Assembly: GCA_039583875.1 (NCBI GenBank)
Contig: CM077163.1
Location: 230,446,646 to 230,510,645 of the forward strand
Length of the DNA: 64,000 bases
Direction: 5' to 3'
DNA from: Platanthera guangdongensis
Taxonomy: Eukaryota > Streptophyta > Magnoliopsida > Asparagales > Orchidaceae
Each line of letters opens with the position of its first letter. Position 1 is the first letter of the stretch. Made by a program: the position numbers and the translations under genes. Positions 1-64,000 of the stretch are shown here, piece by piece. The notes beneath the pieces are model-generated. The model had not been told where the DNA came from, made no database searches, and saw nothing but the letters and a program-made list of their open reading frames with translations.

Positions 1-386
1 GCTCACTCCAAAATGAGTCGAGTCCACCAATAGAAGTGTTGATAACATACTTTTGGGATCTACAAATATGTTGGAATTTGAGGCAAATTTGATAATTACT
101 TTATTGGCTATAAAAATGCATCAAAATCAGAACATAATGAAGGTGAAATAGACAGGATACATTTAATGCAGTAACAGGATCCAGCAAATGCAAATATATG
201 ACTAGCTTCAAAAGTTTCTGTTAACAAAGACACTACTTCTCTACTCTGAACTTACTCAAACTGTTAAAAAGCCTACAAATTTAACTACAAAACATAACAA
301 GCTGCAATCTAATCCAACTACAAGTCATTAACATACAAAAAAGAAGTTTTCACCCACAATATTTCATGTCAGAGCAGACTAATCTA
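1..386. other. 3' flank of the ERL gene
   Basis: AT-rich sequence downstream (minus strand) of the stop codon. It probably includes the 3' UTR and polyadenylation region. No other gene or repeat structure was recognised. Confidence 0.5.
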
Positions 387-1546
387 TCAAAGGGTGTTTG
401 TGGAGATGACCTCTCCGAATTTAACAAACCACTGCCCATCAGAAGAGCTGCTGTATTGGTGATCACGACCATTTCCGAGAGACTTCTCATCGCTGGCTAT
501 GATCCTTGTGTAATCGTTGGTTTTAAGAGGCAGCGAGCAGGACTTCCAGCTAGGCGCAGGCAGCAGCGACACGAGAACCTGAGACACCTCGTGCATGCTG
601 GGGCGGTCGGAAGGGTGCCTCTTCGTGCAGAGCAATGCTAACTGGAATGCCTTCCTCACCAGACGAAGATCCACACATGTCACCGACACCTCCGAGTCCA
701 CTGCCTCCATCACAGTGTTGTCATCAGCTCTAGATAGTATCTGAATTCATTGGAACATACAATTATATTAGTTGGAAAGATCACCACCAGCACTCCAAGA
801 TTTCATTTTTAACAAGTTCAAGCAAAATGCACAAACCAGTTGGTGGAGGTTGGACTCATTGTCGACCGCCTTCTTCCCCGTCAAAAGCTCGAGGAGAACA
901 ATGCCAAAGCTGTAGACATCAGATTTCTCGGTGAGTCTCGATGTTCGAGCATACTCAGGATCAATGTAACCAATGGTACCCAACACGTAGGTCGATGCGT
1001 GCGTTTTCGCAGAAGGTATGCACTTGGCGATGCCGAAATCAGAAAGGTGAGCTTCGAAGTTCTCATCGAGTAGAATGTTGGATGACTTGACATCTCGGTG
1101 AATGATTCGCGGGTCGCAATCATGGTGAAGGTAGGCTAAACCCTGAGAAGCACCCACGGCTATCTTCAAACGCGTCTCCCAGTCGAGCTTCACCTTCTTC
1201 GATGGACCATGAAGAAGATCCCACAGTGAACCATTTTGCATGTAGTCATAGAACAGAAGGTTCCCGTGAGGGGACAGGGAGTATCCGTGAAGGCTTACGA
1301 GGTTTCGGTGCCTGATGCTGCCGATGGTTTCCAATTCAGTCTCGAATTCACGTAGATTATGAGGGTACTGGTTATACAGCCGCTTAACCGCTATAGGTCT
1401 AGAATTCTTAAGAACACACTTATACACTGTACTAGAAGCACCATAACCAATTATAAATTTTTCACTGAGGTTTTCTGTAACTCTCATGATCTCTTCATAT
1501 GAGTGAATAGCCAGGTCCATTTGAAGAACTACAAGCTTTGGAGGGC
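387..1546 (-). CDS. ERL1: ERL exons 25-26: kinase domain and C-terminal tail
   Basis: Exon 25 (837-1,546, 710 nt) holds nearly the whole kinase. Visible motifs are the glycine loop [12 protein letters not shown], the catalytic lysine in IAVKRLYNQ, the catalytic loop [10 protein letters not shown], the LSDFGIAK magnesium loop and a [15 protein letters not shown] activation segment. All are consistent with an active RD kinase. Exon 26 (387-740) starts with [15 protein letters not shown], completes the kinase C-lobe and ends at TGA (387-389). The intron between them is 741-836. The tail (LPAPSWKS onward) is variable, as in other family members, and ends in the conserved [11 protein letters not shown] block. 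Confidence 0.95.
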
Positions 1547-4500
1547 CTGGATGGGGAAGCGACACTTTCATTATAGAACATCATGTTACTAAGAGGGGGA
1601 ATTGTTTCGTATTCTTCATTCTTACCTTCCCCAGTTCTACAAGGACGACCTTGTATAAAAAGCTTAGGCTGGTTTGACTTGTAGATTGCTATCGTGACCA
1701 TCAAAATAAGTGTGATGAAACCCAATATTAAGCAAACCGCGGCTACAAGAGAGAAGGTAACTGCATATAGAGTTCCAATTAGAAGTCCGCTAGTAAAGTA
1801 CTATGCAAGTTGGACTCTTTAGTATTTAGGATCATTTATTGTGACCTTCATCCTAATCTTTGCATAATTACAAGAACATTCCCACTATCCTTCAAAATCA
1901 TCTAAACCTCCCCCCTAAGTTTACAATGTGTAAACAATGTAAACTTAAAGGGGAAGTTTGGTAATTTTGAAAATTCGGGGGAGAAGTTTTTGTAATTATG
2001 CAAGTCAAGGGGGAGTTTTTCATAATTATTCATTTACTATTTATTGGTAACCTTTTGATGTGTGGCCATCTAGAGCACAGGAAGATCCAGGCCAGCTTCC
2101 ACATAGCAATGGATTGCCCGAAAAACTGAGTAGTGCACGAAAACAAACATTAATAATACTTTTGCTGTAGAAAGGAGGAGGATCTAAAGACAATTTAGTT
2201 CTATACCTAGTAGGAGGAAACCTTGAAAAGTTCTTTGCTAAAGGAACATAACCTGATAAGTTGTTGTAAGAAAGATCCCTGAACACAAAACAGCAAGTTA
2301 AGATGAAGAAAACACGATAATCATGCTGGAACAAACCATAAAAATAGCATACAATGTAGTTAGGCTGAAGCAATTTGTAAGTTGAGATGGTATCCCTCCA
2401 TGAATACTGTTGTCGCTCAGAATCCTTTGAATATCCCATTATTAAAACAACATAATCTAACAGTAACACCATCAAGTGCCCTCAAGGGTAGGAACACAAA
2501 AGAACAATCAGAGAACAGGACTTACAATGAATTAATGTTCTGCAGCTGACCCAGTTCTTCAGGAATGTAACCGGAGAGCTTGTTGTGGGATAAGTCACTG
2601 GAAAATGTAAAGCTTCATGATCATAAAGAATCAGATAAAGAACCCGTTCTGTTTAAAATAAAGAACTTACAGCACTTGCACGCTTCTTAGATTCCCAAAC
2701 TCATTAGGGACGGGTCCATCCAGGTCGTTTCTACTCAAATTTCTGTTGCATAAAGTGCATGAACCAAATAAATTAAACTGCAGTTGTCTAAGCACGAGTT
2801 TTTTTAAAACAACACAATCGAAGAATTCAAATGTTGATTAAAAGTTGTGGCCATTCACGTACAGTACAAGAAGGTGCTCTAGATCACCAATGGAATCAGG
2901 AATCTGCCCTGAGAAATTGTTGCTAGAGAGATCCCTGCATAAGTATGAATCAAAGTAAACAGCCCAGGTTTTTAGAAACTGTTAAGGTTGACAATCATTC
3001 ATCAGTCAACTAACTTACAAGGTGTCAAGGTTAACTATCCGTCCCAATTCAATGGGAATCGCGCCCTTAAAATGGTTCGAAGAAAAATTCCTGCTCAATG
3101 TAAATCTTGTTAAAAGTGGAACAAATTATGCAGAACTAAAACTAAGCATCTGGAACTCACAGATAGGTCAAACTTTCAAGCTTCTGAAACTCTAGAGGAA
3201 TGGAGCCACTCAGCAGATTGCCATGCACATTGCTAAAAGATGCAAGAGGTCAATGCCAAAATGGGAGAGGTAATTATCATCATTGAAAACAAGTATAAAA
3301 AACTCACAATTGGTTGAGAGCGGTGCACAAGCTAATATTTCGGGGAATTGGGCCCTCGAGTTTGTTATTGGCAACATTCCTAGAACATTGAATAATGAAT
3401 CAAATTTTAGAATATTGCCAATGGAATAAGACGCATGAGCTCTAAAAATTCAATTGAAACTCACAACTCGAAGAGATCTTCTAGTTTTCCAAGCTCAGCG
3501 GGAATAGTACCCTCCAGCTGATTTCCATTCAATTGCCTGCCGGTTAATATGCATAGAAATTACAAGAAAGGAAAAATGACGAGAACAACATTGCAATGCA
3601 TGAAAATCAGGCTCTCACAGGTAGCTGAGTTTCGACATGTTTCCTAATTCAGGAGGAATAGGCCCACTAAGTTTATTACCATGGAGATACCTGAAAGAAC
3701 AAGTAAGTTTTAGGACAGGATGAATTTTCAGATGTTGAACAGAAAGTTTTTACTGATAAATACTCACAGCTTGCCGGTGTATGATAGGTTTCCAAGTATT
3801 GGGGGAATTGGACCAACCAGTTCATTTTCACTTAAATCCCTGAAAAGTATTTTGCTGGTAATGTCAAGTTTAAGGAAACATGAATAGAAGAATATCAGAT
3901 TATCAGTAATTGGCTTTTGTTCATTTTGATCGTTCTCTAATTTGTTGCAATCATATTCATTATAACTGCTTCAACTAATTGTTAGACGTATTCTTGTATC
4001 TAATGCAAAGAAATTCTGCTACTCCGGATCAAAATGAACAAAATAGCAAATGGAATGCCATTATTTTAAATATCTGGGGAATTTGCTATTCATAAATAAA
4101 ACAATCATATTATAAAATATGTAATCCAGCTTCATTCAGCTAGTTTATTCTCGATACAGTAAACAACATTCAGTAAAAAAAACAATGGGTTACTCTGTAA
4201 TGTAAAAGATGAAAAATTTCAACTATCTACAGGTAAAAAAATCTAAATAAAGAGTTTCAGGGTAAAATAAATTAATTCAAAGATCAGCTGAGATCGTCTT
4301 ATACAGTTTGTCCTCGTTAAAACAAATTGAATGAGTAAATGATAAAGTACTTAGGAGACAAATGATGCCAAGCTATATAGAACTTGTCAGAATTCCGCCA
4401 CTAGTGACCTGATAATCTTTAGTTGGGGAGTAAAAGTTAAGCATGTTATTATTAATTTATTATATCTCTATTTATGCACACGTAATGATTTTGTCAAGTG

Positions 4501-7500
4501 TGGGATGGGCGAAAAATATTTCTGCGCTGAAATATCAAGCACTTCACCTATGGGCTTAACTTTTCGGTTGAAAATGATCACTCATGTATCTGACCCAATT
4601 TTAGTCACATTTTGGTTTCTACTCAACAAGCAGTATCACAATCGGTGGGCTGGTTGGAGTCGAGTATGTTCATGAGGTTTATGACTCTCATTACTCATGA
4701 TGTAACACTCACATCCATCACATAGCATATAACAGAAGGTCCGGACGGGGCCCGACGCCATATACTACGAAAAGTAAAAGGAATTACTAATTGAAACCAT
4801 AATCCAAAATCACGCATCGTAACACCGAGTGCGTTCTAGCGGAAGTAATTTAAAGATTAAAAAGAACTCAACCAATTGAATGTCCACTAACATAAAAGTA
4901 AAAATGATAAACCAAATACACAAATAGTATTGGCCTTAAGACCTTACATTGTTCAACTTAAATAAAATTATCTTGCAAACATCGGCACGCAGGCCGACCA
5001 CACATGAATGATAAAGTAAACGGGCAATTCGCTTTGGCCTTCAAGGGCCAGCTTAGCAATCCAAGACTCCAGCCTGTTATTTCCCGCTTGGCTCGGCTGC
5101 ACCTGCATGAAACAATCCACCGCAACGGTGGCAAATAATAGCAACGGTCAGCATTAGTTGACCAAATTATAACGACGTCACCACTCATCCGGGATGGCGG
5201 TGCTCCGTCTCTGCATGCATTAGTATAATCAAATATTGATAACCAGAATGTGCAGCTTAAGCACGATTCACCACAGACGTTGGCACTGCAGGTCACACGC
5301 CCCGTGCACTCATGGCACATTATCGGTGTACCGGAATTCCCAGGGTCCCACTTCCGTTCTCAGCGACGGTTAGCATAACTTGAGCATTTTCTAATCTTTC
5401 AGGGTAGAAGCCAAACACTCGCCTATATGGCTACGACAAAGTCACGATGATCCCCGGATACACTCAGTGACTCACTCCAAGTCGAACGACATAGGGCTTG
5501 GTACAATTCAGCTCTTTCTCGTTTCTCAAATCACCAGGCGCAACAAGCTACGATGCGGGTCAGCCTCCCCTTTCTCATTCACAATCATACATAACTCTGT
5601 TACGTTCCAAGATTGGCACTCACGACCACCTAAGCTGGGCCACACAGGCTCTTAGCTCTCATATGTTGGCCCTGAGGTCTTCAAGAGACAGGCCTCAGCA
5701 AATGGCCCCCAGGTCTCCAAGAGGCAGGCCTCACAATCAATACAACGCTCACTGGGAGCTATCGCTGGCGGTAGCGCTACCGTCGCGCGGTAGGGGGCAG
5801 ACTATCGATTCTTCCCCCAATTTTGGGTGTTTTCCTGGAGTCTAGCTCCAGTACTCTCAACACAACCATCTGCACACTCCGCGACTCCGAAATCTACGCG
5901 ACTACCACGAAGTTTTTTCTGACATACAAAACATACAAGCATCACCAAACCAGACCAACCTGTCTGGATGAGCTTCACACAACATGCATATTCTGTAATT
6001 CGATTCCGGATCTAAATGCAAGACTAACAGGGATACACGAATCCACCCGTCGGGAGAACCACTTTCACGTGTTCGTGAAGCGTCTGCCCTCCAATGCCAA
6101 AACGGAGGACTTCACATGTCCAAGGAAGAGGATCGTTACCCTAGAAGTCTGTTTCGACGTCATGGAAGAAATTGTAGCAGGATGGAAACGACCGTTTCGA
6201 CTTTGCTTCCTTAGATCCGAAGTTGTCCCACGAATCCAAGCCCCAAAACTACTACGGCTGCAAGATCTCCTTCGACCGAACTTCTCTCTTCCCGCTGCAG
6301 TCACTCAGCCCAAAGTTTCCAAAGAAATGAGGAGAAACCGTCACTTCCAAGACTTTATATTAGGCTACGCCGCGCGGTAATTATCTACCGTCGCGCGGTA
6401 CCGTTAATCAACGCCTCGTTTCACGTGTCACCGCCCGGGTCCTCCAATCACAGGCCGACATGTGGCCACGCCGTTACAGCTTCGCTATCGCGACGTGATA
6501 GGATACTAACGTCACGTGGTAGCTAGCGACGGTTACGACACGACCGTTTCCACTACCGCCGCGCGACAGTTACTACCGGCGCGCGGTAGAAACCCGAGAT
6601 CTTAGCCAAATAAATTGCTCAGGCCTGCGGTATCCCTACCGCTAGGCGATAACTTCCTGAGAGGCCAGACAAATAAATAGCCTAGCTAACGACGCGCGAT
6701 AACACCCTACCGCCGCGCGGTAGATAATGCATCGAGTCAACATGATTTACCCGACGATCTCGACGCCTGACGCTACCGCCACGCGATATTGTTATCGCCA
6801 CGCGGTAACTTTCTTTGCTCAAAGAAACTTGAGGCGTTATAAATCTCTCCCACTTAAAGAATTTCGTCCTGAAATTACATATGACAGAAAATGAAGGAGT
6901 ATCAATACTACAAAAGTATACCTCAAACGAAAATCTCGGGAACTCCTCCTTCATGGTTTGTTCCCGCTCCCAAGACAACTCCTCACGGCCACAGTTTTTT
7001 CCAACGGACCTTGACTATCCTGATAGATTTACTGCGAAGTTGTTTGACTTCCGAGCCTTCAATACGAATAGGCTTGACCTTCGTTGTCAACCCACCATCA
7101 ATCGGTACCTGATCTGTCGCAACCACCTGCATAGGCTCTTGCACCGCCTTCCACAACACAGATATGTGGAATACATCATGCAGACCACTAAGTTCTGTCG
7201 AAAGCTTCAATCGATAGGCAGCTCACCAACGCGCTCCAAAACCTCAAACGGCCAAAGATGTCTCGGACTTAGCTTTTTCAACCGTCGAATCTGTGACACG
7301 CCTTTGAACAGTTTGATCTTCAGATAAATTCAATCACCCACGACGTACTCAACATTTATGTGTTTGGCGTTGTAATATTTAGCATGCCTATTCTGTGCAA
7401 TCAAAAGCCGTTCCCTGATTGTTTGAGCAATAGAAGTCGCATTCTCGACTTCCTTTCGCTTATACAACTTTGACTCGCCCGTCTCCAACCACGACAACGG

Positions 7501-10500
7501 GGTATGACACTTTCTACCATATAGGGCCTCGAAGTGCGCTATTTGAATGTTTGTCTGGTAGCTATTGTTGTAAGCGAAATCGATCATATATAAGTGATCA
7601 TCCCACTTTTTTCTGAAATCTAGAGCGCACATCCGAAGCATGTCCTCCATCATCCTGTTTACCCTCTCGGTCTGATCATCTGCCCGCGGATGAAAGGTCG
7701 TACTGAACTTCAGTTGAGTACTCAACAACTGATGTATTAGCCTTCAATCGTTAGACGTGAAGCGCCCATCTCGGTCACTCACGATGCTATGAGCCACACC
7801 GTGCAATCGTACAATATTAACCACATACAACTTCGCCAATTTTTCCACTGAATCGTCCTTCCAATTCGAGATGAAGTGCGACACTTTCGTCAAACGATCA
7901 ACGATCATCCAGATGACGTCGTTTCCCTTCTGCAATCTCGGCAAACCATGCACGAAATCCATGAATATATCGTCGAACTTCCATTCCGGTATAGGCAAAG
8001 ACTTCAAAATTCCACCGTGCTTCTAACATTCGGCTTTCACCAAGACACAAGTCTGACACTTTGCTACGTATAACGCTACGTCCTTCTTCAGTCCTGGCCA
8101 CTAGAACTGCTTCTTCATGTCTTTATACATTTTTGTGTTCCCCGGGTGAATCGAGTACTTGGTATAATGAGCCTCGTACATTAATTTTCCAGTAGTTTAC
8201 CTACTTTTGGGATGCACAAACGACTGTTCTTCCACAGCAGCCCATTATTAATAGTAAACTGGGCATTTGACTCTTCCAAAGACTCAGTCATGTAGCGTTT
8301 CATACTGTCGTCCAAATCAAAAGCCTAACGAATTTGGTCGGCTAGGTCATACTGTACCTCTGTTCAATACAATCGTGCTTCAGCACTAGACCTCCTATCG
8401 ACACAAGAGATCTCTAAGGCCTCCAAATCTCGAACGAGATGCTTGTCATGCATTAATAACCAATTGGCCTGTGCGGGAGCTCTGCGACTTAACGTATCCG
8501 CAACCGTATTACCTTTGTCAGGGACATAATGTATCTTGAAGGTGTAGTTCCCAAGGAACTCCATCCACCTTCGTTGACGCGTATTTAAGTCCTTCTGATA
8601 TAACAGATACTTCAAGCTCTTATGATCCAACAGATACTTAAAAGGAACTCAACCAATTGAATGTCCACTAACATAAAAGTATAAAAGTAGGAATGATAAA
8701 CCAAATACATAAATAGTATTGGCCTTAAGGCCTTACATTGTTTAACTTAAATAAAATTGTCTTGCATACATCGGCACGCAGACCGGTCACACATGAATGA
8801 TAAAGTAAACGGGCAATTCGCTATGACCTTCAAGGGCTAGCTTAGCAATCCAGGGCTTCAACCTGTTATTTCCCACTTAGCTCGGTTGCACCTGCATGAA
8901 ACAATCCACCGCAACGGTGGCAAACAATAGCAACGGTCAACATTAGCTGACCAAATTATAACGACCTCAGCTCTCATCCGGAGTGACGATGCTCCTTCCC
9001 TGCAGACATTAGTATAATCAAATATTGGTAACCAGAACGTGCAACTTAAGCACCATTCACCACAGACGTTGGCACTGCAGGCCACACGCTCTGTGCACTC
9101 AAGACACATTATCGGTGTATCGGAATTCCCAGGGTATCACCTCCGTTCTCAGCGACAGTTAGCATAACTTGAGCTTTCTCTAGTGTTTCAGGGCCGAATC
9201 CAAAGCTCGCCTCTATGGCTACGACAAAGTCATGGTGATCCCCCGGAAACACTCATTGACTCACTCTAAATCGAACGGCATAGGACTGGGTACAGTTCAT
9301 CTCTTTCCCGTTGCTCAAATCACCGGGCGCAACAAGCCACGATGCGGGTCAGCCTCTCCGTTCCCATTCACAATCATAAATAACTTCGTTATGTTTCAAG
9401 GCTGACACTCACGGCCACCTAAGCTGGGCCACACAGGCTTTCAGCTCTCACATGCTGGCCCCAAGGTCTTCAAGAGACAGGCCTTAGCAAATGGCCCCCA
9501 GGTCTCCAAGAGATAGGCCTCGCAATCAATACAACGCTCACTGAGAGCTATCGTTGGTGGTAGCGCTGCCGCCGCGCGGTAGGGGACAAACTATCGATTC
9601 TTCCTCTAATTTCGGGTGTTTTCGTGGAGTCTACCTCCAGTACTCTCAACGCAGCCATCTGCACACCCCGCGACTCCGAAATCTATGTGATTACCAGGGA
9701 GTCTTCTCCGACATACAAAACATACAATCATCACCAATCCAGACCAACCTGTCCGGATGGGGTTCACAAAACATGTCTATTTCGTACTTCGATTCCGGAT
9801 CTAAATGCTAGACTAACGGGGATACACGAATCCACCCGTCGGGAGAACTACTTCCACCTGTTCGTTGAGCGTCTGCCCTCAAATGCCAAAACGAAGAACT
9901 TCACATGTTCAAGGAAGATGATCGTTACCTTAGAAGTCCGTTTCGGCGCCATGGAAGAGATTCTAGCCGAATGGAAACGGCTGTTTCGTCTTTGCTTCCT
10001 TAGATCTGAAGTTGTCCCGCGAATCCGAGCCTTGAAACTCCTACGGCGACAAGATCTCCTTCGACCGAACTTATCTCTTCTTGTTGTAGTCACTCAACCC
10101 AAAGTTTCTAAAGAAATGAGGACAAACCGTCACTTTCACGACTTTATATCACGCTACCGCCGTGCGGTATTTAGCTACCGCCGTGCGGTACCTTTAATCA
10201 ACTCCTCGTTTCGCGTGTCACCGCCCAGGTCCTCCAATCACAGGCTGACACATGGTCACGCCGATATAGCTTTGTTATCGCCGCGCGATAGGATACTAAC
10301 CCCACGTGGTAGCTAGCGACGGTTACGACACGACCGCTTCCGCTACCGCCGCGCGACAGTTACTTCCGCCACATGGTAGAAACCCAAGAGCTTAGCCAAA
10401 TAAATTGCCCAGGCTACCTGTTGTGGGCTTGCTTCGTTGAGAATTGTTGGAGGCGGGGATACAAGGGGCAAGCCCTAAAGTTGTGGAGGAGGAGATGAGA

Positions 10501-13500
10501 GAGGAAGAAACCCTAGAGGGTGGAGGAAAGAGAGAACAACTTAGAGAGAGAGATATGAGTTTTAGAGAGAGAAAGTAAACTTCATTTCTTCATTGTCTTT
10601 TTTTTCCAACTACATGACAAGGCCTATATATATGACCCCGGGGGAAAACCCGTAATTACACACAACACTTAAAATATTAAAACATTAAAATATTACGACA
10701 AGTCTAATAACAACGACTCTAATTAAATACATCACAACTCGATACATATATATGAAGATAACTGACGGAGGACCGTAACACTCCACCCGTCCTTGAGATT
10801 GAGCTTGTCCTCAAGCTCGAACTCCAGTATGATGATCGGCTTGTCGGGCTCCTTTATCTCGCGCCAAAATAGCACTCGATAGCGTGTCGCGGTGGCGTGG
10901 GCTGCGAGTTGTAGCGACGACATCTTCAGAAGGACGCGCGACTGAAGCAAAGAGTCTGGCTGGTCCGACGGAGCAGCAGGAGGCAGAAATGACCGGATGG
11001 CCGAGGGAACAACGGCCGACCGAATGAAAGGGTCCGGCGGGACTGGCGATGTGGCGGCGAACAATAGCTGGAAGAGGGTCGGAGAAACCATGGTCGGCAG
11101 AAAGCCCGGTTTCGGCGGGGACGAGGGTGCGGTGCGAGGCAGGAATGATAATGCGATCGAAGGGGCTTGTAGAGTACTGGCCGACAAGATGACGTGACTG
11201 GCGTAATTGGCAGTCTCGTCGATGGGCCAGCTGGGGCGGAAGCGGCGGCAGCATGCGCGAGCTGAGAGGGCTCCGACACTGGGAGAGGTGGAACGCAGAA
11301 CTGTCCGGAATTCGTTAATTTGTCAAGTGTGGTGTTGAGTCGAGATATGGAGGCCTGAAATGTCTGCAACCTTTTCCACAACATTGAACAAAGGACGGAT
11401 TCGTCTGCGGCACTCATTTTTATGTCCAGAAATTGGAAACTCATTGCCTTTAATTGGGGAATAAAATTAATTCAATTAAGAATTAACCCTAATAGTCAAT
11501 TAAGGAGAAAGCCTACTGCGGTTGTGGGCTCGATGCGGAAAGGGCGGGTCGAGCGGAATGGGCATCGTCAATTTGTGAGGGGGAACACGTGCAACGTTGG
11601 GATCGAGGGGGAATCGACGCAGAAGATGCGTATGAGTCCGTCGTCAAGGAAGTCAAGCATGAATTTGGCTGCAATGGCTGCACAGAAGAGGAAGAAACGG
11701 CGGGCAGACGCTGCAGTCTTGCGAACATGCGGATCTGGTCGACGAAGCATCAACGTGTTGGTGCTGGGCTGCGAGGAATGACGGAAACCGGCGGATGGCA
11801 TAGGAAGATCGATCGACGAGCTCGACGACTTTGAATCGTCCTGGCTTGCGAAAATAGCCGAAGCAGTTGGTGCTGGGGCTCTGAAACAGTCGGTGTTGGA
11901 GGAGTTCCGTGGAGGTGGACGATGAGTGGAATGACGTGCATCGGTGAAGGAGGATCGAGAGCCTCTGATACATAGTTGTTGTGGGCTTGCTTCGTTGAGG
12001 ATTGTTGAAGGCGGAGATACAAGGGGCAAACCCTAGAGTGGTGGAGGAGATGAGAGAGGAAGAAACCATAGAGGGTGGAGGAAGGAGAGAAGAACTTAGA
12101 GAGAGAAAGAAAGAGGAATTTTAGAGAGAGAGTACACTTCATTTCTTCATTGCCTTTTTTTCCAACTACAAGACAAGGCCTATATATATGACCCCGGGGG
12201 CAAACCCGTAATTACATACAATAATTAAAATATTAAAACACTAAAATATTACGACAAGTCTAATAACGACGACTCTAACTAAATACATCACAACTCGATA
12301 CATATATATGAAGATAACTGACGGAGGACCGTAACACTACCGCCTGCGGTATCCCTACCAGTGGTCGATAACTTCCAGAGAGGCCAGACAAATAAATAGC
12401 CTAGCTAACGCCACACGATAACACCCTATCGCCGCGCGGTAGACAATGCGTCGAGTCAACACGATTTACTCGACGATCTCAACGCCTGACGCTACTGCCA
12501 CACGGTATTGTTATCGCCACGCGGTAACTTTCTCTGCCCAAAGAAACTTGGGGCGTTACACTTGGCACCTTCAACCATGGTTAAGCAAAGTTCAAGTTGG
12601 GGCGTCCCCATGATGGGCAATGCTCTATTTGATCGCGGGTGATGGTCAGCGGAGAGAGCTCTCGTAAGAGGGGAGATTGCTAATGCATGCAAAAATATTA
12701 AGGGTTGATTACTAGGACCTCCTCTAGGAGTTGGCATAATTATAGGTTGCACCCCTCTATTTTTTGCAATTACATTTACCTCCCCTCTACGTTTCTCCAC
12801 TTTACAAATTGCCCCTTCCGACCTTCTGTTAGAAATATGGATGAAAAAATGACATTCTGTCAAATTATATCATGATATTCAATTTACCCTTTTGTAATGA
12901 CTCTACATTGAAAGGGGTTGTTGAATTTGTTGAAGTGAAATGAGCGGTCTGAAGAAGGCAGACCACACAGACCGCATAGACCGCTGTCGGTTAGGTGTTG
13001 GCGGATAGCCGGGTTCTGACTGATGTTTTCTTCTTGCGGTCTGTCTCAGCAAACACCCTGGAGTTGTAACCGAGCGGTTAGAGGAGGCTAACCGCGGCTT
13101 GCGGTCTGGATTGAGAGACCGCGGAGTTCGCTGAGGAGGCGGGTTCTCTGGTTCGCGTGGAAGCTCGCGGATAGTGGAGGTTAACCGGTGTATTCGTTGT
13201 GGTCTGTCCACGCGGTCTTTTGCCAAAGTCCGCTGGGATTGTGGACTTTGTCACGGTGTTGTGCCAAGTCTGTGTTGTTGCCTAGTTCGCGAAGATCGCT
13301 TGGGTTGTGCGACTTATCGCAAGATTGTTTGGTCCCAACCCGGCTTTGCGGTCTGGTGATGGTGTCTGCACTGATGTGCGGATAGGTGCTGCTAGCCACG
13401 GGATGATGGGAGGTTACCCTACCGCTTATGGGCGGTGACCACACTCCCTGGTCGCCTATAAATAGGGTCCCCGACTCATCATATATAACGGGAATAGCGA

Positions 13501-16500
13501 GAACTCAGCTCGCATTTTGAACTTGCGGTTAGACTTTGTTAACCGCACGACTAAGTGAAGTCACTTGTGTTGTGCGCCTTTGTTAACCGTGTGCCACGTG
13601 AAATGGACGGTAATGTCCAAGCGTGTGTCATGACTCGTTAAAAGGGATGGTTTAGTCTCACGCCGCCTAGCGTGCTCCTTGGTCCTGGGTGTATAAGAGG
13701 GGTGGTCACTCCTCCCCTAATCGTGTGATTTTGGGGAGTGATGTCACAATGCTTTACATGAATTAGCGGTTAGACTTTCTTAACCGCGCGACTAAGTGAA
13801 GTGACTTGTGTTGTTCAGGCTTTGCGGCTAGAACCGGGCAACGAGGCAACTAGTTGGAGGCTCAGTGTGGAACAATTGAGGATAACAGTTTGTGATATAT
13901 TGATATACAACAGGTTGCAGTTAGTGCGACTAGAAGTCTTCTTCCTCGAGATTGCGGATAAGTTCAATAAGACAGTTCGTCTGATCTCAGCGGGTAGGTT
14001 CTTTCATAGTTCATCAGCACTTGTTCGCGGTTAGCTTCAGCGGTCAGGAGACCTCGCGGTCAGGCGACTAAAAAGTAATGGACAGGGTTGTTCTCAACAT
14101 TCAATAAACAGGCAGTCCGCGCGGCTACAAAAGCGGTCTGACAGTTCCGCGGTTTCAGCAGTCTGGGCTATTAGCAGTGATTTGACGGTTTCTGCGGACA
14201 GCTGTGGCGGTTAGGCGGCTTGGGCGGTTATTGGTGTCAGTCCGCCAGTTTTACTTTTGCTTGTATTTTTTGATTTCATTGGGTGCATTGCGAAATCATG
14301 TCTCCCAATATATGCCTTGTATTGTAAAAAAAATAGTTGATTCTATTATAACTCTTATTCTTCTACTACTTCCGGTTACTTGGCTTGGTGTGATTGAATG
14401 TTCCTGCGACCTTTCTCAGCTTTCCAGAAATTTTTACAGTGGTGATCTTTTTATTCGGAAATATAGATGGAAAGTTATAAAATATGTTCAATTATTTTAT
14501 AATATTTCAATTTTACCCTTTGTAATAACTCTACATTGAAAAATGTGCATCACATTTTACGCTTTATAATTAATCTAGAATAATTATAAAAGAGTAAATT
14601 TGAAAATCATAAAATAATTTAGCTGATTTTATCATTTTCCATCCATATTTCTAATGAAAATGACATTTTTGTAAACTGGGGAAACTTAGAGGGGAGGTAA
14701 ATGTAATTTCAAAAGAAAGAGGGGTGAAACCTGTAATTAAGCAAACTCTCACGGAAGGTCCCGGTAATTAACCCAAAATATTAATTTAGTTGCACATCTT
14801 ATAGTAGAAAAACGTGTTGGAGTAGAAATACTAAGTGCTGACCTACGCACACTCATGGGCTTAAGCTTTTTAATCAAAAATGGGTCGACCAACTTCATCC
14901 CCCTTTGAATCACACTCTTCAACAATCTCCAACTAAAATTAGGTAATAATAATATGTTTGAAATCGATTCCAAGGATGCTTAATAGTAAATTTAGTAACA
15001 TTACTGAAAAATTTTCCAACACTCTTTGAGCAACTAATTTGGTACTATTTTAAATTTATTAAGAGATTTGATATACACCCTATCAGGGAGAGTTGGAATC
15101 TCTAGCCTAGCCCACCTGGTAGGCTTCTTAAATTAGAGCAAGTACCATAAACCCTTAAGATACAAATGCCTCTTACTATATAGAAATCTTTCAATTAAAC
15201 AAAAGGACATAACATAGTTAAAGATACAAAACAGATTTGAATAAAATTCTTCATTTCTAGCACCCAGGTTCCCCCAGTTGCTTGCGAGTTTGAGAATATA
15301 TGCGCAAGACTGGGGGACCATAATGCACATACCCTCATCTGAACTCGCATCATTATTCTTAAGATGACTACAAAAATATCAAAAGTAGACCCTAACAATT
15401 ATACTCACAGAACCGCTAGAGCTTGCATGAGTCCAATGACCTCTGGAATCTTCCCAGTAAGTCGGTTCCCTTGAAGTGACCTGCAAATTAAGCAGGCATT
15501 ACTCAAAAAGACAAAAAACGGAGGTCCAACATTAACAACTCTGTCCAAAATTTAAATTTACTGAGTAAGACAGCAATATGATAGTAAATACTGTAGTAAA
15601 ACAAATTACTACTTCTGGAGAGCCTTTATCATCAACCAAATCAATTAATGTTTTCACGTGAATGGAACCAATGTTGGCTAGAGGAGCAGTAAATGCTCAA
15701 CAAATAATACCCGGTTGTTGTTAATAAACTGAGCAGTAAGAAGGGAGAAAAGCGAGGAGAGCCTACAGAGTTGCTACTTGAAGAAAACCGATATTGTAGG
15801 GGATCTCGCCAGTGATTGCATTATATGAGATATCCCTGCATTTATACAGTCAATATGGCAAGTTAAAAATATCATGACCCTTGAACAATTTTAATAAAAT
15901 AAGAGATTTTCATGGAAATTTACAGTGTTAGAATCATACAAAATTTCAAAACTGGTACAGTTTCCTATGTTCTCTGGTATAGGCCCCATAAGATTATTGC
16001 CTCTCACATCACTAGAACCAAAAAATGCAGAAACAAATATATCAAGACATGAACATTATAAGTTAGGAGTAATATATAGTAAGAACAACAAGGTTTTGAC
16101 AACGCACAAGTACCACAGGCCGGTCAACTGACAGATATCCGGGGACAAAATTCCCGTGAGCAAGTTCCCGCGAAGTCCTCTGAAACAAAAACAAAAAAAT
16201 CAAATCTTTTTTCCAGGGCAAATCTTGAAAGATCTTCAATAGTTATTTTTTCCGTAGGGCTGATGAACAGGAATTTAAAGGGCAAAAAAGTAGGGAAACA
16301 GTGCTTACAGGTACTGTAAGACCTCATTCCAGTATATGAGCCTGGGAATGTCGCCAGTAAGCTGGTTCTGAGCTAGATCTCTACAAAAAAAAAACGGGAT
16401 TCACGTTAAGAAAACATGTAGTCCGAAGTGAGAAACTAGTCAAAACAGAGCCGAGAGGGTCAACGGCTCACAGTGTTTTGAGATTTGGTATCTGAGAAAG

Positions 16501-17537
16501 TGTAGAAGGGATGGGTCCAGTCAATTGGTTGTTCTTCAGATTTCTGAATGGAGAAAAGAAGAGCAGGGTCCACAATGTTTATGCTTCAGACGACATTCTG
16601 TAGAATCAAATGAAACAGTGAAATATGAAAAAGATGAAACAGTTCATAGGGAACTCATACAGTTCTTCTAGCTGTTTGAGCTTCGAAATGGAGAAAGGGA
16701 TGTCGCCATAGAGAGAGTTTCCAGATAAATCCCTGTAATAAGTCAAAAGTTAGCACCATTTTCTATTAACAAAGCAACGGAAGATTTGAAAAAGGGTTTA
16801 GGAATATTAAAGTTGAAAAAGTACAGATATTTGAGAGAAACGCAATCTCCAATCTCATCTGGGATCTGCCCCATAAGTCGATTCCCCTTCAAATCACTGC
16901 AGTCCAAAACAAATCAAATAAGGTCTCCTCTAAACAATATAAAAAATACATTAAAAAATACAGGTCAGCATAACTAAAATGTGAAAACAGGGGAGGAAAC
17001 AAACAGCGACTGCAAGTTCTTCAGCTCTCCAACCGCCGGAGAGATCTCTCCTCCAAGGTTCAGATTTGAAAGATTCCTGCATGGGCCCTAATCATTTTTC
17101 ATGGGAAAAGGGAGAGGGAGAGGGAGAGAGAAGGCCGAAGACGAACAGGGATACTACGGCAGGGCTGAGGTTAGAGCAGAGAACACCTCGCCACGCGCAA
17201 TGGTCATCCACTCCACCGGTTTCGGTGAGATTGGCATCGCTACCAGTTGAAGAAGAAGAAGGATTCCAGTCGAGAAGCAAGTTAGCCGCGTTGCTAAAGG
17301 ACGCTTTCATTGCCAACAGTACATTTCCTGTTGTCCATTTTTTCAGAACAATTGATTAGCTAGTCAGTAAAGCAGGAACTAACAGAAACTAGGACATGGA
17401 GAAAGAGATGGAGAAGGAGAGTTGAAGAGGGACGGCGAGGGACCTTCGTCGGAGAGTGGGGCAACCGCCGGAAGCAAAAAACAGAGCAATGCCAGTGCCG
17501 GCATTCGACACATCACCTTCCTCCTCCTCCTCTCCAT
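387..17537 (-). CDS. ERL1: ERECTA-family (ERL-type) LRR receptor-like serine/threonine kinase, 26 exons
   Basis: ERECTA-family receptors bind EPF/EPFL peptides at the plasma membrane, with TMM and SERK partners, and control stomatal spacing and organ growth (family knowledge). Exon joins placed by eye give 994 codons. They comprise a signal peptide (about 1-27), an LRRNT cap (32-91), 20 LRRs (93 to about 565), one membrane helix (about 598-622) and a kinase with Lys near 695, HRD Asp near 792 and DFG Asp near 810. Each LRR occupies its own 72-nt exon, one of 69 nt, as is diagnostic for ERECTA genes. The C-terminus [11 protein letters not shown] resembles the ERL rather than the ERECTA branch; ERL1 versus ERL2 is not resolved. 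Exon 1 starts at 17,537 because that ATG opens an Arg-rich plus hydrophobic leader that splices in phase to exon 2. No frame break was seen. Intron 11 is 11.6 kb of transposons. Confidence 0.93.
1626..3839 (-). CDS. ERL1: ERL exons 12-24: LRRs 10-20, juxtamembrane and transmembrane
   Basis: Exon coordinates read from splice signals, last to first, are 1,626-1,760 (transmembrane helix, start [15 protein letters not shown]), 2,052-2,125 (the LLCGSW cysteine cap), 2,207-2,278, 2,353-2,424, 2,526-2,597, 2,671-2,742, 2,863-2,934, 3,019-3,090, 3,161-3,232, 3,308-3,379, 3,465-3,536, 3,619-3,690 and 3,768-3,839. All the LRR exons are exactly 72 nt in the same phase (a CT|G leucine codon split), each encoding one xLxxNxLxGxIPxxLGxLxxLxxL unit. 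Exon 21 (2,353-2,424, starting [15 protein letters not shown]) is easily missed because it lies inside a longer spurious open frame. Introns are short (70-120 bp), except intron 23 (1,761-2,051), which holds a foldback element. Confidence 0.92.
1859..2004. repeat. Foldback MITE-like inverted repeat in ERL intron 23
   Basis: Left arm 1,859-1,928 begins CTTTGCATAATTACAAGAAC. Right arm 1,940-2,004 reads in reverse CTTGCATAATTACAAAAAC. The arms stay similar over about 65 bp, separated by about a dozen bases. The C-rich strand (CCTCCCCCCTAAGTTT) resembles the termini of the larger inverted-repeat element at 12,702-14,774. No coding capacity was seen. The outer ends and target duplication were not fixed. 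Confidence 0.7.
3840..4700. other. AT-rich intron spacer
   Basis: No gene, terminal repeat or recognisable element could be supported. It may contain old decayed transposon sequence. Confidence 0.4.
4701..6841 (-). repeat. 3' LTR of the Tekay-like element
   Basis: About 2.14 kb. It starts TGTAACACTCACATCC on the + strand and ends GAGGCGTTATA, with the CA terminus mutated. It aligns to 8,640-10,418 plus 12,342-12,560. It contains several CpG-rich palindromes of the form CTACCGCCGCGCGGTAG in its first third as read on the minus strand (6,360-6,815), with an isolated copy near 5,770-5,800. Short open frames inside it are not genes. Confidence 0.85.
6870..8640 (-). pseudogene. Ty3/Gypsy pol remnant: RNase H, integrase, chromodomain
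   Basis: Minus-strand frames show an RNase H tail (8,364-8,630, [10 protein letters not shown] and VADTLSRRA). Next comes the integrase core (7,744-8,007, [13 protein letters not shown] and IVSDRDGRF; then 7,330-7,728, [14 protein letters not shown]). Last is the chromodomain region (6,983-7,210, VFHISVLWK and [10 protein letters not shown]). Integrase normally inserts element cDNA, and the chromodomain steers it to heterochromatin. Frameshifts and stops separate the pieces, so no functional product is expected. Confidence 0.88.
10419..12336 (-). mobile_element. Small non-autonomous LTR retrotransposon nested in the Tekay LTR
   Basis: LTRs are 10,419-10,780 (362 bp) and 11,977-12,336 (360 bp). 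Both run TGTTGTGGGC to CCGTAACA on the + strand. A perfect 5-bp target duplication CTACC lies at 10,414-10,418 and 12,337-12,341. Orientation is minus: a primer-site-like CTCTGATACAT lies just inside the high-coordinate LTR (compare the reverse complement of TGGTATCAGAG). The last coding remnant ([15 protein letters not shown], 10,795-10,830) abuts the low-coordinate LTR, as the end of a gypsy polyprotein would. The internal region is only 1.2 kb, so any mobility needed proteins in trans. Confidence 0.88.
10790..11444 (-). pseudogene. Residual gag/pol ends in the nested LTR element
   Basis: Three overlapping minus-strand frames are open, but none forms a full domain. One starts with [20 protein letters not shown], which could be a gag N-terminus with a short coiled segment. 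Another ends in [14 protein letters not shown], which resembles the C-terminal LEDK motif of Ty3/Gypsy polyproteins. Gag, protease, RT and integrase cores are absent. Best read as a large internal deletion that kept only the two ends of the coding region. Confidence 0.5.
12702..14774. mobile_element. MULE-like inverted-repeat element carrying a solo LTR
   Basis: The termini are inverted repeats. The left reads GGGTTGATTACTAGGACCTCC from 12,702. The right, read in reverse from 14,774, gives GGGTTAATTACCGGGACCTTCC, and similarity continues about 200 bp inward. A perfect 10-bp direct repeat AAAATATTAA flanks both ends (12,692-12,701 and 14,775-14,784). Long inverted repeats with 9-10-bp duplications fit Mutator-like elements. 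No transposase is present. Without the solo LTR the element would be about 550 bp. Confidence 0.82.
12919..14438 (+). repeat. Copia solo LTR (same family as the 49-64 kb element)
   Basis: Begins TGTTGAATTTGTTGAAGTG and ends TTTTTACA. It is flanked by near-identical 5-bp sequences, GGGGT (12,914-12,918) and GTGGT (14,439-14,443). Content matches the LTRs at 49,047 and 62,362: repeated GCGG[A/T]CTG motifs, a TATAAATA box at 13,457-13,464, and the downstream block GCGAAATCATGTCTC near 14,290. It has no internal domain, so it is the product of LTR-LTR recombination. Confidence 0.82.
14785..15408. other. Intron spacer upstream of ERL exon 11
   Basis: No coding or repeat structure supported. Short open frames here lack any recognisable domain. 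Confidence 0.4.
15409..17537 (-). CDS. ERL1: ERL exons 1-11: signal peptide, LRRNT cap, LRRs 1-9
   Basis: Exons are 17,444-17,537 (leader with [13 protein letters not shown]), 17,147-17,327 (LRRNT, with [18 protein letters not shown] and CAWRGVLC), 17,005-17,076, 16,825-16,896, 16,661-16,732, 16,472-16,543, 16,309-16,380, 16,108-16,179, 15,940-16,011, 15,767-15,835 (69 nt) and 15,409-15,480. The repeat [11 protein letters not shown] and the DISYN...GFLQVATL repeat are ERECTA-family hallmarks in the expected order. Exon 2 has a Ser/Thr/Asp-rich insertion between LLLDW and CAWRG, compared with the compact Arabidopsis family members. Confidence 0.92.
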
Positions 17538-17616
17538 GTCCCACACAGCAAACGACGCTACAAACTCGTACTAAAAAACAGAAGGAAGAAGAGAAAGGGA
17601 GATCTTGTTCAACATC

Positions 17617-17659
<43 letters not shown>

Positions 17660-18091
17660 AGGAAATCAAGTAAAAGCCGGTAAGGGAAAAGCGTAGGGAG
17701 GAAGAGGGCTGGGTTGGCCGTACGAACAAATGCAGCCACCAAAATAGCTAGAGGTTGCGACAGAGACGTGACTGTTCCTTTGGCAAGCTGATCAACGGGG
17801 CCGGAGTGGGCCACCACCAACTTTACGGCAGCCACGCCTCCTCCGGCCACCCTAAAATTAGGCTACAAGAGGCCTCCTTTCCTTCCTCCCCTTCGGCCAT
17901 TATTACTTTTCAGACTGCAGCCCGGCGCCCACTCGAATACTCGATTTCTCTTTTGTCCATTTCTTCCTTGTAGGATTTCTTAAAGCGGTTAAAAGGTTTA
18001 ATACTTTTCTCATTTCATATTATTTTGACGATGGAAAATTGATGCTGCTTTTATAACCTTATTATTAATTCGTACATATTGATATTATCCA
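17538..18091 (-). promoter_or_regulatory. ERL 5' UTR and proximal promoter region
   Basis: Upstream (minus strand) of the start codon. A (GA)n tract on the + strand at 17,632-17,654, so CT-repeat in the transcript sense, lies about 95-120 bp before the ATG. Pyrimidine repeats are common in plant 5' UTRs. No convincing TATA box or start site could be placed. Confidence 0.45.
17632..17654. repeat. (GA)n microsatellite in the ERL leader
   Basis: About 11-12 uninterrupted GA dinucleotides. It would be read as CT repeats in the ERL transcript. Confidence 0.9.
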
Positions 18092-18099
18092 TTATAAAC

Positions 18100-19154
18100 T
18101 AGGGATGTGCATAAATACCCGAAAACCGAAGAACCGATCCGAACCGAACCGAACCGAACCGGTGTCATTTGGGTCGGTTCTATCGGTTACCGGTTCGGTT
18201 CCGGTTCTTAAATTTCCAAGAACCGGGGTTACAACTCGGTTCTCGGTTCTGGTGTCGGTTCTACCCAGAACCGACCCGACCCGAACTCACCCCTTAATAC
18301 AAGTGGTCGAGTCCTTGATCGATTTCGTAGTTCTTTATCGCCAAAAATTATGGAGGGCTTAGTGTGCACACAAGATTGGTTAAGGGCAAGTCCTCATCCT
18401 ATGCAAATCGAAGAAGACTTACATCAAATTGAAGAACTTGAAAATGGTATTATTAATTCATATTTTTATTTAATTATTTTATGTTATGCATATTTAGTGT
18501 TTAATTATTTTTTAAAATTGCAACAGTTATTTGTGCCGAACAAGAGTTTTTAAACAATGATGGTTAAAGTTTCGCAGGTTCTAATTTTCATCTAATATTG
18601 GATTTACGTCTAAGGTTAAACACTTGAACTTATAATCATTTTCAAACAAAACAAAAAGTAAAAAATGACTTTAATGTTAATTGTGTTTTTCTTCATATCT
18701 GGTGAATAATTGGATGTTGGATGAAATGAGCAAGTGTGAAGAACGATTGGACTTAGAAGATTTTCTTTATTTTATCTTATATTTGAACTTCTACAATTTC
18801 ACTAATTATGACTGCATCACTTCAATTAATATTGACTAATGACTATGATGTTATTTGGATTTTGGCAATTAGCATCTGTTTATTTTTATTCCTTTCCTTT
18901 TTGTTGGCATTATATGTTATGCTTCTAAATAATAAATTATTACAGTTGCTAATGATTTGATGAATATCTGACTATTTGTTAATATTTAGGAACCGAAACT
19001 AGAACCGGAACCGAACCGGGACCGAGAATACGGTTCTGGTTCTTGGTGAGAAATACTCGGTTGGTTCTGATTCCAAACATTTAGAACCGAACCTATATGG
19101 TTCGGTTCTCGGTTCTGGGCAGAACCGAACCGAACCGACCCATGCACAGCCCTA
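18100..19154 (+). mobile_element. Deleted hAT transposon
   Basis: Terminal inverted repeats TAGGGATGTGCAT (18,100) and ATGCACAGCCCTA (19,154). A perfect 8-bp target duplication TTATAAAC lies at 18,092-18,099 and 19,155-19,162, diagnostic of hAT. Dense subterminal GAACCGAACC / GGTTCGGTTC repeats occupy 18,118-18,285 and 18,990-19,140. A 3' transposase scrap (about 18,303-18,445) shows LSPK-like residues and EGLVCTQDWLRA. It is an internal-deletion derivative of a relative of the element at 25,950-30,262. Confidence 0.92.
18303..18445 (+). pseudogene. hAT transposase C-terminal fragment
   Basis: A short frame with EGLVCTQDWLRASPHPMQIE and a preceding LDRF(R)SS(L)SPKI-like stretch matches the hAT C-terminal dimerisation region at 29,080-29,220. 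Too short for function. Confidence 0.8.
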
Positions 19155-19162
19155 TTATAAAC

Positions 19163-19366
19163 GGATTATTCAACTGGATAATACTATTACTCATATAAAA
19201 TATACTTAAAAAAAGTGGGCCCCACTTATCACAAAAATATCCGACCTCCTTATTTTCCCAACTTTGCAAACCTAATTATAGAAGTATGATGTTTTTGTGC
19301 TGAGTGGAGCCCACTTTTCTGATTTTTTATTATGTTTTAGATGAGTATAGTATTATCATATTGTTA
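19163..19366. other. Short spacer between elements
   Basis: No feature recognised. Confidence 0.35.
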
Positions 19367-19373
19367 CATATCA

Positions 19374-22124
19374 TGTGACTGGAGGCAGAAAAAGCCCTAA
19401 TGGCCGGAAGGAGAGGGAGACAGAAAAGGTAAAGGAGAAGAGAGAAATACTAATTTCATTAATTAAAAAATGTTATGTCTATATGTCGACAGGAGCAGGT
19501 ATTAATACAACTCTTACAAGAAAGCTAACGGGTCAATTAATTGACCGTTGGAAGTAATACAGACTGGCACAAGTCGATAGCTCATCCAAAGTAGCGGAGT
19601 GCACTTTCATATCCGCTACATCCCTGCCCTTCCCCTTTTTGTGTTCCTGGTCGTACCCGAAGAATTCAGGTTTTTGATAAGGCCATACTTTAATTATTTG
19701 AGTTTTGTTGGTTAAAGAAATTCTATGATCAATGGTCCTCCAAAGAGGTAATGCCGATGGAGTTTCAAAAAGTGTATTATATTCGATTAGTTAGGATTGA
19801 ATGGGAAATGAGTCCGTATCCATTGGATGAATGTCTGTTGGAAAATTTTCCGATAATGGCTCTGTTTGTAAGCATAGGAGCATGGACTTCTGTAATTGGG
19901 TTGGAGTAATAATATCTGAAAATAAAGGTTGTGCGCCATTAATTTTACATAATTTATTATCCTAGAATGATATCTGCCCCATGTAAATCGATTATAAACA
20001 AATCAAGTATGAGTGTTATTCCTTGAATGATTAATTTTACCTTTGAACATTTTTCTTTACAAAACATTGTATTCTCATTCCCATGTGTACCTTAAAAACC
20101 GGAATGGAAGTTATTGGTAATTTCAAAAATTGCGCAGCTCGCTTGGTTATAAAGTTGTGTGTGGATCCGTTATCAAAAAATGTGAACAACAGACTGACCA
20201 ATCTTTCCTTGAACTTGTAATGAATTTGAGGGAAAGGTTCTCATTAAAGCATTCATGCTTATTTCGGAATCCACTATTTGGTCAGTTGGACACTCACGTG
20301 TGTCGTCTGGTGTCGGATTGTCCTGTTCCTCCTCTGCGTCTCCTTCGAAATATTAAAGTGCCGATTTATTTTTACACTTGTGTCCCGGAAAGTATCTCTC
20401 CTCACACGTGAAGCATTGACCCTTGTCACGTCTAGATTGAATTTCTGCTTGTGGTAGTCGTTTAACCGCCATTTGCTTTGAATTTGTGGGGTGATTGCTT
20501 GGAAAATTTTTATTTGCCCAATATTTTGTTAATTTCGAATCTTCTATTGTCTGGTCTTCAAAAAGTCTAGCTAGTTTAAAAGTATGGTATAGGTTGCTCG
20601 AGGGTTGTGCAATGATAGCACGGCGAATGTGTGATTTTAGGCCGGCAATAAAGTTTCGACGTAATACATCATGCGAAAAACCATGATTTTGAGAAGATAA
20701 TAATTCAAAAGATTCTTGATAAGCAGCAACAGTAGAAGTTTGAGTTATTTTCATTAGCTTACTGAGCGGATCATCGTAATCCGAAGGGCCGAAACGATAT
20801 TGAATAGCTAGCTTGAAGGTATTCCAATCCGAGCAAAGACCATCTCGCAAAAGCCCTTGGAACCACGTAGAAGCTGGCATGTCCAAATATAATGAAGCAA
20901 TAAAGACATAATCCATGGGGTTAATCTTATTATACCTAAAATATAACTCAGTTTTGAAGATCCTATCAGTAGGATCTCCGGACGCAAAGTGAGTGCAGTG
21001 GATCTTGGCCATCGAATGACACTGAAATCCGAAATGTTGTGGGAGTGTATTATAGTCAGTAAACTGTGGGATCTTTGGGGCCATGGGTTGAAGATATGTG
21101 GAATACGCAGGGATGGGTTGGGGAGATAAAGAGTTGTTATGAAATGTTGGGGAAATCCGTGTAGGGATGGCTGGAAGGGGGGAAGAGGAAATGGAAGAAG
21201 GAAGAAATGATGGAGGGGCATTCAAAGGAGGAATAGGCCCAGGAGGTATGAACGATGAGAGAAATGGTGGAGGGGCATTCCAGGCCGTAGTTGGACCCGG
21301 TTGTAGAGACGATGAAGCCAAAGAGAAATGGGCATTTCCGAGTAGGCTCGGCTGTAAAGAATCGGACCCGTTGAGGTCGATAATGGGAATGCGAGGCCGA
21401 CTGAAACCGTCTGATACCCCGGAAGACTGGGCTGGTAGGGGTAGAGTCGATCCAAGCGTCGGGGATGGCTGTGATACGCCGTGATCAGAAGTGCCGGTGA
21501 GAGAGCCGGGCGGACACGCCGATATCATCCGCAGAAAGCTCTGTAACTCGTCGCGCATTTCTTAAAATTCTTTGTAGAATGCCGATTGTGTTTCTGTTGC
21601 TCAATCTTGCTGATGTTGGAGACGATCTTGCTGTTGTTGGGTGTGAGCGATCGATGGACAATTGAAGCTGTTGAATATCGATAGCGAAATGAAGTTGTGA
21701 TGTTTTGATGGAGACGCAATGTGCCGCTTGTTGATCCATATAAGCCGCGTGTCTCATATCCAGCTCCTGTCGAGATATGACGGAGAAAGACGATGAAGCA
21801 ACCGGCTGGTCGGTGGGAGAGCTGGCTTGCACCTCCATAGAGGGCGAACTCGACGAGAGCACCATTGCCACATATCCTGTGACTGGAGGCAGAAAAAGCC
21901 CTAATGGCTGGAAGGAGAGGGAGACAGAAAAGGTAAAGGAGAAGAGAGAAATACTAATTTCATTAATTAAAAAATGTTTTGCCTATCTGTCGACAAGAGC
22001 AGGTATTAATACAACTCTTACAAGAAAGCTAAAAGGTCAATTAATTGACCGTTGGAAGTAACACAGGCTGACACAAGTCGCCAACTCAGCCAAAGTAGCG
22101 GAGTGCACTTTCATATCCGCTACA
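19374..22124 (-). mobile_element. Gag-only LTR retrotransposon (Ty3/Gypsy-like), minus strand
   Basis: Two 247-bp LTRs, 19,374-19,620 and 21,878-22,124. Both run TGTGACTGGAGGCAG to ATATCCGCTACA on the + strand, with only scattered differences. The sequence CATAT lies close to both outer ends (19,367-19,371 and 22,125-22,129), but two extra bases on the left make the target duplication uncertain. A purine-rich tract (reverse of CCCTGCCCTTCCCC) abuts 19,620, fixing minus orientation. The internal region encodes gag only, so this is a TR-GAG-type non-autonomous element. Confidence 0.85.
20353..21871 (-). pseudogene. Retrotransposon Gag with zinc knuckle
   Basis: Gag packages element RNA in virus-like particles. 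The main frame (20,353-21,558, 401 residues) has a Pro/Ser-rich N-terminal half and a retrotransposon-gag core around KTELYFRYNKINPMDYVF and ASTWFQGLL. It ends with a CCHC-like knuckle, CFTCEERYFPGHKC. An N-terminal extension (ATG near 21,871, coiled-coil-like LQHFAID/QQLQLSID region) is in another frame, so at least one frameshift lies near 21,490-21,560. No protease, RT or integrase follows before the LTR. The knuckle spelling resembles chromovirus gags. Confidence 0.85.
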
Positions 22125-22129
22125 CATAT

Positions 22130-22587
22130 TCAACTATTAAATAACAAATTTGTGGTCAGCAAAATTAATAGAATTATAATAATTATCTTTGTTGGGGCTC
22201 GCTCCAACCTTCTCGTAGACCGGTCTAGATTTGACCGCCTTAGCTCTGGAGTGGTCGAACATACAAATAGTCTGAGAATTGCTGAAATAGATATGAGAAT
22301 TTTTTTAACATGGAAAACCTCGAAAATATGTGAAAAATCACGTGGCCGGATTGGTGCTGACCAAGCTTCCACTATACAATGTTGCTTTACATGACTTTTA
22401 AGAGAATGAGAGAGCGGCATGCCGCTCTTCATTACAATTTGTTGGGGGTGAGAGAAGGAGATGTTCAGAGGGTGACAGATCACCGCTCACAACACTAAGT
22501 ATTTTGATCTTGTCCGTGGCGGAAAACACACTTACTCTGGAGATTGGCGAATAATTGGGTCAAAAAAAATATTTTTAATTATTTATG
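22130..22587. other. Unassigned spacer
   Basis: AT-rich, then mixed sequence. No domain or terminal repeat recognised. Confidence 0.35.
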
Positions 22588-23379
22588 AGAGTACTGGAGT
22601 GTTCAGGTTGCTGCAGTGAGAGTACTGGAGTGGTTCCAAGAAAACACCCAAAATTTTCGGGAAGAAATGATGTTTTGTCCCCTATCGCATGACGATAGTG
22701 ATAGCGCAGGCAGTAGCTCCCACAGAACTATATTTGTGAGGCCTGTCTCTTGGAGACTCGGGGCCAATATGTTGAGATGTTGAGCCTGGAGTGCCCAGCT
22801 GCGGTGGCTGTGAGTCACAGTCTTGAAACATAAATGGGTTATGTATGTTTGTCACGAGAAAGGGGAGGCTGACCTATGTCATGTCTTCCACTTTAATTTC
22901 TTTGGCTTTCGGCGTTGGGATGATGATTTGAGCAACGAGAAATAGCTGATTTGTACTTGCGCTATGTCGTTCTTGTACTAGATTGCCTAAAGAATTGACT
23001 GTCATCATTGACAATGTAAGAGTCTTAGGCTAGGGCCGGAAAGACTAAAAATGCTCAAGTGTTACCATCGATCTGGGACTGAGGATGGTGGTGGGCCTGT
23101 GAAAGTCCAGAACACCGAATTTTGACCATCAGACTAGGACTGAGGATGGTGGTGGGCCTGGGAAAGTCCAGAACACAAAAATTATGTCCCGAGTGCACGG
23201 GCCGTGTGGTCGTGCGCGACAACGTTTGTGATGAATGGTGCTTAAATTGCACGTATGTACATATAAAGATATTAACATGCTGCTTGTTTGCAGGGAAGGA
23301 GCACCTCCACCCCGAGAGAGACGTGGTGATGTTATAATTTGGTCAACTAATGTTGATTGTTGCCTTATCTTGCCACTTT
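22588..23379 (+). repeat. Tekay-like LTR fragment, plus orientation
   Basis: Aligns in reverse to the Tekay LTR between about 5,135 and 5,860. Shared blocks include GAGAGTACTGGAG, AGGAAAACACCCAAAATT, GAGGCCTGTCTCTTGGAGAC, the GAGTGCACGGGCCGTGTG block and TTGGTCAACTAATG. Both LTR ends are missing. An internal 61-bp direct duplication (about 23,066-23,186, GGACTGAGGATGGTGGTGGG in each copy) is absent from the other LTRs. Confidence 0.75.
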
Positions 23380-23397
23380 TTGGTGGGCAGAATCTTC

Positions 23398-24104
23398 CCT
23401 AATCGAAGGGAGGTTGCGACCTCCAACAACCCGCTGGTGGACCAGAGACGGTTTGGGGTGCATGGTCTGCAAACCTTGTTAATGTTGAACCATTTAGAGC
23501 GTGGTGTTGGGGGTGCCGATGGCCGTCCTTTCGAGACGTGGGCTGAGGAGGCCGTTATAAAAAAAGTGCACTTTTTATTGTGACGTCTCTGGCCCTGCTT
23601 GCTCGTATACTCTCATTTTCACCGAGGAAACGCACTAGGAGGCCGTCCGGGCTGCAGCCCAAGCACCCCAACCTCTCTCCATCTAGGCGGTTTGTTGGTG
23701 GCCACAACCTCCCTTTGATGAGGCAAACTCGATAGTCAAGCACGCGCCACTGGGACTTCCCAGGAGGTCACCCATCCCAGTACTACTCCAGCCCGAGCAC
23801 GCTTAACTATGAAATTTTTCAACATCTCATCACCAATTGAGCGACAGCTCAATTATTGATGAGAAGTGAAGGAACTCTATAGTTAAGTGTGTTTGGGCAA
23901 GAGTAGTATTGGGATGGGTGACCTCTTGGGAAGTCCCCGTGGTGCGCGCTTGACTATCGAGTTTGACTCATCAAAGGGAGGTTGTGGCCACCAACAACCC
24001 GCTAGTGGGCTGGAGAGGGGTTGGGGTGCTTGGACTGCAGCTCGTTAACGTCGCCTAGAGCGGAGCCGTGACATTATCACGTTGGATTGTCTAGGGTCGT
24101 TACA
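23398..24104. repeat. Three rearranged Cassandra/5S-like TRIM fragments
   Basis: The plus copy (about 23,880-24,104) begins with the 3' half of a 5S rRNA-like sequence, including the C-box region AGTAGTATTGGGATGGGTGA and CCTCTTGGGAAGTCC. It ends GGGTCGTTACA. An inverted copy occupies about 23,645-23,815 (GGTCACCCATCCCAGTACTA). A third, direct, 3'-part copy lies at about 23,398-23,505. Cassandra TRIM elements carry 5S sequence in their LTRs. The first half of the 5S sequence is not recognisable, so this is not a 5S gene. Confidence 0.75.
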
Positions 24105-24106
24105 TA

Positions 24107-24379
24107 ATGGACATTCTAATGATAAGTCTGAAAATGCACTCTATTTCGATATTTTGTGACAATCAAGCCACAAAGATCATTGCAACAAATAGCTTGTTCA
24201 ATGGAAAGCGAATGCAACTAAGGATGAAACAGGTCTGGTTGACTTACCTCGCAAGTCGGGAAATAATCTCCCTATTAGACGTGAGATCAAAAGATAATGT
24301 AGTATATGTCCTTACCAAGGACTTGTGTAAGGTTCTAAAAACTAAAACATCGGAGGAGATGCGATTAAAGTCTGTTTAG
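24107..24379 (+). pseudogene. Copia RNase H C-terminal remnant
   Basis: The frame shows ISIFCDNQATKIIATN, LFNGKRMQL and SKDNVVYVLTKDL, matching the Ty1/Copia RNase H end (CDNxxA...RxKH...ADxxTK). It is truncated on the left by the Cassandra-like block. The only remaining part of this element upstream of its putative LTR. Confidence 0.7.
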
Positions 24380-25187
24380 TAAGACTTAATACCAATTTTA
24401 TGTTTTAAATTTTAGAACTGAAGTCTACTTACATTCAAGCATCTATAGTGAGTACAATAAAGTATTTCAAATGATACCTGATGAAAGTCAGAGATGAATA
24501 GTTGTCAGTCATTTCAAACTTGATGACTTACACAATTATTTTTATTCAAAGGCTGATTTGGACATCATTCTAAAAAAGAATACTGAAGTTGCTGATATGT
24601 ATCATGATATTATGAATATTAGTTATATCATTCCAAATTTGATGATATAATGGTCACAACTTGCTGTATCATTCCAAACTTGATGATATAACGTAATTGT
24701 GAATTTATTAATAATAATCTTAATAATCGAAAAAACATGGTTTGATTTTGTAAAATCAAATATTTTAATTTTGTATAAATTAGATAAAGATGTTGATTTG
24801 TGATTCTTTCTTTCTGATTAGAGTACTACGTTCTTGTACTGTTAGAACTAATCACTTTATATTTTTAACATCAAATATTTGAATTCATAGAAATTGATCT
24901 CATGACATTCTTATTGTGACTGTTTATTGATCAAATGGAGAATTGATGAGAGAAAGTTGATTTCGACCTGCATGACGATGATCTGCTGTTTGGATAGACC
25001 AGAGATCAGTTATCTGTTTAAGTTTTCAGTTTTATTTATTGTTTTGTTTGGAACTATGTTTTGAGTTTAGATTTATCATGTGTTCTAGAACTCGTATTTA
25101 CATTTCTGAAAACTAGTGTCTGTCACTATTAACTCATGTTTAAGTAATCTGTTATGTGACACATTTATATACAATATATGAGGAGAT
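24380..25187. other. 3' non-coding region of the copia remnant
   Basis: AT-rich. A 20-30-bp motif around TCATTCCAAACTTGATGA recurs at about 24,507, 24,628 and 24,671. Ends in the purine-rich TGAGGAGAT before the putative LTR. No gene seen. Confidence 0.4.
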
Positions 25188-25366
25188 TGTTAAAGTATAT
25201 TGATATAACAAGTTAACGGGTTATTAACAAGTTTGATTTGGATCCGTTAGGCATCCAATAACCCGTTGTCAGAGATTTAGGGTTACGCCTATAAATACTC
25301 ATGTTGGGGGGTTGTTCCAAACTTAACAGCTACACGAGATGCTTCGAGCACAGTAACATTCGCAAC
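25188..25366 (+). repeat. Putative short LTR of the copia remnant
   Basis: Begins TGTTAAAGTATATTG directly after a purine-rich tract, contains CCTATAAATA near 25,289, and ends CGCAACA. No second copy is in the window, so the boundaries are tentative. Confidence 0.4.
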
Positions 25367-25949
25367 AAGTATGATGACTTTCATAATCCCTAATTTTTTG
25401 TTAGTTATTTTGAATAGAATAATATAAATTTGAAATGTGTTAAAAAAGAATATGAAATTATAAATTCAAGAATTTAATAAATATTTTTATTAGATAATTA
25501 CTAAAACTATTTTATTTACACATAAGCAATTTGTCAGTAGCACGCCAATGCCTAATAATCTGATGTTTATAAATTAATTTGAAATAAAATGTAAAGTTAA
25601 GGGAGTAATTTGAAAAAACAACTAAATACAAAGTTAAGGAACTTTTTTGAAACAAATGAAAAGTAAATAACTTATTTAAAATCATGCCAAAAGTTAACGG
25701 ACCTATATTTGAAGCAAATGAAAACTAAAGGAGATATTTGAAATTAAATCCAAAGTTAAGAACCAATTTAAATATTTTGCATTATTTATATGTTTGTGGT
25801 ATTTAAAAAACCTAATAATTTTAAAGTAAAATAAATCATTTTTAGTAAAAATTTAATTTTTTGAATTAAATGCATATATTAATGCCCAAAAATAATTCAT
25901 ACTCGATTTTACCTAGTGATGGGGTTCCCCTACGTGGGTTTGGCTAAAC
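25367..25949. other. AT-rich spacer
   Basis: Low-complexity AT-rich DNA, with the phrase AAAGTTAAGG(G/A) repeated loosely between 25,590 and 25,760. No gene recognised. Confidence 0.4.
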
Positions 25950-28900
25950 TAGGCCTGTGCAAATGTAACCGAAGAATCGAGAACCGGACCGAAACTGAAC
26001 CGAACCAGACGGTTCGGGTCGGTTCCCACAATAGTCGGTTCGGGTACGGTTCTTGAAAAAAGTAGAACCGTCGGTTCGGTTCGGTTCGGTTCTCGGGTCC
26101 CGTGGTCGGGTACCCGAGAACCGACCCGAACCGTATTTTTTAATAATTTTTTTGGGTCCGCATTAGACCGGCTGCACTGCACGTTTGCATCACTATCAAA
26201 GATTCAGTTAGTATATATTTTTAATATAAAATAATGAACCGGCTGCACTGCACGTTTTCTCAAATTTTTTAATATAAAATAATGGAACATTTTAAAATTT
26301 TAATATATTAACATATTAACTATTATGTTTTTAACCTTTTAAGTTCACATTTCTCATTTCAATCTCCCGTGAAGTTCCGACTTCCGCACTTTCGCTGTTT
26401 CATTCTCCCAAGTCCCAACCCTAGCGTCGCTGTCCTGCGAGTCTGCGACTGCGAGGTTCCCGTCCCCGTCTCTCGTGAAGGCCAATCGAAGTCCAAACGC
26501 TCCAAGCTAGCGCCTCTAGTTGCTAGAGTTCTCGTCCCCGTCTCCCATGAAGGCCGACCGAACGCTCGAAGTCTCCCGCCGACTTCGATTAAGGTAACTC
26601 TTCCTCGCCATCTTCTAGATTTCTGTGTTCCTCCAGATTTCTGTAAATCTGGTAACTCTTCTTAGCCATAGTCAAATTTTTGTGTTACGATCAAGTTGAT
26701 AAAATCTAATAAATTCTCCAGATTTCTGTGTTCCTCCTCCGCTGGTTGTGCCCAACCTTCCGACTCTTTTTTGAGGATTTGTGGAACTATTTTCTTGCAG
26801 AACTCTGTTTCTACTTGCATATTTGCGTTGTAAGTCTTCTTCCTTCTTCTATTTTGCTGCAAGCGGATTTGTGCATGTGGATGTGTGACATGTGTCATGT
26901 GTGTATGCATTTACTTGAATACAATTCATTAACTTGTTAACTTGCATGGGTCACGGTGTGTAATGTGCAAGTGCACATTATAAAATATAAATTGAAACTA
27001 ATGTGTGCATGTGTTCTTGTGTCGTGTGCACAACGCACATTATAAAATTGAAACAGATGTATGTATATGGTTATCAAGTTATGTATTTTTCATTATGAAA
27101 TTGGGTCTAAAAATTATTTATATATTAGGTCTTTAATATGTCTAGCGTGGGAGACAAATGAAGTTATCGCTGCTGCATGTGCTCCAATTGTTACAGATGA
27201 GCCCACTACAATTGTAGATGAGAGTACTGTGCCTAGCACATCTAATGCGCAGAAGAGAGATTACAAGTCCAATATATGGGTCATTTTTCTAAGATTAAGA
27301 AAAAAGAGGGTGAAAATTCTGAGAAAGCTGCATGTAAATATTGCAGTAAAACGTATGGATGTGCAAGTGTTAATGGTACTAGTAATATGTGAAAACATTT
27401 AAAGAATTGTAGCAAATATCCATATAATGCAGTCGACAAAAACAGAAGTTGATAAGCTTTGGGATGAAATGCGGGGAAGAGGGAAATGACATAATTTCCA
27501 TTGAGTATCTACATTCTTGGAAGTTCGACCGGGAGTCATGTCTAATGGCCCTAGCCAGATGGGTTATTACAGATGAGTTGCCTTTTAAAATTATTGAAAC
27601 AAAGGATTTCTTTATCTTATGAGAATGTTGCAACCAAGATTTAAGTTGGTCTCTCGCACTACACTAACAAGAGATTGCATGAGATTATATGTTGCTGAGC
27701 AGACAAAATTAAAGAAGGCACTTGTAAACATGAAAGCCGTCGTAAGTTTAACTACCAATTGCTGGACATCCTTACAAAATCTCTTGTACTTATGTTTGAC
27801 TACTCATTTTATTGATGATGACTGGAAGCTGCAAAAAAGAATTCTTAATTTTTGTGTTATCTCCAGTCATAAAGGAAAAGAGCTAGGAAAGGTCTTAGAA
27901 TCGTGTATATTAGATTGAGAGATAGATAGAGTTTGTACTTTTACTGTAGATAATGCCACTGCAAACACATTTGCAATTGATCATTTGAGAAAAAATTTAA
28001 ATGAAAAATCATATTTGCCTTTGGGGGGAGCATTTTTCCATATGAGATGTGCATGTCATATTCTAAATTTAATTGTGAATGATGACATGAACGAGAAGAT
28101 AGATTCTGTTGCAAGAGTTCGTGACGCAGTGAAATATATTAGAAGTTCTCCTATGAGATCACAACAATTTAAAATTTGTTGTGAAAAAGAAAAAATAGAG
28201 TATAAAGGTTCAGTTTGCATGGATGTCCCAACTAGCTGGAACTCTACATATCAAATATTACAAGTAGCCCTCAAATTTCAGAAAGCTTTTGAAAGATTTG
28301 AAGATGAAGTTTCTGAATTTGCAATCGACTTAGAAAATGGACCTCCTCAAAATTATGATTGGGAAAATGCTAAGTTATTGGTCTCTTTTTTAGAAAAATT
28401 TTATATTGCTAGTAATTTATTCTCCGGTTCATCATACATTACTTCAAGTGCATATTTCGAACAAGTTTTTTTTCATTGGACATGCATTAAATGAATGGAT
28501 TGTATCGTCAAATATTAATCATCAAGCAATGACAATAAAAATGAAGGCCAGATTTGAAAAATATTGGGGGAACATTGATAAAGTGAGTATATTGCTTGTG
28601 ATTGCATCAGTGCTAGATCCGCGAAACAAGCTTGAATTTGTGCGACATTGTTATGAATGTTTCTTCAGTAATGAACAAGTTAATGAGTTGATGGAAAAGG
28701 TTTTAAAAGTTTTTAAGGAATTATTTGAGTACTATAAGAAATTTGATGTTATGCCAGCAACTTCAAGCTCTTCTAGAGGCGAGAGCATGGAATTGGATCA
28801 ACCACATAACCCTCCCAATATTAGTTCCTTGAATGAAATGAGACAACTGCGAGCAGTATTTATTGAGAGAAAGAAAGCACTTCAAACATCCTCTAATCAA

Positions 28901-30262
28901 TCAGAGCTAGATAAGTATTTGAAAGAAGAATATGATTTGGATGATCTATCTCCAGAGTTTGATATATTAAATTAGTGGAAGGTGAATTCAAGCAAATATA
29001 AAATTCTTTCAACATTGGCTAGAGATATCCTGACAATACATGTTTCTACCATTGCATCAGAGTCAGCTTTTCGTACAGGTGAACGTGTACTCGATCGATT
29101 TCGTAGTTTACTCTCACCAAAGATTGTTGAAGGGTTGGTTTGTACTCAAGATTGGTTACGAGCGTCTGCATTGCCTTTGCAAATTGAGGAAGACTTGCAT
29201 AAAATTGAGGAGCATGAGAGTTGTAATTATAAATTTATAATCTAATTTTTATAGTTTATTTTCTATTTTGTATCAATATTAACACAATAATGTTCTTTTT
29301 TACAGTTATTTGTGGTGAGCAAGAGGCACTTGAAAGAGATTGATAGGTGCTGAAAATTGGAGTGATCTACTACTCAACATTCAGTATTTCCTTAATAGAA
29401 ACTTTATGTAGTTGTCCATTTTGTTTAATGTTTATCCATTTTTCTCTGCTTAATTTGCTACTCATTTTGTTTAATGTCTGTCCATTTATGTAGTTTAATA
29501 GCAATGTTTAAATCATTTTATTTAATGTTAATGCTATCTATTTAATGCTGACTGCCTATCTATTTGAAAGTGCAAATATTTTGTGGTGTTCATTGTTACT
29601 TCCCTGGAGATTGCTATTTGCTTTTATGCCCCTTTGTGAAATAGCACATGGGTGGATAAGTGGATTGCTTTTATCTGCTCCCTCATTTACAGATCTAATA
29701 GCTTTGTTACAGGTTTGCTTCATACGTTTTCTCGTGTGCTACACGTCAAATTGAATCAGCAGATATAAATAAAGTTTACCTTATATTTGCAGGGATTAAT
29801 CCTTATATTATAGCAATTACAGCATTAACCGCTGGAACATAATGGCCCGATCTAGTTGTTAGCAAGATTGCTGCCGAACGACAAATTACTACCGACTCCG
29901 TCATTGCCAACATCACTTGCAGGTTTTGTTCTCTACTAAATGGTGAATAATTCTTATCATGCATGAAACATTTTAGTAAATTGACATATCGTTTGATATA
30001 TGGAAGAATGGAAGAGTTTTATATCTATGGAAATAGAAACAAATGTCTAGAGAAATAATTTGTTGTCCCCACAAAAAAGATAATTTAATTGATATGAAAA
30101 GTATATTAAGGAGAACCGAACCGATATATACGGTTCGGTTCCGGTTCTACATTGTAGAACCGTGTGTCGGTTCCGGTTCCAAAAATTTGGAACTGAACCA
30201 ATACAGGTCGGTTCTTGGTTCTGAGCGGAACCGAACCGAACCGATCCGAGTTGCACCCCTGC
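25950..30262 (+). mobile_element. Full-length but decayed hAT transposon
   Basis: Ends are TAGGCCTGTGCAA (25,950) and TTGCACCCCTGC (30,262). They are flanked by GGCTAAAC (25,942-25,949) and CGCTAAAC (30,263-30,270), an 8-bp duplication with one difference. Subterminal GAACCG/CGGTTC repeats fill 25,977-26,130 and 30,112-30,245, as in the deleted copy at 18,100. It carries a damaged BED-hAT transposase. It could have been the source of such deletion derivatives before decay. Confidence 0.88.
27160..29245 (+). pseudogene. hAT (RICESLEEPER-type) BED zinc-finger transposase
   Basis: The transposase would bind the GAACCG-rich ends and cut and paste the element. In order there is a BED-finger region near 27,280-27,420 (CKYCSKTYG, then KHLKNC) in a frame displaced from the upstream frame and holding a TGA. 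The central catalytic region (27,619-28,494) includes TTNCWTSLQN, FTVDNATAN and MRCACHILNLIV. A frameshift lies near 28,450-28,480. The C-terminal part (to 29,245) has VIASVLDPRNKLEF and the dimerisation segment STIASESAFRTGERVLDRFR. Extra stops at about 27,618, 27,916 and 28,973 break it. Confidence 0.9.
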
Positions 30263-30270
30263 CGCTAAAC

Positions 30271-30664
30271 CATGGTTTTCTTTATGTGCACGCCCACAAG
30301 TGCGCTCGTGCATGGCTTTTCCATAGCCAGGGGCGGACCCAGGTTAAGACACGGTCGAGCATTTGGCCGACCGTGTTTTTCGCGAATTCCTGCTATTCGC
30401 GTCCTTCCTATTCTCCCCTATTTTTGGTGAACTGCAGGCGACGTCGACCACTAGAGAGCGGCGGGAGACCGAGAGAGACTCCTGTGTGACATCGGCGACT
30501 GGGCGTGACCCCTGCGTCTACGACTCTGCTATGTTTGGCGGCGTCGATGCCCACCCATAAGTCGTGGCCCCGTTTGCCGACGCCACACTAGTCCCATAGT
30601 CCGGTGATTCTGGACCTCCAATAGTCCCTTTCTGACTTTCTTAGTTTCAGGCTTTCAGCCCTTC
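30271..30664. other. Unassigned sequence before the TRIM array
   Basis: Contains AGGGGCGGACCCAGG, a phrase seen at the ends of various plant transposons, near 30,338. No terminal repeat pair or gene could be established. Confidence 0.35.
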
Positions 30665-30888
30665 TGTTGGGTGTGGCCCGCCATCCAGGTGTTGGATGGG
30701 GTGCCTCCCGGGCGCACCCAGGTTGGCTACTAGCATAGGTGCAGAGAAAACTCCACGTACAGTTCAGTGCAAGGGAGTCAGGTTGGCTCCGGGCATGAGT
30801 ACATGGGAGTTTCGGACACAGTTTAAGTACGAGGAGCCGTGCAAACAGTTTGACCGGTCCTGCTAAAATAATATAAAGGAATTGGTAG

Positions 30889-31635
30889 TGTACAACCCCA
30901 TATTCGCTGAGTCAGACCAGGAGTCACCAACAGTCACAATTAGGCTAGCTAGAGGAGTTCTCGCCCTAAAGAAGATCTCGCCCAGGTAGGCGGGAACGCT
31001 TGCGCTAGAGCCAAGCTCCCTCGCCTATAAAGCTCCCCGCGCTCAACGATCGTCGAACCCAGATCGTCGGGCGCAGCCAAATCGTCGAATCCAGATCGTC
31101 GAACGCAACCAACACGGGAACGCTTGCGCTTGCGCCAAGCTCCAATCTCAAAGTAGCCCTCGCATATAAGTAGGCGAGAACGCTTGCGCCGGGCTCTGGA
31201 CAGAAGACTCTCGGCTCAGAGCTCTCGCCGAGTGGGGCCCAGGGCCTTGGGTAAAATGACCTAATTGCCCTCAGGCGAAATTACCCCTATACCCTCAGGA
31301 TAAACAACAGGATTTGGCTATTGGCAGATCAACCAAGGGCATTTCAGTAATCTCAGGTCAGCAAAGGCTATAAATAGACCCATAAGGGCTCCTTGGAAAG
31401 CAGATTTTTCATTATCTTCCAACTTCCAGTGCTTTCTGAGGAGCTCCTAGCCCAGCTTTTGGCTTTGGAGGGGAAGCTCTCAGAGATCTTCCGGGTGTGA
31501 GGTGGGACCTCCCTGCTGAGGCTTTGGGTCAGTCCAGGGACCTTTGAATCTGGTCGAGGGTTGAGGCTTGAGAGAAGTAGGTGTCGGCTGCACCCCTATT
31601 TTGAACTCCCATTGAGGTCATTTTTGGCTTCAACA
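30889..31635 (+). repeat. 5' LTR of the Tat-like element
   Basis: 747 bp, TGTACAACCCCATATTCGC to TTGGCTTCAACA. TATAAATA lies at 31,369-31,376. U3 contains tandem CAGATCGTCGA motifs (about 31,050-31,110) and three copies of a GGGAACGCTTGCGC-like phrase. About twenty single-base differences from the 3' LTR by eye suggest moderate age. Confidence 0.9.
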
Positions 31636-31693
31636 GTTCTGGTGCGGTGAGCGTGGAAAGCAGCTGATACAAGAAAGCCTTAAGTTTTATCCC

Positions 31694-32994
31694 ATGGCTG
31701 GAGGTGAAGGTGAAGGGTCTGGTTCTGGAGGCTCCCCCACCCGGGGAGAGGAAGCGACGAGGAAGATGCTGGATGAATTCAAGCGAGAGGTCCTGCAGAC
31801 CATCAGCTTGGCCTTCTCGGCCCGAAGCGAGTGGGCTACACCTCAGGTTCCGATAGAGGAGGTCCCGCTCTTGGGCGAGAACGCCCCTAGACAGCGCCCG
31901 GGGAAGGAGGTCCTGACGGAGGCTAGCGAGAGGGACGTGGCCGCGTGGGAGCTCTTCCTAGGCCAGCGCCCGGGCAAGGAGGCTTTGACCGATTGGGGTG
32001 AGAGGGAGGCAGCAGTGCGAGAACTCTTCCCCGGGCACGGTCTCGTAGATCGGGCCAGCCAGCCGAGGCCGCGGGACGTGCCATCTCGTCAGGCAGGAGG
32101 CGAGAGCCCTTTCAGCGAGCTTATCATCTCAACTCCGGTACCGGAGGGGTTCCGGGAGCCTGACATGTCCTACTACTCGGGGAAGGATGACTCTGTACAG
32201 CACGTGCAGTGGTTTGAAGATGTCGTTTCGATAAGGCAAATGACGGATGCCTTCAAGTGCTGGCTATTTGCCATCACGTTAAAGGAGAAGGCTCGGGACT
32301 GATTCCACCAGTTGCCAGCAGGGTCGATCTACTGCTTTGAAGATCTGCGGAGAAGTTTCCTGTTGAGGTTCTCAACATCGAAGAAGAGGAAGAAGGAGGA
32401 GGAGTGCCTGTTTGTAGTGAGGCAGAAGCCAGATGAGACACTGGGTCACTATGTCGACCGGTTTCAGGAAGAGATCCTCCTGGTCCAAGAGGTCCCAGGG
32501 TATGCGTTGATGCTCGCCTTTACCCTGGGGCTGAGGCCAGGATTCTTCAGTATGGAGTTGAAAAGAGTGCCCCCCTCTCCTTTGAGGAGCTCATGGAGAG
32601 GGCATCAAAGGAGATAGACTTCGAGAGAGCAAACCCAGCATTCGTTAGGAAGTTGGCCAGGTTGGCGGAGGATGATGTGAAGGAACCTGCAGCGGGAAGG
32701 CAGAGGGAGCCGAGGGAGCAAAGGGAGCAGAGAGAAGAAAGGTGGAGGGAAGAGCCCCGAAGGCAGGGGCAGCAGCAGGGATGGGGGGCCCAGGATCCAA
32801 ACAACCGGTTGGGTTGGAGGCCCCAGGAGGGTCGCCCCCAGGGCCAAGGAGGAGGCTACCAGGGGAGAGATAATCTATGGGAACCCAGGAGGTTCGACCA
32901 ACCAGCATGGAGGCAGGAGCCAAGGGGTCGAGTCCTGCCGGCGCAAGAGGCCATGGAAGTAGGCAGAGGAAGAGGAGCGAGGAGAGGAGTTTGA
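31694..32994 (+). pseudogene. Gag of the Tat-like element, broken
   Basis: Virus-like-particle protein. The frame opens at ATG 31,694 (MAGGEGEGSGSGG) and contains SELIISTPVPEGFREPDM, VQHVQWFEDVVSI and FAITLKEKARD. It then hits TGA at about 32,300, where the intact relative has Trp. It resumes at 32,312 (LRRSFLLRFSTSKKRK, YVDRFQEEIL) and is frameshifted near 32,580-32,610 before a Gln/Arg/Glu-rich tail. Closely related to the intact gag at 54,297-56,408. Confidence 0.88.
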
Positions 32995-33036
32995 GGAGCT
33001 GGGAGAAGAGGAGGAGGAGAAGGAAGAAGGGGTAGG

Positions 33037-33967
33037 GTGACGTTGCTCTTTTGTGACTTCCACCAGGAGGAAGGTCACGCAACAGCCACCTGCCCAGAGT
33101 TCTTAGAAATGAGGGAAGCAAGAGGAGCAGGGAGGCAGGATCCGCCGGTTAGGATCGTAGAAGTACAGCAGGGGGAGGTGGAAGATAGGTGTGAAGACCG
33201 GGTAGACGTGGGGACCCGGGGGGGGGGGAATCAGGGTGATTCATGGAGGAGTGGGGATTGAGGCAACCCGCAAGGGGAGCCTACAAACCATGTACTGAAG
33301 GGGGGTCGCCTCTACCTCCCAGGCTCCCCCACCGGAAGAAAAAATCACCTTCTCATCAGCGGATATGCCGGACTACGAAGTTCCGTTCTGTGACGCCCTG
33401 GTGATCCAGACGGCGGTGGAGAATTTCATGGTCTCAAGGATACTAGTAGACAACGGAAGCTCGGTGAATGTCATCTTCAAGAAGGCCTTCGATGAGATGA
33501 GGGTTGAAGGGAAGAGGATCTTGGCTTCGGATGGACCGCTGTTCGGGTTCTACGGAGAGAGGAAGGAAGTGGAAGGGGGAGTAGTGCTGCACGTGAAGTT
33601 GGGGGGGAGGGGGGGGGGGGGCGTGTCACGGAACTGCAGGTTCGTGATCGTGGACGCCCCAAGCAGCTATAACGCCATCTTTGGGCGTCTGCTCATCAGC
33701 GCCTTTCGCTGCGTACCCTCCTCGTTTCATCAGTGCCTCAAGTTCAACAATGGAGGGGTGCAGGTCAGGGTAAGAGGGGACACGAAGGTGGCGAGACAGT
33801 GCTACATTACGGTGGTCAACACCATATCGTGGATGGCAGAAGCAGAGGAGTTGGAGAAGGAGATGGCGTCACATGAAGAGGTTGTCGGAGAAGAGGAGGT
33901 GAGCCTAGAGGAGGCGAGAGAGATAGCTGAAGAGGAAGTCAGAGGGGAGGAGATTGAGGAGCAGTAG
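33037..33967 (+). pseudogene. Gag zinc-knuckle and aspartic protease region
   Basis: Knuckle-like FCDFHQEEGHATATCPEF at about 33,048-33,105. Protease with active-site variant ILVDNGSSVNVIF near 33,435 and the flap/C-terminal block YNAIFGR. A poly-G expansion near 33,600-33,620 adds residues relative to the intact homologue. Separate frames at 33,037-33,261 and 33,365-33,967 show frameshifts. The enzyme would process Gag-Pol. Confidence 0.85.
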
Positions 33968-33973
33968 GGAGAT

Positions 33974-34513
33974 GTGCAGGAGGACCATAGGGACAAAGAG
34001 CAGGAGAGCCCGGAGGGGGCGATGGAGGTAGAAGGGCAAGAAACAGGAGGAGCTGAGGAAGAGGCCCAGAGGGGCATGGAAGTCGAGCAGCCGCAGGAGG
34101 GGCTGGAAGAGGCAATGGAGATCGAGGAGGAGGTAGGAAGGGAGGAGCTGGAGCTGGAGGAAGAAGCGAGGGTCGGCTGGGAGAAGTCGCGGCTAGAACC
34201 GACCAAGGAAATGGTAGAGATGGAGGTCTTCACCAGCGCAGGGCAGGTGCAAAGGGTGCAGGTCAGCGGGGGCTTGAGTCCCGAGGCCCGGGAGAGAGTG
34301 AGGGCCTGTATTCAAAGCAACATCGATATCTTCGCTTGGACCGCGGTAGACATGTCGGGCATCGAAGCGGATGTGGCCTGCCATCGCCTGAACCTAGACC
34401 CCCGCACTCGCCCCATACGCCAAAAGATGAGAGCCATCGCCACCAAGCTGGAGGAGCCCATCCGCGAAGAGGTCAGGAAGCACATGGAGGCCGGCTTCAT
34501 CTCAGAGATCTAG
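33974..34513 (+). pseudogene. Acidic linker and start of reverse transcriptase
   Basis: A Glu-rich stretch, followed by DIFAWTAVDMSGIEADVACHR-like sequence (broken here to stay short) and RPIRQKMRAIA and EEVRKHMEAGFI. These match the region that precedes the RT fingers in plant Ty3/Gypsy polyproteins. A TAG at 34,511-34,513 interrupts it just before YTGWISNVVMVKK. Confidence 0.8.
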
Positions 34514-35140
34514 TATACAGGCTGGATCTCCAATGTGGTAATGGTTAAAAAAGTGGGTGGTAAATGGAGAATGTGTATTGACTTTTACTTGTTAAAGAAA
34601 TCGTGCCCTAAGGATTGCTACCCCCTGCCTCGGATTGAGGCGCTGGTTGATTCAGCCATCGGTTTTTCTATCATGAGCTTTTTGGATGCTTTTTCAGGTT
34701 ATCACCAGATCCGGATGCACCCTCCCGATGTAAAGGATGTTTCCTTCATCACGAGGGAGGGGTGCTTCAGTTACAAAATAATGCCCTTTGGGTTGAAGAA
34801 CGTAGGGGTTACCTACCAACGCATGATGGATCGGGTCTTCCAAGATTAGAGAGGGAGAAACTTGGAGGTCTATGTTGACGACCTAATGATCAAAAGCAAG
34901 TACGTGGATTCGCACCTAAAAGATCTAGAGGAGACGTTTGCCACCCTGAGGAGGTTTAAGATGGGGCTGAACTCCTTGAAGTGTGTCTTCGGGGCCAGCC
35001 GCGGGAAGTTTCTTGGGCATCTCTTGACTCCGGCAGGGGTGGAGCCTAACCCGGACAAGGTAAAGGCCATCCTGGATTTGGAATCACCTCGCGATGCCAA
35101 GGAGGTCCAGTGTTTGACAGGCAGGCTGGCGGGCGAAGGA
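34514..35140 (+). pseudogene. Reverse transcriptase, truncated
   Basis: RT motifs in order: GGKWRMCIDF, DCYPLPRIEALVD, FLDAFSGYHQI, MPFGLKNVGVTYQRMM and the active site VYVDDLMIKSK near 34,868-34,900. Then CVFGASRGKFLGHLL and AGVEPNPDKVKAI. A TAG lies near 34,847. Coding is cut at about 35,125-35,140 by a deletion into the integrase C-terminus, so thumb, RNase H and the integrase core are missing. Confidence 0.9.
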
Positions 35141-35488
35141 GATGAGACTTGGAGGTTGGAGAATGAAGAGGGGCAACGCCTCTCGCTAGATATGGTGGAA
35201 GAACTGCGGGACGTGGCAGCTATCAGGCAAGAAGAGATCAAGGGGCAGATGGCCAAGTATTTTGATAAGCATGTCAGGGTCAAGCAGTTTACTGAAGGGG
35301 ATCTGGTGCTGAGAAAGGTTGACGCGACAGGAAGGTCGGCTCTCGTGGGCAAGCTCAACCCGAACTGGGAAGGACCGTACATAGTGAAGGAAGCCCTCAG
35401 AACAGGAGGTTATTACCTCCAGGACGTGGAGGGGAGGGCCTTAAGTCACACCTGGAGCGGTGATGACCTAAAATGCTTCTACCCATGA
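35141..35488 (+). pseudogene. Integrase C-terminal remnant
   Basis: In frame with the truncated RT. It contains YFDKHVRVKQFTEGDLVLRK, NPNWEGPYIV and HTWSGDDLKCFYP before the stop at 35,486-35,488, typical of the end of plant Ty3/Gypsy polyproteins. The deletion therefore kept the reading frame. Confidence 0.85.
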
Positions 35489-35599
35489 AAGGGGAAGGAT
35501 GTAACCATGTATCTCAAAAATAAACTTATTATACTACATCAGTTGATTTTCTCTTGAATTATTGTGAAATTTTTATAATAGGATATAATTATGTGTTTT

Positions 35600-36244
35600 A
35601 TGAATACCCCGAGCTCGGCTCGGCCCCAGGTAGACCCGCTGTGCAGACTCTCATCTAGCTGGCAGGTCCGAAGGCTCGCCTGTGGGGGATAGGTTTGGTT
35701 TGAGAACTTCATCGGCACCCCGAGCTCGGCTCGGACCCAGGTAGACCCGCTGCGCAGTCTCTCATCTAGCTGGCAGGTCCGAATGCTCGCCTGTGGGGGA
35801 TAAGTTTGGTTTGAGAACTTCATTGATACCCCGAACTCGGCTCGGCCCCAGGTAGACCCGCTGCGCAGGCTCTCATCTAGCTGGCAAGTCCGAAGGCTCG
35901 CCTATGGGGGATAGGTTTGGTTTGAGAACTTCATCGGCACCCCGAGCTCGGCTCGACCGCAGGTAGACCCGCTGCGCAGGCTCTCATCTAGCTGGCAGGT
36001 CTGAAGGCTCGCCTGTGGGGGATAGGTTTGGTTTGAGAACTTCATCGGCACCCCGAGCTTGGCTCGGCCCCAGGTAGACCCGCTGCGCAGGCTCTCATCT
36101 AGCTGACAGGTCCGAAGGCTTGCCTGTGGGGGATAGGTTTGGTTTGAGAACTTCATCGGCACCCCGAGCTCGGCTCGGCCCTAGGCAGACCCACTGCGCA
36201 GGCTCTCATCTAGCTGGCAGGTCCGAAGGCTCGCCTGGGGGAGG
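35600..36244 (+). repeat. 111-bp tandem array (5.7 copies) in the Tat-like 3' region
   Basis: The phrase CCCCGAGCTCGGCTCGG recurs at 35,607, 35,718, 35,829, 35,940, 36,051 and 36,162, exactly 111 bp apart each time. Each unit contains CTGCGCAGGCTCTCATCTAG followed by CTGGCAG, which can pair as a 7-bp stem with one bulged base around a 12-nt loop. The reverse strand stays open across units because 111 is a multiple of three. I regard those frames as incidental. Confidence 0.95.
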
Positions 36245-36826
36245 GAAGTTTTTGATCATAGGAGACACTCCGACTTGGATGCTCAGAGCAAGGCAAGAAA
36301 CCCACCATGGAATGAAAAAGAGGTGAGGCCCTTCAGGCAGAAGAGGCCTCAGCCAAAGGAGATCTCGGCAGGAAAATCCTCGCCAAAGAGATCTCGCCAA
36401 AGGAATCTCTCGGCGAGAAGACTCCTAACGGTATCTTGGACGGACAGCGAGAGGTGTTGGGCGAAAGCTTCAGACAGTTTGAGCAAGCTAAAGGGGGACG
36501 GCCTCGTCTAAAAGGGCCAGCGAACAATGTTCCCGGCAGACGGTATTCGGCAGAGTGCGGAAGCGAAACGTCTAAGCTCTGGCTCTTTCGGCAGGTTCCC
36601 ACATATCCATCACTAAGGGAGACTACCCTAGGGAGGCCGAGGGCCTCAGCGAAAGCGTGCTTAAGAAGCACTCGGCCACAACAATTGCATAGAGCGCATT
36701 CACAATAAGAACAGGACAATGACTACATTTACAATAAAACATTTACAATGTATTTTATATAATTACAAGTTTAGAGCGTCTCGCTCTTTACACTGAGGCG
36801 AAAAGAAAAGAGAAAAAGGGGGCCCC
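36245..36826. other. Spacer between array and antisense gene
   Basis: Rich in CTCG[G/C]C[A/G]GAGA-like phrases. Convergent ends of the sense and antisense units meet here. No gene supported. The antisense gene's 3' UTR probably lies in it. Confidence 0.45.
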
Positions 36827-38998
36827 TCAGGGAGACAAGCTATACCCCTCAGAGCTCCCGCTTGAACTCTCGCTGGAGCTCTCACCTGAGCTCTCCCCGG
36901 ATGTCTCGCCACCCGCGGGAGGGGATTTCGGGACATCCGAGGGCGGGGTATCAGGTGCGCCCGGGGGCTTCGGGGCAGGCTCGAAGAGCCAGGGGACGAG
37001 CTGTTGAGCGGTAATGATCTTGCCCCTCCCGTCCAGGCATCCGACATCTCACAGCGTCTCCAAGGTCAGCTTGACGGTCGCTTGCGCGTTGGCCTGGAGG
37101 AGCTTGTCGATATCGTAGACGGAGTAATAGCGGCTCTTCAACCTTTCGTCCAGAGGAGGGGGCGCATTCGCCTCCAGGCGCAGGATCTGGTCCCTCAACA
37201 GGACGCTCTCGTATCGCGCCTGGGCCAGCTCCGCGCGAAGCGCCGCGGCTTGAGCGGAATCCTGTATAGCGAGAAGTTAGCATGAAAGAAAAAGAATGAA
37301 GTTTAAATCTGCAGTGACGAGAGCTAGCGTCATGAAAGGTCTCGCTTACCTCTTCCGCCCGACGCGTAGACAGCTGTTGCTTGGCGTCTTCTAGCTCCTT
37401 CTTCAAGGCAGCCGCCTTAGCCACTGCACCCTCCCTGACCTTGAACATATCCTGGAAGTTGCGGTCGATGGTGATGCTCCGGCGAGCACACATATGCGCA
37501 AGCTCTAGCCCGCGCATCAGAGCACGGGTGGAGTCATAAGCCAGGAGCCTGGTGGTCATCCTGTCATAGACGCTGGCATTCTCCCGGCTGTAGAGGTCGT
37601 AGCCCAGGGAGAAGGCCTCGCTGGTGACCTCATCTCGCTCCGCCCAGCTGGGGAGAAGAGATGAGATTGAGACCTTATTGATATCAGGGTCCCACTGAAG
37701 GAGCAGTTTGTTCTCCGCGCCAAGACACTTTGTGCTGAGACCAAAATTGCGGTGGCTCCACGGCACCTCTCCAGGCGGAGACTGGCCGGAGGTCCCAGCG
37801 GAGTCTCCCTCGTCATCTGCTCCAGTAGGGGCCGGGGGGTTCTCGACAGGGGCCTCGGCGCCACCTCTGGTGGCCGCGATCTCGCTGACGACCTGCAGGA
37901 TCTCTTCAAAAGAGCGGCCCGCAGCGAGAGGTTGATAGGGCAGCACCACAATGGCTTTACCCTTCTCGGCGTCAGTTATCTTGGGCCTCTTGATCGGTGG
38001 GGGCAGAGGGATGCCGGGCTTTCGCTTCTCGGCGCCAGTTGAAGGAGGTGGGGCCAGCTCGTCCCGGCAAGCTTACGTCGCGGCCTTTGCGAGAGCCAGC
38101 GGGTCTTTCACAGGTTGGCTCCAAGCAGCGTGAGCCTCGTCAAAGGGTTCGTGTAGGGGGGTCTCACGCTCTCCTGCGAAAGCGACAACACTCAGTTCTA
38201 ACCTTAAGGAAGGGAATAACGAGACAAAGGCGAGACCTTACTTTCGCCCGGAGGCACGGGGAGAAGTGAATAAACGTCTCGCCGGAGGAAGTGGACGTCG
38301 AAGTCCTTGGTTCCGAAAAACTCAAGGAGGGCGCTCTCGCGCGAGCCCAAGGAGGGCGGCTTGTAGGCGGCGTCCTCATATTGAATGGGCGCGAGAGGCA
38401 CGTTCCCGAAATCGCCGGAAATGAAAATAAACTTCTCGCCCCAGTGGTGGTGTTTGTTGGCGAGACCGATGGTCTTGAGCAGCTGCCCTAAAAAGAAGAC
38501 CACCACTCCTTTGGCGCGGAAGGTGAACAACTTCCGGAAGATCAGAAGGCTGAACTCGATCCTCTCGGATCGCATGTGGCAGATGAAAGCCACCAGAATC
38601 GTGACTGAGTTGGGATTCAGTTGAGCGGGAACCACTCCGTAATACCGGAGGGTCTGGCACATCTCGGGCCACAGCGGGAGGCGGAAGCCCACCTCAAAGT
38701 GCTCAAGGAGGATGGCGAGCTCCCCCTCCCCCGCGCTGTTTACCTTATCATGGTTGTCGGGGTTCTGTGCGGTGAAGCGGGCGAGAACGTAGCGAGCTTG
38801 GGTCAGGTTGAACTCGTCCATGGTAAGGGTGCAGGAGGGAAACAGGTGCTTCTGAAAGGCTTCCACGCAATTTGAACATCCCTCGCTTCCGCCTGACATC
38901 GTGTTGAAGTTGTAGGCGAGGTCTTTAGGAGGGAGGCGAGAGCGAGAACTGTGCGAGAATGGGAAGAGGAGGCGAAAGCAAGCGAGAGCTTTTGACAA
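36827..38998 (-). pseudogene. Antisense gene 1: PF04195-like (Transposase_28) protein with coiled coil
   Basis: Three exons: 38,242-38,998, 37,350-38,173 and 36,827-37,261, all with GT/AG ends. They sum to 2,016 nt (671 codons plus stop). Exon 1 shows FEVGFRLPLWPEMCQTL, YYGVVPAQLNPNSV and FSLLIFRKLFTF, the pattern of the 'putative gypsy type transposon' family. Exon 2 holds a Pro-rich part and a long helix (AALKKELEDAKQQL). Exon 3 continues the coil (AALRAELAQARY) and ends SSEGYSLSP. Two stops (TAA near 38,085, TGA near 37,050) break it. The start could be 38,998 or an internal ATG at 38,899. Function in the element is unknown. Confidence 0.75.
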
Positions 38999-39063
38999 AC
39001 CGCGAAAGCGACAAGAGAAAAGAGAGGATTCGAATCGGAGAAATAAATGTAGTAGGGACCCTC

Positions 39064-39071
39064 TATTTATA
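39064..39071 (-). promoter_or_regulatory. TATA box for antisense gene 1
   Basis: TATAAATA on the minus strand (context CCTATAAATAGAGGG), 66 bp upstream of the ATG at 38,998. The same core is used in the LTR promoters here. Confidence 0.6.
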
Positions 39072-39426
39072 GGAAGCCATGATCATCATGACTGTTTTCA
39101 AAAAGGCGGCGGGGGTACAGCCGTCACGCCCTAAGTCGGCGGCGCTTTGTTTTCCTGCCCAAGTTTGATAGTGAATGACAGATGATTAACATAACATTAT
39201 GAGTTGACACACGACAAATAAAATATGCGGAAGCAGAGTCACTCTCGCTGAGCGAGAGCTTTGTAAAGAATAGTAATAATAACAAGCAGCATTATTACTC
39301 CCGCCAAGCGAGAGCTAAATAGAAAGTAACAAAATTAATATCAAAGTTATCAGTTAAGACATGAAATTAACGGGGTACATCGGAGAAGGGGAAGGCCGGG
39401 GGCAAGGAAGGGTGAGGTCTCGCCAG
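39072..39426. other. Antisense intergenic region
   Basis: Lies between antisense gene 2 and the TATA box of gene 1. Probably holds the 3' UTR of gene 2 and upstream elements of gene 1. No gene seen. Confidence 0.45.
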
Positions 39427-40763
39427 TCAGTAGGGTTCCCACCGCCATCGTCCTCGCTCCCACTGCCTGGTCCTCGGTGGCGCCTGCGGGTTGAAGTAGG
39501 ACGACAAGACGGTGCATCCCAGGTTGATCCGGCGAGACAGGTCTCGGATCCACGCGATGCACCTTTCAGGAGACGACCCCGCGGTAGGCCCACCTGACCG
39601 ATCTGTCTCGTCGATGAAGTAATCCCGCTCCAGAGCCTCCAGCTTCTTCTCCACCGACTGGCGGAACTCTCTCGTCACTGTGTCGTGGGCCCGCTCCCGT
39701 CGGATAAGCTCTGACAGGACAGCGACAACCTTCTTCCCCCGTCTTTTAGCGCTCCCGGCGCTGGTCAAGATCTCCTCCATCTCGTCAGATGAGGGGAAGG
39801 GGGAGCTCTCGCCGTCATCCCCCTCTCTGCCTTCGTCTTCTTCATCTTCTTCATCCTCTCCATCAGCTCCCGACCGCGAGCCCAGATCCCCTGACAAAAG
39901 ATTTCCATGGTTATGGCGAGATTTAAGCGAGACCGTTATGGACATACCGCATACCTGCAGTATGGAAAGAACCCCCGGTCGACGACAGGCGAGAAGGCCC
40001 AGCCCCCCCCCCCCTCAGTTCTAAAGAGTAGGTGGATCGGCTTCCCTTTTCCCGGGAGGAAGATTGTGCGAGTGGTGATCTCGGCTTGGTCGGAAGCAGG
40101 GGGAGAGTTATCCACTCCCGCGGGATGGCTGGCATCCTGGGGAGCTGCAGAAGATTCGGCAGCCATTCCTCTCGCCGGTATGGATGAATCAACCACGAGG
40201 GCATGCTGATTTGCAGCCCTTGCTTCGTTCTCCCGGGTAGCGAGACCCGGCTGGGCGGAAGCTGGCGCTGCGGGAAGACAATTCAGCGTTCTGAGATGTA
40301 AGTTAAGAGCGAGAATGGAAAAGTTACCTGCAGTTCTCGGGTCAGGCGGAGGAGCCATCTCCGAGACCCGCGGTTGGTCCTCAAGGGGGCGAGATGATGG
40401 GTCTAAGGGTTTCCGCGGGGACCTGGCGATGTCGGGAACCGTTTCCTGCGAGAAGTATCACGTCAGCTACAAAGCAACTAGTAGATTCAATGATTAGCGA
40501 ATCAGACATACCTTATGCGGAGAGGGATCATTCGTGCGGCTTGGGGTCGGGGTAGGTGGGTTCCTATTCTCATGGGGCAGATCTCGCTGGACCGCCTTCG
40601 CATTCTTCTTTTTCTTCTTGGGCTGAGGAGGCTCGACAGCTGACGACTTTCTCGCCAATCAGGGGGCAACCAAGGCGCTATTAGCCTTGGCTCGTGCCTG
40701 TGCCGCATCAATACGGTCTTAGAGATCCTGCGAAAGCGGTTTGTCGGCGCGCTTGGAAGGCAT
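39427..40763 (-). pseudogene. Antisense gene 2: basic/proline-rich/acidic coiled-coil protein, unknown function
   Basis: Four apparent exons: 40,512-40,763, 40,328-40,445, 39,955-40,267 and 39,427-39,890. The start MPSKRADKPLSQD leads into a basic patch (PKKKKKNAKA) resembling a nuclear localisation signal. Pro/Ala-rich exons follow, then an acidic block (DGEDEEDEEDEGREGDD) and a helix-rich end (FRQSVEKKLEALERDYF) before the TGA at 39,427-39,429. Exon 1 has two stops, and the join of exons 3 and 4 is off by one base next to a 12-base G run (C on the + strand near 40,003-40,014). I recognise no family. It may partner gene 1. Confidence 0.6.
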
Positions 40764-40836
40764 CGCGTGAGGAGGCGAGAACACAGGCGAAGAATGACGA
40801 TTCAAGGGCAGAATTATGGCCGTCTCTCAACACATA

Positions 40837-40844
40837 TATTTATA
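40837..40844 (-). promoter_or_regulatory. TATA box for antisense gene 2
   Basis: TATAAATA on the minus strand (context GGCTATAAATATATG), 74 bp upstream of the ATG at 40,763, a spacing like that of antisense gene 1. Confidence 0.55.
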
Positions 40845-40940
40845 GCCACCGTACGGCCCACCGAAAGAATCCCTGATGTTGATACGTGCTCAGCGAATAT
40901 TTATGGGTTGGATGTGTCTTTTCGAGCGCAGAGCTAGCTC

Positions 40941-40957
40941 AAAAAGAGCGGGGATTC
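40941..40957 (+). other. Polypurine tract of the Tat-like element
   Basis: AAAAAGAGCGGGGATTC directly precedes the 3' LTR. The younger element at 59,033-59,049 has almost the same tract. Confidence 0.75.
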
Positions 40958-41705
40958 TGTACAACCCCATATTCGCTGAGTCAGACCAGGAGTCACCAAC
41001 AGTCACAATTAGGCTAGCAAGAGGAGTTCTCGCCCTAAAGAAGATCTCGCCCAAGTAGGCGGGAACGCTTGCGCTAGAGCCAAGCTCCCTCGCCTACAAA
41101 TCTCCCCGCGCTCGACGATCGTCGAACCCAGATCGTCGGGCGCAGCCAAATCGTCGAATCCAGATCGTCGAACGCAGCCAACGCGGGAACGCTTGCGCTT
41201 GCGCCAAGCTCCAATCTCAAAGTAGCTCTCGCATATAAGTAGGCGAGAACGCTTGCGCCGGGCTCTGGACAGAAGACTCTCGGCTCAGAGCTCTCGCCGA
41301 GTGGGGCCCAGGGCCTTGGGTAAAATGACATAATTGCCCTCAGGCGAAATTACTCCTATACCCTCAGGATAAACAGCGGGATTTGGCTATTGGCAGATCA
41401 ACCAAGGGCATTTTAGTAATCTCAGGTCAGCAAAGGCTATAAATAGACCCATAAGGGCTCCTTGGAAAGTAGGTTTTTTCATTATCTTCCAACTTCCAGT
41501 GCTTTCTGAGGAGCTCCTAGCCTAGCTTTTGGATTTGGAGGAGAAGCTCTCAGAGATCTTGCGGGTGTGAGGTGGGACCTCCCTGCTGAGGCTTTGGGTC
41601 AGTCCAGGGACCTTTGAATCTGGTCGAGGGTTGAGGCTTGAGAGAAGTAGGTGTCGGCTGCACCCCTATTTTGAACTCCCGTTGAGGTCATTTTTTGCTT
41701 CAACA
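40958..41705 (+). repeat. 3' LTR of the Tat-like element
   Basis: 748 bp, same ends as the 5' LTR, followed by the GGTAG duplication. TATAAATA at about 41,439-41,446. Confidence 0.9.
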
Positions 41706-41954
41706 GGTAGCGCCCTTCCTAACACTCTGGGATTTTGGGAGAGTTGGTAGGCATCATTCCTAACAGTGGTATCAGAGGGAGGTTGAGGTCATGGGTTCGA
41801 TCCCCCTGGATGGCGTTCCATGGGGAGTTTGTTGGGTGTGGCCCGCCATCCAGGTGTTGGATGGGGTTCCTCCCGGGCGCACCCGGGTTGGCTCCTGGCA
41901 TGGGTGCATGGAAACTCCATGGTACGGTGACCCCCCTAGATGGCGTTCCAGGGG

Positions 41955-44900
41955 TGTGCGAACAGAAAAGAGACAGTCCGGAAATTGGACAAACAGAAAT
42001 TTTTGTATTCCAAAAAAGGTATCAATTACATGGTATAGCCTCAATTTTATAGAATGGAGGAGATGGGAGAGATTACAAATAAACAATGTGGGACTAAAAA
42101 TATCATGTACAAGCGGTTTAACATAAATACAAGCCAACTAAGCCGCGCGGTTTGATGAATGGGAAAACCGCCCGGCAACCACAAGAGGAAGACACCAAGC
42201 CGCCACAATAGACCGCCAGGTCGCCCGGTCTCCAAGTTGCCATGGACTGATTGACAAGCCGCCAGAGCACCAACAACAACATATCAGCAACCAAACCATA
42301 GGAGAGAAACCGACAGACCGTCCAGACTGCAACCCGCCAGAGTCAGACCGCCAGACCGGCCGATCTCTAATCTGCAACACTCCCCCTCAAGCTGGAGCAT
42401 ATATATCGATCATGCTCAGCTTGTCGCAAATGTGATGAAAAGAGGCGGATACTGGCTTGGTGAAAATATCAGCCTACTCTTTATTGGAGGTGACAAAAGA
42501 AGTACAAATTTGTTCCTTCAGAATCTCCTCTCGAATGAAATGACAGTCAACTTCGATGTGCTTGGTTCTTTCATGGAAGACCGGATTTTTAGAGATGTAT
42601 ATGGTGTCTTTGTTGTCACAAAACATCGGTAGAGGATGGTTGTAGATCTCTCCTAAGTCAAGCATGAGAGCCCGTAACTAATTCAAATCACACGTGGTCG
42701 ATGTCATATTTCGATATTCTGCTTCTGCACTAGACTTGGAGACTACCGACTGTTTCTTGCTTTTCCAGCTCACAAGGTCCCGCCCCCACAAAGGTGCAAA
42801 AACCTGAAGTTGACTTGTGGTATCCTTTATCATCGGCATAGCTTGAATCAGAGTACTCTTCAACCCTTAAATGGTCATTCTTCTGAAAGAGAAGTTCTTT
42901 CCCAGGAGCTGCATTAATATACTCCAATATTTTCAGGGCCGACTGTAGATGACACTCCCTAGGAGCTTGCATGAATTGGCTAACTTTGCCAACAACATAG
43001 GCAATGTCGAGTCTGGTCACTGTGAGATATATGAGTTTACCAACCAGACGTCTGTACCTCATAACATCAGAAAGAAGAGGAGAGTCATCCGTCCATGTTT
43101 TATCTTCTCCAGTCGCCATGGGACATTGGGCAGGTTTAGCCCCAGTCAACCCTGCCTCTTTTAACAAGTCAAGAGCATACTTCCGTTGGGAGAGGACAAG
43201 AGAAACGGGCTTCCGAGAAATTTCTATCCCCAGAAAGTATTGTGGAGAGCTCATATCCTTTGTAACCAGGTGTTGCCGAAGATGCTTCTTTGTTAAGATT
43301 ATTCCAGCTTGGTCATCTCCAGTAAGAAGAATATCATCCACATATACTGCAAGCACCACTAGACCCAGAGAAGTTTTATGAGTAAATAGGGAGTGATCAG
43401 CAGAACTTCTCGTAAAACCTACAGCCGTCACAATCCCGCTAAACTTGTCAAACCAAGCGCGAGGACTTTGTTTTAGGCCATAGATAGCCTTCTTGAGCCG
43501 ACAAACCTGTGTCTCCCCCTGAGCAACATACCATGGAGGTTGCTCCATATAGACATCTTCCTGAAGATCCCCATAAAGAAAGGCATTCTTCACATCCAGC
43601 TGTGAAATGTGCCAATCTCTATTGACAGCCACAGAGAGAAGGACTCGAATAGTGCTAAGACGAGCAACTGAAGAGAAGCTGTCAAAATAATCAACGCCAT
43701 AAGTCTGGGTAAATCCCTTGGCAACAAGCTGAGCCTTGTAACGATCCACACTGCCATCGAGGAGGAATTTCACCACAAAAACTCAGTGACAGCAAACAAC
43801 ATCTGTGATGACAGGAGGAGGAACCAGGGTCCAGGTACCCCATTCAGTGAGAGTAGCAATCTCTTAATCCATGGCAGCCTTCCAATGTGGAATGTTAAGG
43901 GCCTCTTGATAGGAACGGAGGGTGGAAGTGGAAGAGATAGCTAGCGCAAAGTTCCTGCGAGCAGGTGTCAGACGATCATAGGAAACAATGACAGCAAGCG
44001 TATGCTTGGTACAAGCCCGAACCCCTTTGCGAAGGGTAATGGGGAGGTCCAGGTCAGTAGGTTCCTCAATATCCAGAGCATCCGTGGTGGAGAGAGCTGG
44101 CCCGATAGGAGACAGCGATGACGGCAAAGAGGAGGGAGGTTGCGGAGGTGGAGAGGGAGAATAAGGGGATGGAGATGGTGGAGGTGGGAAGAGCTCGGTA
44201 GGAGGGGATGAGCTGGAGGGAAGAGGAAGAGGAAGACTGGGTACCACAGGGAGAGGAGAGGAGTCGTTAGAGAAATATGGAGCATTCTCGAAGAAGATAA
44301 CGTCTGCGGAGACGAACTGCTTGCGAAAATAACACTAGCCTTTTTGAGTGATAGAGTAGCCCAGAAAGACACATTTGGTGGAGCGAGAGGAGAGTTTGTC
44401 GCGGGTGGCGGAGGAAGCATGCACAATGGTTGTGCACCTAAAGAGACGTAGAGGAAGAGGAAAGGGATCCTTTCCTTGATAGAGAATGGAGAAAGGGGTT
44501 TGACCGCGAAGAACAGTGGAGGGAATGCGATTGATGAGGTAGCAAGAAATGAGAACAACATAGCCCCAGTAGGAGCGAGGGACATGCATTTACGTAAGTA
44601 AGGTGCGAGCAACATCAAGGAGGTGACAGTTTTTGCGTTCCGCTACCCCATTTTGTTGGGAGGTGTAAACGCAACTTGTTTGATGAATAATCTCATGTTG
44701 CATACAAAATGAGGAAAAAGCTTGACTAACGTATTCTTTGGCACTATCAGAGCGTAATACTTTAATAGCAATATCAAACTGATTTTTAATCAAATGATAA
44801 AAAGATTGTCATACATCAAAAAGTTCAGAGCGTTCTCGTAAGAAATACACTCAAGTACATCGAGAGAAATCATCAATGAAATTAAAGAAATAAGAGCTAC

Positions 44901-47210
44901 CATGACCAATGGTGAGGGTAAGAGCAGGGCCCTAGATGTCGGAGTGAACAAGATCAAATGGACGGGTAGAACCACGAACTTGCTTCGGCGGGAAGGAGGA
45001 ACGGTGATGCTTGCCAAGCTAACAGGCATTGCAGTTGAGAGGAGAACTGTGTAGAGGGAGGTGAGGCAGAAGCTGATGAAGAAGTCGTGGAGGAGGATGC
45101 CCAAGGCGGAGATGCCATTGTAGGAGATCTGTAGAAGAGGAGGAGAAGGCGGACAGAGCAGAAACGTTGTCGAGGAAGTAGAGACCGCCGCCCTCAGTCC
45201 CAGTAGCAATCGTCTATTGGGAGCTCGGATCCTGAAAAGAGCAAGAAGTGGGAGTAAATGTGACAGAGCATTGAAGTTGTTTGCACAAAGATATAACTGA
45301 CAACAAATTGTAGGAAAACTTGGGCACATATAGAGTGTCGGCCAAGCGAAAAGACGGAGTGACATGAACCACTCTCATCCCATGAACCAGAGAGGGAGAG
45401 CCGTCTACAATAAGGACCGGGGGCAACCGATCATGTGTTTCAAGGAGAGAAAAGCATTGTGGATTGCCCGTCATGTGATTAGTTGCACCAGAGTCGATGA
45501 GCCATTTACCTTGAGTAACCACGTGAGCACTACCCGAGGAAGTGACAACCGAAGCGGACGGCTTGGAAGAGGAGATGGAAGAGTCACCAGAAGGGCGAAG
45601 GTGTGGATGTTTCAGCCAGCATCGATCCACAAGATGTCCGGTGCGGCCACAATGAGAGCAGAGGAAGCAGGAAGAACTCCGACCACCAGAATGGTGATTG
45701 CGACTACCAGAGCCGCCCCGTTGAGTCTGGTGAGCATATTATTCTGGAGGAGGAGAAGATAGAAGCAGACGTTGAAGAAGAGATGTAACTGCGACAATGC
45801 GTGCAGCAGTTGTATCCAAGTTGGGAGAGTCCGCTTTACCCAAGATTTGTTGGCGAATCATGTCGTAGGAATCAGGAAGCCGGATGAGGTAGCACACAAC
45901 AAGCAGTTCTTGAAAGTGCTTGTGCTGTTCGACAAGATCCGCAGAGAAAGGGCGATGTTGAAGAATCTCAGCCCCAAGAGCTTGAACGTGTTGATAAGCG
46001 GCGGCAGGAGACATATAAGGACTGGCAAAGAGGTCTGCATATAAAGTATAAATGTGGGACGTCTTAGCCCCCTTTGAGTACAGAGCAGCAAGATGAAGTC
46101 ATGCCTTCTTGACCGTCTCATCATGACGGATAACAGGAAGACATTCATCAAAAAGACTGTTAGCGAGCCAAGTGCGGACAAGCGCATCGTTAGCATCCTA
46201 GTCATCAAATTCAGCAGAAGTGGTGGGAGGAGGGTCATCAGTAAGGTGGTGGCGTTTGCGTTCTGAGCGGAGGAGGAGGGTGAAGGAGACGCTCCAATCC
46301 GGGTATTTGTAACCAACAAGCTTGGAGACGGTGCCAAGATTCCCAGAAGGAATGGGAGGAGGCAGGGTTGTCATAGGAGTAGCGGTGGTGGTAGAAGAGC
46401 TGGAAAGGGCCATTGAAGAAGTTGTGCGGGTAAAGGGAAGAGAGAAAGGTCGCGCGAAAAGAAAGAGGTCGGGGCGGATAAAAGGTCGCGCGGGAGAGAG
46501 AAGACCGCAGCGGACGCAAGTAAAGGACTTGCAGCGGATAGAAGAAGAATCTGCAAAAGAGAAAGGGAAAGAAGTCACGCGGGAAGAGAGCAGTCCGCAT
46601 GAACAGAAGACCAAGAAGCCGCGAAAGCAGTTCGCGGAGAAAGAGCAAGAAGAAGAAGGCCACGCAAACAAAGAGCAGCGACAAAGGAGGAGAGGCCGTG
46701 CGAACAAGAGACAAGAAGGAGATCAAGTCGCGCGGACAGAACAAGACACAGAATCAGGCGGACAAGATCGCGGGCTCTGATACCATGTGCGAACAAAAAA
46801 GAGACAGTCCGGAAATTGGACAAACAAAAATTTTTGTATTCCAAAAAAATATCAATTACATGGTATAGCCTCCCTTTTATAGAATGGAGGAGATGAGAGA
46901 GATTACAAATAAACAATTTGGGACTAAAAAATATCATGTACAAGCAGTTTAACGTAAATACAAGCCGAACAAGCCGCGCGGTTTGATGAATGGGCAAACC
47001 GCCCGGCAACCACAAGAGGAAGACACCAAGCCGCCACAATAGACCGCCAGGTCTCCCGGTCTCCAAGTCGCCAGGGACTGATTGACAAACCACCAGAGCA
47101 CCAACAACAATAGGTCAGCAACCAAACCGCAGAAGAGAAACCGACAGACCGTCCGAACTGCAACCCGCCAGAGTCAGACCGCCAGACCACCCGGTCTCTA
47201 ATCTGCAACA
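41955..47210 (-). mobile_element. Ty1/Copia retrotransposon, minus strand, full length but decayed
   Basis: Two 425-bp LTRs, 41,955-42,379 and 46,786-47,210, TGTGCGAACA to TCTGCAACA on the + strand. A perfect 12-base primer site for initiator tRNA-Met (GCTCTGATACCA on the + strand, 46,774-46,785) abuts the high-coordinate LTR. A polypurine tract (reverse of CTCCCCCTCAAG) abuts 42,379. The flanks AGGGG and TGGGG lie in a G-run of the TRIM internal segment, so the target duplication is imperfect. The polyprotein contains many stops. Confidence 0.9.
42387..46413 (-). pseudogene. Copia gag-protease-integrase-RT-RNase H polyprotein
   Basis: Order on the minus strand from ATG 46,413: Gag (KLVGYKYPDWSVSF, then ILQHRPFSADLVEQHKHF), knuckle CSHCGRTGHLVDRC near 45,640, protease WLIDSGATNHMT near 45,510, and integrase (WHLRLGHPP, IDDFSRCT, TSQQNGVAERKN). 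Then RT (LVAKGFTQTYGVDY, YGLKQSPRAWFDKF, VYVDDILLTGDD) in the long frame 42,730-43,776, and RNase H (SSAEAEYRNM, FCDNKDTIYIS, KHIEVDCHFI). About ten in-frame stops and one frameshift near 42,760 were seen. Confidence 0.9.
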
Positions 47211-47843
47211 TGGGGGAGTTTGTTGAGTGTGGCCCGCCATCCAGGTGTTGGATGGGGTGCCTCCTGGGCGCACCCAGGTTGGATACTGGCATGAGTGCAT
47301 GGAAACTCCACGGTACGGTTTAGTGCAAGAGAGTCGGGTTGGCTCTGGGCATGAGTACGTTGGAGTTTCGGGCATGGTTTAAGTGTGAGAGAGCCATGCG
47401 AACAGTTTGACCGGTCCTGCTGTAATAATATAAAAGAATTGGTAGTGCCCTTCCTAACACTCCGAGATTTTGGGAGAGTTGGTAGGTATCATTCCTAACA
47501 GTGGTATCAGAGGGAGGTTGAGGTCATGGGTTCGATCCCCCGGGATGGCGTTCCAGGGGGAGTTTGTTGGGTGTGGCCCGCCATCCAGGTGTTGGATGGG
47601 GTTCCTCCCGGGCGCACCCGGGTTGGCTCCTGGCATGGGTGCAGGAGAACTTCATGGTACGGTTTAGTGCAAGGGAGTCGGGTTGCCTCCGGGCATGAGT
47701 ACATGGGAGTTTCGGGCACAGTTTAAGTGCGAGGAGCCATGCGAACAGTTTGACCGGTCCTGCTAAAATAATATAAAGAAATTGGTAGCGTCCTTCCGAA
47801 CACTCCGGGATTTTGGGAGAGTTGGAAGGCATCATTCCTAACA

Positions 47844-48640
47844 CTCTTCTCCCTTTCAGAGTCCCGCTGCGACTGCAAGCCTGCAATACTTATTTTATTT
47901 CTTCTTTTCTTGCAGTAGCCGAACAGAGGAGAGGTAAGAAGTTTTTGCTTCCGCTTTCTGAATAGCCGAAGGGTGTGCTTCCGACTTCCGAGCAGGTTTC
48001 GGGTTTGCTTTTGATTTCTTCCTTCCTTTCGATTTCTTCATTATTGATTTCTTCTTAACTTCATTCCTGGTTTGATCCGTTTGGAATTTTGGAAGTTTGT
48101 ATACACAATTTTTATGCTTCTGATTTTTGAATTTTGATTCTGCCCTAATTTTACTGCATTCTTGATTTCTGAATTCTGATTCTGCTCTAATTTTACTTCA
48201 TTACTGTTTTCTAAATTTTGATTCTGCCCTAATTTGTTATATCTTCTAATTTCTAAATTTTGATATCCACTAATCATAATAAGTATTGATTCTGCCCCTT
48301 GGCCGCCCGCCCCCTTGCCGTCGCCCTGCAAAGAGGGCGAGGTTGCCTGGATTGATCGTGGCCTCCTTCCCATTTTGGTCATTTTGGGCGGGCGACCCCT
48401 TGGCCAGCTGCCCCCTCTCTAGCACCTCGCTGGGGGAGCAAGACCACCCAAGTCGGACGGCCCGATCTGGGCGGCCTTCTTGCAGCAGGGGGGGGACCCG
48501 GTGGCTGCCCGACCCCTTGCTTGCGCTCCGCTAGGAGTCGAGGCCGACCAAAATTGGGCGGCCTCTCCTCGCCCGACCACCGGTTTTTGCCGAGCCGCCC
48601 CTCTCCTCGCTAAACAGGCGGTTAGGACTCTCATTGGCCC
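47844..48640. other. Unassigned spacer with a short tandem repeat
   Basis: About three degenerate copies of a roughly 50-bp AT-rich unit containing GATTCTGCCCTAATTTTACT lie at 48,105-48,265. A GC-rich stretch with CCGCCC/GGGCGG phrases follows. No gene recognised. Confidence 0.4.
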
Positions 48641-48989
48641 TAGGGGTGCAAGTTGAGTTGAGCCGACTCGAAAGCTCGATGAGCCGGCTCGATGAGCTCG
48701 AGCTCGATCTCGACGAGCTCGAGCATGATTACGAGCCGAGCTCGAGCTCATCTAGTGTTGTTCATGAGTTCGCGAGTCGGCTCGCGAGCTTTTCATTTAT
48801 ACATTTTAAAAAAATATGAAAAAAAACTCATGAGCTAAAAAGCTCGCGAGCTCAAAACTCTAGCTCATGCTCGATAAGTTGGCATCGAGCTCGAGCTGGG
48901 ATAAATGAGTTCGTCGAGCTCGAGCTCAAAATGAAAAGCTCGAGCTCGAGCTTTGAAATTTTGCCAAGTTCAACTCGTTTGCACCCCTA
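48641..48989. mobile_element. Small non-autonomous hAT with GAGCTC repeats
   Basis: Inverted ends TAGGGGTGCAA (48,641) and TTTGCACCCCTA (48,989). Flanks ATTGGCCC and ATTCACCC match at 6 of 8 positions. The interior is packed with GAGCTCGAGCTC motifs in both orientations, the binding-site-rich pattern of hAT subterminal regions. No transposase. Confidence 0.78.
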
Positions 48990-49046
48990 ATTCACCCCGA
49001 ATAGAACATGGGGCAAAGTCATCATTTTCGTGAAAGTCATAATCTG

Positions 49047-50816
49047 TGTTGAAATTTGTGAAGTGAAAGTGGTTGATGGGCAGGCCGGGCGGCCTGAGCG
49101 GACAGAGTCCGCGGACTGTGCGGGCTGTTGTTATGCGGCCTGGTGATAGGCCTGGTTGGACCTGGCTGTTCTTGTAGAGCGGCCTGAGTGGTCTGTGTCC
49201 GCGGCATGGGCGGACTGTTGGTTGCATTTTGGATGCTAGCTTGGTTGTTCTTGAGGAGCGGCTTGTGCGGCCTAGTGTGCGGGCTATGCAGTCTGCTATG
49301 AGGACTGGTTAGTCGTTGGCCAAGGACATCCGGCTTCGAGCAAAGCAGACTGTGCGGATTGCGATATGCGGACTGCAGACAGTGCTTGGTTGATCAGTGG
49401 CTTTGCGGGTTTGCAAGCTTGAGTTAACAGGCTGGTTCTGTGCTCTATCCGCATGAGGAGTGGCGGACTGGCTAGTCCGCGGTGTCCGCTGTTGCGGACT
49501 GGCCTTAGGAGTTTGGCTGTGGCCTTGCCGAGCTCTGGTAGTTCAGCAGTGTTGTTGCTGTGGCGGACTGGTGTTTGGAGTCCAGCAGATGGTCATTGCG
49601 TTGGGCAGACGTGCTAGTAGTGTGTGGACTGCCTTACTCTAGCGAGGTGTTGGCGGTCTGCATTTTGGTTGAGTGGAGGACGGAGCTATGTCCGCCCAGC
49701 TCGCGCTAGGTCTTTGGTGTTTTACTGGACTTGGTCACATTCTGTGACAAGACCAGTGTGTCTGTTGTATTCGCCAAGTCCGTTGTTGACCGGGCGGACT
49801 GCCCTTGGTCGTGGACTTGTGGCTGTTAGAGGTGTTGCTCTGGTGGTGTGCAGACTGCCTCTTGTATGAGCGGACAGTCACTGAAGGGGGATGTTGTTGT
49901 CCTGCGATGGTTGCGGGCTCTGCGGGCTGGTGCCTTGTCCGCATAGCTTGGGCGGACTGATGAGAGTTCGCTTATAGGTGCATCGCTTTTCTCCTGGCGG
50001 TTTGCTCCTTGGAATCCGGCTAAGTCCTTGCGGACTCAGCGGACAGGTGTTTAGTTAGCGCGTGGGCTGGGGCGGTGTCTCTATCCACTAGGGAGGTGAC
50101 CACACTCCTCACCTCGCCTATAAATAGAACCCCCCGACACGTCTACAGTAACTAAGTGAGCAGTAAGTGAGGGCTCGATCAAAATGCTACGGTCTCAGTT
50201 TTTCTGTCCGCGCGGATTGAATCAGAGTTAACTGTTGTTGTGTGTAGTTCACGCAGCTAGCTTCAAGGAGCCAGGAGTTTGGCTTTGACTTCGGTCAAGT
50301 ACTTGGAAGTGTGTGGTCTCTATGGTCTCAACAGGTCGCTTTGCGGCTTGTCAGTTCTCTGCTTCAACTTTGCCAAGTTCCAATAACCTGTCCGCCGGTC
50401 TCAGGCGAGTAGGCGGTCTGTTCTTCAGTTCATCAGCAGTACGCGAATAACGGAGTGTCCGCGCAGCCTTGCGGTCTCAGGCGGACTCCGTGTTCTATTC
50501 GGCGTGTAGCAGCTAGAGTTCGGGCGGTTTCAGCAACGAGGCGGACTCGGCGGTCTCGACGGTTTGCAATTCTGTTTGCTCGGCTTGTTTTGGGCTTTCT
50601 GTTTTGTAGCTTGTGTACTGGCGAAATCATGTCTCGCCACGTATGTATCGCCTTGTAAAGAAGTTAATGAATAAGATCTGCTTGTTCTTTCATGTGCATG
50701 TTGTGTTAAGTGTTGCTCCTTGAGATTTCTGCTAGATCAAAGTGTGAACTGGGTAGTGCCGATAATATTAATTTGGCTTTGGGCTATCTTGCTGACCACT
50801 TTGAGAAAATTCAACA
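49047..50816 (+). repeat. 5' LTR of the copia element
   Basis: 1,770 bp with TATAAATA at 50,119-50,126. At least eight exact GCGGACTG copies occur, plus many GCGGTCTG/CAGTCCGC variants through U3. The R/U5 part ends before the tRNA-Met-type primer site. Confidence 0.9.
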
Positions 50817-52957
50817 TGGTATCATAGGGAGGTTCAGTTGCTTGAGAAGTGTTCAACCTGTGTTGGTGCTCTGTGCTTCTGAAGGCTTAACCAATCGTTT
50901 GTTGCAATGGAAGGAAGTTATGCAAGGGGTATTGACATTGAACTCTTGACCACGACTAACTACAAAAAGTGTAAGTCGTGTATGAAGAGTTATCTTCTTG
51001 GTGAGGAGCTATGAGAGGTCGTCGGTGGTGACGACAGACAAGAAGTGACTGCTGCTTTCGGAACTGCTGAGCAGGTGAGGCTCTGGAGAAAAACCAATGC
51101 TAAGGCGGAGTTTGTTCTCAAGAGAGCTGTGTCACAAGAACTGTTTGATCACATCATTGGATGTGAATCAGCTGCTGATATTTGGACAACTATTAATGTG
51201 CTGTTCAATAGGAAGAACATGACGAGGCTCTAGTTCTTGGAAAATGAGTTGGCAAGGGCAACTCAAGGAGACCTGACCATCTCAAAGTTCTTTCTGAAGA
51301 TGAAGAGCTTGTGTGCTGAGTTGTCAGCTCTTGATCTTGATGAGCCTATTTCTGAGGCTAAATTGAAGAGGCACATAATCCGCGGCCTGCGAAAGGAATA
51401 TGTTGTTTTTGTTACGTCAGTTCAATGCTGGGTCATTCAGCCATCTTTGCTGGAGCTTGAAAATCTGCTTGCTTCACAGGAAAGTCTGGCAAGGCAGATA
51501 GCTGGAGTCACTGTCTCTGAGGAGAGCAGTGAAGCACTCTTCATGGGCAAGAAGAAGAAGAGGTGGGAAGGGAAGAAGAAGCAAATCGCTGCTGAGAATG
51601 AGCCTTCAACTTCTTATCAGGTAGAGAGGAGCGTTGCTCCTAAGAAAGACTGGAAAAAGAACTTGAAGTGCTACAGGTGTCATCAGCGAGGACACTTCAA
51701 GCGGGATTGCAAGGTCAAACTGCAACCTGGGCATGCTGCAGGCAAGGAGGAAGCTTGCTCTAAGAGTGAGGAAGCTGAATGGGCGGAGCCTTCATGACAG
51801 GCACTTGTGTCCGTGTCTTGTCAGCTGAGGACTTCAACGACGAATGGATCGTGGACTCCGGGTGTGCTCATCACCTCACCAGAGACAAGTCTAAGTTCTC
51901 TTCCTTGCAAGCATACTCAGGTAACAAAGCTATCATAGCTGCTAATAATACTGTTTATGCAGTAGAGAAAGAGGGGGTTGTGTATTTGGGTAGTGATCAG
52001 GGGCCACTCACATCAAGGAGTGTGTATCACGTACCGGGCATGAAGAAGAACCTCTTCTCTGTGACCAATGCAGTAGATGCTGGTTATCACGTTCTGTTTG
52101 GGCCAACAGACGTGAAGTTCCTTCGCAACGTATCAACGGTTAAGGCTGATGTTGCTCATATAGGAAGGAGAGTTAAGAACTTGTTTGTTCTTGCAACTAA
52201 TTCTTTTGTTGATCGAATGAGAGTCAACGATGACGCTGCTATCTGGCATGAGAGGCTGGGGCATGTAAGAATGGACAAGCAAAAGGCTATGGCTAGTAGA
52301 AGTTTGGTGAGAGGTTTGCCTAAGTTGTCCTCCTTTGGTGACAGACATGTTTGCGCGGGATGTCAATACGGTAAGGCACATCGCCTTCCGTTTGATAAAT
52401 CACAAACAAGGAGCAAGCAACCTTTGGAGTGCATTCATGGTAACTTGATGAGACCAACTGTTACTGACAGCCTTGGTGGAAGCAGATACATGCTTGTTCT
52501 GATTGATGACTACTCAAGATATACTTGGGTTTATTTCTTGAAGGAGAATTCTGAAGCCTTTCGGTTGTTTGTGGAGTTCAAGGAGCTAGTAGAGGGTTGG
52601 CTTGGCTCGTGGATCAAGAAGCTTAGAACTGATAACGGGGGTGAGTTTGTTTCCTTCGAGTTTTCTAACTTCTACAGGAAGCACGGAATTCAGAGAGAGC
52701 TCACTTGGGCTCACACTCCACAATAAAATGGAGTAGCGGAGCGGAAGATCCATCATTTGACGGAGACTTGCAAATGTTGGCTTCATGCGAAAGACATTCC
52801 AAGGTCCTTTTGGGCGGAGGGGATGTCTTGTGCTTCTTATGTCATCAACCAAATGCCGCTTAGCCCGATCAACATGAAGACTCCTTTAGAGTTGTTGCTG
52901 AAGGAGAAGCCTAGTGTGGGACACCTTCGGGTGTTCAATTCAACTTGCTATGTGCAT

Positions 52958-54241
52958 TGTACAACCCCGTATTCGCCCCGGTATAGTTTTAAGCTTTTGG
53001 GAGATTTTGCACTCTCGGTGGCCAATTTTGGCTCTAGCTCGGAAACATACTAGTAGGGGGAGGAAAAATCTACCTCCCCCCAGTGGCCCTCTTTTGAGGG
53101 GCGGGTGCGGCAAGTTGGCTAACACCAGCCCCCGTCCCGATAGGTGCTTGGCGGCCTGGTGGGGCGAGACCGGCCGGGGGCCGGGGTCTCGCCCCCGCTC
53201 CTTCTAGCCTGGCGGCCTGGTGGGGCGAGACCGGCCGGGGGCCGGGGTCTCGCCCTTGCTCCTTCTAGCCTGGCGGCCTGGTGGGGCGAGACCGGCCGGG
53301 GGCCGGGGTCTCGCCCCTGCTCCTTCTAGCCTGGCGGCCTGGTGGGGCGAGACCGGCCGGGGGCCGGGGTCTCGCCCCTGCTCCTTCTAGCCTGGCGGCC
53401 TGGTGGGGCGAGACCGGCCGGGGGCCGGGGTCTCGCCCCTGCTCCTTCTAGCCTGGCGGCCTGGTGGGGCGAGACCGGCCGGGGGCCGGGGTCTCGCCCC
53501 TGCTCCTTCTAGCCTGGCGGCCTGGTGGGGCGAGACCGGCCGGGGGCCGGGGTCTCGCCCCTGCTCCTTCTAGCCTGGCAGCCTGGTGGGGCGAGACTGG
53601 TCGGGGGCCGGGGTCTCGCCCCTGCTCCTTCTAGCCTGGCGACCTGGTGGGGCGAGACCGGCCGGGGGCCGGGGTCTCGCCCCTGCCCCTTCTAGCCTGG
53701 CGGCCTGGTGGGGCGAGACCGGCCGGGGGCCGGGGTCTCGCCCCTGCTCCTTCTAGCCTGGCGGCCTGGTGGGGCGAGACCGGCCGGGGGCCGGGGTCTC
53801 GCCCTTGCCCCCCTGCAGTTTTACCTTCTTGCCCTCGGGGGGAATTCCCTCTTTACCCCCCGGCGTGGCTGTTTTCTATTGGCCCGAGGCCTTTTGGCCG
53901 TAAGGGTATTTCGGTCTTTTTACCCCCAGGACTTGGAAAAACTATAAATAGACCCCCTTGGGTGCCTTGGAGAGGGGGCTTTTTCTTAGCTTCCTCCTCC
54001 CTTAGCTTCTTCTTGGTAGAGTGGAGAGAGCTCTCCAAGGCGCCTAGCCTAGCCCTTTGGTAAGGGAGGGGAAGAGCTCAGGTAGCCTTTCGGGTGTGAG
54101 GTGGGACCTCCGTGCTAGAGCCGAGGGTCTGTTCATAGTCTCCTAAGTCTCCGGTCCGTGACGTTCTCTAGAGTGTAGTAGGTGTGAGGTCACCCCTTTC
54201 AGGGACCCCGAACTCCACAGAGGTCAATTTTGGCTTCAACA
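52958..54241 (+). repeat. 5' LTR with eleven 61-bp hairpin repeats
   Basis: From about 53,146 to 53,812, a 61-bp unit repeats about eleven times. Each unit holds GGGGCGAGACC and GGTCTCGCCCC as inverted arms around a G/C-rich centre. The array sits in U3, ending about 130 bp upstream of TATAAATA (53,943-53,950). Confidence 0.93.
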
Positions 54242-54296
54242 CTTTGGTGCGGTGAGCGTGGAGAGTGACCAGCACAGAAGATCTCAGGAGAGTGTC

Positions 54297-56408
54297 ATGA
54301 CGGGAGGTCAGGGAGGTAGTGATGACCTCGGCGAGCTCCCTAGCTCGGGACCCTTTGTAGGGAGGCAGGAATTCATGGCCTCCATCCAGGGTATCATGGA
54401 GATGCTGCGAAGCATTGCTCCTCAGGGTGGCAGCTCCACCCCGACCCCCCAGGAGCTAGCTCCCCCCCTCGACGAGTCGACTCCCAGGGGTCTAGGCGAG
54501 ATGACCCCAGCGGGGGGAGAAGGAAGCGCACCAGGAAGAAGGCCCGGGAAGGAGAGGATGGGAGATGGGGTCGAGCGAGACCTCACTGGCCGGGAGTTGT
54601 TCTCTAGCCCGGCGAGTGCCAACCTCTCAGGCGAGCAGGCTGCGCGAGTGGAGGTGGCGAGACCACCCCTTAGGGGGTCACCTTTCAGCGAGCTGATCAT
54701 CTCAGCACCCGTTCCCGAGGGATTCAGAGAGCCAGACATGGCTTACTATACCGGGAAGGATGACCCCGTTCAGCACCTGCAGTGGTTCGAGGACGCCGTC
54801 TCCATCAGGCCGATGACGGATGCCTTCAAGTGTCGCCTCTTTGCGATCACGTTGAAGGAGAAGGCAAGGGACTGGTTCCATCAACTCCCTCCACGGTCGA
54901 TCTATGGGTTCGAGGACTTGAGCCGGAGCTTCCAGCTTCGCTTCTCCACCTCCAAGAAGCGGAAGAGGAGCCCTGAGTCCATCTTCCTGATAAGGCAAGG
55001 GGCCGAGGAGTCGCTGGCCCGTTACGTTGACAGGTTCCAAGAGGAGATCCTGGAGGTCCAGGAGATGCCAGGGTATGCTCTCCAGATGGCCTTCACCGTT
55101 GGGCTGAAGGAGGGCTTCTTCAAGATGAGCTTGACCCGGAAGGCCCCCCTTTCCTTCGAGGAGCTGATGGAAAGGGCGGCAGAGGAGATTGCCATGGAGG
55201 CGGCCAACCCGACATTTGTCAAGAAGTTGGCAAAGCTGACAGAGGCAGAGTCGAAGGAGCAAGGAGGCTCGAGACCTCAGGAAGGAAGAAGGAGAGAGGA
55301 GCGAAGAGCTCAAGAGGGTCCGGAACCAGGTTGGAGGCAGCAGGGAGGACCCGCTCAGGGCCCGGGAAGAGGTTACGCCCATGATGGGGGAAACTTCCAT
55401 GGGGGCCAAGGAAGGTTCAACTTCCAGAGGCAAGCCCCTAGGCAGCTCCTCCCCCCACCACAGCAAGCGATGGAGATTGGTCGAAGGGAGAGGAGGAACC
55501 GCCAGGGAAGGAGAAGGGTCAGGATAGAGTTGCCGTACTGTGACTTCCACCAGGTGGAGGGGCACGCCACGGCTACCTGCCCCGAGTTCCTGGAAGTGAG
55601 GGGGGCGAGAGGTCCTGCCCAGCCACAGCCACCGGTGCGGGTTGAAGAGGTTCTGCCCCAAGGAGGGGGTGATGATGTTTGTGAGGACCGGGTCGATGTC
55701 GGACCCCGAGGCGGTATAGCGGTGATCCATGGTGGAGTGGGGATTGAGGCCACTCGGAAGGCAAGCCTCCATGTCATGTACCGAAGGAGCGTCGCCTCAA
55801 CCTCCCAGACCCCGCCCCAGGAGGAGAAGATCACCTTCTCGATGAAGGACCTACCGGATCATGAGGATCCGTTCTGTGATGCGCTGGTCATCCAGACGGC
55901 CATCGAGGGATACAGCGTCTCCCGAATCTTAGTTGACAACGGCAGCTCTGTCAACGTCATTTTCAGGAAGGCGTTTGAGGAGATGAAGGTAGAGCCAAGG
56001 AGGGTGTTGGCCTCAGACGGACCCCTGTTCGGATTCTCAGGAGAAAGGAAGGAGGTCGAAGGTGGAGTAGGACTCCAAGTAAAGTTGGGAGGGGTCTCAA
56101 GAAACTGCCGGTTCGTCATTGTGGACGCTCCAAGCAGCTATAACGCCATCTTCGGAAGGCCCCTCATCAGCGCCTTCCGTTGCGTGCCATCTTCCTTCCA
56201 CCAATGCATCAAGTTCAGCTCCGGAGGGATCCAGGTCAGAGTTAAGGGAGACTCTAGGATGGCAAGACAGTGTTATGTCACGGCCGTCAACACCATCTCT
56301 TGGTTGGCCAAGGCAGAGGAGATGGATAAGATCATGGAGAGCCTAAGCAGGATGGAAGTGTCCGGCGAGCAGGAAGCGGATGGCGACCACCAGGCCCAGA
56401 CCCCCTGA
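54297..56408 (+). CDS. Gag-protease of the young TR-GAG element, intact
   Basis: An uninterrupted 703-codon frame from ATG 54,297 (MTGGQGGSDD) to TGA 56,406-56,408. The N-terminal part is disordered and Gly/Pro-rich. The retrotransposon-gag domain (about residues 130-310) has MAYYTGKDDPVQHLQWFED, FAITLKEKARDWFHQLP and LRFSTSKKRK. A Gln/Arg-rich linker leads to the knuckle-like YCDFHQVEGHATATC (about 415). An aspartic-protease fold follows, with active-site variant ILVDNGSSVNVIF near residue 543 and SSYNAIFGRPLISAFR. No RT, RNase H or integrase follows, so replication and insertion need an autonomous relative. The frame is open upstream to 54,252, but no ATG lies there. Confidence 0.92.
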   Translation: MTGGQGGSDDLGELPSSGPFVGRQEFMASIQGIMEMLRSIAPQGGSSTPTPQELAPPLDESTPRGLGEMTPAGGEGSAPGRRPGKERMGDGVERDLTGRELFSSPASANLSGEQAARVEVARPPLRGSPFSELIISAPVPEGFREPDMAYYTGKDDPVQHLQWFEDAVSIRPMTDAFKCRLFAITLKEKARDWFHQLPPRSIYGFEDLSRSFQLRFSTSKKRKRSPESIFLIRQGAEESLARYVDRFQEEILEVQEMPGYALQMAFTVGLKEGFFKMSLTRKAPLSFEELMERAAEEIAMEAANPTFVKKLAKLTEAESKEQGGSRPQEGRRREERRAQEGPEPGWRQQGGPAQGPGRGYAHDGGNFHGGQGRFNFQRQAPRQLLPPPQQAMEIGRRERRNRQGRRRVRIELPYCDFHQVEGHATATCPEFLEVRGARGPAQPQPPVRVEEVLPQGGGDDVCEDRVDVGPRGGIAVIHGGVGIEATRKASLHVMYRRSVASTSQTPPQEEKITFSMKDLPDHEDPFCDALVIQTAIEGYSVSRILVDNGSSVNVIFRKAFEEMKVEPRRVLASDGPLFGFSGERKEVEGGVGLQVKLGGVSRNCRFVIVDAPSSYNAIFGRPLISAFRCVPSSFHQCIKFSSGGIQVRVKGDSRMARQCYVTAVNTISWLAKAEEMDKIMESLSRMEVSGEQEADGDHQAQTP

Positions 56409-56570
56409 AGAAGCCTCGTCCCGGTAGAGTCCTGTATTTTTCTTATGTTGTATTGAGTCCAGCCCCCGACCAGCTGAGTCGGGGGGGTCATGTAACCCAT
56501 CTTTTTCCCCATTTGAGGATGTAAGATTTGCTAAGGACTAATTGAGATGCTTAGTTCTTTTGCTCCGAGA
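56409..56570 (+). other. Spacer after gag-pro
   Basis: Short non-coding region before the tandem array. No RT remnant is detectable. Confidence 0.5.
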
Positions 56571-58960
56571 TGGTCCCGCTGCCCAGGCTCTCACTAGCTG
56601 GGCAGGGACGATGGTACCTCTCGTTGATGCATAGTTGTCTCACCTCGAGATGGATTCCGCTGCCAGACTCTCACCTAGCTGGCAGGGCAGGTTGATCTCT
56701 CGGAGGGTGGGAAGGTCTCACCTCGGGATGGATTCCGCTGCCAGGCTCTCACCTAGCTGGCAGGGCAGGTTGATCTCTCGGAGGGTGGGAAGGTCTCACC
56801 TCGGGATGGATTCCGCTGCCAGGCTCTCACCAAGCTGGCAGGGCAGGTTGATCTCTCGGAGGGTGGGTAGGTCTCACCTCAGGATAGATTCCGCTGTCAG
56901 GCTCTCACCTAGCTGGCAGGGCGGGTTGATCTCTCGGAGGGTGGGTAGGTCTCACCTCGGGATAGATTCCGCTGCCAGGCTCTCACCTAGCTGACAGGGC
57001 GGGTTGATCTCTCGGAGGGTGGAAAGGTCTCACCTCGGGATGGATTCCGCTGCCAGGCTCTCACCTAGCTGGCAGGGCAGGTTGATCTCTCGGAGGGTGG
57101 GAAGGTCTCACCTCGGGATGGATTCCGCCGCCAGGCTCTCACCTAGCTGGCAGGGCAGGTTGATCTCTCGGAGGGTGGGAAGGTCTCACCTCGGGATGGA
57201 TTCCGCTGCCAGGCTCTCACTTAGCTGGCAGGGCAGGTTGATCTCTCGGAGGGTGGGTAGGTCTCACCTCGGGATGGATTCCGCTGCCAGGCTCTCACCT
57301 AGCTGGCAGGGCAGGTTGATCTCTCGGAGGGTGGGAAGGTCTCACCTCGGGATGGATTCCGCTGTCAGGCTCTCACCTAGCTGGCAGGGCAGGTTGATCT
57401 CTCGGAGGGTGGGAAGGTCTCACCTCGGGATGGATTCCGCTGCCAGGCTCTCACCTAGCTGGCAGGGCAGGTTGATCTCTCGGAGGGTGAGAAGGTCTCA
57501 CCTCGAGATGGATTCCGCTGCCAGGCTCTCACCTAGCTGGCGGGGCAGGTTGATCTCTCGGAAGGTGGGAAGGCTCACCTCGGGATGGATTCCGCTGCCA
57601 GGCTCTTACCTAGCTGGCAGGGCAGGTTGATCTCTCGGAGGGTGGGTAGGTCTCACCTCGGGATAGATTCCGCTGCCAGGCTCTCACCTAGCTGGCAGGG
57701 CGGGTTGATCTCTCGGAGGGTGGGTAGGTCTCACCTCGGGATAGATTCCGCTGCCAGGCTCTCACCTAGCTGGCAGGGCGGGTTGATCTCTCGGAGGGTG
57801 GAAAGGTCTCACCTCGGGATGGATTCCGCTGCCAGGCTCTCACCTAGCTGGCAGGGCAGGTTGATCTCTCGGAGGGTGGGAAGGTCTCACCTCGGGATGG
57901 ATTCCGCTGCCAGGCTCTCACCTAGCTGGCAGGGCAGGTTGATCTCTCGGAGGGTGGGAAGGTCTCACCTCGGGATGGATTCCGCTGCCAGGCTCTCACT
58001 TAGCTGGCAGGGCAGGTTGATCTCTCGGAGGGTGGGTAGGTCTCACCTCGGGATGTATTCCGCTGCCAGGCTCTCACCTAGCTGGCAGGGCAGGTTGATC
58101 TCTCGGAGGGTGGGAAGGTCTCACCTCGGGATGGATTCCGCTGCCAGGCTCTCACCTAGCTGGCAGGGCAGGTTGATCTCTCGGAGGGTGGGAAGGTCTC
58201 ACCTCGGGATGGATTCCGCTGCCAGGCTCTCACCTAGCTGGCAGGGCAGGTTGATCTCTCGGAGGGTGAGAAGGTCTCACCTCGAGATGGATTCCGCTGC
58301 CAGGCTCTCACCTAGCTGGCGGGGCAGGTTGATCTCTCGGAAGGTGGGAAGGCTCACCTCGGGATAGATTCCGCTGCCAGGCTCTCACTTAGCTGGCAGG
58401 GCAGGTTGATCTCTCGGAGGGTGGGTAGGTCTCACCTCGGGATGGATTCCGCTGCCAGGCTCTCACCTAGCTGGCAGGGCAGGTTGATCTCTCGGAGGGT
58501 GGGAAGGTCTCACCTCGGGATGGATTCCGCTGCCAGGCTCTCACCTAGCTGGCAGGGCAGGTTGATCTCTCGGAGGGTGGGAAGGTCTCACCTCGGGATG
58601 GATTCCGCTGCCAGGCTCTCACCTAGCTGGCAGGGCAGGTTGATCTCTCGGAGGGTGAGAAGGTCTCACCTCGAGATGGATTCCGCTGCCAGGCTCTCAC
58701 CTAGCTGGCGGGGCAGGTTGACCTCTCGGAAGGTGGGAAGGCTCACCTCGGGATGGATTCCGCTGCCAGGCTCTCACCTAGCTGGCAGGGCAGGTTGATC
58801 TCTCGTGGAAGCCAAGTCCTTTGCTCCGAGATGGATTCCGCTGTCAGGCTCTCACCTAGCTGGCAGGGCTGGTTGATCTCTCGTGGAAACCAAGTTTGTT
58901 ACCCAGAGAAGCTCTCGCCACCTAGGCTCCCATAGCTGGCGTGCCAGGTTGACTCCCTGG
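56571..58960 (+). repeat. 78-bp tandem array (about 28 copies) with a hairpin core
   Basis: The unit is typified by CACCTCGGGATGGATTCCGC, then CTGCCAGGCTCTCACCTAG and CTGGCAGGGCAGG. Period 78 bp, with some 77-bp units. Each unit can form CTGCCAG/CTGGCAG around a 12-nt loop. Marginal units at 56,578-56,606 and 58,915-58,945 are diverged but keep pairing (CTGCCCAG/CTGGGCAG; CGCCA/TGGCG). A marked variant block (GGTGAGAAGGTCTCACCTCG) recurs at 57,487, 58,266 and 58,655, showing higher-order duplication. Confidence 0.95.
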
Positions 58961-59032
58961 AGAGGCGTGCAAGGAAATTGCACTCGGCGAATACGTTGGT
59001 TGGACATTTCTTTCCGAGTTTGTGCCAACCTC

Positions 59033-59049
59033 GAAAAGAGCGGGGATTG
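59033..59049 (+). other. Polypurine tract of the TR-GAG element
   Basis: GAAAAGAGCGGGGATTG directly before the 3' LTR. Confidence 0.75.
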
Positions 59050-60332
59050 TGTACAACCCCGTATTCGCCCCGGTATAGTTTTAAGCTTTTGGGAGATTTT
59101 GCACTCTCGGTGGCCAATTTTGGCTCTAGCTCGGAAACATACTAGTAGGGGGAGGAAAAATCTACCTCCCCCCAGTGGCCCTCTTTTGAGGGGCGGGTGC
59201 GGCAAGTTGGCTAACACCAGCCCCCGTCCCGATAGGTGCTTGGCGGCCTGGTGGGGCGAGACCGGCCGGGGGCCGGGGTCTCGCCCCTGCTCCTTCTAGC
59301 CTGGCGGCCTGGTGGGGCGAGACCGGCCGGGGGCCGGGGTCTCGCCCTTGCTCCTTCTAGACTGGCGGCCTGGTGGGGCGAGACCGGCCGGGGGCCGGGG
59401 TCTCGCCCCTGCTCCTTCTAGCCTGGCGGCCTGGTGGGGCGAGACCGGCCGGGGGCCGGGGTCTCGCCCCTGCTCCTTCTAGCCTGGCGGCCTGGTGGGG
59501 CGAGACCGGCCGGGGGCCGGGGTCTCGCCCCTGCTCCTTCTAGCCTGGCGGCCTGGTGGGGCGAGACCGGCCGGGGGCCGGGGTCTCGCCCCTGCTCCTT
59601 CTAGCCTGGCGGCCTGGTGGGGCGAGACCGGCCGGGGGCCGGGGTCTCGCCCCTGCTCCTTCTAGCCTGGCAGCCTGGTGGGGCGAGACCGGTCGGGGGC
59701 CGGGGTCTCGCCCCTGCTCCTTCTAGCCTGGCGACCTGGTGGGGCGAGACCGGCCGGGGGCCGGGGTCTCGCCCCTGCCCCTTCTAGCCTGGCGGCCTGG
59801 TCGGGCGAGACCGGCCGGGGGCCGGGGTCTCGCCCCTGCTCCTTCTAGCCTGGCGGCCTGGTGGGGCGAGACCGGCCGGGGGCCGGGGTCTCGCCCTTGC
59901 CCCCCTGCAGTTTTACCTTCTTGCCCTCGGGGGGAATTCCCTCTTTACCCCCCGGCGTGGCTGTTTTCTATTGGCCCGAGGCCTTTTGGCCGTAAGGGTA
60001 TTTCGGTCTTTTTACCCCCAGGACTTGGAAAAACTATAAATAGACCCCCTTGGGTGCCTTGGAGAGGGGCTTTTTCTTAGCTTCCTCCTCCCTTAGCTTC
60101 TTCTTGGTAGAGTGGAGAGAGCTCTCCAAGGCGCCTAGCCTAGCCCTTTGGTAAGGGAGGGGAAGAGCTCAGGTAGCCTTCCGGGTGTGAGGTGGGACCT
60201 CCGTGCTAGAGCCGAGGGTCTGTTCATAGTCTCCTAAGTCTCCGGTCCGTGACGTTCTCTAGAGTGTAGTAGGTGTGAGGTCACCCCTTTCAGGGACCCC
60301 GAACTCCACAGAGGTCAATTTTGGCTTCAACA
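59050..60332 (+). repeat. 3' LTR of the TR-GAG element
   Basis: Same structure as the 5' LTR, including eleven 61-bp units (about 59,239-59,905) and TATAAATA near 60,035-60,042. Confidence 0.93.
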
Positions 60333-62361
60333 TGCATGTCCCGGATGCTTCACGGACTAAGCTGGATGCAAAGTCAAGAAAGCTTGTCTTTGTTAGCTAC
60401 GATGAGCGGAAGAAGGGATGGAAATGCATGGATCCTGCGACGAAGAAGTTCGTTGTGTCAAGAGATGTTGTCTTTAACGAGCTGACGTCGTATGTAGGTG
60501 GCTCGGTTGAGCTAACCAGAAGCAAGGTTGATGAAGAACCGATGGTGGCTGCTGAAGGCCTGGAAGAGGAGCTTGCTATTTCACCAGCAGCTCCTATTGC
60601 TTCAAATTCTAGTGCTGAGGCTTCTGGCTCAGGAAGCAGGGGGAGCATTGCTCAAAGCTTGCCTGAAGGTGGTGATGAGCCTGAAGGAGCAACAGAGGTA
60701 GTAAACAAGGAGCAAACCCTTCGGAGATCGAAGAGTGTTATTAAGCCACCGGCTCGTTACTGTGATAGGAATGCAGTGAGTTTTGTCTCCTGCTTCTTTG
60801 CAGGTCCTCTGGATGAGCGCGAGCCTGCAAACTTCAATGAGGCCACTGGAGTCAAGGAGTGAGAAGATGTCATGAAGGAAGAGATTGCTGCTCTCAAGAA
60901 GAATAAAACCTAGGATCTTGTGCCCAAGGTTGATGACATTACTTCAGTGACTTGCAAGTGGGTGTTTAAGTTAAAAAGAAGGCTGATGGGAGCATTGATA
61001 GATACAATGCTTGTCCGGTTGCTCGAGGATTCTCACAGCAGTATGGAGAAAACTATGAAGAGACATTTAGTCCAGTTGCAAAGATGACTTCCGTTAGAGT
61101 GGTGATCGCCTTGACAGCTAGCAAGGGTTGGAGGATGTGACAACTTGATGTGAAGAATGCTTTTCTTTACAGAGAAATTGACAAAAATATCTTCATGTAT
61201 CAGCCACTTGGATTTGTTTCTGAAGTTTATTCGGACTATGTCTGTAAGCTCAGGAAGGCTCTCTATGGGTTGAAGGAAGCTCCTAGAGCTTGGTATGAGA
61301 AGGTTGCAGAATATCTCCAATTCTGTGGGTATCTTGCTTCCAACTCGGATTCTAGCTTGTTCGTCAAGAAACAGGGGGAGCTTCAAGTCTTGGTCCTGCT
61401 GTATGTGGATGATATGATCATCACAGGGAATTTGGAGGAGGAAGTAGCAAGGCTTAGGGCTGAACTTGCTATATGCTTCGAGATGAAAGACTTGAGAGAG
61501 CTTCATCACTTTCTCGGTCTTGAAGTGGAGAGGAAGAAGAGCGATATACTCATTTGCCAAAGAGGATATGCAAATCGCATTGTGAAACGGTTCGGCATGA
61601 GCGAAGGAAAGAGTTGCTCTACTCCACTAGAACATGGGCTGAAGCTTCGACGAGATGAGGGAAGGATTCTTCCTGACCCCTTGGTGTTCAGAGCTCTTGT
61701 TGGAAGCTTGATCTACCTGACGATTACAAGGTCAGACATTGCTTACGTTGTTGGCTGAGTAAGTCGGTTTATGGCTGAATCAAGGAAGCCTCATCTAGTG
61801 GCGACAAAAAACATTCTGAAGTATGTCAAGACAACTTCTGACATGGGACTTCTCTATAAAAGGGACTCAAATTTTGCCTTGCTTGGTTACACGGATGCTG
61901 ACTATGGCGGTGATTCGGATGATCGAAGGTCAACTTCAGATTATGTGTTCGCTTGCGGATCAGCTAGCATCTCGTGGTGTAGTAAGAAGCAGGACTCGGT
62001 GTCCGTCTTAACTACGGAGGCAGAGTATAAGGCTTCGGCTTTGGCTGCTCGGGAAGCCATCTGGTTGAGGAGGCGTATAGAGGATGTGCATGAAGAAGTG
62101 CAAGGGCCAACTTTACTCCGGGGTGACAATGAGAGTGCTCTCAAGCTGGTAAACAATCCAGTGTGTCACGCTAGGACCAAGCATATTGAGATCGATCACC
62201 ACTTCATAAGGGAGAAGGTGTTGGAGGGATCTCTTCTGGTCGGGCATGTTCGGAGTGAAGATAATCTTGCTGACATCTTCACGAAGCCACTGTCGAAGGG
62301 GCCTTTTGAGCGGTTGCGCAGCTTGCTGGGCTTGATCACCACTTCTCACTTCAAGGGGGAG

Positions 62362-64000
62362 TGTTGAAATTTATGAAGTGAAAGTGGTTGATGGGCAGGC
62401 CGGGCGGCCTGAGCGGACAGAGTCTGCGGACTGGGCGGACTGGGCGGGCTATTATTATGCAGCCTGGTGATAGGCCTAGTTGGACATGTCTGTTCTTATA
62501 GAGCGGCCTGATCGGTCTGTGTCCGCAGTATGGGCTGACTGTTGGTTGCATTTTGGATGCTAGCTTGGCTATTCTTGAGGAGCGGCTTGTGCGGCCTAGT
62601 GTGCGGGCTATGCAGTCTGCTATGAGGATTGGTTGGTCTTTGGCCAAGGACATCGGGCTTCGAGCAAAGCGGACTGCGCGGACTACGATATGCGGACTGC
62701 AGGCAGTGCTTGGTTGATCAATGGCTTTGCGGGTTTGCAAGCTTGAGTTAACAGGCTGGTTCTGTGCTCTATCTGCATGAGGAGTGGCGGACTGGCTAGT
62801 CCGCGGTGTCCGCTGTTGCGGACTGGCCTTAGGAGTTTGGCTGTGGCCTTGCCGAGCTATGGTAGTTCAACATTGTTGTTGCTGTGGTGGACTGGTGTTT
62901 GGAGTCCGGCAGATGGTCGTTGCGGTGGGCAGACGTGCGAGTAGTGTGTGGACTGCCTTACTCTGGCGAGGTGTTGGCGGTCTGCATTCTGGTTGAGTGG
63001 CGGACGGATCTATGTCCGCCGAGCTCGCGCTAGGTCTTTGGTGTTTTACTGGATTTGGTCACATTCTGTGACAAGATCAGTGCGTCCGCTGTATTCGCCA
63101 AGTCCGCTGTTGACCGGGCGGACTGCCCTTGGTCGTGGACTTGTGGATGTTAGAGGTGTTGCTCTGGTGGTGTGCGGACTGCCTCTTGTATGAGCGGACA
63201 GTCACTGAAGGGGGATGTTGCTGTCCTGCGATGGTTGTGGGCTCTGCGGGTTGGTGCCTTGTCCGCATAGCTTGGGTGGACTGATGAGAGTTCGCCTATA
63301 GGTGCATCGCTTTTCTCCTGGCGGTTTGCTCCTTGGAATCCGGCTAAGTCCTTGCAGGCTCAGCGGACGGGTGTTTAGTTAGCGCGCGGGCTGGGGCAGT
63401 GTCTCTATCCACTAGTGAGGTGACCACACTCCTCACCTCGCCTATAAATAGAACCCCCCGGCACGTCTACAGTAACTGAGTGAACAGTAAGTGGGGGCTC
63501 AATCAAAGTGCTGCGGTCTCAATTTTTTCTGTCAACGCGGATTGAATCAGAGTTGACTATTGTTATGTGCAGGTCGCGCGGCTACCTTCAAGGAGTCAGG
63601 AGTTTGGCTTTGACTTCGGTCAAGTACTTGGAAGTGTGCGGTCTCTGTGGTCTCAACAGGTCGCTCTGCGGCTTGTCAGTTCTCTGCTTCAGATTTGCCA
63701 AGTTCCAATAACTTGTCTGCCAGTCTCAGGCGGGTAGGCGGTCTGTTCTTCAGTTCATCAGCAGTACGCGAATAACGGAGTGTCCGCGCAGCCTTGCGGT
63801 CTCAGACGGACTCTGTGTTCTATTCGGCGTGTAGCAGCTAGAGTTCGGGTGGTTTCAGCAACGAGGCGGACTCGGCGGTCTCGGCGGTCTGCAATTCTGT
63901 TCGCTCGGCTTGTTTTGGGCTTTCTGTTTTGTAGTTTGTGTACTGACGAAATCATGTCTCGCCACGTATGTATCTCCTTGTAAAGAAGTTAATGAATAAG
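62362..64000 (+). repeat. 3' LTR of the copia element, cut by the window end
   Basis: Begins TGTTGAAATTTATGAAGTG after the purine tract and matches the 5' LTR throughout. TATAAATA at 63,443-63,450. By comparison with the 5' LTR, roughly 130 bp are missing beyond 64,000. Confidence 0.92.

What the first reader, a model, noticed from the sequence alone, without database searches (positions are those of the whole stretch)
36827..40844. Two separate spliced antisense genes, each with its own TATA box, inside one Tat-like retrotransposon
Opposite to gag-pol, two multi-exon units lie in a row: 40,763 to 39,427 (four exons) and 38,998 to 36,827 (three exons). Each has TATAAATA 66-74 bp upstream of its first ATG. 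Exon-intron ends of gene 1 are all GT/AG and sum to a multiple of three. Gene 1 matches the PF04195-like antisense ORF known for Tat-clade elements. Gene 2 (basic patch, Pro-rich middle, acidic block, coiled coil) matches nothing I recognise. A second antisense gene with an independent promoter is unusual and might encode a partner, silencing suppressor or host-interaction factor. Both copies here carry stops, so intact relatives are needed.
Basis: partly seen in the sequence, partly recalled or inferred. Interest (0 to 1): 0.88.

Follow-up and report, generated by a model that had tools for sequence, protein, structure and literature searches.

The report
Two spliced backwards genes in retrotransposon
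A young, partly broken plant jumping element of the Retand type, probably in an orchid, carries two separate spliced genes on its backward strand, one of a known kind and one newly traced here, together with dozens of copies of one six-letter DNA word that may be the landing site of a regulatory protein.

Summary
The element (30,889-41,705; LTRs 97% alike, TSD GGTAG) is Retand-like, with an internally deleted pol and two multi-exon antisense genes before the 3' LTR. The PF04195/TRP28 gene is gene 2 (38,899-36,827), not gene 1. Gene 1 (40,763-39,427) has no Pfam domain above cut-off; three Platanthera gene models (303-380 aa) are relatives and together support its three introns. Its product has a KKKKK patch, an acidic block and a coiled coil. 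Each gene has a TATAAATA box, the only two on that strand of the element; gene 2's ends 165 bp before its first ATG. Both genes carry stops here. Two antisense ORFs in Retand elements are in print; my paper searches showed no description of gene 1.

A younger relative in which neither gene was found (52,958-60,332) carries it as an 11-unit array in each LTR. I propose nuclear regulators acting through TCTCGC. A Copia LTR with a different dispersed hexamer keeps a host-factor rival alive. No transcript or binding evidence was available.

The parts
30889..31635 (+). 5' LTR of element A (TGTACA...CAACA), TATAAATA at 31369, four TCTCGC/GCGAGA sites upstream of it
   Evidence: TSD GGTAG at 30884-30888
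31694..35488 (+). gag-pol remnants, broken into several frames; gag and RT recognisable, RT joined to what looks like the integrase C-terminal tail (recalled); no RNase H or integrase core match among the 7 gag-pol ORFs scanned
35606..36241 (+). tandem array, 111 bp x 5.7, between pol and the antisense genes; no TCTCGC
39064..39071 (-). TATAAATA of gene 2 (context CCTATAAATAGAGG)
38242..38899 (-). gene 2 exon 1, starts at ATG 38899, holds the PF04195 (TRP28) domain
37350..38173 (-). gene 2 exon 2 (one premature stop)
36827..37261 (-). gene 2 exon 3 (one premature stop; rest of the helical part and an acidic/serine C-terminus)
40837..40844 (-). TATAAATA of gene 1 (context GGCTATAAATATATG), 114 bp from the 3' LTR border
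40512..40763 (-). gene 1 exon 1 (two premature stops), N-terminal helix and KKKKK patch
40328..40445 (-). gene 1 exon 2
39955..40267 (-). gene 1 exon 3, frame broken at a G run near 40010
39427..39890 (-). gene 1 exon 4, acidic block, coiled coil, WRW C-terminus
36351..40957 (.). antisense gene region with 40 dispersed TCTCGC/GCGAGA sites (expected 4.5)
40958..41705 (+). 3' LTR of element A, five TCTCGC/GCGAGA sites; TSD GGTAG at 41706-41710
52958..60332 (+). element B, younger related element with a gag-protease frame (gag above Pfam cut-off, aspartyl protease below it); no tblastn hit to either antisense gene; TSD TGCAT
53149..53808 (.). 61-bp x 10.8 array in the 5' LTR of element B, each unit with TCTCGC as an inverted pair, ending 135 bp before the LTR TATAAATA (53943); same array in the 3' LTR at 59241-59900

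Best explanation
Element A is a Retand-like Ty3/gypsy retrotransposon with an internally deleted pol. It carries two separate antisense transcription units between pol and the 3' LTR. Gene 2 is the known TRP28 (PF04195) accessory gene with three exons. Gene 1 is a second, four-exon accessory gene, found so far only in Platanthera gene models. Both products look like nuclear, coiled-coil proteins. Most likely mechanism (inferred): one or both act as sequence-specific regulators of their own element family. They would be recruited to the TCTCGC sites in the LTR promoter region, the gag start and the antisense genes, and would activate or keep open the chromatin of the LTR and antisense promoters. 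Related copies without the genes, such as element B, would be served in trans because they keep, and have amplified, the site. Shown here: gene structures, homology, TATA boxes, motif enrichment and its amplification in B. Inferred: transcription, nuclear entry, DNA binding, regulation.
For: PF04195 in gene 2 and in all six relatives P0002-P0007. Gene 1 relatives P0001, P0008, P0009, whose joints together match the exon model. If neutral, 39-50% aa identity would imply about 13-18 stops over both lineages by a crude estimate; the relatives' models are open, though gene models are chosen for openness. P0007 begins with a stretch that scores above all 993 shuffles on a gene 1 exon 1 profile (15.4 vs 11.2 bits; also above 300 of 300 shuffles), in front of a TRP28 protein, so the order gene 1 then gene 2 may recur in another family. 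K[KR].[KR] patch in 4 of 4 gene 1 proteins (window's included) and 4 of 6 gene 2 relatives. TCTCGC: 20 vs 1.5 in noncoding parts of the antisense region (0 of 2000 shuffles), 19 vs 4.4 in exon pieces under synonymous-codon shuffles (0 of 2000), 3 vs 2.0 in the rest of gag-pol. 39 of 40 sites have independent flanks. 18 one-letter variants reach at most z 3.7 against 17.4. Element B: 22 sites in each LTR array, upstream of its TATA.
Against: No transcript, binding or localisation data. A Ty1/Copia element in the same window has 23 GTCCGC in a 1,630-nt LTR and none in 4,247 nt of its internal parts; neither antisense gene has a match there, so dispersed family-specific hexamers do not need these proteins. 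With arrays counted once, TCTCGC is not among the top 8 hexamers of element B. Sites of A and B are mostly not at aligned positions: 0 of 5 in the gag start (62% identity) and 1 of 4 in the LTR (56% identity, poor alignment). The P0007 N-terminus does not match gene 1's exon 4 part (79 of 300 shuffles as good). The structure model of gene 2 is too poor to show a DNA-binding fold (mean pLDDT 41). Only one copy of the motif-bearing antisense region could be read, because the genome search did not complete.
Confidence: 0.4

Rival explanations
1. The two antisense genes are ordinary Retand accessory genes of unknown role, and TCTCGC is a binding site for a host transcription factor or chromatin factor that the family recruits as enhancer sites. 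The antisense proteins do not bind it.
For: The Copia LTR with a different dispersed hexamer (23 GTCCGC) and no match to these genes. The LTR sites of A and the arrays of B lie upstream of the LTR TATA, as expected of U3 enhancers. Host MYB-type repeats in U3 of tobacco elements are known (recalled).
Against: In element A the sites are densest in antisense introns (about 20 per kb) and in the gene 1-gene 2 interval (15 per kb), less so in the LTRs (5-7 per kb), and they also lie in exons (6-7 per kb).
Confidence: 0.35
2. Genes 1 and 2 are one long antisense transcription unit with alternative splicing, or alternative promoters, rather than two genes.
For: Gene model P0007 joins a gene 1-like start to a TRP28 protein.
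Against: Separate TATAAATA boxes in front of each; no upstream ATG in either leader as taken from about 30 nt after the box; gene 1 has its own stop, and 2 of 3 relatives (P0001, P0008) end at the same place, while P0009 departs earlier. P0007 is a prediction, not a transcript.
Confidence: 0.12
3. The antisense units no longer work through protein; antisense RNA makes dsRNA that tunes or silences the element.
For: Stops in this copy; proposed for such ORFs in PMC7264820 (passages).
Against: Open frames in Platanthera models at 37-77% identity to this copy, hard to keep without selection on protein.
Confidence: 0.08

Closest known systems
Retand-lineage elements with antisense TRP28 (PF04195) ORFs (Vicient 2025, PMC11963269; parts 1-3 of 5 read)
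   Same: LTR size, pol-3'LTR region about 5.5 kb, tandem array after pol, antisense TRP28 gene, further antisense ORFs, non-autonomous forms
   Different: The paper treats uninterrupted ORFs; in the parts read I saw no exon models, no separate promoters, no gene 1-like family and no dispersed motif
Retand-2 of Silene latifolia (Kejnovsky 2006; paper not held, known from passages in PMC7264820 and PMC11728184 and from recall)
   Same: Two additional ORFs, ORF3/4, ORF4 with transposase 28; recalled as both antisense between pol and the right LTR
   Different: Whether ORF3 is homologous to gene 1 could not be tested
Grande gene23 of maize (Gomez-Orte 2013; not held, known from PMC7264820 passages)
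   Same: Antisense accessory gene with own promoter; nuclear product
   Different: One gene described; here two in a row
VANC anti-silencing proteins of Arabidopsis VANDAL transposons (Hosaka 2017, PMC5735166, Results section read; PMC10398659, passages)
   Same: A short motif dense in introns, intergenic and terminal parts of its own element, differing between families and expanding as tandem repeats
   Different: VANDALs are DNA transposons; VANC carries DUF1985/DUF287, not found here; VANC motifs are arrayed in one orientation, here both; VANC binding and demethylation were shown, here nothing is

Membership tests
Retand lineage (Tat clade, Ty3/gypsy) | LTRs TG..CA with 5-bp target duplication and gag/RT of retrotransposon type | tested here: met
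   LTRs 747/748 bp, 97% identical, TSD GGTAG; Retrotrans_gag and RVT_1 above cut-off
[quoted passage not shown]
   PF04195 E 7.1e-12 on the minus strand; last pol-frame ORF ends at 35,488, LTR begins at 40,958
Retand lineage (Tat clade, Ty3/gypsy) | RT placed in the Retand clade; additional RNase H between RNase H and integrase | not tested
   No RT tree made; no RNase H or integrase core match in the ORFs scanned of this copy
TRP28 (PF04195) antisense gene | domain above Pfam gathering score, antisense to pol | tested here: met
   45.8 bits vs cut-off 26.2, gene 2 only
TRP28 (PF04195) antisense gene | gene 1 belongs to the same protein family | tested here: not met
   No PF04195 in gene 1 exons 2-4 or in P0001, P0008, P0009; profile comparison with the gene 2 family, probability 0.4%
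VANC anti-silencing system | DUF1985/DUF287 protein | tested here: not met
   Pfam scans of all ten proteins P0001-P0010 list neither at E up to 1
VANC anti-silencing system | family-specific short motif dense in noncoding parts of own element | tested here: met
   20 vs 1.5 in 1,543 nt noncoding; 0 GTCCGC in A and B, 1 TCTCGC in the Copia LTR; only this window could be compared
VANC anti-silencing system | motifs arrayed in one orientation at high density | tested here: not met
   16 plus and 24 minus sites in the antisense region; inverted pairs in element B
VANC anti-silencing system | protein binds the motif and removes DNA methylation | not testable with these tools
   needs EMSA/ChIP and bisulfite data
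Grande gene23-type gene | transcribed from its own antisense promoter; nuclear protein | not testable with these tools
   TATAAATA and NLS-like patches only

The most novel reading that the evidence does not exclude
The antisense genes of this Retand family encode a two-protein, sequence-specific trans-acting system that binds TCTCGC sites sown through the family's promoters, introns and exons, and frees or activates its members. Gene-less partners live off it by amplifying the site in their LTRs. This would be a VANC-like or Tax-like self-recognition system in an LTR retrotransposon and would give antisense accessory genes a function.
Probability: 0.25. Interest if true: 0.85.

Novelty: new variant of a known kind. 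Interest (0 to 1): 0.55.

Why it matters
The role of the antisense genes found in nearly all recently active Retand elements (97% of clusters with TRP28, PMC11963269) is unknown. A candidate cis site present 57 times in one element, plus a relative without the genes that has multiplied it upstream of its promoter, turns that question into a binding assay. Gene 1 adds a second gene with its own TATA box and with relatives in two Platanthera genomes, and the exon models show that counting only unspliced ORFs understates these genes.

Tried and rejected
Rejected: gene 1 as the PF04195 gene; 38,998 as gene 2's start (a TTG); gene 1 exons summing to a multiple of three; gene 1 as a duplicate of gene 2; the PDB match of the gene 1 profile to U2B'' (E 0.0036), taken as a low-complexity Lys-rich match; the gene 2 profile's PDB match (lipase, E 0.11); weak Pfam matches below cut-off (POTRA1_3_Toc75 in gene 2; Asp_Glu_race and Amelogenin in P0001 and Phage_scaffold in P0007; Leu_zip in P0005); TCTCGC as a codon, composition or duplication effect.

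Led nowhere: structure models (gene 1 relative P0008, mean pLDDT 54, long helices 12-36, 272-326 and 334-359; gene 2 relative P0003, mean pLDDT 41), so no fold search was run. Viral contigs, gene 2 profile only: 14 pattern stretches, none confirmed. Phage records, gene 2 exon 1 stretch only: no match. tRNA scan: none. The own-genome search was unreachable each time, so copy number, dN/dS and motif counts in other copies are missing. Kejnovsky 2006, Steinbauerova 2011 and Gomez-Orte 2013 are not held.
Full report
Setting. The finding lies in an LTR retrotransposon at 30,889-41,705. Its LTRs (30,889-31,635 and 40,958-41,705) differ at 21 of 748 aligned sites, about 1.1 Myr at a recalled plant rate, and are flanked by the 5-bp duplication GGTAG. 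The plus strand holds gag and reverse transcriptase pieces in several frames. RT runs into what I take, from recall, for the integrase tail; the seven gag-pol ORFs scanned show no RNase H or integrase core. A 111-bp tandem array follows pol. The next 4.6 kb up to the 3' LTR hold the two antisense units. All proteins found by the three searches, for both genes, are from two Platanthera species, so the host is probably an orchid; this is an inference, as no genome name was available.

Gene structures. Gene 1: exons 40,763-40,512, 40,445-40,328, 40,267-39,955 and 39,890-39,427. Gene 2: exons 38,899-38,242, 38,173-37,350 and 37,261-36,827. All five introns are GT..AG. For gene 2, Platanthera models P0005, P0006 and P0007 splice intron 1 at the same joint, while P0002, P0003 and P0004 read through it; P0003 splices intron 2 as predicted here, while P0002 and P0004 stop there. 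For gene 1, P0009 follows exons 1-3, with gaps where introns 1 and 2 lie, and then departs; P0001 lacks the first joints but carries the exon 3-4 joint and exon 4; P0008 runs from the start to the C-terminus. P0001, P0008 and P0009 show that exon 3 ends in a different frame from the one in which it starts in this copy, so the copy has a frame break at a G run, besides two stops. Gene 2 has two stops. Open relatives exist.

Which gene is which. Pfam puts PF04195 in gene 2, exon 1 (45.8 bits, cut-off 26.2), and in all six gene 2 relatives; gene 1 exons 2-4 and P0001, P0008, P0009 show nothing above cut-off. The gene 1 and gene 2 families are unrelated by profile comparison. Gene 1 found one relative in a single-sequence search (P0001, E 2.5e-49) and three further proteins with a profile (P0008 2e-68, P0009 4.5e-20, P0010 7.9e-3), all Platanthera. 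P0010 is a galacturonosyltransferase model with what looks like a piece of exon 3 inside it. These searches need exact words shared with the query and, scored only the roughly 8,000 candidates sharing most words, so distant plants may be missed. The P0008 model has an N-terminal helix (pLDDT about 90 over residues 11-30), a long disordered middle and a coiled-coil-like helix. Its residues 231-262 hold 18 acidic residues of 32, and a K[KR].[KR] patch is present in 4 of 4 gene 1 proteins (window's included) and 4 of 6 gene 2 relatives.

Separate promoters. TATAAATA occurs four times on the minus strand of 64 kb and twice in the element, in front of the two genes; the LTR's own promoter has the same octamer (31,369), and so does element B's LTR (53,943). 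The boxes end 74 and 165 bp before the first ATGs, and neither leader, taken from about 30 nt after the box, has an earlier ATG. This supports two units. Against it, model P0007 starts with a gene 1-like stretch joined to a TRP28 protein, which might be one transcript or a prediction artefact; either way it hints that the gene order recurs. Its stretch matches exon 1 only, not the exon 4 part.

The motif. TCTCGC/GCGAGA is the most over-represented hexamer of gag-pol plus antisense region (48 vs 6.8, z 16) and of the antisense region (40 vs 4.5). By part, observed vs expected: gene 1 introns 4 vs 0.17, gene 2 introns 3 vs 0.23, interval between genes (gene 2 leader included) 8 vs 0.48, gene 2 downstream flank 4 vs 0.42, gene 1 leader 1 vs 0.21 (not significant), gene 1 exons 8 vs 1.4, gene 2 exons 12 vs 2.3, LTRs 4 vs 0.54 and 5 vs 0.69, gag start 5 vs 0.73, rest of gag-pol 3 vs 2.0 (not significant), array 0 vs 0.5. 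Synonymous-codon shuffles of exon pieces give 19 vs 4.4 (maximum 10 in 2000). Of 18 one-letter variants none exceeds z 3.7. The following base is C or T in 50 of 57 sites. 39 of 40 sites have unrelated flanks. The rest of the window, outside both elements, has 9 vs 17 expected.

Element B. At 52,958-60,332 lies a related element (two gag-pol pieces 73% identical in DNA), LTRs 5 mismatches in 1,283, TSD TGCAT, a 721-codon frame with gag (above cut-off) and aspartyl protease (below it), a 78-bp array, and no tblastn match to either antisense gene. Each LTR has a 61-bp unit repeated 10.8 times with TCTCGC as an inverted pair, 22 sites per LTR, the 5' array ending 135 bp upstream of its TATA. Five further sites lie elsewhere, three of them in the gag start (3 vs 0.59, 10 of 500 shuffles as high). 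None of A's five gag-start sites aligns with a site of B; in a poor LTR alignment one of four does. When the array is counted once, TCTCGC does not rank among B's top eight hexamers.

A result that cuts both ways. A Ty1/Copia element (LTR-like repeats 49,046-50,675 and 62,361 to the window end) has its own dispersed word, GTCCGC: 23 in one LTR, 0 in 4,247 nt of its internal parts, 0 in A and B. In the segment scan, TCTCGC and GTCCGC stand out (independent-site z 13-20); the other segments' best words reach z 2.8-9.4. Different families having different words recalls VANC targets in Arabidopsis. But neither antisense gene has a match in the Copia, so host factors could explain both.

Reading. 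Gene 2 is a TRP28 accessory gene of a known kind. Gene 1 is a second accessory gene, newly delineated here. The proposal that they regulate the family through TCTCGC is an inference with moderate support. Vicient (PMC11963269) reports a prediction that TRP28 binds DNA. VANC shows that a plant transposon can encode a protein that recognises a short word sown through its own noncoding DNA (PMC5735166). A young relative in which the genes were not found and the site is amplified fits a trans-acting factor, from the element or from the host. The refuting tests are given in the next-steps field.

Noticed in passing
49046-50675 and 62361-64000: Ty1/Copia LTR-like repeats with a dispersed hexamer GTCCGC (23 in one LTR, none in the internal parts examined); the base before it is A or T in 46 of 50 sites of 46071-52957 and 60334-64000.
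   Followed up: partly
52958-60332: Young non-autonomous Retand-like element inserted in the Copia element; its 78-bp x 28.8 array 56637-58883 shares a stretch with the 111-bp array of element A.
   Followed up: partly
53149-53808 and 59241-59900: 61-bp tandem array in both LTRs with a GC-rich near-palindrome around the TCTCGC pair.
   Followed up: yes
39243-39257: Short palindrome of two TCTCGC sites in opposite orientation, 9 bp apart, between gene 1 and gene 2, upstream of gene 2's TATA.
   Followed up: no
13822-32249: Hexamer CGGTTC over-represented in several segments (up to 12 independent sites vs 1.5 expected); partly repeats.
   Followed up: no
28406-28975: hAT-type transposase fragment (hAT-like RNase-H domain) upstream of the element.
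   Followed up: no
P0010 (Platanthera guangdongensis model): A putative galacturonosyltransferase gene model contains what looks like a piece of gene 1 exon 3, probably an inserted element swallowed by the model.
   Followed up: no
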